Positions 1 to 64,000 of a stretch of DNA of 64,000 nt are shown one piece after another (the stretch's first letter is position 1; the number at the start of each line of letters is the position of its first letter). Position numbers and translations under genes: made by a program. Under the pieces are notes generated by a model. The model worked only from the letters and a program-made list of their open reading frames with translations. It was not told where the DNA came from and ran no database searches. Source of the DNA: Solicoccozyma terricola (lineage: Eukaryota > Basidiomycota > Tremellomycetes > Filobasidiales > Piskurozymaceae); contig BCLD01000002.1 of assembly GCA_001600875.1 (NCBI GenBank), forward strand, positions 297,667 through 361,666, written 5' to 3'.

Positions 1-405
1 TGTCTTTTCGTGCACCAAAACCAATGCTTCCCACCCACAGTAGGGTTATGGTTAACCTATAATGAGCTGTCGTCCTTCCTTTATAGGTCTCGTGGCACAT
101 TGGCAGCTCCTCCACGCAATTTTCAACAGCGAAGAAGACAATATCCAGGGTTCGAGCCATTGAATCACCTAGCCCATCCACATCCTCCTACGCGAAGGGA
201 CGCTCCAGTACACTTCGAAACACGAGATCAAATCAGGAGGGCTACGAATAGGTGCGTGGTCGCTCAGAACATGTTCAGTCTCAAGTTGAACGAAAGGGAA
301 AGAGACATGGATGGTTTCTTGGACTGGAACTTGGCGAGTTCCCCAAGCAGAGGAGCCGGGTCGAGGAGCTGGCTGTCGTGGCTTTTGGGGGGGGGGGGGG
401 GGTTA
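1..405. other. Unassigned flank of a solo LTR, ending in a 16-G run
   Basis: I see no recognisable gene here. A 133-codon open frame crosses it, but it resembles no family I know and is low in complexity at its end. Bases 387-402 are 16 consecutive G, directly before the LTR. In LTR elements a purine-rich polypurine tract sits at this position, so the stretch could be the tail of a lost internal region. The first bases resemble sequence after the palindrome near 30,780, suggesting a dispersed repeat cut by the window edge. Confidence 0.4.
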
Positions 406-620
406 TGTTGAATATCGGCACTCTTCACGTGTCTAGGTCATCATGGCTGCGTCGCGTCCATCTCAACTGCTTTACTCGCCTCACCAGCAAATGGGTTCTC
501 TACTCTGCAACATCACTATAGTTGCTGAGGCAGAGATCCCAGGTAGGCTCTCTTGTAACTACAACTCTTCAACATCACTATAGTTGCTGAGGCAGAGATC
601 CCAGTCCATTCCTCTTAACA
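406..620 (+). mobile_element. Solo Ty1/copia-type LTR, 215 bp
   Basis: The segment starts TGTTGAATATCGG and ends CCTCTTAACA, giving the TG...CA ends expected of an LTR. It matches, in reverse complement and with the same 215-bp length, the LTR at 26454-26668 that adjoins a copia pol gene. A 34-bp block is present twice inside it (509-542 and 571-604), and the same internal duplication is in the other copy. No copia coding sequence follows directly, so it is a solo LTR or a rearranged end. Flanking pentamers (GGTTA and GGATA) match at four of five positions, a weak trace of a target-site duplication. Confidence 0.85.
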
Positions 621-864
621 GGATAGGATGAGCAAAATGCCCGACCGAGCACGCTAGTGTGAGGCTTTGGGCCTGATGGTCGGCGTGAAGGCAATCGCTG
701 ACAAATACGGATATCGTTACCAGCACGGAAAGCAGAAAGCTCGGCGCTTTCAAGACATTCGTCCATTTCCTCTTGGACTCGTGGAAACGCATTTCTCTCC
801 CATCGCGTTGTCTCCTCTTAAAGCCTATAGAACACGGTAAACCGAATTATAACACCTCAACCCC

Positions 865-2115
865 GTTTCTTCCCGTTCCCTTGTTGGCCAGTCTGAGGTG
901 AAGGTGACTTTGCACAGCGGATGCCATCTCTTTCGAGAGATGGCGAGAGTGATGCCCGCATAGCTAACCTGTGTATCAGTACACTTGCTTCAGTAGGGAT
1001 GCTGTAGACAAGGGTGTCGACTATCACTTGTTACGCACTTCCTCAACTGTGCGTTGAGCGCTGCCTTCTCCGCTTCGNCCATACGTTCTCTTGCNCGGAN
1101 TTTNTCTTCACGCACCCTCAATTGCTCTTCTCGCTCGATGATCTGCTGCTTGGCACCAGATTGGTGTTTTTCACTGAAATTCGAGATGCAAGAAGCGAAA
1201 AGCAAGCAAATGGTTTGGTCAGGTTGAAGAATCTTTGCTGCGGGAACTGCCTGACACTCACTCATCAGCAGAATCCGTTGCCCAGCTCGTTTGAAGCCAT
1301 TTCGCTATAATCGGTCGTGCAAGAAGATCGCCCGTTGAAGGTCTCTTTGATGGCTGCAATGTTACGGGACGTAATGAGCTCCCCAGATTTATCAATCAAA
1401 AAAATATAGGTACGTCAATGTAGAGCATAGTCTGAATAATTTCGCTCAACTCTGGAGAATATGTTGTTGGTAAGAGTAACTCAGTGGCTCGCCTCAGTCC
1501 TCTGTGGCGTAAGTCGGGACACCTGTACGTTTGTGAACCAAATTTAGTAAGAGCATGCAAACCGTGATAGATCCGCAGGTATTTAATGAGCGGGAACACT
1601 TGCCTGAGGGTGCAAAGCTCAAAAAGCAAACATCCCAAGCTGAACATGTCCGCCTTCGAATCATAAGGCTCGCCACAGAGGACTTCCTATAGGATTTGAG
1701 ATTCCAGCAAAGTAAGCTTCATGAGGCAGTAATCAACCAAGTGACGTGTACTTTGCCATAGAACTAACGGGAGCTAGGTAACCCCTAGTCTTAGTTGCAC
1801 ATGCGCTCGGTCAGTCTTTCTTTGAGAATCGCGGCACGCCCAACTTACCCCTACAAAAGATACCGCCTGCTGAATGCCGTTGTCAAGGATTTTAGCCAGA
1901 CCAAAGTCGGCGAGCTTGACGGCACCTTCTGTGGCAAACAGCACTTGCGGAAGAAGGTCAACTATCAGTAGCTTGCGCAGGATCCAATGGCAGTCCAGAT
2001 TTCGTACCATTTTCCGGCTTGATATCGCGGTGCAGCAGTGTCCACTCGCCTCGATAGGAGTGGTGACAATGATGAAGGCGAGGAGCAGTTGCACCAGGAT
2101 AGATATCACTCGGAC
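865..2115 (-). pseudogene. Decayed NIMA/NEK-like protein kinase, copy A
   Basis: Reading leftward, broken frames carry protein kinase landmarks. Near 1900 is a VKLADFGLAKIL segment (DFG activation-loop motif). Near 1640 is MFSLGCLLFELCTLRQVFPL (helix F region with a NIMA-type start of the next helix). Near 1430-1470 is YSPELSEIIQTMLYID, a typical end of NEK catalytic domains. Near 1040-1140 is a charged coiled-coil-like tail (EREEQLRVRE). The parts lie in different frames with stops between them, the HRDIKPEN loop is garbled, and four N bases occur at 1079-1104. Copy B at 4690-5900 is the same sequence in opposite orientation. Introns explain part of the frame changes, but the N-lobe and continuous frames are missing, so I call it a pseudogene. 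Confidence 0.75.
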
Positions 2116-2119
2116 CTCA

Positions 2120-3010
2120 AGGATGGTGCGGCTGAAAGATACATTTTAACCTGCAACATGAAGGGCAGCCACCGCAAGGAGTCCAATTCTCCTCTCCATA
2201 CACCAGAAATGGTAGACAAATGGCAGTCCTTTTTTCTACAATCGCCTTGCCGGCGCCACCCTCATGCAACTGAGCTGCCCTCCATAAGGCAAGCTGAGAC
2301 CGTCGAAACCCACTTTTCTGAGATACAAGCAGTACCTGCCGGTCAATAAGCGGTCCAACGTCAATAAGCCGGCCCAACAAGCAATATACATCCTTTAAAA
2401 ATTTATGGTGATCCTTGACGTTCAAATGACAAAGGAGTTCGTCGCTGTGATGATCAGAGGCAGGGCAACGACCGTTGTTGACCTGATATTGTCAAGACAC
2501 CACCGGATGCTTGCCGACGCAAGGATTAAGTAGCCTCAATCTGGACTTTTACTGACTCGATGTACCATATTGGTTACAGTCGAACCAGATTGGTAACAGC
2601 TCCCTGCCTCCTGGCCCCTGTAACATCACAGCGTTCACGGATCCACTCGCGACCAACAAAGATCCAACCGTCTCATAAAATCAAAAACCACAAAGAGACA
2701 CAGTGGATAGGTCTGGGGACAGTGAACAAACGTGCTGAACAAACAAATCTAGAAATCTAGATCGAATATATATACTCAAGCAAGCTGCCCTGCCGTAGAA
2801 CTACAATCAAAACGAATTCACTTTTCGCTCGTGAGTACCAGCAGTCCAAGTGAACGGGTTGTCATTTGTGTCCAATCGCTCACATGAAAAGGACTATACA
2901 CAGGACACTGTCATGCTGACCTACTTGCAACTGCTTGATCGCAATACTGCCAATGGCCACCAATTGCGTAGCCCAAACTGGACGGCCGTCATAAGCCCAA
3001 AATACCGAGA
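2120..3010. other. No gene recognised
   Basis: Several short overlapping open frames occur on both strands, for example 2117-2425 minus, directly upstream of kinase copy A. None shows a family motif. I cannot tell whether the minus frame belonged to the kinase gene. Confidence 0.3.
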
Positions 3011-3012
3011 TA

Positions 3013-3429
3013 GTGACCACGATGACGCTAGGCACGGACAACATTACGATTGCGCTATCGCCATCACAAACAATTGTTGTCCCACTGCAAAAAAGCCCAT
3101 CCTGTCCAGGATGGCAAATCAACGCCATAGTGGAGAACGGATGTACTGCAGCGTGCGTCAAGTGTTATGACGATGCAGTAACTCAAGCAAACAGTACACT
3201 GCTGGTGGATTGCACGAATTGGTGCAATACTTGCATACCGTTATCAACATTCTGTTACGATCTATGTGATCTTACAAACCTGGCAACTTTTTGCGGACAG
3301 TACTCGGTCCCCTGTGCGTCGAATGCATGCAGCTCGTTCGGATTAAAAAGCTACCAACAAATCTGCCAGGGATCGATTACAGGGCAGCTGCCGGGCTGCT
3401 TTTGGAGTCGGCAAGGTGATTTTTCCTAA
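3013..3429 (+). CDS. Hypothetical cysteine-rich protein (possible exon)
   Basis: This open frame of about 138 codons has roughly 14 cysteines spread over its last 110 residues (for example CTAACVKC, DCTNWCNTC, FCYDLCDLT). That pattern suggests a disulphide-rich extracellular domain. I see no convincing signal peptide at the first ATG, so a real gene would need an upstream exon. The last residues run into a module shared with 16.4 kb that makes better sense on the minus strand, so the C-terminal end is doubtful. I do not recognise the family. Confidence 0.3.
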   Translation: MTTMTLGTDNITIALSPSQTIVVPLQKSPSCPGWQINAIVENGCTAACVKCYDDAVTQANSTLLVDCTNWCNTCIPLSTFCYDLCDLTNLATFCGQYSVPCASNACSSFGLKSYQQICQGSITGQLPGCFWSRQGDFS

Positions 3430-3555
3430 GAGTCTTTTGAGACCATTGATATCATTATACGCTTGAAATAGGCTAACAACCGCGTGGTATGGTAGGCAGC
3501 GGCATATTAAGTCAGTGATTGGCACAGGCATCTTACGCAAGGTATCGTCTCTCAA
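3343..3555 (-). pseudogene. F-box-like fragment, shared with 16.4 kb
   Basis: Minus-strand translation gives VPITDLICRCLPYHAVVSLF followed by QAYNDINGLKRLLGKITLP. The first part resembles an F-box start (leucine-rich helix, LP..., VVSLF). The second part recurs at about 16385-16452 on the plus strand, where it reads LFHAYDDINGLKRLLGKITLP. The two loci are therefore copies of one coding module in inverted orientation. Neither lies in a complete gene. The F-box label is a resemblance only. Confidence 0.35.
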
Positions 3556-3891
3556 ATCTCCCCCGCTCGTTTATCAGCACACGTTCGTAACATCGTCATG
3601 CTGGTCAAGCCAAAGGCAGCTTCTCTGTTCGATACATTCTGACCTTGCAATGAGATGTGAGGATGGCTTCCGCTGCTGGATTGCATTATCCTCGGTGAGA
3701 ACAAGAAACCCAACCTCTGGCATGCAATATTGATCATCTACCATATGACGTCATCTGCTTCCATGTCAAGCACGAGGCGGTTCAGGTTCGCGTCCGTAGG
3801 AAGATGGTCCGTCATCTACCATCCACAGCGCTGGACATCTGAGATTACAATGCACTGAGCCAAGGGCCAAAGCAATCCCTATTAACGTGCG

Positions 3892-4137
3892 TCACGACAG
3901 CTTGCTCACTCCGGTCATCTTTCCGAGGATGACCTTGATCTTCGCCTCCTCAATAGACCCAAGGCACAGTAGAGCAAGCTCTTCTAGTCTTATCGCGTCG
4001 AGGCGAGTCACCGAGACCTCCGGAACCGCGCAAAGAATACCCGTTCCCAGGGCTTTGGTTAGGAGCAAGAATTTTCGACCTCGTTGAAGACGCTTCTTCA
4101 AGGTTGACTTCGCCTTGGCATCCAGAGCGGCTGACAC
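3892..4137 (-). CDS. Hypothetical protein fragment
   Basis: This minus-strand frame of 81 codons has protein-like composition, with a basic start (STLKKRLQRGRKFLLLTKAL) and amphipathic helical stretches after it. It has no motif I can name. It may be a further exon of the F-box-like fragment just downstream on the same strand, or chance. Confidence 0.2.
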   Translation of the reverse strand: MSAALDAKAKSTLKKRLQRGRKFLLLTKALGTGILCAVPEVSVTRLDAIRLEELALLCLGSIEEAKIKVILGKMTGVSKLS

Positions 4138-4223
4138 AAAACACTTCTCTGCATAGCTGCTCGTAGATCAGTTTCTGTAATGTACGAGGATGAGTGCTAG
4201 ACGGCGAGGGATGTCGCTGTTGA

Positions 4224-4594
4224 CGCGGCGGGATGCTAGAATCAGCTTGAGTGACGTCCTTTCGAAACCGTCGTACGTACGTCTACAAAGGTCTGATAGC
4301 TTACACCCAGCCGCCAATACGCACAATTCGTTGCAACGCTGAGAGCTTGAGATCGATCGTCCAGGGCTTGAAGGTCCTGGAAGCGGTACAATATGTTGGA
4401 AGTGGCGAATACTGTGCTATGGTCGATGCCGAAGTATAGCATTGCAATGCATGGCAGTGCATGGCACTGCAGCATAGCAAAGGATACAGGTGGCAAAGAT
4501 CTTTGTTCCAATGTTGTAAGAGTACTATATAGGTCGGCCACTTCTGGTCAAGCTCGATGTATGAGAATATGGAGAATAACCAATTATTTATAAC
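4224..4594 (+). repeat. Dispersed repeat R1, both halves in the same orientation
   Basis: The left part (about 4224-4395) and right part (about 4449-4594) both recur at 53030-53360, but there the left part is inverted relative to the right. The right part is almost identical in the two places and ends at AATTATTTATAACA in both. The segment is non-coding as far as I can see and lies next to kinase copy B. Confidence 0.75.
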
Positions 4595-4689
4595 ACGGTG
4601 GCGATTTGCGTTCGCTGTTGAACGAGAATATTGAACGAGGATGAGTTGGCTGGGCAAGTGATGTGCGAGCGTAGAGCCGCAATATCTGA

Positions 4690-5900
4690 GCGTCAATGTA
4701 TCTTCCAGGGGCAGCATACCTGAGGTTCGAGTCATCTCTATCCTGGTGCAACTGCTTCTTGCATTGCATCACTGTCACCACTCCTATCGAGGCGAGTGGA
4801 CGCTGCTGCACCGCGATATNAAGCCTGAGAATGGTANGCGATTTGGGCTGCTATAGGACGCTGCGCAAGCTACTGATATTTGATCTTCTTCCGCNAGTAC
4901 TGTTCGCCGCCGGAGGTGCCGTCAAGCTCGCCGACTTTGGTCTGGCTAAGATCCTTGACAACGGCATTCAGCAAGCGATATCTTTTGTAGGAGTAAGTTG
5001 GGTATGCGGCAAGCCCCATTCAAGGACTGACCGAGCGCAATGGCATTCTGCAGGAAGTCCTCGGTGGCAAGCCCTATGATTCGAAGGCAGACATGTTCAG
5101 CTTGGGATGCTTGCTTTTTGAGCTTTGCACCCTCACGTAAGTGTTCCTGACCGTAGAATATCTGCTGATCTGTAGCGGTTTGCTTCTTGTTACTGACTAG
5201 ATTTTGTTCACAAATGTACAGATGTCCAGATTTAAGCCAGAGAGGACTGAAGCGAGCCATCGCGTTACTCTTACCAACACGATATTCCTCAGAGTTGAGC
5301 GAAGTCATTCAGACTCTGCTCTACATTGACGTGGGTCTGTTCGCTAGCCCATTTCCCCTTGTTTTACGACTCTGGGCAGCTCATTTGACGTCCTACAACA
5401 ATGCAGCCATCAAAGAGACCTTCCAACCAGCGATCTTCTTTCTCGACCAATTATAGCGAGATTGCTGCAAACAGGCTTAGCCGTGGATTCTGCCGAGGAG
5501 TGAACAAGAATTTTCCCCTAAGGTACCTCAAGCTGACCAAACCATTTGCTTGTCTTTTGCCCCTTGAATTTGACGTAGAAAACGCCCATCTGGTGCGGAG
5601 CGGGAAATCATCGAACGGGAAGAACAATTGAGGGTACGAGAAGACCGAATGCGCGCAAGAGAACGTACTGTCGAAGCAGAGAAGGCAGCGCTCAATGCAC
5701 AGTTCAGGAAGTGCGTATATAAGTGATAGTCCACACCTTTCTCTATAGCGCCCTTACTGAAGCAAGTGGACGGTTGAGCATGCTAGCTATGCGGACATAT
5801 CTCTCGCCAACTGTCGAAGGAGATGGCGTCCGCAATGCAAAATCACCTTCACCTCAGACTGGCCAACGAGGGAACGGGAAGAAACGTGGTTGAGGGATTA
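4690..5900 (+). pseudogene. Decayed NIMA/NEK-like protein kinase, copy B (inverted copy of A)
   Basis: Plus-strand frames carry ILVQLLLALHHCHHSYRGEW then TLLHRDIKPEN at about 4740-4840 (catalytic loop, with an N base inside). VKLADFGLAKILDNG follows at 4921-4965 and GKPYDSKADMFSLGCLLFEL at 5070-5130, ending in CTLT before a GTAAGT-type donor. YSSELSEVIQTLLYID lies near 5285-5335 and a charged tail (IIEREEQLRVRE) at 5600-5710. This is the usual NEK kinase order. Frames shift between the catalytic loop and the DFG motif, and the glycine-rich N-lobe is absent. It mirrors copy A, including the non-coding downstream flank at about 5780-5890. Confidence 0.78.
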
Positions 5901-6023
5901 TTTTTCGATAACATCTAATATAGTCCTGGAAAGTTGCGCGTTATCCGTTTTCCTGTCCCACGCGACCCGGCAAGGCCTTGGAAGCTATTCCCATTGCACC
6001 AGGTGTAAGCGACGCCACCCGGG

Positions 6024-6380
6024 GTGTCAATTAGAGCAACGAGATTGGCCCTATATTCTGCCATTGTCACCGCTGGATCTACAATGCGCGATGTGGAACT
6101 TACCTACGCCATCCTCATGTCTCTACCCCCATCCTTCGACCCTCTCGTTCAGTCGTACTACCTCGCTACCATCGATCCGGCAACGCAGGCAATCCCCGTC
6201 CCCCGCACCGGCTCGACACCCTTCGATGTCGACTTCGATGTACGCCCAAGACGGGATGGCAAAGCCGAGCTCAGGCTGTCAATATTCAAGGACACGAACT
6301 TCATCCAACGCATAGTGGCCAAGTTCGACATCTTCCGCCAGGTGACCGTGCGCGCCGAGGTGTCCGCGGACCCTGGTTGA
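6024..6380 (+). pseudogene. Unassigned fragment with a possible copia gag start
   Basis: The frame contains LTYAILMSLPPSFDPLVQSY, which resembles the UBN2-type gag region of copia elements. It then continues into an unrelated-looking segment (RDGKAELRLSIFKDTNFIQR) that I cannot place. It may be a chimaera of a gag remnant and a host exon. Evidence is limited to the short resemblance. Confidence 0.25.
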
Positions 6381-6727
6381 GTGGCAAGAACGTTCACTCC
6401 CTCCAGCTCAAGTCTCCGTTGGCGTGGGGGCCGTACGTGCATTGGGGTGTTTGAGGATCACCGCGAGGTGAGCGAGTTCTGTCCTTGCATGTCGATGTGA
6501 TCCCACATCTCACGCCCTTGCTGTCGATCTCAGCCGCAAATTCGGTGCCGAATATCGCTCGTCATCCACCTTCAAAATCCATCTCTAGTCTCAAACGCAT
6601 TTTGTGTTTTTTTCGATCTTCACAGTCAGTCAACCCTTACTTGCACCACCACATCACATCTCGTGCACAAATTGACGCTTTACGTCAGCGAAGACGTTCC
6701 GGATAAGCCCACAACCATTAGCAACCG

Positions 6728-6979
6728 TTGGAAAAGTATTCCTACGGCTGGTTGGAGCTGCTCTTCAAGCCACTCAAAGCCTGGTGGCGGGGACCCATAT
6801 CTTCAGTCGTCTACCGTTACGTATGGTCGAACATTCCACTCCACTCGAAAATTCCCGTGTTCGCATACGTCTTCTCGTATTGTGCCATCGCACTTGCCTT
6901 TATCATGTCGCTGATGGACTATTTCCTGGTGGGGATGTTCACCGGGAACTTGGATAAAGTGTACCTCGACGACAAGTGA
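6728..6979 (+). pseudogene. C-terminal membrane fragment, possibly of a family 2 glycosyltransferase
   Basis: The 83-codon frame has an amphipathic start (YGWLELLFKPLKAWWRGP) followed by two strongly hydrophobic segments (KIPVFAYVFSYCAIALAFIM and MDYFLVGMFTG). It ends shortly after at a stop codon. The arrangement resembles the C-terminal membrane part of fungal processive GT2 glycosyltransferases. The catalytic domain (DXD, QXXRW) is not seen upstream, so it would be a 3' remnant. The assignment is from memory of the family's look and is weak. Confidence 0.35.
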
Positions 6980-7471
6980 TGCGATACCAACTCCTTCCGA
7001 AATAAAGCGAGGGGTCTCTGGCGGGTATCACCACGTTATGCGACGCTGTGTTATCAAGATCCTGGTGGGGACGCGGACGATCACCTTTCCCATATGACGG
7101 CTGCAGATGCTTCTGTTGAAATAACCGTGTCTTAAGAGCGCTCCGATTGTCCGTAGGAACAATATATCAACCATTGTGCTCTATCTGTCTCTTTGACTAC
7201 AAAGATCCAGGGAATGTCGAGCCAGAGGTGTACTTTTGTAGAGAGAACAACCATATCATTTGTCAGCTTCAGCCTAGACCAATGAAAAGACGGGCTGTCC
7301 TTTGGTGAATTGGTAGATCTACTCCCTAATCCCCAAAGTTCGGTTCATACTATCGCCTGATGTCAACCTTGCCCAGTTCACTCAGCTGTTCAACCCGTTT
7401 ACGCGGCCCCTTACAGCAGATCGATAAATACAGACGGCTCGGCTTCAACCTCAACAGGATTACCCACCAGA
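6980..7471. other. Intergenic, with one copy of a short palindromic repeat
   Basis: No gene is seen. At 7285-7303 lies an imperfect copy of the palindrome AAAAGACAGCCTGTCTTTT that recurs at several other sites in this window. The stretch abuts the stop codon of the MFS gene that reads leftward to 7472. Confidence 0.4.
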
Positions 7472-9220
7472 TCAGTAGGTATCAACGAACTGCAAAAATG
7501 TGACAGTCATCATGGCAGTTTCACGCAAACAGCAAGATGCCGATGACTCACCTCATCGTTCTGGGGATCGGTTATACTCCAAGAACGCCTGATCACCGAG
7601 CCTGCGTCCGTCCGAATCGACTTGTGCTTCCGGGGCGGAGGTGTATTTTGCGTCGTTGGACGTATCCACCACCATCTTTGCCGGCTGTCCATTGGCGACG
7701 CGAATCTTCTCTTTTCGTTCGTTCTTCATGAAAAGAATGAAGGTGAGGCCGCTGTGAAGGTGATAGGCAGGCGATTAGTCGAAGCTTGACAAGGTGCGTA
7801 TCCTCACAAGACCGTAAGAGTTGCGAAAGACGAACGCTGAGAGTAAGCGACACGCGACAAATAGGCTCAAAACAGCTCCAATACCGGGATGGTATTCGGG
7901 CGCTTGATTGGAGTTGAAGAGGAGAGGCGCTACACCAGAATCAACGATGATATTAGCCATCACCAATGATCTTCGGAGCTGACTGAACCTGTAGTAACCG
8001 ACGATGTTGCCAACGGCGCTTCCAGCATTGCAGAGCGATATGCCTATGAGCGCAAAGAAGAATACGATGAGTATGCAGACCACGTTATGCGACGGGCACT
8101 GGCTTACTGAGAGATTTCTTGGTATGGCCTTTCCGCACAGAGAAAAGTCGGTCAGGAGGGAATGCGAATGAAGAACTGGGTTGACATACCAGCAGTGTTG
8201 ACCGCCAACCACGAAAAGATGAGTGGGTTGCAACCGAAGTGGAAGGCGATAAGGTAGTAGCCGACAAGGAGCGGGCCATCATCTTTTTTGGTCCTTCCGA
8301 GACCTGCGGCAGGGGAATGTTAAACAGGCATGACTCTCTCGCAAGATATTTCAACGCACCAAACAAGAGTCCAGCGCCTATCACACAGGGGATCATAAAG
8401 CCGACGACGGTGAGGCCTTTTGACGCCAAATCGCACGGCCAGCCAACAGCCAAGGAGGCAGACAGCAGCTTGCACGAATTGAATGGTATATTGAGGAGAA
8501 TGGTTTGCCTCACATCAAAATCAAATCCCTTGATAATAAGGGGTCCACTGTATGAGGTGTCGCGCAAGTGCGGAAGTGATTAGCATTGGAGGATTAGGTT
8601 GGAAGCCATTCCGACTGACAAAGTGTTCGTGACGCCGGCGCGGGTGCTGGAAGATGCAAGTCATTAGATGGACATTGGCAAAAGAGCTGCTTGCGAGACC
8701 AACTTGAAACAAAAGTGATGACGAAATAGAAGAGGGCCGTGGGTGACATGAATGTTTCCCACACTTGGGACCACTTGACTTCCTCTGAGGAGACGTCAGA
8801 CATGTCCTCCAGGCGGAGTGAGGATCACCATCACACTCACTCGTTTCGATACCAGTATTGTTGTTCCTCAACGTTTCAACGGCCGAAAATCTTTCCTGGG
8901 GCGTCAAGAACCTTGCCACCGCGGGGTGGTTGTCCAATCTCCAGCTGCCAGAGAATAACATCAGTTTTGCAAATCAGACAACATAGCGGCACGCGGATGT
9001 GACATACTAGATGACCACGAGATAAAATTGGCGCAATCAAGCCATGGATGAGCAAAGGCAGCATGAATGGGGAGAGAGCAGGCTCACGAGGGGCGGCGAG
9101 GACCGTCGCCAAACCGACGGTGAGGAATAGAAGGCGTGGCGACCTTGGAACTGTTTAGACTGAGTGTTTATATAATGGGCAACAGCCAATGAACCAAGAC
9201 CGGTGATGTTTCCTCTCCAA
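7472..9220 (-). CDS. MFS transporter, allantoate permease (Dal5) type, multi-intron, 5' part missing or damaged
   Basis: Members of this anion:cation symporter family move small organic acids, vitamins or peptides across the plasma membrane. In minus-strand order I see RLLFLTVGLATVLAAP (near 9115), PAVARFLTPQERFSAVETLR (8890), VKWSQVWETFMSPTALFYFV (8760), IIKGFDFDVRQTILLNIPFN (8500), VGYYLIAFHFGCNPLIFSWL (8220), LCNAGSAVGNIVG (8010), and LLFNSNQAPEYHPGIGAVLS (7895). The C-terminal end reads TDPQNDE-FVDTY stop. Clear introns are 7490-7551 and one joining IETK to EVKWSQ (about 8772-8835). The first half with TM1-4 is not found, because copia gag sequence lies beyond 9.5 kb. There is a frame change near 9133. 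It is probably a recently broken gene. Confidence 0.78.
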
Positions 9221-9559
9221 CACTTGCGGCCTCCGCCGATGACACCACAGTCGTATCCAAGTCCTTTACAATAGTGAGCACTCACCTGCTCCGGTTGTTT
9301 CCACCTCACAGTCCAAGTCATCCTCTACAACGACGAGGACCTCTTCGTTCTTGTCACTCTCGGACTCGTCGACAAGCGGGACTGTCACCAAAACTGCAAC
9401 ATGGAATACATCGCCCACTAGCTACGCCGACATCACCAACCGCAGTGTCTGATTTAGTCTTTGACGATTGTGGTTGCGCATATGACACGCCGGACCTGAA
9501 CAATTGCCGGGGTACATTCCTGTGTGAGTGCCATCTTTGCCTTGGGTCGACCATGGAAT

Positions 9560-10895
9560 CTGAATTGAATGGCACGCAGCGGGAATATCAACACTCGCGG
9601 CGGAGATCGATTGCAACACCTTTGGATCTTGGACTAATCTGTCCAAATACATTAGCGATGCAAGCTTCACCTGAGGAACAAGCAATCATCCGGAATGCAT
9701 TAGCTACTATCAGGCTACCAGAGAACAGCAACGCCGATCGAATGGAGGATCATGTGGAGGAGTTCAAAGCTTGATGCTGAGAGCAAGAACTGCCGGTATC
9801 ACGTTCACCCAGGATGAAAGGATTGTACGCTTCCTGGCTACCATTCCCCGTTCCATGTCGATCCTCCGCTATTCATTCCGGACAATGGAAGAGTCCAAGA
9901 GGACATGGGAGGAGGCCATGATGCAAAATACAACCTCGAGGTGGCGGACGCAAGGCGAGAAGAGAAGACAAAGAAAGATACGGGAACAGCTATGCTCCTG
10001 AAGGACAACTATCGACAAAAGAAAACCAGCAACAACACTCGTCAGGAAAGAGACAAACGAGGAAACCCCCGCCCCACGAAGGATGCACCAAAAGGGGAGT
10101 GCTTCAACTGCAAGAAGCCCGGTCACTGGGCGAGGGATTGCTGGCACAACGAAGAGAACAAGAAAGGCGGAAAGGATGGTTATCGAGATGGACCAAAAGG
10201 TCAGGGGTTCAAAAAGAAGGAACAACCAAGTCGGCGATGGGGAAACAACAACAACAATGACGACGGTGGCGAGGCTATGGTAGCCAAGGCCGACGATGAT
10301 CCAGCATGGTCACTCACCACAATCGGTCACAATCGAGGATCGAGTTGGAAGTGGGATGAGGAATAGAGTATGTCATGGTATGTCATGCAAAAGCGATGAC
10401 AAGAACCATGACCAGCCTGAAAAGGCGCCGAAATCCCAATCCCCAGGGTGTCCTAGTGGCTGTGGCAAGAGCGAGCTCCTAGGACCAGTGTTAGATGAGT
10501 ACAAAAGTTGCGTGGAGAAACCCATCTTGTTAAGGGTAGAGCTGACAAACGGTGAAGGCCCCAGGCAAGAAGCGGCGTTATCAACAATGAAAGAAATGGT
10601 CAATTGGATCGTTGACAGCGGAGCAACCCACCACATGACATGGCAACGAGAGGTACTCACCAACGTTCACCGTTCGCCACATCCCACATCATTCTCCACA
10701 GCCGGGACCCATCGACTGGAGTCCAGAGAGATAGGAGAGGTGAAGGTCAGTCTACGAGATGGGAAGAGCTTGATCATCCGAGACGTTCACTATGTACCCG
10801 AGTCCCGGGTGACCCTGTTATCAACATATCGGATGCCCTCACCGTTGAAGACGGAAGTCCACCTCGATCCTGCCACCATGGCCTACTCAATCTAG
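9560..10895 (+). pseudogene. Ty1/copia gag-protease fragment
   Basis: The gag part begins near 9650 (SPEEQAIIRNALATIRLP) and changes frame at about 9774 and 9900. It carries a CCHC zinc knuckle, CFNCKKPGHWARDC, at 10100-10142. The aspartic protease follows as WIVDSGATHHMTW near 10605-10645, with VHYVPESRVTLLST at 10788-10827, as in copia polyproteins. The frame ends at 10895 and no integrase or reverse transcriptase follows. The element is thus a 5' portion only, in several frames. It lies head to head with the MFS gene, whose 5' end is lost, so an insertion may have removed that end. Confidence 0.85.
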
Positions 10896-10899
10896 TGAA

Positions 10900-11270
10900 A
10901 GCTCCAAGACAATGTCAAGCAAATGAATGTGACGGCGACGACCAGCTGTTTCGCTGTAGGAGCGTGGAACGTCGGTAGCTCTACCTTCTCCGAGACGGTT
11001 GATTTGTGTGAAGCCCGGGCAAATGATGTCCATGCTGGAGGAGATGCGAAGATGGACCCAGTCGCAAGGTGCGATTGTTGACACAGTTTGCGATGGTGAA
11101 GGAGAGTCTTATATATGCATCAGTCACGTCCGACCAAACAATGCAGAACACGGACCGAGCTACTCAGGCTGATTTAGGAATATCAAAAACACAAACAACG
11201 GAGTCAGGGGGCTAAAACCCAAATATTCAATCCTCAAGCTCGGCAAGACTACAACTCCCCCAGCAAAAAA
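10900..11270. other. No gene recognised
   Basis: This lies between the copia fragment and the 3' end of the questin-oxidase-like gene. I see no open frame with family character. A TATATA stretch at about 11110-11116 is unassigned. Confidence 0.3.
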
Positions 11271-11274
11271 CTTG

Positions 11275-13279
11275 TCACTTCAAGTAGGGCTCGGGTGCGA
11301 TGCCCTCGAGCCTCGCTCCCTCACCCATCCCGTCTGCATGATGATTCTCCAGGCTGCGCGTTGAAAGATGTCGCCGCCGAGCTTGCCGACGCCAGGAATG
11401 GCCTCGTTGTCTGAACCGGACTTGTGGGCGCCGACGAGGGACCCGCAGGGTTGTTGACCATACAATGTCGAGTAGTGAAGAAGCGCGCGGATTGCCTTGA
11501 GGACGTGGGAGTCTGCGGGAGGGAAGGGTGGCAGGGGATTCAGTAGTTGCCATCCATGGGAAGGGAATGACAGGCTAACCTTGCGCATACATGGCGCTTG
11601 TGACGACAGTGAGCCAAGGGTTACCACCCTCGGGCACCGGTGAATAACCTACGATCTGCAGCTTACTATCGTCTGTTGCTTCCGATGTGGGCCGAGCAGG
11701 GAACGGGGTCTGCTCGAGGATCGTCTCTGGGAGGATATGAGGGCGTCCGCGGCAGAGGGAGATGTGGAGGATGGCGAGGAGGTAGGAGCTGAGGAGGGTA
11801 ACGCGATCAGCCGGCGACAGGAGGTTGGCGAGCGATGGGAGGAAGATTGATGAGGCAAGGCAGTGCATCTGTAGGAGAGGTCAGCGTTGATGGCGACGAA
11901 AGGGCTGACTGCTGCTCACCAGGAAAAAATCCACACTGATATCTCTACCAGGCCGACTCGTCGAGCATGCGAGTAACGTCGCAAAGACTGCAATCTCCTC
12001 GTAACAATCCTCCCACTGCGACCCGTGAATTCTGCACTCAACACCCACTGGGACCCAATCCGCCTTATCTCCTCGCTTCTCCCGTCTTGAAGCGCAGCTT
12101 GCATCCGGCGGGTGATGAGGGCGTGGGGTCCAAAGGGTCCTGGATCGCATACAGGAGAGGAGCAGAGTTCGGCGTAAAGTTCGAGCAGGGAGGGTCCGCC
12201 CGTGGAGAGGTGTCGTGGACCCTGTGGGTGGACTTGGAAGACGGGGATGGCTTGGAGCGTGAGGTTCGCCAACGTACCCTTGACCGCAGACATGGCGGAT
12301 TGAGAGAGGGAAGACTCGTCAGCGTTGGGTCAACCTTGTTCGAATAGCTTGGCAAGTATTCTGGGCTGTGCACAGCGGCTTGAGCGAGGCTGCGCCGGCA
12401 ATATCAGTTCAGTTTGATCATCAAGGGAAGGAGATTCTCACCCTTCAGCAAAGACCACTCGATCATGGAACTGGAGGGACAGGGGTTAGGGAAGGTTCTG
12501 CATGGTGAACAGCCGCCAGAACGTACCTCGACACCACACCCCGTGTGGATGAATGGGTGGAATGCACCAGCTAGGAACCTTATAAACATCCTTGGTGGTT
12601 TGGTTGCCGTGGGAGGGCCTGCGTTCTATGGCAACGTTTGTATAATTAAACTCGGTGCGGTCAGGCGGGAATGTAAAGACTCACTGTTTCGTCCGACAGA
12701 ATGTACTTTTCAAATGTCCTTTTTGGTCCTAGAGTGTCGACCGATTGGTGGAAGAATTGAAGGTAGGCTGCGTAGTATCTGTGAACAGCGTCAGTTTTGT
12801 CTTGTGTTACCTCCCGCCACACCCACTTTGTATTCCCCAACCTCCTTGCATCCCACCAATTCCCCTCATGCACTACGGGAGGACTCTTCAACACCGCCTC
12901 GCCTCCCTCCGCCATGCTCCTTTCCAGAGGTGCCATTCCTGGCACATCAGCATCAAAGATGGATTGGAGGTTGGACGGGGATGCACCGAGGGAGTAGGCG
13001 GCGAGGAGGTGGTGCGGGAGGTGGTTGTATTGGTCTGCCCGGCGGTGTTTAGTAGTGATTGGCTCGGTACATCATCCGTGACTCACAGCTGATCTCCTGG
13101 TAAATATGGAATCGCCGATCGCTCTCCTCCAGCAACCGTCTGATGGCTTGCGCGTCGATTCGTCGCTTACTCCTGGGAACAGCAGGACATCGCCGCGCAC
13201 AGCAGTGGACGTGGGAAAGCTCTTGGCGAGAAGAGGGATCGGGAAGGCGGACATTGAAGTGCGAGCTTTGGTGGACATG
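11275..13279 (-). CDS. Questin-oxidase-like protein (DUF4243 family), several introns
   Basis: The family includes cofactor-poor Baeyer-Villiger-type oxygenases of anthraquinone pathways (questin to desmethylsulochrin) and many homologues of unknown substrate. Minus-strand exons in order: RRLLEESDRRFHIYQEIS (near 13130), NHLPHHLLAAYSLGASPSNL (13030), YYAAYLQFFHQSVDTLGPKR (12770), FIRFLAGAFHPFIHTGCGVE (12580), AAVHSPEYL (12370), FLPSLANLLSPADRVTLL (11845), LLHYSTLYGQQPCGSL (11480), and GWVRE (11330). The HLPHHLL and FHPFIHTGYGVE-like histidine motifs are hallmarks of the family. Exons change frame across GT...AG intervals. The start Met at 13279 is tentative, because one frame change near 13175 is not cleanly explained by an intron. 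A long plus-strand frame over 12414-13052 is its antisense shadow. Confidence 0.75.
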
Positions 13280-13399
13280 GCATGAAGGACTGGACGAGTG
13301 CCGTTGTCAGCGCACCACTCCGTTGAGACCATCTGGCATTCTACATAGGTATTCACGGTGTCTGGCTGAACCTCAACCTACGTCACGACTCCAAAGGAA

Positions 13400-14380
13400 C
13401 CCAAAGTAAAATGCCACGCCAAACCTCGCGTTTAGGGGTGAGTTCCACTTTTGGATCTAGACTGGCCGAAAATAACTCTACTGGTCTCACTTGGCAAGCG
13501 GAGTGTTACGATCAGCACAACATGTACATCAGCTGTTTCGGTTGATACAAGTCGGTTCCGCGTGGTACATCACACCCAAAGAAGTGATCAGCCAGGGCGC
13601 TAGCCAGCCGGCTAGTACCTCCACCTCCTCCATCTTGTGTCGGCCAAACGCTTATGTTAAACATCTCCGATAAAACACACAGTCGGAGAATGGCACAGGT
13701 GGACGGGTCGAGGGATCTGCCGATGTACTTGCGATGGCAGATACTTGAATGGTTGAGGCGGGTGATGGGGCACCTAGCTGTCGGACTACTAGGGTGATAC
13801 CGTTGGTTTGAATGGCGGTTTAGGTGATGGCGGCCGCTAGGTTCACTGAGCGAGGTGGTCAGCTGGAGACTCGTGGACGTAATGGACTGCCGAGAACTGA
13901 CTTCCTTGTGACGCCGATCACCGATGGTTCTAGATCCGGATGTGGATTGACGTATGCGGAGTTTGTTCCAGTGTCCCGACTTGGAGTGATATACCTTTCG
14001 TGTCGGACAGTGACGAAAACATGACGAAATCTCGCGCGTTGAATTGGGCAACAGTGGTAAATATAGAATGCTCGGGAGTATCCGTCGGAATTATAGCGCT
14101 TCCGCTGGAACGGCGAACGGGGCTATCATCAGGTACACGTAGATCAGTAGGATCACTATGTACAGTTCAGCTGGAGTTGTCGCAGAGGTTGAGAGGAAGC
14201 AACATCCACGCGTCATGCCGAGTTACACTGTCGGGCGATTGATTCTTCCTTGACAACGATTCTTTATGAATCTATCCTTGATCTAACTCAACACTATGCC
14301 CCTATTGTTATAGAGGATGAGGAAGAGTGGATAGGGAGTTGTCTAAACTAAGATTGAGAACCGAAGTGGGACGCTGTCAC
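13400..14380. other. Unassigned, open frame on the minus strand
   Basis: A 179-codon minus frame spans 13512-14051. It is rich in Ser, Thr, His and Arg, with no domain that I recognise, and several overlapping frames share the space. I would not call it a gene without transcript evidence. Confidence 0.25.
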
Positions 14381-14569
14381 GTGACGTGATTTCTGACAGG
14401 CTCAAGGGTCGTCCGGCGAGCATTTTCGGTCAATCGTCAGACCAGAACAAGATCCAGGACCAAGTTTGTGCTTGGCCCGAGACCGTGCGCAAAAAGGAAC
14501 GAACATCCGGTACCTGCCCAGTACTAACTTGTCCCTCCCAGTGGCGTTTGTACGTTGGGTTCACGCTCC

Positions 14570-14850
14570 ACCCGCTGCGACTCCGAGGAGCAGCTCCACC
14601 CAGAGCTTCCATAGACCATACTCCGTTCTTGTCTGCGTGGAGCCGAGTGGAGCTGCTGCGAAGCTCTGGTTGGAGCCGCTCCCCGGAGCTCCGCCTACAG
14701 CGTGAACCCAATGTACATCAGACTGACATTGCGCGAAACAGACCACAAACCATACTCCGGGGAGCGGCTCCACCCAGAGCTTCCACAGACCACACTCCAG
14801 GGAGCAGCTCCGCCTAGAGCGAATGTACATCAGACTGACATTGCGCGCGT
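14570..14850. repeat. Cluster of short direct and inverted repeats
   Basis: A unit built around GAGCAGCTCCACCCAGAGCT and CCATAGACCATACTCC occurs at about 14586-14625, again at 14756-14800, and partly inverted at 14636-14695 (GGTTGGAGCCGCTCCCCGGAG). The 26-bp string beginning AATGTACATCAGACTG is present twice (about 14709 and 14822). Single strands could fold into GC-rich hairpins. It could be a miniature transposon or promoter-proximal array. It sits just upstream of the Zn2Cys6 gene. Confidence 0.6.
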
Positions 14851-14935
14851 CAGAGGTGATGTCAACAGTGAGGTTTGAAGCTGTAATAATGAAGGGCGTC
14901 CAAGTCAGAAAAGTCGCCGCTTCGACTGCTGCTCC

Positions 14936-16189
14936 TTGATTTGGGCTTCCCATCACAGGTCAAAGATTCCGCAGTTACCAGGAGTTCAAGTTTCTAATAC
15001 CTCTGGTGGTGGCGACGTCGTAACGTCAATGGAAGATATGGGAAAAGAGAACGCTTCGGTGCTTCTCTGTGAATCAGCGTTATTTCCTGGTCAATACTGG
15101 GTGACTAGTAACGCTGGTTTGACGATGGATTCTGGAATGAGAGACGATGGTAGTGGATATGCACAAAGTGTTTCTCGGACACGAGGAGCTGGAAGTAGTG
15201 TCGGTGTCATCACCTCGCCGATGGGTCCTTCGTGTTTGGGATTCAGAAGTGTTGGAATGTCAACGATCGAAACCATCTCTCCATTGATGATCTCTCCACC
15301 ATACGCTTCCATCTGTCCACCAACCGCTTCTCTCCTTCAAATTGGCGGAATGGGCGGAATGCTAGTCAAAGTGGAGGATAACGCGTTCGAGTCGTGGAGG
15401 GAGGACGTACAATCTTCGTCGGGAAGTGAATCGGGAAGCTCGTTACCCGCCATTCCTATCGAACCTGGTCAGAACTACGGCCCATTCCCCGACGAGGTCA
15501 CACATCAATCACCTATCTCGGCCGGTGCTACGACCGCCACTAGTCAAATGCCGACCTACTACCAACCTGGAAACGTAATACTCCCCCCCAATATATCTGA
15601 TGGGATGCTGCTCCTCCTCCGAAGCTGGCGAAACGACGAACGAGGACTTCCTTTGGTGGAGAATCGGCGGTTGGCGCCGTTGTAACGCTTGGCGGTGCGA
15701 ATGCAAAGGACGTTAAGAAAAGGCAGAGGCAGAGGGTCGTACAGGCTTGTGAGAAGTGTAGGGGGAGAAAAGCGGCTGTGAGTATGGTGAGTTATCAGAT
15801 CTTGTGAACCGTAATGATTGATCATACCCCCCCATCAATGCTCTTAGTGCAATGGCCACGTCCCATGCAAGCGATGCACCAGCAAGAAGATCACCTGCGT
15901 GTATCCACCCGACCTACGAATGCGTGGTCCCAACAAGGTCAAGGAGGCACCTGCTTCGAGGAAGGAGTCTACGGCTGCTGCGAAGGCCGCGAAGGCGAAG
16001 GCAGGTGGCGGTATTGGGTTGACGATCTCTACTAAGAGGAGGCCAAGCGGTGGTGCGATGGGTCAAGTTCAAAGTGCGAGCGATGTTAGGCATCAACATA
16101 TCGACGGCAAGATTGAGGAACCACCCTTCTCAGGAACAAGGGGAGGATCTTACTCTCCATCGGAGCCGATGGAGGTGGGGTACTCATAG
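14936..16189 (+). CDS. Zn2Cys6 (Gal4-type) transcription factor, three exons
   Basis: Joining 14936-15574, 15625-15777 and 15848-16189 gives one open frame. The two introns are 50 nt (GTAATA...GAAG) and 70 nt (GTGAGT...CTTAG). Their lengths exactly repair the frame. Exons 2 and 3 together encode CEKCRGRKAA then CNGHVPCKRCTSKKITC. Its spacing C-x2-C-x6-C-x5-C-x2-C-x6-C is the canonical binuclear zinc cluster, split by the second intron after the fifth-sixth residue of the first loop. A basic run (KKRQRQR) precedes it. Unusually the cluster lies C-terminal, after about 240 Ser/Gly/Pro-rich residues. The usual fungal-specific middle domain is absent, so it is a short or truncated regulator. The start Met is the first in frame and may not be the true one. 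Confidence 0.8.
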
Positions 16190-16359
16190 TTACAGTCGCG
16201 AAGAACACGACTTCTCTGGCTAGGCAACGAGCGTGAGTACTAACACTCCGATGGTGGCTACCCCTACAGGGTTCCTGCACAACCAGATCGCTGGTGGGTA
16301 CCATGGGAACGGCAGTGGAGCATATGGGATGGAGGAACACATGTCAGCTCTCCTTAATT

Positions 16360-16475
16360 CGGAGCTATCTGGACCCACGCAGCTTCCGACCTGTTTCACG
16401 CCTATGATGATATAAATGGTCTCAAAAGACTCTTAGGAAAAATCACCTTGCCGGATCCACGGATTAACGACGTTT
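16360..16475 (+). pseudogene. Copy of the F-box-like module, plus strand
   Basis: The plus frame reads LFHAYDDINGLKRLLGKITL and stops soon after (INDV stop). It corresponds to the minus-strand module at 3343-3555. The nucleotide match covers about 16400-16455 against about 3415-3475 in inverse orientation. No complete gene surrounds it. Confidence 0.5.
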
Positions 16476-16529
16476 AGAAAGCACCTATCAAGATTCCTCC
16501 AATCTCCATAACGTGTTCGGGACCGCTTC

Positions 16530-16950
16530 ACACAGGCTAATCGCAGAGGGCATTGCCGTCATGTACGTTGTGCAGTTATCTATCTGGGCTATCTGCGTGG
16601 CAGGCCCACTATTAATCAGTAACATAGCGACAGGATCCTTTTAAATCTGCTTCAATGAATCACCTCATCAGCGCAGCGCCCTTCCATTCCGTGTTCAAAC
16701 TCGCGCCATCTCATGATGAAGTGTTCTTGTCTACAGTTCGTCAGTGAACTAACTCAGTGGGTCTATCACCGAGGACCGCAGCATAAATCCTACGTGGCCA
16801 ATGATTCACAGTTGCTCCCTTCGATTCAATGGCTCTCTAACTTTGACGTATAGTGGACAGTCGAGAGTTTGTCGATAGAATACGCTCACAGCCGTTGACG
16901 GTTTTGGGGACGTGCCTTGCGGGAGGCAGATACGCTCAAGTTTCTGGAAT
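16530..16950 (+). repeat. Dispersed repeat A
   Basis: Non-coding sequence that recurs inverted at about 26060-26450. A third, partial copy of its middle (AACTCAGTGGGTCTRTCACC, followed by GAGGACCGCA) lies at 31010-31110. The copies differ at scattered positions, so the duplication is not recent. Confidence 0.8.
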
Positions 16951-17339
16951 AAAGCTTACCTCTGCTCACAAAAGAATACCTGAAGGCATTGACCCACATT
17001 TCGACATCCATGCAAGAGAGATCGTGGGGTTGGGAGGTCGCAGAGGTAGGTAGGTATACAGGAGCTCCGTGTGCCTGCGAGCGGAACACAGATATGGGTG
17101 GCAACGATTCAAGGTGCTGGTGGAACAACCTCTACAACGTCGGTTTGCCTCCACCCCGCTCTGCTTTTACTCTTAGAGTTGGCAGTCGAGACCCCAGTCA
17201 GACAACGCTTTTGGCTCACGTAGAGTCCACATTTATCACATCGAGATCAACATGGCAATGCAAATGAATCGTTTTCCTGTGCACAACGCAAGTTAGTTGG
17301 CGTTAAGATAAACTGGGGCAGATTCAACTGATTTCCAAC

Positions 17340-17560
17340 ACAAAGATTTGGAACTTTTGCCACAAATAAGCAAATGGCTTGTTGTGTTGGAGGATTTGGC
17401 TCCTTTTCACATCCAGAAAACGTGCCCCAGCTGCTCGTTATAAGCCCCGCCAGCCCCACCTATTCAACAAATATCTATTCAAGAAATGGCAGAGCAAACC
17501 ATTTTGTTTGATGCTAGCCTGGACAAACGGAGACTTGTTCGTTTTGCACGAAGTAGAGTG
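17340..17560 (+). repeat. Dispersed repeat A2
   Basis: Contains CAAATGGCTTGTTGTGTTGG...GACAAACGGAGACTTGTT. It recurs inverted at about 25848-26025, and related copies in the other orientation lie at about 18180-18370 and 25148-25330. No coding potential was recognised. It is a family of at least four copies within 9 kb. Confidence 0.75.
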
Positions 17561-17762
17561 TTGTGCTCTTTGGAAGGGTGGACGTTGCATATGCAGGTTA
17601 TGCAGGTTACGATGTTTCTTCCGTGCCATCAGAATCTTCATTCTCTCTGTTAAAAATCTCAGCGTTAATGTTGGCCTTGAGGGCTGAGGTGTACGCCACC
17701 GGGGAAGGGAACATGAGCTATGGCTCGGCCAATCACGTCTATCTCACTCCCTAAGCAGTTGC

Positions 17763-18760
17763 ACCAGAATGTCTGCCATTGCCGCATCAAACTTAGCATC
17801 AGAAGCTACAGACACCTTGCTGCGTGGAAAAGAAGCTTTCGAAGGCAGAAGAGTATCAGTCATGAGAGAGTGCGGAAAGTCATCCATCCAATGCGGATCA
17901 TCAATCGAAGTGGAGAAGGATTCATTGGGTAAGTGGGCTCAAGAATCGTATGCAGGATGAAAAAATGTTGTACTGGGCGAGGAGAAAGAGAAACGAGGAG
18001 TGCAAGTATATTGGGGAGCAGTAAGAAAAGCGACGAGTGCTGGTATCACGATATTCATGCTTCCTTTCCAAGTGGTGTTCATCCCAGCCCTCAAAGTCAC
18101 ATCACCACTGCGACCGAGGGAATGATAGATCTCCCGGCCCGGGACATCATCTTCACTGGTCACTGTTTCCAAAGAGGACAACACTACCCTTCGCAAGAAA
18201 AACAAGTCTCCGTTTTTCCCAGCTAGCAGCAAAATGGTTCGGCCCTGCCGTCATGGGGCTTGGCGGGGCTTGTAATGAGCAGCTTGGGCAGGTTCCTGGC
18301 GGTGAAGGAGTCACAAGTCTGCATTATGAGAAGCCTTTTGCTTGTTTGTGACCAAAGTTGACCAAAGCTCCCAAACTTGGTGTACAAATTATCGGCACGA
18401 TCTTTCTGCGCCATTTGGTCTGGGAGATTTAATTATCTGCGCGCTTTATTTTCGCGATTTATCTGCACGATTTATCTGCGCTGTCTCGCTTCCGGCAGCA
18501 CCAACATAACCCCAACATGAGCGCCACCCGTTCTTCCACTTCGGACATCTGGATGAAAACGTATGGTGTATCTGCTTCTTCCGATTTTGGTCAGATTTAT
18601 CTGCTGTATCGAGTCTCACACGTCCCTGGAATGGGGTAGACATGGGTAAATACACTCCAGCTAAGACGATCCGTCTATCTGTTTTATCTGGTTTTGTACA
18701 CTCAATTGGTCATATATCAAAGGCTTTGCAGGTAGCGCGGCCCCTTACAAACCCTGCTCC
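17763..18760 (+). repeat. Dispersed repeat B, first copy
   Basis: Matches 24835-25770 in the same orientation with many substitutions and indels. Shared landmarks include TTGCCGCATCAAACTTAGCA, GTACAAATTATCGGCACGAT, the pyrimidine-rich TTTATCTGC reiterations near 18425-18480, and TTTGTACACTCAATKGTCA near 18700. The last landmark is present a third time at about 19045-19160. No gene was recognised inside. Confidence 0.7.
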
Positions 18761-19364
18761 TAATGTACCCCTTTGCTCTTCTAAACTTTACTCTCTATGG
18801 ATACCTCCCAAAAACCCAAATGAAACATATACCGGTTATGAAGGGTTAGGCAGCGTGGGGCGCGCGTCTCGAATTCCATGCAATGATCGGTCGGTTGATT
18901 GTGAACAGATGCCAAGATAGGTTGCTGACCGGGCAACAAGCTAAGTTGATGGCAAGGAAGTATGGTAACTCCTTGTGAAGAATGTAAAAGTATTACCATG
19001 ACTAGAGCCTGCTCTTTTTGAGGTATTCGTCAATTTGCGTAGCCTCCGCGAGGCGGTGTGTAAATACACAAATAGCTGAGGAGATCGGTCTATCTGATTT
19101 ATCTGCTGTTGTACACTCAATTGTCATAGATCAAAGAAAGGCTTTGCAGGTAATGGCCCATTCTCGTTATGTGCTTTGTTTACTCTTCTACCTTCCTCTC
19201 ACTGGACACTTAACTAATCAACAACCCAGGAACGGACACCTCCTATCAAGCGCGGGTGTCTCGAGTTTCTTGCGAGGACGTGATTCAACTAGTATATGTC
19301 TTCACGAGAGAATGGTGCTCAGTTAGCCTTTTAGTCTTGGAAGCAGCGCGATAGCAATCAGCTA

Positions 19365-19560
19365 CTTTCGGACACTGGTGGTGATTTTCTTGCTCGAGAC
19401 CACTGGCGCCAGATAAAGGCGGTAGTTAATGTCAGACAGTCTCCCATTCGATACATAAGACTTATCAATGTGTAAGGGGACTGCTCCCCAGTGAGACACC
19501 GGTTTGACAGCGCCAACAGATAAATCATTCTGTGTTGATCAAAGGGGCAAGATGAGGGAG
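19365..19560 (+). repeat. Dispersed repeat C, first copy
   Basis: Shares TCAGACAGTCTCCCATT, GACAAATCATTCT-like and AAGGGGCAAGA blocks with 22115-22290 in the same orientation. The second copy begins exactly where the lipoxygenase homology stops. Confidence 0.7.
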
Positions 19561-19899
19561 ATTTGTTTGTGTTTGTGGTGCGCCCATCGCACTCTCAGAT
19601 TGGTGTGTGTTCACGAAGCAGGCTTCTCGTCATTAAGAATCTGACGCTTTTTCCTCATCCATCCAGTAACTGTTAAAGCTGGGCGGTTTCTTACACACCA
19701 AGCCCCTTCCAGTCAAACACATGATAGGTTTATTTACGAAATCGTGCACCCAAGAGCCAATTGCTCAAAGTGACATTTATCTGCATATCGACCACTAATC
19801 GTCAACCGAAGTGTTGAGAATGTATCTGAATCATTAACGACCTGACTGAGAAGATAATATTGGTTGAGAAGATTAATATTGATCGGGCCACAGACAGCC

Positions 19900-20924
19900 G
19901 ACTGGGACTCACAGAACTTCATCCCACTCACGACTGCAGATCACATCAATTCATGCGGAGTTGGGGTGAGTATGGATGCCATACAAACTGCCTTCAAGCT
20001 TACTGGTGGCCTTTAGAACCATTCCAGGAAGGTCAAATCGTCAGCTTTGTGCCAACCTAGGATTGTAAAACCGACGAGTAACATGGTGTCTGCCCAACTC
20101 ACCTCCCGAGGAGATAAAGCTGCCACCACCATACCCAATCGAAGCAAAGGCGTTGAGATAGCCTCGGAGTTGAATGGGGCAAATTTCAGCGGCGGATGCC
20201 GTCGATAGCGTTTCTATTGGGCTGTGTTAGTTAACTTGGGGGAGACAGTTTGAACAGGACCACACTTACGGAACATCCCCCAGGGAATCTATTTCGCACA
20301 AGGCATCATGTGTTAGCGGAGTTGAGACCCTAGACATGGCGAACTCAGCAACCAAGAGGATGTTCAAGCTAACCGCAACGACAGCCAAGAAGATGGTCGC
20401 CGTCATGAGTCCCATACCCCAGATGAACGTCCTCCTCGAGCCAAATCGTTCCTGGCAATAACCATTAATAAAGAGACCAATCACCTGCCCAACGTAGGCC
20501 ATATTGGTGAGACCGGATTGGTAGTTTGCCGGGATAACGAGTTTCTTTTTGGATAAGACGCCAAAACTATTGAGGAAGGCTGGAAGACCGAAAAAGGAAT
20601 TTACCTACAGATGGTTGTGGTTAGTGATAATGTCCTTGTAGCAGAAGCCAAGGGGCCGGGAAAGAAGAACCCACCCGGACTCACCACAGCGGTATCATAA
20701 CCCTCCATGAACAACGCGCTGGTTAAAAAAATACTCCAACTAGCGGCACGCCAGTGGTTCTTCCAAGCTTGACGGAAGGACTCGCCCTTTTGCCTCTGGA
20801 CGACAGCGAAACCGAGCTTGACAAGCTCAGGATCGATGCCCTTTACAGCTTCACGCTGTGCCTCGGTGAGCCCAACAACGTTGAGCTGTGGGTCGGCGTC
20901 TTTCGAAGGACCAAACCCAACCAT
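19900..20924 (-). pseudogene. MFS sugar (maltose-type) transporter, truncated and decayed 3' end
   Basis: Family members are plasma-membrane proton symporters of sugars. From the start at 20924 the minus strand encodes a cytosolic N-terminus and then SIFLTSALFMEGYDTAV (TM1). After an intron follow FGLPAFLNSFG, PANYQSGLTNMAYVGQVIGL and NGYCQERFGSRRTFIWGMGL (TM2-TM4, with the GxRRTF loop). A split IPWGMF leads to STASAAEICPIQLRGYLNAF and GYGGGSFISSG, the E-x-x-P-xx-LRG motif of the family. A GTGAGT donor follows at about 20105. Beyond it the similarity fades (about 20060-19950) and the second six-helix bundle is not found. So the first half of a transporter survives, next to repeat C. Confidence 0.75.
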
Positions 20925-21215
20925 GCGGACTATCTGAGGGGCAATTTTACGGCGCGATGGATAACGCTTAGCGTCGGGCAGACAAGCAAAGCGAAATCAC
21001 TACGCCCGATGAAAAGGAAAGTCAAGACGTCAACGCCCTTACCACGAAGAAAGACTTCAGGGGGCGGTCCAAAGAGATTTTTGATTCCAAGATTGAGGCT
21101 TCAAAGCCCCGTTATTAATGGTATGCTGCCGAAAGGCAAGATCTGGAGCTATAGCAACGGCGTCTGGTATTACAAATCACAAGCAATAGAAACTAAAGAC
21201 CTCCTCGACCAAATT

Positions 21216-22115
21216 TCAGATAAGAATGGAGACAGCGTTGGCATTCGGGTCCAAGACATTGTAGGGAATCTCCTTGTTGTCCAATTTGCCACTGATACGT
21301 TGCAATACCAACTCAAAGTCCAACAGATCGTCCACGAAGCCCTTGGCGGCATTCTGCAAGGCCGGATCATCCTCCGCAAGGTGTAACGATAGGCCGTAGT
21401 TGATGAGGTTCTGATCCTCAGCGACCCGGTAACTGAGAAGGTGCACCAGGTGAAACGCCAAGAGCCATTCATTTGGTCGATTGATCGGAAGCGCCTTCAT
21501 GAGTTGACTTTCGGTGAAATTGGTAACTTCGTCCACGGTCTTGGGAAGAGGTGAACAAATTGCCGGCGGTTTGTTGACAACATACGCATTGTAATACTCT
21601 TGCAAGTAGTTTACCGCCGTATGTTGAGGCGAAGCGATGTGTATGCACATGGTGACGCAATCGACTAGTTGATCCACCGTCTTGATTGTGGGCCACGATT
21701 TCATCTGTCCTCCTTCGTCGCTCTGCATTTCTTGGCCCCAAACACCAATCGCCTCATCCTTTGCGACCGCTTCGTCGTTAGCAAATGCTTTTCCGCCGTC
21801 TGCGAGGAACGCCTTGACAAACTTTCGGATGATGTTACAGAGAAGTAGAATATCCTGGCCGTAAGCGTAATTGTGGAACTTTTGAGAGTCGTGAAGTTCC
21901 GCGAGTGGGAATCTTCGTTTCTCCAGGTGGTTGGGAACATAATGGCCTACCCAGTCGAATCGTTTATGAGCGTCCCTGATAAAAGTGTACTTAGAATCCT
22001 CATCGAGACCGATCAGTGGCAGGATGACGTGAGGGACAATTGTCGTACGAGCCGCGGCGTTGAGTGGCAGGGTTTTCACCCAATGCGGCGACAAGCACCG
22101 AATAACTGCTCGAGA
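21216..22115 (-). pseudogene. Lipoxygenase, C-terminal half only
   Basis: Lipoxygenases dioxygenate polyunsaturated fatty acids at a non-haem iron. The frame of about 292 codons shows LSPHWVKTLPLNAAARTT at its start. It also has CVTMCIHIASPQHTAVNYLQ, where H and N in HTAVN match the third histidine and the asparagine iron ligands. The terminal sequence PYNVLDPNANAVSILI ends in the obligatory isoleucine ligand. The upstream helix with the first two histidine ligands is missing. Homology begins at about 22115, exactly where repeat C starts, so the 5' half was lost by rearrangement. No promoter is expected and the remaining protein could not bind iron normally. Confidence 0.85.
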
Positions 22116-22290
22116 TGAAGGCGGCCGTCAATATCAGACAGTCTCCCATTTGCTAGATAAGAAGATTAATCTGCAGGACCGCTCCTCGCTGATGTTTCAC
22201 AGTGATTAGGCAAACAGACAAATCATTCTTGTGCGTATAGAAGGGGCAAGACCTGTTTGTCTTTGTGGGGGGGTGCCCACGTGTTTTGCG
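22115..22290 (+). repeat. Dispersed repeat C, second copy
   Basis: Same orientation as 19365-19560. It abuts the broken end of the lipoxygenase gene, which makes it a likely rearrangement junction. Confidence 0.7.
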
Positions 22291-22600
22291 TCGGCCCGCG
22301 CTGCGACCGTCCCTTCATCGTCACTTGCGATGCCAGTGCCGAAGGGACGGGAAGCTGAGAACAATCGCCTGGTCTTTTTGGTCCACCTCAGACTCTGAGC
22401 GCAAGTATTACTCATCTTCTCTGGAGCTTGCTGCGTGCAAATGGATCCTTGACAAGTTCGAGCGCTACACATATGGCCAGCTGATCATCCTTCGTCCCAT
22501 CTTGACTAGGAGGTAGGTCGAATGCAGGCTTGGACAAAGTGATTGCACTTCTGTGTCTTGGTAATGTTGAGACCGACTGGTATGGCTTTGAGCATCAGCG

Positions 22601-22960
22601 TCAAGAATGCCTCGTGGAAGAGCTCGGTGTTGTCTCCGGGCGAGAAACGTAGATCGTGACCTCGCGCAGGATGTCAGCTTGGTAATCCTCATGATCGAGT
22701 TGGTGTATCTCCCAACTTATCCTACACTTCTTTAGCTGTCTTAAGCCATCAGCCTCCATACGGAGAGCATCTGACAGGCTCAGTTGGATTACTCCTCGAG
22801 CCTTCATGTCCTTATCCACCCAGGCTCTCTCCTGCCGGGTTTCCTCCGGATATAACGGGACGTCCTGAGGTGACGGCTTCGGCTGTCCCTTTGCCACCGT
22901 AGCAGATATCGGTAAGGGAGTTGTACCGAAGTGATAATGGAAACGATACTACGTATGACG
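22601..22960 (-). pseudogene. Copia gag fragment (downstream part)
   Basis: Minus translation gives ERAWVDKDMKARGVIQLSLS then a helical segment (DALRMEADGL). This is the pattern of the UBN2-type gag domain of copia elements just after its N-terminal W-containing block. The N-terminal block itself is found 1.7 kb away on the same strand at about 24600-24800. An MFS gene on the opposite strand lies between them. Confidence 0.65.
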
Positions 22961-23152
22961 TGTTTGAAGCGCAATATCAACATTTATCTCGGGTGACTCC
23001 AGGAATGTCTAACCGTGGAACAGAGTCAAGGACGGTGAGAACGTGATATCTACTAACACATTGTTAGTAGGATGTTGGCAATCGGCTGCTATCCTGCTAG
23101 CTATCATTTGCATCCTCAAGCGCCTTGATCACTCTCGTTCCCAACCCTCACC

Positions 23153-24573
23153 TTGACCAACATGCTGGCCACGCTGAACGACGAACTTGGGATCAAGATA
23201 ATGCGTGGCTCGGCTCGTGATGCCCATCTCCTCCTCCTGCAGCGCTTCTTCGTCTGCTCGCTTACGGCCAGTCAACGCTCGTTCTTACGGGATACCTCTC
23301 CGTGTTGGGGTTTTCGGACTTTCAGATGGGTCTCTTCATGACATTCACTCTGGTCGGTGATGTCGCTGGATCGACTTTGTTGACGTTGTATGCGGACAGA
23401 GTTGGACGACGCAAGGTATTGCTAGCGGGGTCGGCCCTCATGGCTTTCAGCGGGTTGGTCTTCGCATCGACCGGCAGCTACGCCTTGCTACTGCTGGCCG
23501 CGATCGTTGGAGTCATCAGTCCGAGGTACGTTCCGCAATGCTCATCTCATCGGTGCGTCGACTAAAGCTACAACCCACAGCGGCAATGAGATCGGACCCT
23601 TCAAGGCCGTAGAAGAAAGCACCCTCGCTCAAATCACCCCGTCGGACCATCGCAGTACCATCTTCGCTTGGTACACAGTGTACGGCGGTCTAGCGTCAGC
23701 TATTGGCAGCCTGACCGGCGGCTGGATCACACAATCACTGCAACAGGGTCGTGGGTGGACGGCGGTCGAGGCCTACCGCTTCATCTTCTGGTTGTACACC
23801 GTTGCAGGGCTGATCAAGTGCGTGCTGGCGTCCCGTCTTTCGGGCGCATGCGAGGTGGAGAGCAGACCACCGCCCGGAGAAGAGGAAAGCCTGCTTAGAG
23901 AGCCGGTCGCTAAGGACACCGCGGCGCAAGGCAAAATGCTCGATCTCACGAGGGAGACGCAACAGAAGGTCTGGCTGTTGTCGGGTCTGTTCGGCGTGGA
24001 CAGCCTTGCATCAGGACTGGTTCCGCTGTGAGCGTTACCCCGTCTAATCCTCTATTAATAACCACTCACGCCTCCCATCCCAGGTCCTTCACGATCTACT
24101 TGTTCTCCGAGAAGTTCGGCCTCGACGAGGGTGTGCTCGGTAACACGTTCTTCATCACCGCTTTCGTGGCCGCCATCTCCAACCTCTTTGCCGCCTCCCT
24201 CGCACGCCGCATCGGCAACATCAAGACGATGGCTTTTACTCATCTCCCATCGTCCGTCTGCCTCTCCCTCATTCCCCTGCCCTCCAGCTTCCAAGCCGCC
24301 TGCTTCTTCCTCATCGCTCGGTCCTGCACGGGCCAGATGGATGTTGCACCTCGCACGGCCTTCCTGTCAGCTTACATCCCCGGCAACGAGCGGACGGCCG
24401 TGATGGGCATCCTCAACGTGGTCAAGACGATCGCACAGAGTGGAGGGCCGACGGTCACCGGATGGCTAGCAAGCCACGGGCGGATCTGGTTGAGTTTTCT
24501 GATGGCCGGATGCTTGAAGGCATCTTACGACGTCGCGATCCTGTGGTGCTTTCTGCATATAGCGCAGTCTTGA
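23153..24573 (+). CDS. MFS transporter, three exons, one apparent single-base deletion
   Basis: Exons 23153-23525, 23581-24027 and 24084-24573 are joined by introns of 55 and 56 nt with GT...AG ends. The joins read ISP-S-GNEIGPFKAVEE and GLVPL-S-FTIYLFSEKFG. Hydrophobic segments, the ADRVGRRKVLLAGSALMAF loop (MFS signature between TM2 and TM3) and the second-half PRTAFLSAYIPGNERTAVMG motif mark an MFS carrier of the fungal general-substrate type with unknown cargo. Near 23250 one base is missing: RFF must switch frame to read LLAYGQSTLVLTGYLSVLGF. This may be a true pseudogene mutation or an assembly error. The C-terminus is complete. The gene sits between two parts of a copia gag gene of opposite strand. 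Confidence 0.8.
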
Positions 24574-24586
24574 TTTGCCAGGCAGC

Positions 24587-24800
24587 TCAGCTCCCAAGGA
24601 CCGGGGACGAAGACGGCAACTTTTTGAGACGCACGTTCTGGCCTGATTGGATGTCGAGGAGGTAAATAGACAGCCCTGTTTCCCATGTGAGCGGATCCAC
24701 TTCGGCCTCGTAGTGCACCCACTCCTTGTAGTTGTCGTGGCCATCAAGGAGGATGGCACGGGAGCGCATGGGCGTTTCCTCATTGTCTGAAGTCATTGTA
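24587..24800 (-). pseudogene. Copia gag fragment (N-terminal part)
   Basis: Minus translation gives MRSRAILLDGHDNYKEWVHY, the start typical of copia gag (LDG-x-NY-x-x-W). GLSIYLLD follows before the similarity ends. The continuation of the domain is at 22601-22960 on the same strand. Confidence 0.65.
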
Positions 24801-24834
24801 GCGTATGTAGCATAGACTTCTCTCACTCCTTGCA

Positions 24835-25770
24835 GCGAAATACTTGCCTTTGCCGCATCAAACTTAGCATCATAAGGCACATCTTGCCCGCATGGAAAGA
24901 AGCTCTCGAATGTAGAAGAATATTCAGTATTTAATGAGGGAGCTGGGAAAGTTATTCAACCAATGCTGACGGCCAGTCGAAGTGGAGAGGGATTCAGTGG
25001 CAAGAGAAAGTCCGGAGGATGTGAAATGGGCGAGCAGTAAGACAAGCGACGAGTGCAGGTATTATGATCTATGCTCATGTTCCCTTTGAAGGTAGTTTCC
25101 CCCCCTAGCACTCAAGGTCGACATCAACATTGCGACTGAGGGAACCACTTCGCAAGACAAGAAAAAATTGCGTTCTCCCAGCTAGCAGCAAGCAAAATGG
25201 TTTGGCTCTGTCGGGATGGGGCCTGGCGGGGGCATGTAACGAGCAGCTGGCGCAGGTTATTGGATGGTGAAATAAGTCACAACTCTGCAACATGAGAACC
25301 CATTTGCTTGTTTGTGACCAAAGTTCCCAGCCTTGATGTACAAATTATCGGCACGATTTACCTGCGTGATTTGTCTGCACGATTTGATTGTCTGCGCGAT
25401 TTATCTGCACTGTGTCACTTCCGGTAACCCAATAACGCCAACAACCTTGTGTTGCGCACATACCGAGTCATTTGCAAAGATCTAGATGCACAATGAGAAG
25501 AAAATGTATCCTTCAGTGAAAGGCAGCATCACCCGCATATCCGCTTAGCTGAATTGATTTATGATTCATTTGCAGTCAGCCATTTTACAGGCGCCACCCG
25601 TTCCCACTATCAGCCATTCGTCCAGTGTTGGTCAGAGTTATCTGCTGTACAGAGGCTCGGATGTCCCCGGAATTACGTGGACATGTATAAATAGAGAAAC
25701 AGCTGAGGCGATCGGTCTATCTGATTTATCTGCTTTTGTACACTCAATGGTCAGAGATCAAATGCTTTGC
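24835..25770 (+). repeat. Dispersed repeat B, second copy
   Basis: Same orientation as 17763-18760, diverged. Directly after it follows the inverted copy of repeats A2 and A, so B-A order here mirrors A-B order at 16.5-18.8 kb. Confidence 0.7.
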
Positions 25771-25839
25771 AATTAAAGTGCCCTTCTCGTAGTGTGCTCT
25801 TAACGTTCACTGTCCGAAAGAGCACAACGCTATCACTTC

Positions 25840-26452
25840 GCAAAACAAACAAGTCTCCGTTTGTCCCAGCTAGCATCAAACAGAATGGTTTGGCTCCGCC
25901 ATTTCCTGAATAAATGGGACCTAGTGAAGCTTATAACGAGCAGCCGGGGAACGTTATCCTGGATGTTAAAAGGAGCCAAATCCTGCATTCAACATGAGAA
26001 GCCATTTGCTTTTAGCAGCGTAAACTGCGACTGTACCATCTACTTGAGCGTATCTGCCTCCCGCACGTCCCCAAACTGTCAACGTCTGTGAACTTATTCG
26101 ATCGACAAGTTCTCGACTGGCCACTCTACGTCAAAATTAGAGAGCCATTGAATCGAAGGGAGCAACTGTGAAGAATCATTGGCGATGTGGGATTTATGCT
26201 GCGGTCCTCGGTGACAAACCCACTGAGTTAGTTTTACAGCTCCCATTTACGAACTGTAGACAAGAACACCATCATGAGATGGTGCGAGTTTGAACACCGA
26301 ATGGAAGGGCGCCGATGAGGTGATTCGCTGAAGCAGATTTATAAGGATCCTGTCGCTATGTTACTGATTAATAGTGGGCCTGCCACGCAGATAGCACAGA
26401 TAGATAACTGCACAACGTACATGACGGCCATGCCCGCTGTGATTAGCCTGTG
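25840..26452 (-). repeat. Inverted copies of repeats A2 and A
   Basis: A2 matches at about 25848-26025 and A at about 26060-26450, both inverted relative to 16.5-17.6 kb and lacking about 300 bp that separate them there. The A copy ends within two bases of the copia LTR at 26454. Confidence 0.8.
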
Positions 26453-26453
26453 C

Positions 26454-26668
26454 TGTTAAGAGGAATGTGCTGGGATCTCTGCCTCAGCAACTATAGTAAT
26501 GTTGAAGCGTAGTAGTTACAAGAGAGCCTACCTGGGATCTCTGCCTCAGCAACTATAGTAATGTTGAAGAGTAGAGAACCCATTTGGTGGTGAGGCGAGT
26601 AAAGCAGTTGAGATGGACGCGACGCAGCCATGATAACCTAGACACGTGAAGAGTGCCGATATTCAACA
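26454..26668 (-). mobile_element. 3' LTR of the truncated copia element, 215 bp
   Basis: Reverse complement of the LTR at 406-620, starting TGTTAAGAGG and ending ATATTCAACA on the plus strand. Next to its inner edge is a polypurine-like tract on the minus strand (GAGGGGGTG), as expected at the junction with the internal region. No second LTR was found at the other end of the element. Confidence 0.88.
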
Positions 26669-26767
26669 CACCCCCTCGCTCGAGCGTGGGAGGCAGGAGA
26701 GCTGGTTTTGGCATCCAGGCCCAGGTGGTGCAAAGCCACGTAAGACAACATCATCCAGACTGCCCCA

Positions 26768-29505
26768 CTACCTTGTCGGTGCCGTCTCAATCCCCATCCT
26801 TGTACGAAGACCTGTGAAGACGTCAGAGCCTAGAGGTTTGGTGAGGATATCTGCAAGGTTGTCCTCTGTGGGGACGTGCAATAATTCCACAGTGTTATCG
26901 AGTACCTTGTCCCTGAGGAAATGATGGCGAATGTCAATGTGCTTGGATCGATCATGATTGACGGGGTTCTGGGAGAGTAGGATTGCCGCATTGTTGTCAT
27001 TTAGGATAGGTAGCGGTCCTGATATCCCTTGTCCAAGGTCCTCGAGGAGAAGTTGGAGCCAGATAGCTTGCCTTGTTGCATCTGCCGAGGCCATGTATTC
27101 CGCCTCCATGGTGGAGAGAGCGGTAGTCGATTGACGTCGTGATTTCCAAGCTACTGGTCCTCCAAATGTCTTGAAGAGATAGCCAGTAGTTGATCGCCGA
27201 GTGTCCAAACATCCTCCCCAGTCTGCATCTGCATACCCAAGCGTAATTCGCTTGCCTGATGTCCCATCAAATGTCAAGCAGAGGTCGGAGGTACCACGCA
27301 GGTATCGAAGGAGATGTCTTGCCGCATGGACATGTGTCTTATTCCATTTGCTTGCTGTGCGAGCCAGGATACCAGCAGCATGTGCGATGTCAGGTCGAGT
27401 GATGGTTGCTGCATACATGATTGATCCCACCAGAGAAGGGTATTCATCATGACGAGCAGCATCAAATTCTTCATCCGTTGCAGGTATCGACTTGAAGTTG
27501 GTCGGGAGTGGAGTTTTCACTGGCTTGCAGTCTGCCAGGTCAAAGCGGTCGAGTACTGACTCGATGTAGTGTTCCTGGGAGACAAACAGTTTCCTTTCAG
27601 GCCGGTTCCGGAAGACATTGAAGCCAAGGAAGTAGGAGACAGGTCCACCATCGGAGCATTCAAAGCGGCCATTGAGTTTCGTTTTGAACTCATTCAGCAT
27701 GGAGCGAGAATTGCAGGCAATGAGCTGGTCATCCACATGAACCGAGAGAAGAAGGAGAGAGCCGTTGGAGGTGCGAGTGTAGATGCAGGGATCAGCACGA
27801 GTTGGTATGAGTCCCTGTGAGCGAAGCCACTCATCCAGAGCTTTATTGAAACAGCGTGGAGATTGCTTGAGTCCATATAATGACTTTCTGAGCAACAGTA
27901 CCTTGTTCGCAGGGATGTTACCCCCTTGCGGTGGATCCAGATAGATGGTTTCCTCGAGTTCACCATTGAGGAATGCTGCCTTGATGTCTACTTGGTCGCA
28001 TTCCAGGTCCAGGTAGTTGACGAGTGAGAGGAAGACCCTGATGGAGTCCTTGTGAGCAACACCAGCATAGATCTCATTGTAGTCCACTCCCGCTAATTGC
28101 GAGAATCCCTTGGCTACCCATCTAGCCTTGAACGCAACGGGCTTGCCTGTTTCCCCATCAATCTTTCGAGTGAAGACCCATTTGGCTTTGAGTGCGCGAA
28201 TACTGGGTTGACGGTCTCCGATCTCCCAGACCTTGTACTTGTCCATCTTGGCCAGTTCGTCATTGATAGCTTGCTGCCAGTGAGGCCAATCGGCAGAGCG
28301 GTGAGCTTCCAGGAAGGTCTGAGGCGTTGAGGTGGAGATGAGTGCATGAGCCATCACCATCAGACCCGAGGGGTCAAAGCGTTCTGGAGCCTGTCGTTGG
28401 CGTTGAGGCCGGCCTGGTGGAGCTTCTACCGGTTGTGCCGGAGCGTCTGGGAGAGGGCTAGGTGCTGGTGACCTGTTGTAGCGCTTGTCCCATTGCCATT
28501 CCCAACCATGGTATTGTTGTTCAGGAAGATCATCCCCACTATCTGAGGAGGTATTGTTCTCGCTTAATGTGTGATCATCCTCCTGTTCCTCCACAGGTAC
28601 TGGATCAGGTGTAGATGTTTCTACTGCACTGATGATGTCAGAAGCCTCCATGTAGGCCCTGGTCTCATGGTTGTAGCGGATCCTGGGTGATGGTGATAAT
28701 GAATCCACTTCCCGTGGTGGTTTCGACTCAAACACCACATCCCTTGATACCACAACAGATTTCCCAGTCGGATCCCCTACGCGGTAGTTGTGGGTGCCTT
28801 CCTCATACGAGAGGAGCCGCCCCTCTCTGTAGCGTTGGTGAAGCTTGTCGGTGTTGCTATGGTCACGGTAGAAAGCTCGGCAGCCAAAGGGTTGCAGGTG
28901 ACTTGCATGGACCTCTGTTTGACGCCATAGATCCTCGGGGATTTTCTTCTGTGGTCCACAGGGAGTCCGATTCCTGGTGTACGCAGCATAGTTTGCTGCT
29001 TCTGCCCAGAACTCATCCGGCAGGGAAGCGTCAAGGAGGAGTGTTCGGATGGTATCCAGTAATGTGAGGTGAGTTCGCTCTACTCGTCCATTCTGAGCAT
29101 GTGCTGTTGGTGGTGTCCTATGATGTTCTATACGCTTGGATTGGAGGTAAGAGCGAAGGTCCTTGGAATCTTAATGGAGCAATCCAGTTGGTTCTCAACG
29201 AGGGTGATGTATTTGATCAAGGCCCGTCGAGTGTCGCTCTTCTTTTCCAGGAAGGTGAGGTGAACCTTCCTGGTGTAGTGATCATAGCATGTCAGGAAGT
29301 AAAGCTTCCCACCCAGTGATGGAGTGCGAGCAGGTCCCCAGATGTCAACATGCACAGAATAGAGGGGTTTTGATGCTCGCATGTTGGACTTGGGTGAAGG
29401 GAGTCTCTTGCCTTTCCCTTGAATGCAAGCAGGGCATTGGAATCCATATATGTCCTTCCGCACATGCCCCCAATCCACCTTGTTGTCCGACCGATGTGGG
29501 TTACT
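26768..29505 (-). pseudogene. Ty1/copia pol: integrase end, reverse transcriptase, RNase H; 5'-truncated
   Basis: Reading leftward: a GAG-pre-integrase segment (VRKDIYGFQCPACIQGKGKR) and integrase core (YSVHVDIWGPA, YDHYTRKVHLTFLEKKSD) at 29478-29170; the core end TAHAQNGRVERTHL near 29100; reverse transcriptase with DQVDIKAAFLNGELEETIYL and the LSVHVDDQLIA active-site strand near 27740; RNase H with YADADWGGCLDTRRSTTGYL, STMEAEYMA and KHIDIRHHFLRDKV, ending LADILTKPLG. The reverse transcriptase-RNase H frame is intact for more than 660 codons. One frameshift lies near 29160. Gag, protease and the first part of the integrase zinc region are missing beyond about 29505, where another repeat begins. 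Confidence 0.92.
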
Positions 29506-29545
29506 TTTTCATTTCGTCCTGTGCGAGGTGGAGAGTAATGATCGG

Positions 29546-29640
29546 TGGGCTAATGGTGATATTTTTGGAATGACGGGTTAGCAGCACCATTCTTGATAAC
29601 ACCTGGGCTATCGCTCAGTCCCATCATACCAAGGAAGCGA
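29546..29640 (+). repeat. Short dispersed repeat D, first copy
   Basis: About 90 bp with CGGTGGGCTAAT, GGTTAGCAGCACCATT, ATAACACCTGGGYTATCGCT and CCCATCAT recur at 37086-37180 in the same orientation. It starts where the copia pol homology ends. Confidence 0.75.
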
Positions 29641-29909
29641 TCGACAAAGAGGTGATCAGTTTAGCACTACATAGTTGAGCCACTTCTAGTGAAGCTCAGT
29701 TTATGTATTGCTAGGTGACCACTCAGAATTATCAATTTGCCACATTGCGAAATCAATTCGTAACAATTTGCGCCAAGCGTCTTCAAAGGTCAACGCTCAT
29801 GCGTATCTTCTTCTTGCCCAGCCCAGTCATGATTCTCTGACTAGCGGAGGCTCTGGGACGGCTGCGGCAGCTCGTCTGGATGGTCCACGCTTCCTGATGT
29901 TGGTAACAA

Positions 29910-30140
29910 TCAAGATACTTCCAACCTCCTATACAATATTCTGCCGGGTCCATATCTCGAGACGCCAACGCTGAGGAAATCTTCGACAAACTCACAATCG
30001 ACCGTCGGTCGGAAAGGTACGATGGATCCAGGATTATCAGGGAGGACAAGGTCGGCGTCACGGTCGACGAGTGTGTTGGCCTGCTCAATCTCAGAGACAT
30101 GATCAACCTGCTTCCCTGAAGCGAATGAGTCGAGCGCCAA
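29910..30140 (-). pseudogene. Possible type-B carboxylesterase fragment
   Basis: The minus frame contains NTLVDRDADLVLPDNPGSIV and PFRPTVDCEFVEDF. A P-TVDG-EF-like segment is common before the second half of carboxylesterases, but here the glycine is cysteine and no catalytic Ser or His motif is nearby. The resemblance is weak. Confidence 0.25.
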
Positions 30141-31330
30141 GTCGCCATTGGACGTCTTTGCATTTGCTCACCCATCTCGACAGCAACTCCTTTCTGATCG
30201 ACAAATGCACTTCCTCTCAATCTTTCGTCGAAACCCCTCCCCAAGCGCCCCTCTCCAACTCGGACCACCCTCGAGCTACCTGGGCCACCCCGCAAATCAT
30301 TTCATTACACCGCCAACCAGCCCTAGTCGGTTCCCAGATCCAATAGAGCCGGATGAAGAGCAAGTTGAGTTTCTCCCCATGTTGCCGTCATTGCATTTGG
30401 GTGTCAAGTGAACAACGGATACACCTAGCACGTCTGCCCTGGTTGTGCCAACTCACCTTAACCACGGTCGAGAAGCTTAGGCGGACGAAGGAGCTCCATG
30501 CGGGGACCAACCATACGCCGAGTAAAGCGTTAGAGGTGCTCGTTGGTGGGTAGGGTGATGCACCTTCGGCGCTCTCCGGTGAGCAGGAACAGGAGAAGTG
30601 TCTTCTGTCGGCCATGTACAGCGTCATGAACAGCTCGTGGTGGACTAGGCGGCCGGCACCGTCATGCTCAAATCTACCAGACCGTCCGAGGCCTGTAGAT
30701 ACTGCGCTGAGTATCATGGAAAGGCTAATTGAAATTGGACTCTTAGCTCCCTGTGGTACGGCATCTGCCAAAAGACAGGCTGTCCTTTCGTGCGCCAAGA
30801 ACATCGCCTTGCGACGATGCAACGGTAGGTACATAGTTAATGTTGTGTGCTCTGATGCCTTCAGATATTACGGTTTGCTTCAGCCTCACGAGATCCCGCC
30901 GCTAACCCACCGCCACTCCCCCCCTGGGGAGGCTCAACTGCAGAAGCTGACCTCGTTCCACGCTTTTAGCCCGAGACAGGCTATCTTAACATTTTCGGTG
31001 TTCAACTCGACCGTCTACTTATGAAGTGGTCTCGTCTACAGAGTTAAATAACTCAGTGGGTCTGTCACCGAGGACCGCAACGTCAGTGTTACCTCGCCAA
31101 TGTTTTACAGTACGTATGCAGGCCCCCCCGGGGGGGGGGGGTTCTCGTTTCGGGAACTTCAGTGTTACGGGCACTGATCCGTAGTTGCTGACAGTCTTTT
31201 AGACACTTGTACATAAAAGCCCTATCTTAACACCAGACGCAACTACAACCAAGTAGGTTGGTTAGAATTTAGAATCTGGCGCTTACGGCCCTCGACCGCC
31301 TTACATCGACACCATATGATCAGGTATAGG
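30141..31330. other. No gene recognised; contains repeat remnants
   Basis: Overlapping short frames on both strands show no motif. Remnants seen are a palindrome copy at 30770-30788, a partial copy of repeat A at about 31010-31110, and a C7G12 block at 31123-31141. Confidence 0.35.
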
Positions 31331-31334
31331 GCCG

Positions 31335-31965
31335 TTACAACACCTTCACAACGCCGTCCGCATGAACATGAATGTTCTTTCCTCCCGCTACCAGCTGCCG
31401 CATGACTGGCTTGTAGTAACCAGGATCGGAATCGTCGATGATGAATATGCATATGACGCCAGTCGTATCGAAGGTACCCAGTTTGAAGTTTGTCTTACTT
31501 TGAGTATTGAATTTATTACCGGCCGGTGGAAGTAGACGCCAATACGGGGGAGGATCTTGTGAATTCGCGAAACAGACCATTTCATTATCCACACTGTCCC
31601 AGGGCTCCCATTGCTGGAATATGCTCACCTCTCTCGAGAACGATATCTCGGCACCGTTGGTGGATATATTCATTGTAAGTCCAGTGACGAATCCCGACGT
31701 ACCTGGCTCATGGACCGCAACAACCCTCTTGTCGGTGATCCGGTTCGTCACCCAGATGTCGGCGCGGAGATGTTTCGCGAGCCTCGAAGATATCTGACCC
31801 TACTATGGAGAAAATGTAAGACGAGCGTCTGTCCTGAAATAATTCCATTTCTCAGCTTACCAGCACTGGTCTCGAAGGCGGCTCTCCCCCAATCGGAGCT
31901 TCTGCTTGTGGCTCATTTAGCAAGTCTTCCAGGGTGATGGTAATCCTTGGTGGAGGGTTTGCCAT
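31335..31965 (-). CDS. Hypothetical two-exon protein divergent from a TPR-CHAT gene
   Basis: Start Met at 31965 (MANPPPRITITLEDLLNE), intron 31800-31860 (GTAAGC...TAG, 61 nt), and then a single frame to the stop at 31335 give about 190 residues. The second exon is free of stops and has a soluble, beta-rich look (TGLTMNISTNGAEISFSREV, NFKLGTFDTTGVICIFIIDD). I see no signal peptide, no membrane helix and no domain that I know. The 440-bp gap to the divergent CHAT gene at 32407 could be a shared promoter. CHAT proteases often act on a product of a neighbouring gene, so this protein is a candidate substrate or effector, but that is inference from position. Confidence 0.5.
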
Positions 31966-32406
31966 CTTGATTTTCAACCGTGCTTCGCGAAGTACCCTGA
32001 GGGAACTCGAGGGCTTCTCACATTTTTCCACCCAAGTCAATATATCATGTCGGAAGCAACCTATCCGTCCAACCCCCATAATCCTACCGGCTCGTCGGAA
32101 ACATCAAGTACCGATGCAGCAGTCCCGCATGCTGACTTGCTGACTGCATCCGCATCGGTTCAGTTGGATGTTCTTTGACCTGACTTTGTAGCTCGCTGTA
32201 CCTCCTGTCCCTGCTATTTCCGATGGGACCAGTCGAATGCATACAAGACCTCACAACGGCCACGGGGAAGGTTGATTCCGACAAGGATATAAAGACATGC
32301 TCTCCCAAGGATCGATCGCGCGTGCTTGGACTGGGAAACCCCTCTATATAACTCACGGCCTTGGAAGCATAGTCAAGAACCACAATTTTTTTTGGGTCTC
32401 CTTATA

Positions 32407-34763
32407 ATGGAACTTCCATTTTTCTTGGCGTTGAGGCTCGCTGCCATCGTCACTACTATCATGCTACACCGCATCAGCTCCGGATTAGTTCTGCTCGTCA
32501 TCATCTCCTTGACACTGCTCGACTTGACACTGTATCTCACTGTACCTCCCTTCTGCTACCTGATCTGGGATGCTCCGTGGAAAAGAACTCTCCGAGAGAA
32601 TGTTAATGTCGACCTTGCAAGACTAGAAACACTGGGAACCTTATTCCAGAAAGCAGACGAAGATTCGGATCCGTCAGCCGCAGCATGCCTTGCTGCGGAA
32701 ATGAAACGATGGGAGGACGACATTGAACGGTTGCGACAGGGTGATTTGGCCGCTCAAGCAGACGCGCACATTCGCCTGGCCCATGTGACCGAATGGCTAT
32801 GCAGTCAAGAGTCGCACACCAGCTCAGCGAGCGTTCGGTCACTGGCTTCGCGGGGCAATTTATCAGTATCGGCAAGCCCGATTTATATCATTCTGCGACC
32901 GTTTCCTTCAAGGATGGACTTTGCTCCACCGATTGGAACGGGGGTTACTGGCAAGACCTCCGTTCTGCACCAACCCGGAGCTGCAGTCCATGTTTGGTGA
33001 CAAGCTGAGGAGCACTTTGCTAGATCTCGGTCGACAATTCGCGGCGCATTCCCCCCTTCCCCAGAAGAAAGCAGACGAATACCGATTGGCCTACAATATC
33101 GCGAAACAGCTGGGACCATCGTCAACTCATTACGCGTCCAGATGGTGCCTGGAGTTGTTCCATACACTGGCTTTGACCGGCGACCCGGGAGCCAGGGTAA
33201 AACTATACGAGAACCGCGATTCGAGGTCACATCTGGAAGGAAACGGCCCGGACGCCATGTGGAACGTACACCGAGCGATCGGAAATTACTGGAGAGAAAT
33301 GAAAGACTGGCCTCGAGCCTCTGCGGCGTATGATCTCGCATTACAGAGCTTTCGCGAAACGTACTCGGCTGCTAACCCGTCGGGCCGGGAAAAATTGGTG
33401 GAGAGTGAAGGCCGACTTTACCTGAATGAATTAGCGGCGGGGGTATTTGCTCGATTAGGGGAGGCACACTATCTCAAAGCCGTGGTCGCTCTGGAAGAAG
33501 CAAGATGTCTGCGACTACACCTCCATGTGAAAGACAGCAGATTTTACCTCAAGATTCTTTGGAGGTTGTTCAAGCTGCAGCTGAGCCCGGATGGCCGTTG
33601 GTTTACGTACCACCCGATCTCTGGGACACACACTACTTCGCAATAACCGAACGTCGCTGCTACTACGAGAATGGTCCTCACTCCAACACCTACCGACTAT
33701 GGTCAGCACTCACCTGGAGAGGGACAGAGTCTCTACCGGCCCTGTCAACCTGCTTTCCACCGGGCTATGGATGCACCGTCCTCTCTCGCATCTACTGGAT
33801 AGACTGCGGAGGGACGGCCATGTGATCGGGATTTCATTGATCCTCTGTGGCAAATTGGTAGGGGTTCCTGCCCATGTAATGCGGTTCTATGAAGCCTGGG
33901 AGGACCCCTGTCATGGTGGCTGGAAACCAGGAGCCGTCTTTCCCTGGCCATTGTTTAGTGCTTGTCGCCTGGAAGACCCGGACGGCTGGAGGGATTTCTT
34001 GGATGAGTGTCCGGTACGATATTTTCCTTCGGCAAAGTTGGGCGCGCTGTAGGGCAGGCTACAGCTAGCGATCTCTTGTCACAATTGCAATCCATCAAAG
34101 CCGACTGAGTCACCTGGATGTTTCCCAGAGCAAGGGGATTTCGCATTCCCCACGCTCGAATGCGACAAGATCGGCGCGCTGTTTCAGCCTTTCTCATGGG
34201 AAAGGTTTGTAGGTCAGGAAGCCACGTTCAGGAATGAACAAATTCAAGTGGCTCTACCTGCTACGACGCACCTGGACCTTAACACGCACGCCCAAGCGGA
34301 TCCACACGACCCCTCAGCCGCATGCTTGCTCATGGCAGAAGGGTGGGTATCATTGCCGGAACTCCGAGCGGAACTACCTCGACTCACTGCCAGGGTAGTA
34401 TCATTATCAGCCTGTAGCAATGCAATGTCCGATCAAACCGTGCCGACGGAGATGCTCAACTTAGGGACTGTATTCCTAGAAAAAGGAGCAGCCTGCTGCA
34501 TCGCGTCACTCTGGCCGACTGACCAACTTGCCGCTGCGCTGTTCACGATCCAGTTCTACAAACTGCACTTAGGAGGTCTTCCTCCCTCAGAGGCCGCGTG
34601 GAAGGCTCAAGTGTGGTTGCGCGACCTGCAAATGGTGGAGGGAGATGACTGGCTAGACAACGACAACGATCTCCAAGTGGCACTTGCGCATTTCGGCTTC
34701 GAAGGATCGAAGCCATTTCCGCATCCGACCGAGTGGGCACCATTTATTGTCATTGGATGCTGA
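32407..34763 (+). pseudogene. Membrane-anchored TPR-CHAT protein, frames broken
   Basis: CHAT (caspase-HetF-associated with TPR) domains are clan CD cysteine proteases. The gene starts with two hydrophobic segments (MELPFFLALRLAAIVTTIML; SSGLVLLVIISLTLLDLTLY), followed by a helical region. A TPR-like segment with WREMKDWPRASAAYDLALQS lies at 33290-33350. The C-terminal CHAT part at 34248-34763 shows LNTHAQADPHDPSAACLL (candidate catalytic His), VVSLSACSNA (candidate Cys), GTVFLEKGAACCIASLWPTD and HPTEWAPFIVIG. Frames change near 32800, 33540, 33700 and 34050. Some changes might be introns, but I found no clean set, so it is probably a recent pseudogene or a badly sequenced gene. It has no NACHT part. 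Confidence 0.7.
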
Positions 34764-34769
34764 ACAATG

Positions 34770-35470
34770 CTGTCATGTAGTATGGGGTCCAGCCATTGAG
34801 GATCGACTGAATGGAAACGGTAGCCATTCCGATCCGCCAACCACCTCTCGACAGACAGAGACGTCAAAATGATCGAGGGGCTGGCGATTGCGTGACGGGG
34901 TGGCGCAGAGGTTGTGGGAACAGTATGAGGCTGGCGAAAATCAAGAGAGAGCGGGAAGAGGTGCATAGCTAGCAGGAATGGAATTATTTTGCCGTTACAG
35001 CGGGCATATGTCTCGTCTAAGATCGAGCTGATGAGGAACAATGCCATCTCATCATTGACCTTCAGCCAGAACTTGGGCCTCTTCTAAGTTGCCCGTGAAA
35101 TACCTGTCCATCTTGAGCATCTTCGCAGCTGCCAGGTCCTATATGTCCTGTAATCGCTTGGTCACCGCATCATATGGCTTATCCGAGCGGCGGGGTGTGC
35201 CGGTTGTCGCCGGTTGAGGCGCTGACGTGAAGCAGAAGGTGATTGCACGGTGGTTACCCTAACACTAACCGTAGCCCCGCAATCGTCTGCTTGTTGATGT
35301 TAGTCAGTCTTCGTTCAACACATAGTTTTGCGCGTAGATTGCATTCGGAGTGGAGCTGATACCGACACTTGGGCAGACGTTCCCTTATTTCGTCGCATTG
35401 TGGGTACCAGTCCAGGAGGCGTTGAGGGATTGAGCCTGTCTCAAACGCTGTTGAAAGCGGTGGGTATTAC
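34770..35470. other. No gene recognised
   Basis: Downstream flank of the TPR-CHAT gene. Short overlapping frames only, without motifs. Confidence 0.3.
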
Positions 35471-35472
35471 CA

Positions 35473-35960
35473 TTAATCATCGCGGGAGAATGAGGGCCAC
35501 CGGATAAAACTTACGAGAGAGGCCGATGGCGGCTGGGCACAAGGAATACCAAGGAAGACGTCACCTCCGAGTGCCGGTTGACTGGCTCCGAAGTCATGGG
35601 TCGGCGATGATATAGTCAGATGTCTCTGCAGTCCTTTGGCTCTCCTGTGCTGCGATCTCACCTTTGCACCGCCACTTGCAGACGCCTGGGGAGTTGTTCC
35701 CGTGGAGAAGGCTCTCGGTTTTCCCCGTGGAGAATGGGTTGTGCAAGCGTCCTTTTTCATCACAGGTTCATGTAACGACTTTGGCGAAAAGGTATCTTGC
35801 GGTGTGAGCGGATCAGACGTGTAAACAGACGGTGTAATGCGTGCGGGGTGAGGACAACATCACTAGGATTCGAGATATCTACATCAGGCCACACCGGTGT
35901 CAAGTCAGTGATGGAAGAGCTGAAACATAGTGAGTGAGAGGTCATTAAAGTGATCATGAC
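35473..35960 (-). other. Possible exons of an unknown Ser/Pro-rich protein
   Basis: A minus frame ending at 35473 and one starting after a TTTCAG acceptor-like site near 35920 could join. The translation is Ser/Thr/Pro/Ala-rich and shows no domain. I mention it only because it lies collinear with the DUF2235 fragment and might be a later exon of that gene. Confidence 0.2.
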
Positions 35961-36077
35961 TTACAGACCGACAGGGACAAAATACTGTTGTGAATTCGCC
36001 TCACTTGCTTGGGAGAGCGACGTTTTTGGATTGGAACGAGGCGCGATTCACGACACCAACATTGCCACGATGGCTCA

Positions 36078-36284
36078 TCACTTGGCTAATTTAGAAATAT
36101 GATAGGAACCAGCTGGCGTATATGTGCCGACATCGGAGTCGTGGTAGGGCAATTGAATCTGCGAGATGTGCAGGAGGTTGAATAGGTTGATGACGTTTGT
36201 GTTCTTGGTTGAGAATTGGTTGGACGTGCCATCAAGGCACACCACAAGGTTGCGGATTCGAGCTGGAAGAGCCGCAATAGTCAT
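36078..36284 (-). pseudogene. DUF2235 hydrolase, N-terminal fragment
   Basis: From Met 36284 the minus frame reads ARIRNLVVCLDGTSNQF and KNTNVINLFNLL, then PYHDSDVGTYTPAGSY. This is the N-terminal strand of the DUF2235 (Tle1-like alpha/beta hydrolase) domain: VVC-DGT-N, NTNV and a Y-S/D-GVGT-type turn. The GFSRGA nucleophile elbow that should follow is not found downstream, so only the first exon or first 60 residues remain. The family is common next to fungal incompatibility-type genes. Confidence 0.65.
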
Positions 36285-36639
36285 CGTTCTAGACAACGGC
36301 GAAAATGTTTTCAATAGCATGAGGCCCCCCGCACAGACAATTGTTGCCAACGACCTTACGTAGACCAAGCCCTTAGCCAGGATGCTGATGGAATTCTCAG
36401 AGCCTCCGAGCCAGCCGACCTTACCGGAGATGCAAAACTGACCTTGTTTTAACGACTCAAGATGCTCCTTGTTCGTTGCTTTCTCTCTCTCTATCCTCAC
36501 TCTATTGTAAGGATACTACCAACCTACTCGATACTGGACGCGTCATCTCTCGTATGGCCTCAGATGCTACGCATCTATGTCCGGATTGGGATACGAATCC
36601 TTACTCGACTTCACTCTATTTCCTTCGCTCTCCTCTTAT

Positions 36640-36790
36640 GCCTCTTGGACCAATCGACCTTCCTCGATTGCAATCGACCTTCCTCGATTGCTTCCTCGAT
36701 TGCAATCGACCATCCTGGATTGGAAACCACTGATCTCTCTAGAAACCGACAGATCTCTCCAGAAACCGACGGATCTGTCTAGATATCGAT
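36640..36790 (+). repeat. Short irregular tandem repeats
   Basis: A 20-24 bp unit with AATCGACCTTCCTCGATTGC is repeated about three and a half times between 36652 and 36720. A second unit, AGAAACCGACRGATCT, follows twice between 36739 and 36778. They sit in pyrimidine-rich non-coding DNA. Confidence 0.8.
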
Positions 36791-37085
36791 GGGTTGCTCT
36801 AGGGCGACTAAGACATTCTTACTCCCCTCTCGCGCTTCGAGATATCGCCACTATACGATATCTCTCTTCATTGTTCGTCGTGTATGATTTACTATAAAGA
36901 GCGAGCCCTTACGGACCTCTTTCCTCTATATAAATCACCCTGTTAATGCATAGCATTCCACGACACTCACTCTATCCTCCGAGCATAATGGCCTTCGAGA
37001 TGGCTGTACATCTCCTCTGCAGTTGGGTCTTCCTTCAATCGTATGTTGCAAGTGAATCCCTGACTTGCGCCTGTTCCTCTGGCTT

Positions 37086-37180
37086 ATCGGTGGGCTAATA
37101 TAAATATTTCTGGAATATCAGGTTAGCAGCACCATTGTTTATAACACCTGGGTTATCGCTCACTCCCATCATGCCATCTA
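37086..37180 (+). repeat. Short dispersed repeat D, second copy
   Basis: Matches 29546-29640. Nothing coding was recognised in it. Confidence 0.75.
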
Positions 37181-38030
37181 CGGCAGGTCATGACGGGGCG
37201 ATGGGATGCTGCTGATTTACATCAAGGTGCTGGGATGGGAGAAATTGTCATGTGTGAGAGAAAGGGAAGAGTATGGAGACCGGTGATGTTGTTAGGAGGG
37301 TCAAGGATCATATTGGTCTCAAATATGGTACGTTTTGGAGATTTTTTGTTTCATTGAGCGGAGGTATTGGAGATGGGAGATGAGTGTTCCGGATCAACCC
37401 CACCCTGACCCCGACCTTGCGCTCATTCCTCACGTCTCTATCAGTCGTGCGCACGATTACTCTATTGCAAAGGCCTGCCTTCCGCTAGTGACGGCCTCTG
37501 ACACCAAGATCGTGCTCGTGATGCAATTCAGTACCGGGCAACGAATGAGAAGACAGCCTGTCTTTTGGTTTTGTTGCCATGCGGTTAAGACACCGTTCCA
37601 TAAATACTTTCGGAAGTCCTGTGAAGCTCGGCTCGCAGTGGTACTAAAGTTCCCAAAACAGGCTGTATTTTCATTGTTTGCTAAAAACCATGTTACACGC
37701 CTCCGTCAAAATGTGCCAACCGAATCGCGCGTTGTGCAACATGACTGAGGTCTTTGTCGACGGGCTGAAATTCAGGTAGGAGTTGCTGAAGGCTGTCTTT
37801 TCAATATTGCTCAGGACCTCGTCGCATCACGATGGCGATGATATTTCGATGGGACGCCGTCGCGGTTGGCTTGCTGGCGAGCTTGTACATCACGGCCACT
37901 TATAACCAGGATTGGTGACTGATGAATTCGTTCTTTCACCCACCTCGTGTTGTCCTAGGTCTCTCTCAACGCAGAGGGCTGCATGGCTTCCTTAACCTTC
38001 TATTCAATTTGTTTCTCGACACTCTATTCA
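37181..38030. other. No gene recognised; palindromic repeat copies
   Basis: A 137-codon plus frame (37335-37748) lacks any known motif. It is crossed by a copy of the AGACAGCCTGTCTTTT palindrome at 37549-37566 and a weaker one near 37655-37671, which speaks against a conserved protein. Confidence 0.3.
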
Positions 38031-38037
38031 CTGCACA

Positions 38038-38345
38038 ACAATCATTCGCGGCGGGGAATGATCGGCAGCTGGACGCAGCAATCGTATTCCGGCCAGTATG
38101 AATCCGGTTCACTGCGCCAGTGTGATACTGTGGGTTGTACTCATGAGGGGCGACACCGTGGGCAACCCCGTCGTGCGGCTGCACATCAACACGGAGATGA
38201 TGGCCCTTTCGCAGCATGGCCGTATTGGGGCTCAGCTCAATCTCGACGGGGTACACCTGACCCGCCGTTAAGGGCGCGTAATCCGCCTTGAGTTGCGTGT
38301 GTTTTGTTGTGACAAAGGTTGTAGGCAGGTGAAAGTATTGGGTAT
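38038..38345 (-). pseudogene. CocE/NonD-type acyl esterase, C-terminal fragment
   Basis: The minus frame gives LKADYAPLTAGQVYPVEIEL then RKGHHLRVDVQPHDG and EYNPQYHTGAVNRIHTG. After a one-base shift it continues VQLPIIPRRE stop. The V-YPVEIEL-P-x5-RKGH-LR-D block is typical of the C-terminal jelly-roll domain of X-Pro dipeptidyl-peptidase-like (CocE/NonD) hydrolases. The catalytic alpha/beta hydrolase domain is absent. It is a 3' remnant with a frameshift near 38085. Confidence 0.6.
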
Positions 38346-38369
38346 GGGTTACTTCTTCAATACAACGAC

Positions 38370-38600
38370 AATCTCTAGCTCGCTTACCCTGACTATATAG
38401 ATGCAGGAGTGGCTTTCGAACAATAGAGAAATCGGTTACCCTTCTGCCTAAGTCAACAATAGTGTTGTTGACCTATAACAATGGAATGCACTTAGATCCA
38501 TTGTTTCCCTGTCTCACTTCCTTATGTCTCACACTAGTCGTTGAGACATTCGTGCTTCCAACCTTCTTTCCATCTTGAGTCCTGTTGCCTATTGTTCTAT
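38370..38600 (+). repeat. Dispersed repeat E, first copy
   Basis: Shares CTCGCTTA, CTATATAG, TCGGTTACCCTTCTGCC, and GAATGCA with a following TTGTT-CC block with 62045-62235. The spacing and TATA-like TATATAG suggest remnants of LTRs of one retrotransposon family, but I could not fix their ends. Confidence 0.55.
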
Positions 38601-38745
38601 GACCGGATGCGTCTATATTGAACACCTCTTAACACCTGCACATGCGTCATTGAACTGCCAGAGCGTCTCTCAAACCAAAAGGTTGAACGACATGCTCTTT
38701 CCGCTCACGTCGGCTTATGCTCTTCTGGTCATCCCCACTGACTAG

Positions 38746-38925
38746 TGGTATCGCGAGCGATGGATGCGCGGTGACAGAGTCACCAAGCTGTACAAAGCGG
38801 ATGGATCTCGCAAGTGTACTGATGCCTTTGATGCCGGCAAGCTGTCAGCCAATGGTCGACAGCGATCACAGTACTTAACCGAGCGTGGAACGTCAGGAGA
38901 CCTTGACATCAATATCATTCACGCG
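38746..38925 (+). other. Short unassigned open frame
   Basis: A 59-codon stop-free stretch (RGDRVTKLYKADGSRKCTDA...) ends in a TAA that overlaps a GTAAGT donor-like site, so it could be an internal exon remnant. The family is unknown. Confidence 0.2.
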
Positions 38926-39717
38926 TAAGTCGCTGCTTCCAAAGACTCAAACCAGCGAGCGTTCATGCTTCCGCTCCATTCCTTCTAAACCCGAGTAAAT
39001 GACGCCATGTCAGTCAAGCTTAAAGCGTTGGCAGCAAAAGCTGATCTAGCGAAACGAATTTGCACCGGCGCCGAGAGTATAGTGCTCAACCATTTTGGTT
39101 GAAAATCACGTGTTTCAGCTCGCCCCTCAAATTCTCATCTCCCGACAATAGGCTCTTTTTGCTCTCTTTTTCTTTGGCTTTAAGACATGTATAGCATCTG
39201 GAACGGGTCTCTGTACCTGTGGGACATGGTTTTGTCATTGTCCCACCCAGTTGGCTCTCTCTTTTGTTCTTTTCAGTATATATATCTTCCTAGGGAATTC
39301 CCCCTCTTCGTTTGAAGGGTAGACAATTATTATATCTCATTTTTACACCTAATCGCAACAATTTTCGACGGGTACCATGGCACGGATGCTAGCGGACTCA
39401 CTCAGATGTACGTTTCGAACACCTTATGCGGAGTAAAGGCACCGTTATTTGCATGATTCGTGACACGGCTGATCCACTGAATGCATGCGGAAACAACACT
39501 TGTCCAGGCAAGCAAACGCCCAACACCTTTCGCTTGCATCCGCGTTCTGCCGCAGTTGCGGATTCATCGAACTTCTGTCGGTGCTCATTTGCCTACATGA
39601 GGATAGACTTCAAGGCATCAGGAAGCTTCGATACCTGTATTTGATCAGCCATACTCGTTACTTCTGTGATTCGGGGTGTTCTATCAGAAACCTTTTCCCC
39701 AACTTCTTACCACAGCA

Positions 39718-42700
39718 ATGGACGAGGCTCAGACGAGTCGGCATTTAGGAGTATCCGTACCGCGGCTCAATGATCTGCTGGGTCAAACCACTATCCATGA
39801 GGAACAGCGTGGCAATTTTGCCGAGGCCCGTCGCCAGGCCGAGTCGCAACTCGTTGAAATACAGGACCGACTTGCCGAGGCCTTGCTCACAAAAGGCATC
39901 GTACATTTTCTTCAGGGTGAAGCGGGCAAATCGCAAGCTTGTTTGAAGGAGGCTATTCAGCAAGCCAATACCAATCCTCGACTTCGAATGCAAGCGCTCG
40001 TTTACACCCTACAGGCCGTAAATTTGAGTTACAATTATTTTCCAAACGGCGGCGCTGCATCCGGGCGTGATATCCAGGTCCACTTTGACCTGCCGAGCTA
40101 CATGAAGACGTGGCAGCGACAGGTCGAAGCCTTGTGTGAACAGACTGGTGATTTATTCCCTGCCCAGCACTTGCTGTCGGACCACGTATTGAGACTTGGG
40201 CGCCGGGCTATTTCCGTCTCGATGCAGTCTGGACTGCAGATGCGGCAATCCAACGCCGAGTTCGCGCAAGCACTTGCGGGCGACCAGGAGGTTCTCGACA
40301 TCCAGCTAGCCGACCTGTTTTTCGGTGCAAAGCAGCACCAGCAGGCACATGACGCTTTGGAACAGGCCCTTGCGCTCTACAGGCGCGTCGGTGATCAAGT
40401 CGGTATGGCGAACTGTCATATGAAACGCGGAGACTGGCTCGTCGCACCGTTCGGCCCACCCGAAGTGTGGAATACAGCAATCACGGAAGGCTCCCAGCAC
40501 CACGAATTGGATTGGGAAATCGAGAAGGTTGAGTTCGATACTAATAGTTTCAACGTTGTTGGTGCCCGGCGCTGCTATGACGAAGCGCGCAAACTTTACG
40601 AGGAGGGTGGGGCCCAAAGGGGGTTGGCAGCCATCGCGCTGCGCTTTGGCTACCTGGCGACGATCGCCACCGGAGTGGAAGATACGGTCGAAGCCTGCTA
40701 CCAGCGAGCTGCCCAGCACATCATCCAAGCTCACGATTTGTATGAACATGCAGAGGATTGGCTCGGGTACCAGGTATCCCGAGCTCATCTCGCACTTTGC
40801 CGAATAGGCATGGGACAGACGCCAGACGAACGGGACACCGCGGTCCACATCGGGAAATGGGGTCGAACGGACGGTAGCTTCAGCTTCAGCCTCGGGCTTG
40901 GGTTGCTATTTGCTCGTATTGGTCGGCGATGGCTGGTACGTGAAGGAGATTACGAGCGCGCTCTATCCTGCTTCCGCCTTTCTGCGACGCTTTTCCAGGA
41001 GCTTAGGGCACCATTTTCGTATGCGCATAGTCTCGCGGACCAGATGAAAGTCTACGAGCTGCTGGGGGAGCACAGCGAATTTGTCGTGATGGCGGAGCGG
41101 GTCTGGGACGCATGCGGTGCCATTATGCGCGACCAGCAAGTTGTTGCAACATCGGCCCGGCTTCAAGCAGCCTGTGTCGCCTCTAGTATGCTACAGGCCG
41201 CCGTTGCACACGAAGATCCCGATGGCATCGCACGTGTTGCTGAGCGACTACGGCAGGTAGACAGCAGGCCAGACGCAAACCCTGTCCCTGATCAAGAAAA
41301 GGAGAGTGTTGAACGGTTCGAGTTCGTGATCGTCGAACGGGCCAAATTCATGGAGCCATTGTGCCGAGGGCTGCAATCACGCAATACAGGCGATCATGAA
41401 GAAGCCCAGCAGCACTTCGAACGCGCGGAACGACAGTGCGACACGACCCATGGCTTTTCTAAGGACTATATGCAGTCGGTAGTTTACGGCTACCAGCGAC
41501 GCATGGTCGCCGCTGTGGAAGCCTTTCGACGCTATCTGGAGCAAGAGTTTGCCGTTGCGGCTTGCATGGGTGAACATGCCGAGCTACAGCGAGACAAGGT
41601 ACGGCATACGCATATAGTAGCTTTGACATGGTACACTACCTTCAGATGCTATGATGATGCGGCGGCCTGTCTCAAGCAGCTAGAGAAAACGGAAGGACCC
41701 ACCTGGTGGAGGAACGACAGCCCTGCCTGGGAGAATCTGAGCCTCGCCGCCGAAGTGCACGAGGGGCAGGATCGCTGGCAGGAGGCATTGCAGATCTACT
41801 GGGAGGCTATAAAGGCGTTTGAAGAGCGGAGGAGCCAACTAACCAGTGACCTACTCAAACTCGCACTCGCAGGTGGCTCTAACCTACAGCGAATGTACTT
41901 TCAGACGGCGCGATCGGCGATCAAGGCATACAAGTCGGGCCTGGAACGCGGCGTGACACACGGTTTCTTGAAACAGGCCTTTGAGGCGATCGAACGTGGC
42001 AAGGCTCGCAGCCTGCTCGACCTAATGGCGAGCGGTGCCGCGTTTGCCGAAGGCGAGGCCGCCGGCAATACCCTGCTGCGCCGCTGGCGACGTCTCAACG
42101 CTCACCTGGCGACGCGCCGTGGGCTTCTGGCACAGGCGCATGCCCAGGCACTGCCGAACCACACGCACATCGGCGCGCTGCAGGACGAGATCTCCCAGGC
42201 CGAGGAGGAGCTGCGGACGAAGGAGGCCGAATTGTCAGCGGGGAATCCTGCGTTCCGCCATGCCCAAGCGGCTTGTGCAGACATCCTTGCGCTCGACGAT
42301 GTGGCCACCAAGCTGCCGCAAAATACAGTCATCCTGCAATACTCCTTCCTCGGGGAGGATCTGCTCGCCTGGGCCATCACGCGCAGTGGGATGATTCAGG
42401 TGCATTATGAAACGCTGCCTGAGAATCTGCTTGTGCGTCAAATTCGTCAATTCCACCAACAGTGTGAACAAGGAAGGCCGGTGAAGGCACTAGGGGTGGC
42501 TCTGGCGTGCACCCTGCTCGGGCCATTTGATGGGATCATCGACAGCCATAAGCGGCTGATTATCGTGCCGTTTGGAGTCGGACATCTCTTGCCTTTCCAC
42601 GCCTTGCCCCAGGGCAAACACCGAGAGCCACTGTCAGCGACTCATACCGTGACATATCTCCCCAGCGCCAGCCTGATCCAGTTCGAGCAACCGGCTTCAG

Positions 42701-45700
42701 CACAGTTGACTCGTGTACTCGCAGTGGGCAATCCAGCAAACATGCGAGGCTGCAGCGACGCTAAGCTGCAGTTGCAGGAGCTGCCCGCAGCCGCGACTGA
42801 GGCTGCCTATATCGCCTCTGTGATCCCTGGTAGCAACGCCCTGGTTGGCGAGCAAGCCACCGCTGAGGCAGTGAGCAAACGTATCAACGACTACCGCATC
42901 CTGCACTTTGCCACTCACGGAAATCTCGATGCCACCTTGCCTCTTCTCTCGGCTGTCTACTTGGCCAATGGGGACAAGCTCACTGTCTACGAGCTCATGG
43001 GGATGCACATAAGTGCAGAGCTGGTTGTGCTCAGCGCGTGCCGCACGGGGCAGGGCAAGGCCACCCTTGGTGACGATGTAGTTGGCTTTACCCGTGCGCT
43101 GCTCGCCGCTGGTGCTTGTGCAGTGTTAGTAAGCCTATGGCCCGTGGACGACGTCGCAACAAGCCTATTCATGGGCAAATTTTACCGAGAGTTGCGTGAC
43201 GGAAAGATGCCTCCTAGTGCCATACAGACCGCTCAGAACTATTTGCGCACTCTCACCCGAGAACAAATTCTCACCGAGCTGGATGCCCTTCAGGCTCACC
43301 TGGAGAAACGGGGCTACAGTCGAACGACCATCAAGCCGGTTGCAAGAGATATACTTGTTCATGGCAAAAATGGTGACGACTACAGTCACCCAAACTACTG
43401 GGCGCCGTTTGTTCTGGTTGGAGCCTGGACGAGATGTAAGTTGCTCTTTGGTCAGCTTTTCCGCTAACGCGAGCTCAATGCTCAATCCCCACCCTGGAGC
43501 TCATCAGTGCCCAGGTCCCTTGCCGCAGACGGGAATACCCTGAAGATGGATGAAAAGGACCGCCAATGCTTAGAGGATTTGCGGGCATCTGATCCTCGGC
43601 AAGAGAAGTCCCGGATAGAGGAGACCAACGGCGGCCTGCTGCCCGACTCATATCGCTGGATTCTAGAAACTCCCGACTTCCGACGATGGCGCGATGAACA
43701 AGAAAATCAACTGCTCTTGATCAAGGGAGATCCCGGCAAGGGCAAGACGATGTTGCTTTGCGGCATTATCAACGAGCTGGCGGAGTCGACTGCGAAAACC
43801 GGCCTGTTGTCCTTTTTCTTCTGCCAGGCCACCGACTCACGGATCAATAGTGCCACGGCCGTGCTGCGCGGCTTGATCTACCTGCTGATGGACCGTCAGC
43901 CAACTCTCATCGGTCACGTCCGGAAGAAGTACAATCATGCCGGCAAAGCACTCTTTGAGGATGCGAATGCATGGGTTGCACTGTCCGAGATCCTTACAAA
44001 CATTCTCCACGACCCAAACTTGATGAACATCTTCTTGATAATTGACGCGCTCGACGAATGCCGGACAGACTTGCCGCAACTTCTCGACTTCATTGCAAAG
44101 ACGTCATCTGCATCTCATCGCGTCAAGTGGATCGTCTCTAGTCGCAATCGGCCGAACGTCGAGGAGCGGCTTTGGAAAACCGGGCGGAGTGTTAGGCTCT
44201 GTCTTGAGTTGAATGCGGAGTCTGTGTCAAATGCCGTTTCCGCCTACATCGGACATAAAGTGCGTGAGTTGGCGGAGCTAAAGGATTACGACAGGCAGAC
44301 AGAAACCGCCATCCGGACATGTCTGTCCTCAAATGCAAACGACACATTCCTCTGGGTGGCTTCGGTCTGTCAACAACTGAAGACGACCTCACGATGGAAC
44401 GCGATCCCGAAGTTGAAAACGTTTCCCCTCGGGCTCGATCCTCTTTATCAGCGCATGCTCCAGCAAGTCTATGATTCCGACTACGCCGAAGTCTGCAAGC
44501 ACATACTTTCCTTCATAACCGTCGGTTACGGGCCAATCACTCTGCACGAACTGACCTCCTTAGTCAGGCCCGCGTTTCCCTCCAGTGATCTCGTATCATG
44601 GGAAGAGATGGTCGGGCAGTGTGGTTCGTTTTTAACAATTCGAGAAGGCACCGTCTATTTCGTGCATCCGTCCGTGAAGGACTTTTTGCTGAAAAAAGCA
44701 TCAGCTGAACTATTTCCATATGGAATGGAAGAAGTGCACCATGCAATCTTTTCGACATCCGTCGAGGCCATGTCCAGGACACTGCGACGCGACATTTATG
44801 ATTTAGGCACTCCGGGCTTCCCCATCGATGAGGTCAAGCGGCCTGAGTCAGATCCCTTGACTACGATAAAGTACGCCTGTGTTTACTGGGTGGACCATCT
44901 CTACGATGCCAGCAGGAGACCCGAACATGACGTCGACCTCGGAGATAATGGCCCCGTTTATCAGTTCTTGAGTGGAAAATTCATTTACTGGCTAGAGGCT
45001 CTCAGCCTTCTCAGAAGAACCTCCGAAGGGTTACTTGCAATGACAAAACTGGAGGGATTACTCCAGGTAGGTGTGACGAATGGACTCGGCCAGATCTGTG
45101 ACCTACACTAACCATATCCCAGCGAGAAACACATGGATCCCAGCTAATGGTACTTGTTCGCGATATGTGCCGATTCATCCTGTACTTCAAGTTGGCAATA
45201 GAGCACATCCCCCTTCAAGTCTATGCTTCAGGACTTGTCTTCAGTCCTGCCCGCAGCCCGACAAGAGAACTATTCAAGCTCGAGGAACCCGGATGGATTA
45301 CGACCAAGCCAGTTATGCAAGACCATTGGGATGCGTGTTTACAGACGCTTGAAGGGCATCGTGAGGGTGTCCGCTTTGTCGCCTTCTCGCACGACTCGAA
45401 GTATTTCGCGTCCGCATCATGCGATAAGACCGTCAAGATCTGGGACGGCTGCAGCGGCCAATGCCTACAGACGCTCGAAGGGCATCGCAACATTGTCAAC
45501 TCGGTCGCCTTCTCGCATGATTCGAAGTATCTCGCGTCGGCATCGGACGATAAGACCGTCAAGATCTGGGACAGCGGCAGCGGCCAATGCCTACAGACGC
45601 TCGAAGGGCATCACAACATTGTCAAGTCGGTCGCGTTCTCACACGACTCTAAGTATCTCGCGTCAGCATGGGACGATAAGACCGTTAAGATCTGGGATAC

Positions 45701-47201
45701 TCGCAGCGGCCAATGTCTACAGACGCTTGAAGGGCATCGCTACGGTGTCAACTCGGTCGCCTTCTCACAAGACTCGAGGTATCTTGCATCGGCATCGGAT
45801 GATAGCACCGTCAAGATCTGGGACACCGACGCCGGCCAATGCGTACGGACACTTGAAGGGCATCGCGCCCTAGTCAATTCGGTCGCCTTCTCGCACGACA
45901 CGAAGTATCTCGTGTCCGCATCATTCGATAGGACCGTCAAGATCTGGGACGCCAGCAGCGCCCAATGTCTACAGACGCTTGAAGGACATCGCTACAGCGT
46001 CAGTTCGGTAGCCATCTCGCACGACTCGAAGTATCTCGCGTCTGCATCATTCGATAGGACCGTCAAGATCTGGGACGCCAGCAGCGCCGAATGCCTACAG
46101 ACGCTTGAAGGACATCGCTACAGTGTCAGCTCGGTCGCCTTCTCGCACGACTCGAAGCATCTCGCGTCGGCATCATTAGATAGGACCGTGAAGATATGGG
46201 ACACCGGCATCGGTCAAGGCGTACAGACGCTTGAAAGGCATCGCGCCCTTGTCCGCTGGGTAGCCTTCTCCTCCCTCGACTCGAAGTATGTCGCTTCGGC
46301 ATCGTACGATCAGACCGTCAAGATTTGGGACACCGGAAGCGGTCAATGCCTACAGACGCTCGAAGGGCATCACGACGTTGTCAACTCGGTCGCGTTCTCG
46401 CACGACTCGAAGTATCTCGCGTCAGCATCGGATGATAAGACTGTCAAGATCTGGGACAGTCGCAGCGGCCAATGCCTACAGACGCTTGAAGGGCATCGCG
46501 CCCTTGTCCTCTCGGTCGCCTTCTCGCTCGACTCGAAGTATCTCGCGTCGGCATCATTCGATACGACCGTCAAGATCTGGGACGCCAGCAGTGGCCAATG
46601 CCTACAGACGCTTGAAGGGCATCGCAAAAGCGAGGGTGTCACCTCGGTCGCCTTCTCGCACGACTCAAAGTATCTCGCGTCGGCATCCTTCGATAAGACC
46701 GTCAAGATCTGGGATACCCTCAGCGGTCAATGCCTACAGACGCTTGAAGGGCATCGCACCTTTGTCAGCTCGGTCGCCTTCTCGGACGACTCGAAGTATC
46801 TCGCATCGGCATCGGACGATGGGACCGTCAAGGTCTGGGACAACGACAACGGCCAATGCCTGCAGACGCTTATGACTGACAAGGGACTCCTCCACAACAT
46901 ATCGTTTGATAATATCAACTCATGCCTCCACACTGATTATGGGAATGTTGTTCTCGATATGTCATCGTCGGCGTCGGACGCAGCGCCAACCGAGACTGTT
47001 TATCAAATACCAGGTCGGCAAGGCTATGGAATCAGCTCGGACAGGAAGTGGATTTTATGGAATTCAAGGAATATCCTGTGGCTCCCACCGGAGTATCGGC
47101 CATCAAATTGGGCCGTGGCGGCGTCATCGATCTGCATCGGCTCTGTCTCGGGACGCGTGTTGATATTCAACTTTGTTGAGCATCCGTCTTTTGTTCCTTA
47201 G
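39718..47201 (+). CDS. TPR-CHAT-NACHT-WD40 NLR-like protein, three exons
   Basis: Predicted STAND receptor with a protease effector domain. Exons 39718-43435, 43529-45066 and 45123-47201 join in frame (2,444 residues). Intron 1 (93 nt) has a GTAAGT donor and a GCCGCAG acceptor; intron 2 (56 nt) runs GTAGGT...CCCAG. The helical TPR-like region is about residues 30-900. The CHAT domain is about 980-1238, with ILHFATHG (His1067), LVVLSACRTGQG (Cys1108) and HPNYWAPFVLVGAW. The NACHT domain has Walker A GDPGKGKT (about 1306-1313), Walker B FLIIDALDEC (about 1409-1418) and the fungal linker PLQVYASGLVFSPA. Twelve near-identical WD40 repeats fill about 1824-2330, then a tail. If intron 1 is not spliced, a TPR-CHAT protein of 1,249 residues would end at 43467 and a NACHT-WD40 protein would start at Met 43546. 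A TATATATAT stretch lies at 39277-39285. All three coding blocks are intact. Confidence 0.85.
45336..46856 (+). repeat. Coding tandem array: 12 WD40 units of 126 bp
   Basis: Twelve in-frame units of 42 codons (the eighth 43, the eleventh 44), each starting CLQTLEGH or a close variant and ending TVKIWD-x4. A degenerate thirteenth follows at 46857. Units are nearly identical at DNA level, so the array has been homogenised by unequal exchange or gene conversion. Differences concentrate in the residues right after GH and in the residue before D-x-TVKIWD. Confidence 0.95.
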
Positions 47202-47597
47202 CCGTCACTTTGTAATGTTTCACTCGATTTATCCACAGATTTGATTGAGCTTCTATCTGATTGTTGAATTTGTTCCCGACTGTCTCGGCCGAAGGATGGC
47301 TCTCTTCATCATCGTGGTCTTTCTGGCCCTCGTCAGTGTCTCGAGTTGAACTTCCACCTGGAATCCTGACCTGAGTCACCATTCCCACAGTCTGTCGCTA
47401 TCGAGTCCGGGGGGCTGGCGGTGGGCTCGATCCGCGCCTCAATACTGTGCTCAGCCGCAATCAACCAACTTCAATTCAGTCATCTCAAGGAGCCATCGCA
47501 AACTTAGCCCAGTTGTGTTTTGTCCTTCTCCTTCTTGCCCTTACTGCTACGCCCACAATTTGGCTTCAATCTAATATGGGGCTCCGCATCGACAACG

Positions 47598-47616
47598 AAA
47601 AGACAGCCTGTCTTTT
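47598..47616. repeat. Palindrome AAAAGACAGCCTGTCTTTT
   Basis: Perfect inverted repeat around a central base. Imperfect relatives are at 7285-7303, 30770-30788, 37549-37566 and 37655-37671. Confidence 0.8.
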
Positions 47617-47906
47617 CAGCATTGGACGTGCAGATGATGCGCTGAAGTAGAATTTTCACTCCTGTGTTAACGGCCACATTTCAAGGAGCAGAGGCTCCAT
47701 TCCCGGGATAGATTTTGGGGGAAGTCAGCTCTGTTGGACAAATTGAGAATTTCGGATACCTTGATGTTAAGCGCTGATTGATTTTATGATATGACGCCCA
47801 GATCATGCTCCATGGAGATGAAGACAATAGAAGGACCCGTTCAACGGCGATCGAATCAACAACGACACAGGCGTTGACGGCGGAAGAGAGGAAGGATTCG
47901 CGTCTT

Positions 47907-47927
47907 CCTAACCCTAACCCTAACCCC
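47907..47927 (+). repeat. Interstitial telomere-type repeat (CCCTAA)n
   Basis: About three and a half units, CCTAACCCTAACCCTAACCC. This is the common fungal telomere unit, on the strand that reads CCCTAA. The tract is too short to be a chromosome end and has unique sequence on both sides. Confidence 0.85.
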
Positions 47928-48735
47928 GGTAGGGGTACCCCGCCTGTGCTCTTCCAATGTTTACGGTCACAAATCCACAAATCCGCAGAACTGCGGCTTC
48001 AGCTCGTTCGCTTCCTCAAGCCTCTTCACCTGTTCATTTTTGCTGAGGCTAGGCAAGGTGCTGCTGCCGGTTTTTCTAGATATTCAGCCGCGTTCCTCCC
48101 TTTGTCCTGCCGGTTCATTCCACCCATCCTACAGATTCAGGCTCTAGCCGCGGCACAGTACACAACACCACGACCGACGTCTTCTCCAGCTCGAATCTTC
48201 TCAGCCTCGTCACTTGGAAGATCATCAACACCAACAATGACAGCAATCACAGCAATGACACCATCAGAGAGACGCCGGTTCCCGACAAGACGCAGGAGCT
48301 TGCCGAAAAGCGAATTGAAATGCGGCAATACACCTTGCCAGCCTTCCGACCCAGCCGCTATTGCAAATCCCCCTGAAAGTTCTCAATTGTGTACCGCAAG
48401 CTGTCCGAAATTACCTTGCGGAGACAGATGACACGGCATACCCTCTATTCTGGAACAGGGACGCGGAAGCACACAGATAAACCGCACATCTTGCTTCCAA
48501 AGTGCCACACTTACAAGGCTATGCATTCTCGGCGTTCATTTGATCTGGTAGGCTGGCGGCTTCAGGCGCTCTGTGATCCGTGCCAACCCCAAAAGGCGGA
48601 AGGGACCCGTTAGGGAAGGTCGTAACAGCCTCCCCTTCACCTCTTTACCCATTTCATCCCTCCTCGAGCCTCACCATTCCTCATTTGACCTCGACTTTGT
48701 TTCAGAAGAACCGAGTCACTCCCACCGCCGCTGGG

Positions 48736-50649
48736 ATGTATAAGCGCATCAAGGGCCGCGCTTTGCTGATCGGCAGCCCGCTACATGGTCTCAGCGGTGT
48801 CAGGAACGATCTTGACGCAATCACTGACGTGTTGGAAGCTCGGGGATTCGGCGAGATCCAGGAATGTTACGATGAGAATGCCACACGAAAAGGAATCATT
48901 GATGCGTGGAATGAGCTCATTTCGGAAAGTACGGCTAACGACGCAGTTGTGGTGTACTATTCGGGACATGGGGGCCTGATGGACATGACGGAGGGCGGAA
49001 ACAAACCGGGTCAACAATGGCGTTTCCAGTTCATCGTCCCCATGGACTACGACGAAACCACCGAAGACGACTTTCGAGGTATTGCCGACCTGGAGCTGTC
49101 ACACTTGTTGCGAAAGCTCACGGACAAGACACAAAACGTCACGGTCATTCTCGATTGCTGTCATTCAGCTCGTATGGCACGTACTCGAGGTCCAGTTGCC
49201 AAGGCGCTCCATGACGTTTCTGAAAGAGGAATAGACACACACGTGAAGAAGTTGCTAGCCAGTGGCGAGGTTCAAGGGTTTACCTTTGCCCAGGGCAATC
49301 CGCATGCGGTGCGAGTAATGGCGGCCGCTGCGACCGAAAGTGCCTACGAGGATGACGACCCACAGGGCAAGCGGATGGGGGTGCTCACGGAGGCGCTGTG
49401 CAAGGCGCTCAAAGACGCCGGTGGCAGTAAGATCTCGTGGCCCATCGTTCTGCATCGAGTGCAAGACCGCGTGGCCGTGACCTTTCCCCAACAGCATCCA
49501 CGGTTGGAAGGGCGCGTTGACCGCTATATATTCGACAACGAGGAGGCAAAACTCACCTCTGTCACGCTGTTCATATCTCTGAAGGAGGGCAAATTGCAGA
49601 TCAACGGAGGGCTTTTGGTTGGAGTTGAAGAGGGCGACACCTACGCCGTCAAGGAAACGGTTGACGCTGACAAGCAAATGGGTACGGCGAAGGTTGTCCA
49701 TGTTTATGGCCTGCACTCCACGGTAGCCCTCGAATATCAAGGCGGGCACACTCGCATTCCGACAGGAGGGGCTCCAGCGTTTCCCATCGGCAAGGGAATC
49801 CGTTGCTGGACAGTTTCCGTGGACGGCGAAACTACGGTTATTAGAGCGCTTCGAGACCGTATCAGCAATTCGAACCTAGTTCGCGTCTTCGGCGACGAGG
49901 AAGACCCACCGTTGATATCCGTGGTACAGAACGATCACGAACTTGTTTTGAACGACTCTCAAGGAGTTCGCCTGTTTTCCTGGCCAGTAGGGGGAGTTGC
50001 CTCCCACACCAGCAGGATCAAGCGGATTGTGAGCCGTATCGAGAACATCGCCCGCGCACAGCATCTCCTCCGGCTCAAGGGCGGCGTCGGTGAGAGTTCG
50101 CTTGATTCGAAACTAGCAATACAGTGGGGCCTGGTCGAGGGTGGTAATCCAGTCTCGCTCCAGCTCGAGGGAGAGTCACTGGTTGAGGAGCAGCAGATCT
50201 ATGTCTCGCTGCACAATCAGGGCCAAAGCAAGGTCTATGTTTCCATATTTGACATCGGCATCACAGGCATCATTACGCTGTTAACCTTTGGCTTCACCCA
50301 CGGCGTCGAGCTGTCGCCTGGCAAGTCGTATCTTCTCAGTGAGCGTGACGACCCCTTGGAAGGGTTGGAGCTCGGGTGGCCGGACGAGGTCCCCAGAGAC
50401 CTCATCGGATGCGAAGCGATAGTGATGGTTGTGACTGAGGACGAGCTGGACCTGAGGACCCTCGAAACAAGCAGAGTGCACCAGGTTAGGCGAAGTGCAG
50501 ACGGTGATTCCGAACTCCTAAGGATCGTCGACCAGCTCGGCCATGGTGGTGTTCGTGACCTGAGGCATCGCGGGGGCAAAGTAGTTCGGTACGACGTACA
50601 GTGCATTCATTTCACGCTGTCACCGAAGAAGCTGCAAGATTCGTCGTGA
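48736..50649 (+). CDS. Caspase-like (C14) cysteine protease with a long C-terminal region
   Basis: From Met 48736 the single exon encodes 637 residues. The p20-like domain starts KGRALLIGSPLHGLSGVRND. It carries the catalytic dyad in VVVYYSGHGG (His78) and VTVILDCCHSARM (Cys142, before H-S), and a later IVLHRVQDRV helix. The family cleaves after basic or acidic residues depending on the subgroup; specificity cannot be read here. Residues about 270-637 are not a known domain to me. One stretch (KVYVSIFDIGITGIITLLTF then GVELSPGKSYLL) resembles the beta-sandwich following bacterial caspase-like domains. Lack of introns and that architecture resemble bacterial genes, but transfer is only a possibility. 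It lies 1.5 kb downstream of the NLR-like gene in the same orientation. The ATG chosen is the first after a possible splice acceptor. Confidence 0.9.
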   Translation: MYKRIKGRALLIGSPLHGLSGVRNDLDAITDVLEARGFGEIQECYDENATRKGIIDAWNELISESTANDAVVVYYSGHGGLMDMTEGGNKPGQQWRFQFIVPMDYDETTEDDFRGIADLELSHLLRKLTDKTQNVTVILDCCHSARMARTRGPVAKALHDVSERGIDTHVKKLLASGEVQGFTFAQGNPHAVRVMAAAATESAYEDDDPQGKRMGVLTEALCKALKDAGGSKISWPIVLHRVQDRVAVTFPQQHPRLEGRVDRYIFDNEEAKLTSVTLFISLKEGKLQINGGLLVGVEEGDTYAVKETVDADKQMGTAKVVHVYGLHSTVALEYQGGHTRIPTGGAPAFPIGKGIRCWTVSVDGETTVIRALRDRISNSNLVRVFGDEEDPPLISVVQNDHELVLNDSQGVRLFSWPVGGVASHTSRIKRIVSRIENIARAQHLLRLKGGVGESSLDSKLAIQWGLVEGGNPVSLQLEGESLVEEQQIYVSLHNQGQSKVYVSIFDIGITGIITLLTFGFTHGVELSPGKSYLLSERDDPLEGLELGWPDEVPRDLIGCEAIVMVVTEDELDLRTLETSRVHQVRRSADGDSELLRIVDQLGHGGVRDLRHRGGKVVRYDVQCIHFTLSPKKLQDSS

Positions 50650-51507
50650 ACTGGGACCGTGTACTGCAGGATTTCCGCTGCGACGGCGGAGTCGCAATGG
50701 CCATGCCCGTCACTACGGGGAACATCTCACCAACACGGTTAACTGTTAATGATCTAATCCCTGATATGTTAGCTTGAATTCGTGTGTAACAGAAGTTGAT
50801 CAATAAGTATCACAATGAGATTGCACCATTGCTGAAGGTTGGTTGAGGTTGAGTCCCACAAGCAACTAGCTAAAAATATTTGATCAAATTCGAAAAAGAG
50901 ATTGAACTTTTACCATCACGCGGTATACGTGGTACCTAGGGCTTCCAAGCCACTGCCCCGGGACATTCATCCAAGTCGGGCGAACCTATGTCACCTTGTA
51001 AGAGTGCAAGGCTAGGACTCGTGATAACAATGAGGGTACGGGCTTGCATCAGGTTGACGCGCCAAACCAAGTTGGCATCTGGGCCCATGAACGGCTTGCG
51101 CGTCGACGAGTCTTCCCCCTCGTTTAGACGCAGTCGATTTACTATTGGTCCCGAGGTACGACAGGGTTTTCGCCACCACCCCTAATGAGCAGATTAGCGG
51201 ATGCGACGTGACGCTAACAAGCAGGCTTCGTCACTTCGTCGCAAGCATTTATCCATGGCGCACGTCCCATTACTTCACTTGGAAGCCCCTCTACTTCACT
51301 TGACAATCATTTGCTCCTCGCTCCATAGCTGAATTTCTGCGCGAATGCTGTCCAAAGTCATCCACCGCCTGGGATTTACTACAGTTGCGGACGGTCTACA
51401 GTCACCAGGCGGTCCTGTAGCCACGTAAGCCTTCCGCCCGGGGGGGGGGGGGGGGGGATAGGCGAATACTAGGTCCGCCTGGGTTCTGATGTGTGCTTCT
51501 TTCACAG
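50650..51507. other. No gene recognised; contains an 18-G run
   Basis: Intergenic sequence with no motif. Bases 51440-51457 are 18 consecutive G after CCC. The last 30 bases end in a TTCACAG acceptor-like site leading into the hydrolase pseudogene, so a lost upstream exon of that gene may lie here. Confidence 0.35.
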
Positions 51508-52490
51508 AATCATATTTGTTCATGGACTACGAGGAAACCCTCAAACCACCTGGACCGATCAGAGTGTCAAGCCGAAGAAGGATCTTCGAAGGGTCGTCCA
51601 AGATTAGCAGGGCAACAACGGAGGATCTCGGTGAAGGTGGATTCTTCAGAACCTTCTTTGAGAGAGCTATAGAACTGAGGAGAGGCAATGATGAGGCAAT
51701 TTCAAGCAAGGTCGGGTTCTGCTGGCCCGTCGATGCGCTTCCTCAGAGAATACTAAATACTCGAATTTACCTGTATGGATACGGGGCCGACGTCATCGCA
51801 CCGTTTAAGGCAAGGAGTAAAACGGTATCACAAATCATGGCAACAACTTCTTGGTGCTGCCCTCGAGCGGATTGTTCCATTGGATAATCCCCTGATTTTC
51901 GTGGCGCATAGCTTGGGGGGGTATACTGGTTAATATGTAAGTGCAAGCAAGCTGTCAGGGTCAGGGAGAGACACGTGCTTGGTTGCTCATCCGGTTGTAT
52001 TAAGGTTCTGGCTCTATCGAGAGGTCATCCACAGCCTCAATACGAAGCCGTCTATGACCTCACCAGACATATCGTATTCATGGGTACATCTGATCGTCGA
52101 TCCGGGTTCGCCGGTCCGGGAGGAACGCTAGCCAGAATCGCAAAGGCAGTCGCTGCACAGGATCCGAATCTGCACCTACTATCTAGTCTAGAGGAGTGCA
52201 GTGAAATCCTGGCTCGAATCCACGACAGCTTTGTGGCACTGTTGAACTCACCACATTTGGCCATACACTCGTTTCAGGAGGACCCGAGGCGTCTACGGCG
52301 TTGCGGGCCCTGCTGGCCAGCGAATTGTTGACTCTGACTCGTCAAAGGTCGGCGGCCCTAACGAGATCGCAGAAACCCTTCCAACAAATCACCTGTCATT
52401 GGTGCCGTACAACGGATTGAACGATCCCAACTATATATCTGTTTCGGAAACGTTGGTCCGGATTGTAGACCGGATCAGTCAGCCAGAGCT
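51508..52490 (+). pseudogene. SesB-like alpha/beta hydrolase, multiply frameshifted
   Basis: SesB-type hydrolases occur in fungi as N-terminal domains or genomic partners of NLR proteins. Parts seen in order are IIFVHGLRGNPQTTWTDQSV (51509), CWPVDALPQRILNTRIYLYG with YGADV (51720-51790), LDNPLIFVAHSLGG with the nucleophile elbow (51880-51917), a GTAAGT donor, VYDLTRHIVFMGTSDRRSGF (52041-52100), LARIAKAVAAQDPNLHLL (52131-52180), and PTNHLSLVPYNGLNDPNYIS, holding the histidine region (52382-52440). At least four frame changes occur (about 51590, 51830, 51918 in a G run, 52290). Only some could be introns, so the gene is dead or poorly sequenced. Oxyanion HG and GHSLGG-like motifs are recognisable. 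Confidence 0.75.
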
Positions 52491-53029
52491 GCGACTAGGT
52501 CAGTCGGAGACGAAGCGCTTGATGATATCGCCTCCTGACAATCAATTCTATTGCTTCCCCACGTCCTGCCATCAAATCCGATCGTCTCACACAGATTCCA
52601 ATTCGACAATAGACGTATAGTTTTCTGTCTAAGCCCCCATGGACAACAACAGTAGAGGACTTCATACCAGCAGTGTTTACTCCTCGTTCTTCAAAGGACA
52701 AGTCCTGAAAAATCTGGCTTGGAGGATATATGAAACATGATATCATACCGACGGTTCCCCGTCTCGAATTCAATTACAACTGGATTGGAATCGGTACGTG
52801 GACCCTTTGAACCTAATGTACTTGAACAATCAATTCTCCACATTCTTTGTGTTTGCATGGCCGCCATTCCGGAACAGTTGCCTTTGCGAAGTTCAAACTG
52901 GTCCTCAAACATTTTTCGCATGTGAATGACGCGGCGCAAGCTGCTGGCATCAAGAGGAACCTCTGTCCACGGTTTCCTGTCGTGCACCCTCTGCCTCAGC
53001 CGAGGATGTCGCCATAGTTTCCGCGGGGT
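52491..53029. other. Unassigned; minus-strand open frame without known family
   Basis: A 98-codon minus frame (52691-52987; EFETGNRRYDIMFHISSKPD) looks protein-like but matches nothing I know. It may be a remnant exon. Confidence 0.2.
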
Positions 53030-53360
53030 CCGCCGAAGGTATATTGTACCGCTTCCAGGACTTGCAAGCCCTGGATGATCGATCTCAAGCTCTCAGCGTT
53101 GCGACGAATTGGGCGTATTGGCTGCTGGGTGTAAGCTACCAGAGCTTTGTAGACGTACGTGCGACGGCTTCGAAGGGATGTCACTCAAGCTGATTCTAGC
53201 ATCCCGACGCGAATGCATGGCAGTGCATGGCACTGCAGCATAGCAAAGGATACAGGTGGCAAAGATCTTTGTTCCAATGTTGTAAGAGTACTATATAGGT
53301 CGGCAACTTCTGGTCAAGCTCGATGTATGAGAATATGGAGAATAACCAATTATTTATAAC
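53030..53360 (-). repeat. Dispersed repeat R1, with halves in opposite orientation
   Basis: Bases about 53208-53360 match 4449-4594 in plus orientation and end at the same AATTATTTATAACA. Bases about 53040-53205 match the left half at 4224-4395 but inverted. The switch lies at about 53200-53208. The repeat ends where the GH13 gene has lost its 5' end. Confidence 0.75.
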
Positions 53361-53529
53361 AAGCAGCGAGAGCAAGCGAGACCTGATCTGCGATCCATCT
53401 TTTGCCGAGAGAGTGACACAGATAGGATCGCTGCAAATCCGCGCTTCCGGACCGTAAATGATTCCCGTGAAGAGAACCTCAATAGGTCGAACAAGGGTGA
53501 GGTATTGGAGGAGGAGCTTGGAAAGGTGA

Positions 53530-55257
53530 ACACGGAGGAAACGAGGCAGGAAACAAGAATTGGGATCAGGCGACCGGCCTCCTGATGGACCACCGTGGCG
53601 ATCCTCATGGTCACCTGTGGACAGTCACGCTACCCTCTAACTTTCCTGATGGCTACTTCCAGTACAACTTTATCGTCTCCTTTCGCAACGGTAGTGTTCG
53701 ATGGGTAGGCGACCCGTGTGGCAAGCATGGCGGCGACAGCAACGACAATGCTGCCTTTGTCATGGGTGGCAGCCCCCTCACCGTCACCCCCCTCAACCCC
53801 ACGTTAGGTCGCCCCAAGCCGCGGGACATCATCGCCTATGAGTTGATGATCGACGACTTCACTCGGGACTATCGCGGCGACCGCGCTCCAATCGACGCTG
53901 TCATCGACAAACTCCAGCACATCAAGGAACTGGGAGTCAACGCCATCGAGTTCATGCCCTGGATTGCTTGGCCAGACTCGGACAGCTTCAGCTGGGGCTA
54001 CGATCCGATCAACTATTTCGCAGTCGAGAACGATCTCGTCACAGGCCCCGGGGAGCCGCTCGACAAACTCTCCCGCCTCGGCAAGCTGATCTCCAAGTGC
54101 CACGAGGAGGGGCTCATGGTCATTCTCGACATCGTTCTTCAGCATCCTTCCCACTGTCGGGATACGGGCGGCTTCCCCTACTACTGGCTCTGGCAGGACG
54201 CCGCAGATTGCCCGTTCGTAGGCTCCTTCACAAACGCCTCGACGTTCGGCAGCCTATCGCGCTCGACTACCACAACACCTGCACGCTCGAGTTCATGCGC
54301 GATGTGTGTGTCTACTGGATCGAACAGTTCAAAGTTGACGGATTCCGTTTTGACCAGGTCTCCGGCTACCACAACCCAGACTTTCCACACCAAGGCGCAC
54401 CTGCCCTGATGAGCTCTCTGCGAGAGTACCTCAACCGTAACGAACTCTATGATTTTCCGCTCATCATCGAGGACAAATGGGACTTTGGCGTGATTGCTGA
54501 CACGAACGAGATCGGTGCGACATCCGGATGGTTCGACATGTTCCGTGCCTGCCCGTTCAATGCCCTTGCCTTCAACAACCACCTGGGGACCGAATACGTC
54601 CGCGTCCTGAACACAGCACGGGATTTCAACTTCCCAATTGGCCCGACGATCTACATCGACAACCATGACCATGCGAGCATTGCCCTCCGTGCAGGCGGTC
54701 GTGGCCAGTGGTTCCGCACGCAACCATACGCGATCGCTCTTGCCACCTGCTCTGGCAATCTCCTCCTGCGCAACGTCCAGGAGTTTGCCCAGGAGCTGAA
54801 CATGCCCGAAAACGGCCAAGAGCCCCCTGATCGCGTCCAGTCCCGCCCCCTCAAGTGGGAGCTGGCCACCGACGACACCGGTCGCTCTCTCCGCGGAATC
54901 TACAAGCTACTATTGGACATGCGGCGTCAGCATCCGTCGCTTGGCTCACCCAATTTCTACCCTAATGACTACGACCAACAGTGGGTCCACTTCAGCTCAG
55001 AAGGGTATGGGATAGACGTCGACAAGCAGGTCGTTATTTACCGCCTCTGGGGTAATGATGTCGACGGCGTGCTGGAGCGGTTCATCGTCGTCCTCAACTT
55101 TTCCGACACCCGTCAGTTTGTCGACGTCCCTTTCCCCGCAAATGCTGTTTGGACCGATCTCATCAATAATAACACCCTCCAGGACGTCAACGGCTTCCGG
55201 CTGTTCAACTTTGGCGTCCCTGACAATTGGGGCTGCGTCTTCTTCCGGAAGGGCTAA
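53530..55257 (+). pseudogene. GH13 alpha-amylase/branching-enzyme-like protein, 5'-truncated, one frameshift
   Basis: GH13 enzymes hydrolyse or transfer alpha-glucans through a TIM barrel. The frame opens with a CBM48-like piece (NWDQATGLLMDHRGD, HLWTVTLP, GYFQYNFIV), followed by IIAYELMIDDFTRDYRG, GVNAIEFMPWIAW and region I ILDIVLQHPS. Near 54250 one base is missing: TFG must shift frame to read PIALDYHNTCTLEFMRDVCV. Then come region II VDGFRFDQVSG (nucleophile Asp), region III LIIEDKWDFG (acid Glu) and region IV IYIDNHDHAS, with a C-terminal beta domain to the stop at 55257. Region I ends LQHP rather than the usual VxNH, and region IV lacks the standard spacing, so substrate type is uncertain. 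The N-terminus is cut near 53360 by repeat R1. There are no introns. The frameshift may be an assembly error. Confidence 0.85.
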
Positions 55258-55259
55258 CC

Positions 55260-56650
55260 GAGCCTGCATCGTGTTCTGAACCTTTGGAGGATATCATGAA
55301 ATAGCATACCTGTAACTATCCACAAAATTCGGGGGACACGGGCGGAATGTCCTGGGACACATCATCGTTGCGGTGGATATGTCCTGGCCCTGTTTATACA
55401 ACGACCTATAGGATGCTATGAATACGTTTGACAGTTATCTTGTCGGCTGCGTTGTTGTTGTTTCCGGAATGTGACAAAACGCGAGAAGGTCAGACCGTGC
55501 CCGACTACAGGTGACGTGGGGCTTGCGGGAAGCCATACATGCACTGTCGTAACACTTGACTCACCTGCCCTCGGCATTGCCTGGAACATTCTAATCTATA
55601 ATGGGAATCTGGCCAGGTATTGAATCCGGGTATGTTGCAAATCCCATATAAAGTAAGGCATTCACAATACATCAGAAGCGAACGGTGCCATCTTGCTGAT
55701 GGCTGCCTATTACACCTGTATACGTTCCCGAATGCATCGCATCCGTCTTTCTTAGAGGAGCCTCAACCATTGTAGCAAACTACCACTTTGAGCTTGGAAC
55801 CCTTGTATCCGCTTGGGTCCACTGAGCTCGAACACCCCTCGCTGAGATCTAGATCGCTTGTAATAACTAAGAACTGAGGAGAGAAACATCAATTTGTGAT
55901 ATCAAAGTCGGCCAAGCCTGTTGGGATATAGCTGCCATCCTTGGCAATGCGTACCTTTTTCCAGGACAGTGAGAGCAAGCAAATCCCCAGACCTGTTGGT
56001 GAAAACTGGTAGACATGATCCCTATTGAAGATCGTCACACATCTCTCCACGGTTCTGCAAATGCAGATGGCAAGGTACACTCAGGTTATCATCTATGGTG
56101 TGAATCCTGTCGCTGTGATTCAGTGTGGACATGGATCATACTGAGGGCTCTCACAACACGCCAAACAGCATTCCATCCATGACCCGGGAAATCCATGACC
56201 CGGGAACCTCGACCTTTACTGCCAACGTCAAGACTACGGTCAACAGCAAAGGCAAAGGCCGTGCTGTCTATGCCACCCATATCGACAACGACCTCAGCGG
56301 TATCCCGCCTCATGGGGATCACGGATCGCCTGCGTTCGAGATGCACCGGCAGACACCGGGCACGGGCTAGCCAGAACTGCTACCTAGCTCTGAAAGCAGC
56401 GCCAAACTAAGGGGGCCTTCGACGACCACCGTAGGATCAGGAAATGATTCGCAGAACAACACTGGGACATCAACATTGAAGGTGCAGGAAACGGGATCCA
56501 AGAGGGGCACCACTGATGGTGAGGCTGAACCGGCTCTTCATAAATGTAGTGCAGGTTGCTTCGATGGCAAATGTGGCTACAAGGCGAACCAAGGGGAGGT
56601 GGGCTTGGTGGCTGGTATACTAGCCCTAATCGGATGGGAAGTGCTGGTTG
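55260..56650. other. No gene recognised
   Basis: Several short frames on both strands without motif. A GTCAACAGCAAAGGCAAAGG-containing frame at 56125-56370 is low complexity. I see no repeat shared with the rest of the window. Confidence 0.3.
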
Positions 56651-57395
56651 NNNNNNNNNNNNNNNNNNNNNNNNNNNNNNNNNNNNNNNNNNNNNNNNNN
56701 NNNNNNNNNNNNNNNNNNNNNNNNNNNNNNNNNNNNNNNNNNNNNNNNNNNNNNNNNNNNNNNNNNNNNNNNNNNNNNNNNNNNNNNNNNNNNNNNNNNN
56801 NNNNNNNNNNNNNNNNNNNNNNNNNNNNNNNNNNNNNNNNNNNNNNNNNNNNNNNNNNNNNNNNNNNNNNNNNNNNNNNNNNNNNNNNNNNNNNNNNNNN
56901 NNNNNNNNNNNNNNNNNNNNNNNNNNNNNNNNNNNNNNNNNNNNNNNNNNNNNNNNNNNNNNNNNNNNNNNNNNNNNNNNNNNNNNNNNNNNNNNNNNNN
57001 NNNNNNNNNNNNNNNNNNNNNNNNNNNNNNNNNNNNNNNNNNNNNNNNNNNNNNNNNNNNNNNNNNNNNNNNNNNNNNNNNNNNNNNNNNNNNNNNNNNN
57101 NNNNNNNNNNNNNNNNNNNNNNNNNNNNNNNNNNNNNNNNNNNNNNNNNNNNNNNNNNNNNNNNNNNNNNNNNNNNNNNNNNNNNNNNNNNNNNNNNNNN
57201 NNNNNNNNNNNNNNNNNNNNNNNNNNNNNNNNNNNNNNNNNNNNNNNNNNNNNNNNNNNNNNNNNNNNNNNNNNNNNNNNNNNNNNNNNNNNNNNNNNNN
57301 NNNNNNNNNNNNNNNNNNNNNNNNNNNNNNNNNNNNNNNNNNNNNNNNNNNNNNNNNNNNNNNNNNNNNNNNNNNNNNNNNNNNNNNNNNNNNNN
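56651..57395. other. Assembly gap, 745 N
   Basis: A run of N only. Open frames that appear to cross it are artefacts. Confidence 1.
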
Positions 57396-58070
57396 CCGGC
57401 ATACTGGAGCTACATCCTTTACTTGCTAGTGGTGACATTCGCCGTTTGACTTGTGAAGCAATTTTGATGGGATCTTTATACCCATCTACACACACTGGAC
57501 TTCTGCATCTTGGGATATATGCCACAAACATGATCGTTACAATTTCTCCTGCTTTTGCACCTCAACTGCCCTGAACTGCGTCTGAAGAGCATCTCAACAG
57601 CGTCTCACCCTTTCCTAGCAACCACTTCGACTGTATGCATACAACCACTTGTACAGCCAAGTGGCTACTACCGATCAAGCATTTTCCACCGATCCTCGGT
57701 AAAGAATTAGACGACATGCCACTAATCATGAACTAATTTCAAGGAAACCTCCAAGGAAGCATTTGAATCATTCTGGGGAAGTGTCTGAGTGGCAGGTGCC
57801 ACATGGATTTGGACTGGTTGAACGCTTTGCCATCTGTTACTCTGTATATATATCTTCAGATCACCATTTCTCAGTGCTGGCAACATGCAAGTTGTTCAAA
57901 TTTTCCTGGAAGATCCCCCTTCCCATGGCTTCTGAAGGCTGTGACCTTGGATTACCAATAGTAGCCGCTAAGTTGACTCGGGACAACCTCATTTACATTT
58001 CCTCTCATGGCTATGCTGTCAACCTCGGACATGCTGAACTGCATAAGGATTGAACTAGGAGTGCGAACAT
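57396..58070. other. No gene recognised
   Basis: Sequence between the gap and the decayed copia element. A 96-codon plus frame (57763-58053) shows no family features and may run antisense to lost element sequence. Confidence 0.3.
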
Positions 58071-58079
58071 TATAGGGTT

Positions 58080-59960
58080 AGACGTTCCTATTTGAAGAAT
58101 AGTGACGATACCTTGGTCCACATGTCCTTTGATGAAGTTGTATTGTAAGTCAATGTGCTTTGTATGGCTGTGTTTTCCTGGATTGTCGCTAAGTGCAATT
58201 TCTCCCTGATTATCACAGAAGACAGTAAAGCGATCATGCTGCTGTCTGAGGCCCTTCAGAACTCAACTCATCCATGTCCCTTCTTGTATCGCTTCAGGCA
58301 AAACCATATATTTGGCCTCGCAGGTCGAGAGTGCTGTCTTAGCCTGTCTGTTTGACCCCTCAGAGATGGTGGATCCTTCGTAGCTGAAGATGTATCAGGC
58401 CGTAGACCTCCTAGTGGCTGGATCACCAGCGTAATTGGTATCACAGTATGTGACTAGCAATTTCTTGGTGGGGCTTGATGCCCCCGACTCAAGTGACCAT
58501 GTTGTGCTTCCCTCTAGATACCATAATACCCTTTTAGCAACCCATACATGGTTCTCGGATGTATTGTAGCTGAATTGACTGAGTAATCCCACCACAAATG
58601 CATAGATCGGGTCAAAGTGACTGAGATACCCACATAAGCGGCCCTACGATGGAAAGATACCAATTCCGTCACTTGATGTCTAGGTCCTCGGTACTGAGCT
58701 CCAGTTTGGTGTCTTCCAGGGGTGCTGCGATCGACGTAGCATTCTCCAATGTAAAAGAATTTGTTCGATGTAAGCCTCCTGGCTCAGCTGAATGGTTTGA
58801 AGCTTATGGTTCCGCTCTAATTTGAGCGCTAAGATGTACACTGCTTGTCCTACGTAAGTCCACTTCCATTTATCCTTGAGGGACACCTTGACCTTGTTGA
58901 TTGGGCTCATAGATGGATCCACAATTAGTATGGCATCCATGCATAGGAGAAGAAAAGTTTCATCCCTCTTACAATAGTATAGCCCCAGTGTTAGTCACTT
59001 TATAGAATCCCATCGAGGTCAAGTGAGTCCTGATGAGCCTCCACCATACCCTTGGTGATTGCCCAATTCCATAAGGCGACTTAATCAGACATAGCCATGT
59101 CATCGATGGATTAAGTTGCCGATATGCAGGTGGGGAAAGTCATGCAGATCTCTTCATTGAGCATCCCATTCAAGAACGCTGTGTCGGGGTCCATTTGATG
59201 GAGCAATTCGAAGCCTGCAGACTGCTCCGAACGGCTGTAGATCCTAGAAGTCGGGATGCCTATTCAGGTATGTCTCCATCAGCGGTTTGCTATCTTTCAC
59301 AATAGACATATTGAATATCTGGATGCAATAGTCCAGAAAAAGTCTCCAGTATGCCATGTCCAGCTGTGCGCCGATTAGCATAGAGCCAGTCATGTTTTTA
59401 TTTTGCACCAGCTCTGACCACTGCAGATGAGGGCATCTGATGTGTAGCAGTTAAGAAGATAGTGGTCCCGCGATCGGGTGAATGCTGGCGGGGTATCCCT
59501 GAAGAGCTAGCCTCATTATCCAGTTAGCATGAGCCGTGGGAATGTCATTTCTGCCCCCATTTGGGGATTGCCATGGAGGATGTGGGACCCATTCGATTGC
59601 CATTCCGTTTACACTGTGTGGCACATTTCCACCTTTTAGCCACTCCATTCAGTTGGGGCATGTAGGGGTCATTACTTGGTGAATGATCCTGTAATGAATG
59701 TTACTATCCCTTGTCTGACTAAATGAGCAGTGATTTGCGCCATGATTCAGATCCCCCACCTGTACGCAGTGATTGAATCAGGTCTCCAAACAGCCGCTCA
59801 GCCATTGACTCATACAGTGGTAAAGGATAAAGAACGTGAGTAGCTGACTTCAATTCAAGGGCATGTACCCATACATGATTGGTGAAGTTGTCAATGAAGG
59901 TAATGTGGTAGATACATCCTTCTAGGCTAGGCTTGAGAGGTCGCACAGCGTCACGCTCGA
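58080..59960 (-). pseudogene. Heavily decayed Ty1/copia pol (integrase, RT, RNase H)
   Basis: Leftward order is preserved although frames are broken throughout. Integrase core YHITFIDNFTNHVWVHALEL lies near 59925-59865. Reverse transcriptase end KVKVSLKDKWKWTYVGQAVY and QLSQEAYIEQILLH lie at 58905-58740. RNase H region GLLSQFSYNTSENHVWVAKR and TYCDTNYAGDPATRRSTA lie at 58590-58395. The final KHSHTKHIDLQYNFIKGHV block lies at about 58195-58110. It differs strongly from the 26.7-kb element, so it is another, older family. No LTRs were identified. Confidence 0.8.
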
Positions 59961-60455
59961 GGATAGACCAGTCACTTGACTCTCTATCCGATATCGATCC
60001 GCTAATCCTAAGTCAAGTCAAGGTCGGTCATGGTTGGTCGACCTTGATGGATGCTTCGTTCATATGTGCGCAAGTGGAGCGGCTTTAACCAAGTAATGTC
60101 TATGTTGAGCGCCTGTGGGCAAAGTTCGGTCATGTGATGCAGCATTCCCTAAGAGTGTCAGCACGAGCTTGAAGGTAGTCGTGAACTCCAGGCGTACTTG
60201 CGGTGAATGAGAAGAGTGGATTGGTGCTCTCAACTTGAACCCGTAGTAGGTTTGCAGACTTCCTTGCGCGTCGAGCGAAGTTAGGACGAGGACAAGTCTG
60301 TTGCCGCAAGCGAGAGGCCACGGGGGTACACTTTATCTACGTTTCGTAAAAGTTTGGTAGCAAATACATACAAAAAGGATAACAGACCATTGGGATACGT
60401 CTACGTAAGTTGCTCTGCGTGACCTCGCTACGTTACCTTACCACTCACGACCGAG
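59961..60455. other. No gene recognised
   Basis: Only short frames without motifs between the copia remnant and the poly-C tract. Confidence 0.3.

Positions 60456-60495
<40 letters not shown>
60456..60495. repeat. Poly-C tract of 40 bases
   Basis: Forty consecutive C, followed by GCGCGG. Such a length is rare in natural fungal DNA and hard to sequence, so the exact length is unreliable. Confidence 0.85.
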
Positions 60496-60496
<1 letters not shown>

Positions 60497-60564
60497 CGCG
60501 GACCCAAAAAACCCCACAACAGATCGAAGAACCCGTTGTCAAAACCACCAACTCTTTCGAAGAC

Positions 60565-61995
60565 ATGACTGCCCAACTCGACGCCGATCGTCGTGACACC
60601 CGTCCTGCACACACCGCCGTAGCTGGTGAACTCCAGAAAACAGCCTGCCCCCAATGCGTTGGGAGCGGTGGCGACTGTCTTCGTCGAGCCAAAGACATTC
60701 CGCCCTCTCGTCGTCTTGAACAGGGAAAACAGCATCCACATGGAGTGATCCCGGATTCTGAATTCCTGGGTCCGTGTAAAAGGTGTCAGAGGACGGGGAT
60801 GTCGAACACCTGTTCGTTTGTCAAGTCGGATGGTGAGGGTCTGGGTGGCGAGACGTCGTACGGTGTGAAGAGGAAAGTGGATGCGAAGATGGAGTACTTG
60901 GCCAGGCCGGGAAGAAAGGCGAGGAAGAAGGCGAGGAAGAAGGCGAATACAAACTCACCACAGCAGGTGAATCGACGAGATTCTCACTCCCTTTTAGGTG
61001 CATCGAGCTGAGCATCCCCTCCCACACAGCGCTCAATCCTTCCGGTCGATTCGCCCGCCACCCCAGCCATGGATTCAACCGACACCAGTCGAATCACCCT
61101 GGATCCATCGCGTGACGATATCTCCAGAGTATTCCTTTTTCGCGATCCTGGTCCTCGCTGGATGCAGCACCGCATCTTCTCGTCGATATGGGAATTAGCG
61201 CATCTGGTCCTGCACCGGTCATCTTGGGTTCTCCAAAGGATCCGAACGTCGCCGGCATGGCCACCTGTACTCCGGCATCGACGGCCTTCGGCAACGGTAG
61301 ACCGACGTCTGGCACTGCCAACAATCCAACTGTCCCACCCCAATTCCAGCTGTGAACGGCAAAGCACCCACGAAAGGAGGCGCAGCAGGTCGACCTGTAG
61401 CTATCCAACCCAATGGAGAAACAAACGCCCCCATAGCTCAAACTCCGTCATCGAGTAGTTTGTCGTTGACCACTGCGCCAGCGTTGCCTTGGAGTGCTGA
61501 GACGGGCATGTCGGAGGTATCGGAGGAAGTGGCGCAAATGGCTGTCACTCCGGCTTCCGTGACTCCTGTTGTGGTGTCTGCACCGACTGCTCCTTCGGCC
61601 TTGGTTTCCACCTCGACTCCTGCTTCTACTACGCCCCTTGCGATCACTGCTCCGGCGTCGAAGAAGGCTCCAGCTACCATCACTACGCTGGCTAAGGTAG
61701 CTCCAGCTGCTCTAACACGAGGAAGTCAGTTCTCGGCAGTCCATTACGTCCACGAGTCTCCAGCTGACCACCTTCTCGCTCAGTGAATCCAGCGGCCGCC
61801 ACCACCCAAACCGCCATTCAGCCCAACGGTATCACCCTAGCAGTCCGACAAGGAGTTGCCCCATCACCCACCTCGAACATTCAAGTACCTGCCATCGCGA
61901 GTACATCCGCAGCTCCTTCGATCCGTCCTCCTACGCTAAACCTCGCCACTGCTACGGCTACGGCTACCAGACCAACGTTGTTGTTTAGGGAATGA
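60565..61995 (+). CDS. Zn2Cys6-like Ala/Pro/Thr-rich protein, exon structure unresolved
   Basis: The first frame (60565-61011) has CPQCVGSGGDC, the C-x2-C-x6-C half of a binuclear zinc cluster, and later GPCKRCQRTGMSNTC. That second half is separated by about 30 residues instead of the usual 5-12. A strongly basic run (RKARKKARKKA) follows. Later frames at 61186-61340, 61352-61786 and 61783-61995 share a low-complexity Ala/Pro/Thr/Ser composition (VQPNG/IQPNG, ATATATATRP) and probably are exons of one gene, since such composition often flanks fungal zinc cluster domains. The joins are not determined. The frame starts 70 bases after the poly-C tract. It could be an atypical transcription factor or a decayed one. 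Confidence 0.4.
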
Positions 61996-62044
61996 TTGGG
62001 GCAGGTGATTGTATAAGAATGTGGTGAGAAAGCTCTATTACAAC

Positions 62045-62235
62045 GACTACTCCAGCTCGCTTAACCTCTTCCTATATAGAAGAGCCAGCGGCATAGAACA
62101 GTAGAGAGTCGGTTACCCTTCTGCCCAGGTGGGCTCAGCAAGCCCACCTACGTGGAACAATAGAATGCATTGTTCCCTTCCTTGCCACTCAATGTCTCAG
62201 CCCTGTTCCTGAGCACCTGAGATACTCTCGATCCG
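62045..62235 (+). repeat. Dispersed repeat E, second copy
   Basis: Matches 38370-38600 in the blocks listed there. It is followed directly by a small open reading frame, so it might serve as or disrupt a promoter. Confidence 0.55.
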
Positions 62236-62237
62236 TC

Positions 62238-62573
62238 CATGTTCAACAAACGTCGCCGCCCGCTGCTCTCGTTACCTCCATCCAAGCTCTTATGGGCACA
62301 CTCATCGAAGCCTTCCAAGCCATCTGCTTCAGCAGCGACTTCGAAGCCACCCATCGTGAAACCGTCATGGCGCTAGTCACCTCCTGGAGCCACCGAAACG
62401 AACGAGAAGCTCTCATCCGACAAATAGATTATGGACCGGAGATGGCAGAGCTCGTCGAAGAAGTGGTTGGTCAGATAAAGCGGACCGTTGTCGAAAATCC
62501 CCCGTTCGTCATCGAGTTCTTGTCCAAAAGGCACGAGAAGATACCGATAAAATTCTGGGGCTGTTGGAATTGA
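62238..62573 (+). CDS. Hypothetical protein (exon)
   Basis: An open frame continuous from about 62243 gives QTSPPAALVTSIQALMGTLI, then EAFQAICFSSDFEATHRETV and a charged helical stretch (YGPEMAELVEEVVGQIKRTV), with a stop at 62573. The protein is about 93 residues from Met 62292. Composition is that of a real soluble helical protein; no family was recognised. Confidence 0.35.
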   Translation, partial: HVQQTSPPAALVTSIQALMGTLIEAFQAICFSSDFEATHRETVMALVTSWSHRNEREALIRQIDYGPEMAELVEEVVGQIKRTVVENPPFVIEFLSKRHEKIPIKFWGCWN

Positions 62574-62599
62574 AAGAGAGGTGGTCGTGGTCGACTCTT

Positions 62600-63140
62600 T
62601 GAAAGCATGGAGGAAAGTGGGAAAAGAGATGTGTGTGGAGCATTTTGGAGAAGCCGTTGTATTCCAGCTTTCGGTCTTTAGGAGATTTTTCCGGTTCTTC
62701 GGCTGACTCACCCACTCTTTGTGCGCCATCTGCAAATGCGGACTTTCCCACCAAAATTCTCCTCCCTTGACGAACTAAAGCCAACCAAAAGAAGCTTGCG
62801 AAATAGACAACGGAGATGATGCCCCTGGACCCCATGTGAAGAGGAAGAAGACGGTGATCATGATTGAGAGCACACTAAGTTTGTTTTGCAGTTGAAGACG
62901 AATGTGAGGCAACGAGATCAGAAGGGGAGCCATGAAATATTTCAAAGGAGTCGAAAGTCACCTGGCAACAGCCAAAACCACCTGTTCAATCAAGGCAAGA
63001 GCGACCCGGATGCTTGGAAATTGGAATTCTGCTAAATTCTGAAACGTGAAGAATGGGAATGGAACGATGCTAAAGGCATGCATGATACAGAAACCAAGGA
63101 AAGAGGTCACTAAAACAGGATGAACTTGGTCTAGTTCCTA
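62600..63140 (-). pseudogene. Membrane protein, C-terminal exons
   Basis: After a GTTTAG acceptor near 63139 the minus strand is open for 59 codons (VHPVLVTSFLGFCIMHAFSI; VALALIEQVVLAVA). It then meets a GTGACT donor-like site. Further hydrophobic stretches follow (LSIMITVFFLFTW; RGIISVVYFASFFWLALVRQ) with a one-base frame change near 62830, and a hydrophilic tail. This is the end of a multi-pass membrane protein that I cannot name. Upstream exons may include a minus frame near 63300 (PPPVHTRKAVDLLRSDIRVL). Confidence 0.35.
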
Positions 63141-63149
63141 AACAACGGC

Positions 63150-64000
63150 TGTTTCCCTTCCAAGGACAAACCAAACTTTCTTTCATATCTTTTCTTAAGA
63201 TAGACTTTTTCACTCACAAAGGAACCGCCCACGCAAAGTAATCAACACCCGAATATCACTCCGCAACAAGTCAACAGCTTTCCGAGTATGAACGGGCGGT
63301 GGCATGATGATGATGAGATTGGATCGAAAGAGGTAGTGAAAAGGGGAGGGTAAACTTGAAATTGAGATTGAGATTGAGAGAGGGAAACACCAAGGGACCT
63401 TTTGCGATATATACTGTGAGCCCCTCCTCCCGGGCAAAGGTCAGAGGAGGATTTATATACTTGATTGATCGTGGGATCAAGTTGGTGTCCAACCAGAGTG
63501 TCACGTACGACGGAAGCACGTTGATGATGAATCACCCGTTACTTCCGAACTGCACAGGAGTAGAAGCCGTTCCTTGTAATCAATTCCCACGCCCTTCCCG
63601 GGGTATTATAGGCCAAAAGTAGCTAGATGATAACCCCAAAATAGGTACCACCTATCTCAGGCTGGCAAGAGATTGTTGATCGCTGGCATGGGCTAGCGGG
63701 CATGGCCGTGATTTTCCCGCACAGTGATGCACCGTTCTGTGGTGGGATTGGAACCAGTTCAATTGCCTCGTTCGTCTTCGCTAGCGGGGGCGGAAGTGTT
63801 GCGTTAGCACCAGCACCAGCGCCAAGCTCATCCAACTCCGATATCGCCATCCGGGACATCACTATACAAGGTTCCGACTCCCTCCCTCAACTTGGCCGTA
63901 ATTCGGCGTGCCCAGCACCACGGCTGCACCACCTGTATCATCGTCACTACCACTACCCGACCGCCGTTACAACTACAACAACCACTCAATCTCGACGTCG
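63150..64000. other. Unassigned; possible minus-strand exons
   Basis: Minus frames at 63210-63310 and 63623-63862 (SRMAISELDELGAGAGANAT) could be exons of a gene continuing beyond the window. No domain was recognised. Confidence 0.2.

Follow-up and report, generated by a model that had tools for sequence, protein, structure and literature searches.

The window analysed (the whole stretch of 64,000 nucleotides from Solicoccozyma terricola) probably contains one three-exon gene for a predicted receptor of 2451 residues of the fungal NLR type, in which a TPR-CHAT protease, a NACHT domain and WD40 propellers would be carried by the same chain. We give this reading a probability of about 0.7. The domains, the intact catalytic dyad, the in-frame splice signals, a candidate acceptor of the same phase in paralogous loci and the predicted CHAT fold all speak for it. 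A preliminary description of this DNA had put forward both the fusion and a mechanism: the fusion is retained here as a gene model (from domains, dyad, splice signals and paralogs), and the mechanism is kept as a proposal, in which splicing in vivo, oligomerisation, activation of the protease, its substrate, cell death and sensing are inferred.

Gene model and introns

Three open reading frames lie head to tail on the forward strand: 39670-43467 (1265 aa), 43468-45111 (547 aa) and 45102-47201 (699 aa). Together with the Pfam matches they agree with the three open blocks previously described at 39718-47201, i.e. TPR-CHAT, NACHT and 12 WD40 repeats. Exon 1 (39718-43435, + strand) encodes the TPR-CHAT protease, that is, residues 1-1239 and one base of codon 1240, and is defined by a single open frame, by Pfam matches (TPR_12 and CHAT) and by full-length homologs. 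Intron 1, on the same strand, extends in the preferred model over 43436-43507 (GTAAGT, CTAAC, CAG) and contains the stop codon at 43465-43467. Exon 2 (43508-45066, +) encodes the NACHT NTPase and the region after it, and is based on Pfam (PF24883 and PF05729) and on an open exon at a second locus of the genome, L100. Intron 2 (45067-45122, +; GTAGGT, CTAAC, CAG) is found exactly where it had been placed, and exon 3 (45123-47201, +) comprises the 12 WD40 repeats, the C-terminal tail and the stop. The WD40 array itself occupies 45340-46871 (+) within exon 3, where Pfam recognises 12 WD40 stretches and TRF reports a period of 126 bp with 12.1 copies.

Two of the CAG acceptors of intron 1 preserve the frame, 43507 (72-nt intron, 2451-aa product) and 43528 (93-nt intron, 2444-aa product), and a third, 43514, does not. 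The donor at 43436 and the in-frame joining stand as originally described; the acceptor is likely to be 43507 instead of 43528, judging from the AG phase in the paralogs. The distance from the branch to the acceptor is long (44 nt by script count for 43507). A search of both strands of the 64 kb window for GTAAGT-CTAAC-CAG, with the gaps kept within bounds, gives one hit; shuffled sequence contains the pattern 0.20 times on average, and it is modest evidence by itself because 13 of 100 shuffles hold at least one match.

The stop inside intron 1 leads to a different reading, in which there are two adjacent genes: one for a TPR-CHAT protease that stops at 43467, and next to it a NACHT-WD40 gene of its own, with its start at the ATG at 43546. 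Close TPR-CHAT relatives (P0241-P0244) stand alone and end at a WAPFILVG-type motif, and when exon 1 is read on into intron 1 the frame likewise stops soon after such a motif; NACHT-WD40 halves are also found elsewhere without CHAT. On the other hand, the 78 bp between the stop and this first in-frame ATG on the NACHT side seem short for a fungal promoter and leader, and in the paralogs the NACHT frame is open for 120 and 51 nt upstream of the ATG, with sequence common to the window, which fits an exon beginning further 5'. The reading as two genes is therefore regarded as quite unlikely. For 114 of the 120 NACHT relatives listed, BLASTP similarity sets in between residues 1245 and 1264, and exon 2 begins at residue 1240. 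It is more likely that TPR-CHAT, NACHT and WD40 are joined on one putative chain by the in-frame splice model, which has paralog support.

Paralogous loci and the acceptor of intron 1

The genome holds further copies of the NACHT-WD40 half: one at L100, 75% identical and with a stop-free exon, and one at L101, 67% identical and with four stops. At the site of intron 2, L100 presents an intron-like stretch with GTAAGT, CTAAT and CAG, and in L101 the GT donor is absent. The window, L100 and L101 have in common a block ('CGGGAAT..AAGATGGATGA'), upstream of which the candidate acceptor AGs are located: 38 nt before the common ATG in the window (which corresponds to 43507), 41 nt in L100 and 44 nt in L101, all of them in a single phase. 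The acceptor at 43507 is preferred because L100 and L101 also carry an AG close to the corresponding position and in the same phase. Further AGs are present in every locus, and 43528 has the same phase as 43507; as each locus has several AGs, the matching phase could be partly due to chance. The comparison is thus suggestive, and intron 1 likely ends at 43507 rather than at 43528.

Upstream of the common block the three loci differ: TPR-CHAT is found in the window, a SIR2-like sequence in L101 (SIR2_2, E 1.4e-14) and another frame in L100. The SIR2-like domain lies at 5873-6676 of L101, on the - strand, upstream of the broken copy of the NACHT-WD40 cassette. The upstream frame of L100 has no match in Pfam, NCBIfam or PDB at the thresholds used and is phosphorylase-like by eye. 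These arrangements suggest an exchange of effectors at a phase-1 intron common to the three loci.

It is also conceivable that the gene is fused, but dead or unexpressed, as a remnant of shuffling in a repeat-rich region. Exon 2 as query gives 18 matches in the genome, three of which span nearly the whole exon, one of the three with stops, and upstream of the receptor gene lie a partial CHAT sequence and the reverse transcriptase of a retrotransposon; all of this would be in accordance with decay. Nevertheless, the spliced model has about 7.35 kb of coding sequence free of stops, with catalytic and Walker motifs intact, and such a remnant is very improbable.

The TPR-CHAT half

Profile searches for CHAT, NACHT and WD40 recovered all three (Pfam CHAT 5.7e-64, NPHP3_N 9e-35, NACHT 2.8e-16 and WD40 twelve times). 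The CHAT domain (42493-43425, +; residues 926-1236) covers positions 4-289 of the 289 of the PF12770 profile, and CHAT and TPR are the only families that match exon 1 in Pfam at E 0.001. The dyad that had been read from the sequence is intact: His1067 (42916-42918, +) in HFATHG and Cys1108 (43039-43041, +) in LSACRTG show no variation in two alignments, of 12 and of 39 sequences. A phmmer search of PDB with exon 1 gave no match at E 0.001. The predicted structure of residues 681-1249, the final 10 of which derive from intron 1, has a pLDDT of 87.9 and matches the TPR-CHAT protein Csx29 (Craspase) and separase, so the His-Cys dyad is placed in a predicted caspase-like CHAT fold.

The NACHT and WD40 half

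Exon 2 carries the Walker A motif GDPGKGKT (43726-43749, +) and the Walker B-like motif LIIDALDEC (44035-44061, +); both are present as claimed for a NACHT domain, and Pfam supports the assignment. A NACHT domain that has both Walker motifs, followed by a C-terminal array of 12 WD40 repeats with a putative role in sensing (joined via intron 2 in the model), is the arrangement of fungal NLRs of the NACHT type.

The repeats are mostly 42 residues long. For the ten repeats of exactly this length (those of 43 and 44 residues were left out of the comparison), the mean pairwise identity is 76% in amino acids and 83% in nucleotides, and at least five residue types are found at positions 10, 11, 13, 31, 38 and 39 only. 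In the HNWD sensors, according to the part of PMC12222747 available, WD40 identity ranges from over 80% to 100% and a few positions are under diversifying selection; the repeats described here are similar and somewhat more diverged.

A search with the junction (residues 1040-1480) matched 796 proteins. The 120 listed show identities of 47-71%; many are named as HET-E/HET-D-like, and those with an organism name are all fungal. A HET-like motif is found in 52 of the 120 by a simple pattern, and inspection of the 13 longest N-termini by eye suggests HET, phosphorylase-like and further types. From sequence comparison, the NACHT-WD40 half belongs with the receptors of HET-E/HET-D type.

Rarity of the CHAT-NACHT pairing

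At E 1e-5, exon 1 has no match among the 120 NACHT relatives listed. CHAT relatives were collected with residues 740-1239 (best 120 of 153 matches) and with the whole of exon 1 (best 120 of 882), each search having scored about 8000 candidates; among the 234 distinct proteins listed there is no match to the NACHT part at E 1e-3 and one to the WD40 part, a cyanobacterial protein. As the 120 NACHT and 234 CHAT relatives listed show no similarity to the other half at these thresholds, the fusion was not met a second time. CHAT is also missing from the 25 families (out of 92) shown by a Pfam scan of 19 of those NACHT proteins, a listing too short to establish its absence.

Within the genome (23.9 Mb, 33 contigs), the profile search gave 25 CHAT matches, some of which may be pieces of one gene, and 9 NACHT matches. 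Only one of the nine, that in the receptor gene, is located less than 10 kb from any CHAT match, and the second closest NACHT and CHAT matches are separated by 16.5 kb; 15 of the 25 CHAT matches are on contig C2, at 168-566 kb. In thirteen stretches of 9.9 kb taken around CHAT matches (L009-L021), tblastn detects nothing like exon 2 at E 1e-4, a search that a different NACHT family would escape and in which L016 and L020 are about a quarter N. The same order of domains in other genomes, the survey of which had been suggested, has thus no second example among the relatives listed: the pairing of TPR-CHAT with this NACHT looks rare.

Origin of exon 1

The nearest proteins to exon 1 come from metagenomes, with 51% identity over 99% (best 120 of 882 matches). 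Named bacterial relatives are 30-39% identical and named fungal relatives 32-38% among the matches listed, and because these ranges overlap, identity cannot separate a bacterial from a fungal origin. Exon 1 groups with four proteins in a tree of 65 rows (SH-aLRT 97); in a tree of 29 rows it is placed on unresolved branches, with a fungal clade (90/97) on one side and the rest (67/99) on the other. In the latter tree the fungal label was also given to P0245, P0123 and P0128, records without organism name; the bacterial label was given to P0288 and P0345, which equally lack one. The composition of P0241-P0244 (Ser, Cys and Lys low, Ala high) is that of most bacterial rows, and the named bacterial row P0297 has fungal-like values.

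A broader proposal is that the NACHT-WD40 half acts as a cassette that takes different effector exons at the phase-1 intron, and that in this case it took an entire TPR-CHAT gene that had come recently from bacteria. This is offered tentatively, and we regard it as rather doubtful; if true, a bacterial protease would have been turned into the executioner of a eukaryotic receptor by exon capture.

Comparison with known systems

The preliminary description implied that a CHAT effector on a fungal NACHT receptor would be new. This does not hold: in the available parts of the reviews PMC9815663, PMC10197012 and PMC12881547, a CHAT protease is reported for dozens of NLRs or NLR-like proteins of fungi, some of them beside gasdermins. 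Excerpts of PMC9815663 include CHAT (PF12770) among the N-terminal NLR domains and describe NLRs with CHAT or S8 near gasdermin genes; for the HET-Q1 gasdermin, a serine protease is named in the portion of PMC10197012 at hand. As far as these excerpts go, CHAT is the N-terminal module both in those proteins and in the receptor predicted here, an arrangement proposed to be a contracted, one-chain form of a pyroptosis-like pathway; some of the former adjoin gasdermin genes, whereas none was found near the latter.

The receptor resembles HET-E, HET-D and HET-R of Podospora (HNWD) in its NACHT-WD40 subfamily, its 42-residue repeats and its few variable positions; nevertheless, the N-terminus of HNWD is a HET domain, and here TPR-CHAT takes its place, with no HET by Pfam. 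Csx29 of Craspase (type III-E CRISPR) is a separate protein that works with Cas7-11, as PDB titles indicate, and its NCBIfam model NF041237 scores 51.7 bits here, below the cut-off of 300. In the available text of PMC11138114, hetB of Aspergillus fumigatus is likewise a large fungal CHAT protein (1,327 residues), involved in heterokaryon incompatibility; that text mentions no NACHT-WD40, and hetB is set apart by this description alone. Two cyanobacterial metacaspase-NACHT-WD40 proteins (PMC2853523, seen in part) also combine a caspase-like domain, NACHT and WD40 on one chain, but they are bacterial and their protease belongs to the p20 metacaspase family, not to CHAT.

The class is already known, since fungal CHAT NLRs and cyanobacterial caspase-like NACHT-WD40 proteins have been reported. 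The word CHAT is absent from the main text of the 2014 survey PMC4986451, and the exact order TPR-CHAT-NACHT-WD40 was not found in the literature searched, a search that did not extend to the primary gasdermin-protease paper. From its sequence, the receptor looks like a rare member of the reported fungal class.

Genomic neighbourhood

About 5 kb upstream of the gene, frames at 32293-34763 (+), broken or split by introns, end in a partial CHAT (34053-34763, E 3.2e-23), and further upstream there is a retrotransposon reverse transcriptase (RVT_2; 26768-29170, -). Fragments of a lipoxygenase (21216-22127, -), a Tle1-like phospholipase (36078-36515, -) and PepX_C (37966-38472, -) are also present. 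Downstream, two short frames at 51462-52331 (+) resemble a SesB-like hydrolase by eye, with no Pfam match at E 0.01, and two overlapping frames at 53501-55257 (+) have alpha-amylase matches.

The gasdermin profile PF04598 has no match in the genome at E 1, and no gasdermin is found among 14 chosen flanking ORFs (4 + 10). This negative is weak because these ORFs are a subset of those flanking the gene and the sensitivity of the profile to fungal gasdermins is unproven.

Proposed mechanism and implications

In the proposed origin, a TPR-CHAT gene would have come to sit 5' of a HET-E-type NACHT-WD40 cassette and would be spliced onto it at the phase-1 intron, an intron that seems to serve further copies of the cassette for different effectors. 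By analogy with NLRs, the variable faces of the WD40 propellers would recognise a non-self cue or a host protein that has been modified, NACHT would exchange nucleotide and oligomerise, and the clustered or unlocked CHAT domains would cut a substrate, for which a gasdermin or some other executor of death is plausible, leading to regulated cell death.

An alternative, which we consider unlikely and still worth some weight, is that the fused receptor is real and its CHAT domain acts on a substrate other than gasdermin, such as the caspase-like protein encoded just downstream, or serves solely to regulate the receptor. Csx29, the closest fold, cleaves a regulator and not a pore former. A peptidase C14 (caspase) ORF at 48577-50649 (+) adjoins the receptor gene 1.4 kb downstream, with His and Cys motifs (YYSGHGG and DCCHSA) that look intact; its product may be a partner, or the ORF may lie there by chance. 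The link, however, is adjacency alone, with no conserved pairing shown, and the pattern documented in fungi is that some CHAT protease genes cluster with those of gasdermins.

The sister loci with other upstream sequences offer a direct test of effector exchange at an NLR intron. If it is expressed as a single chain, the receptor would provide a compact model of NLR-gated proteolysis, in which sensor, switch and caspase-like protease could be studied with one gene and one catalytic mutant.
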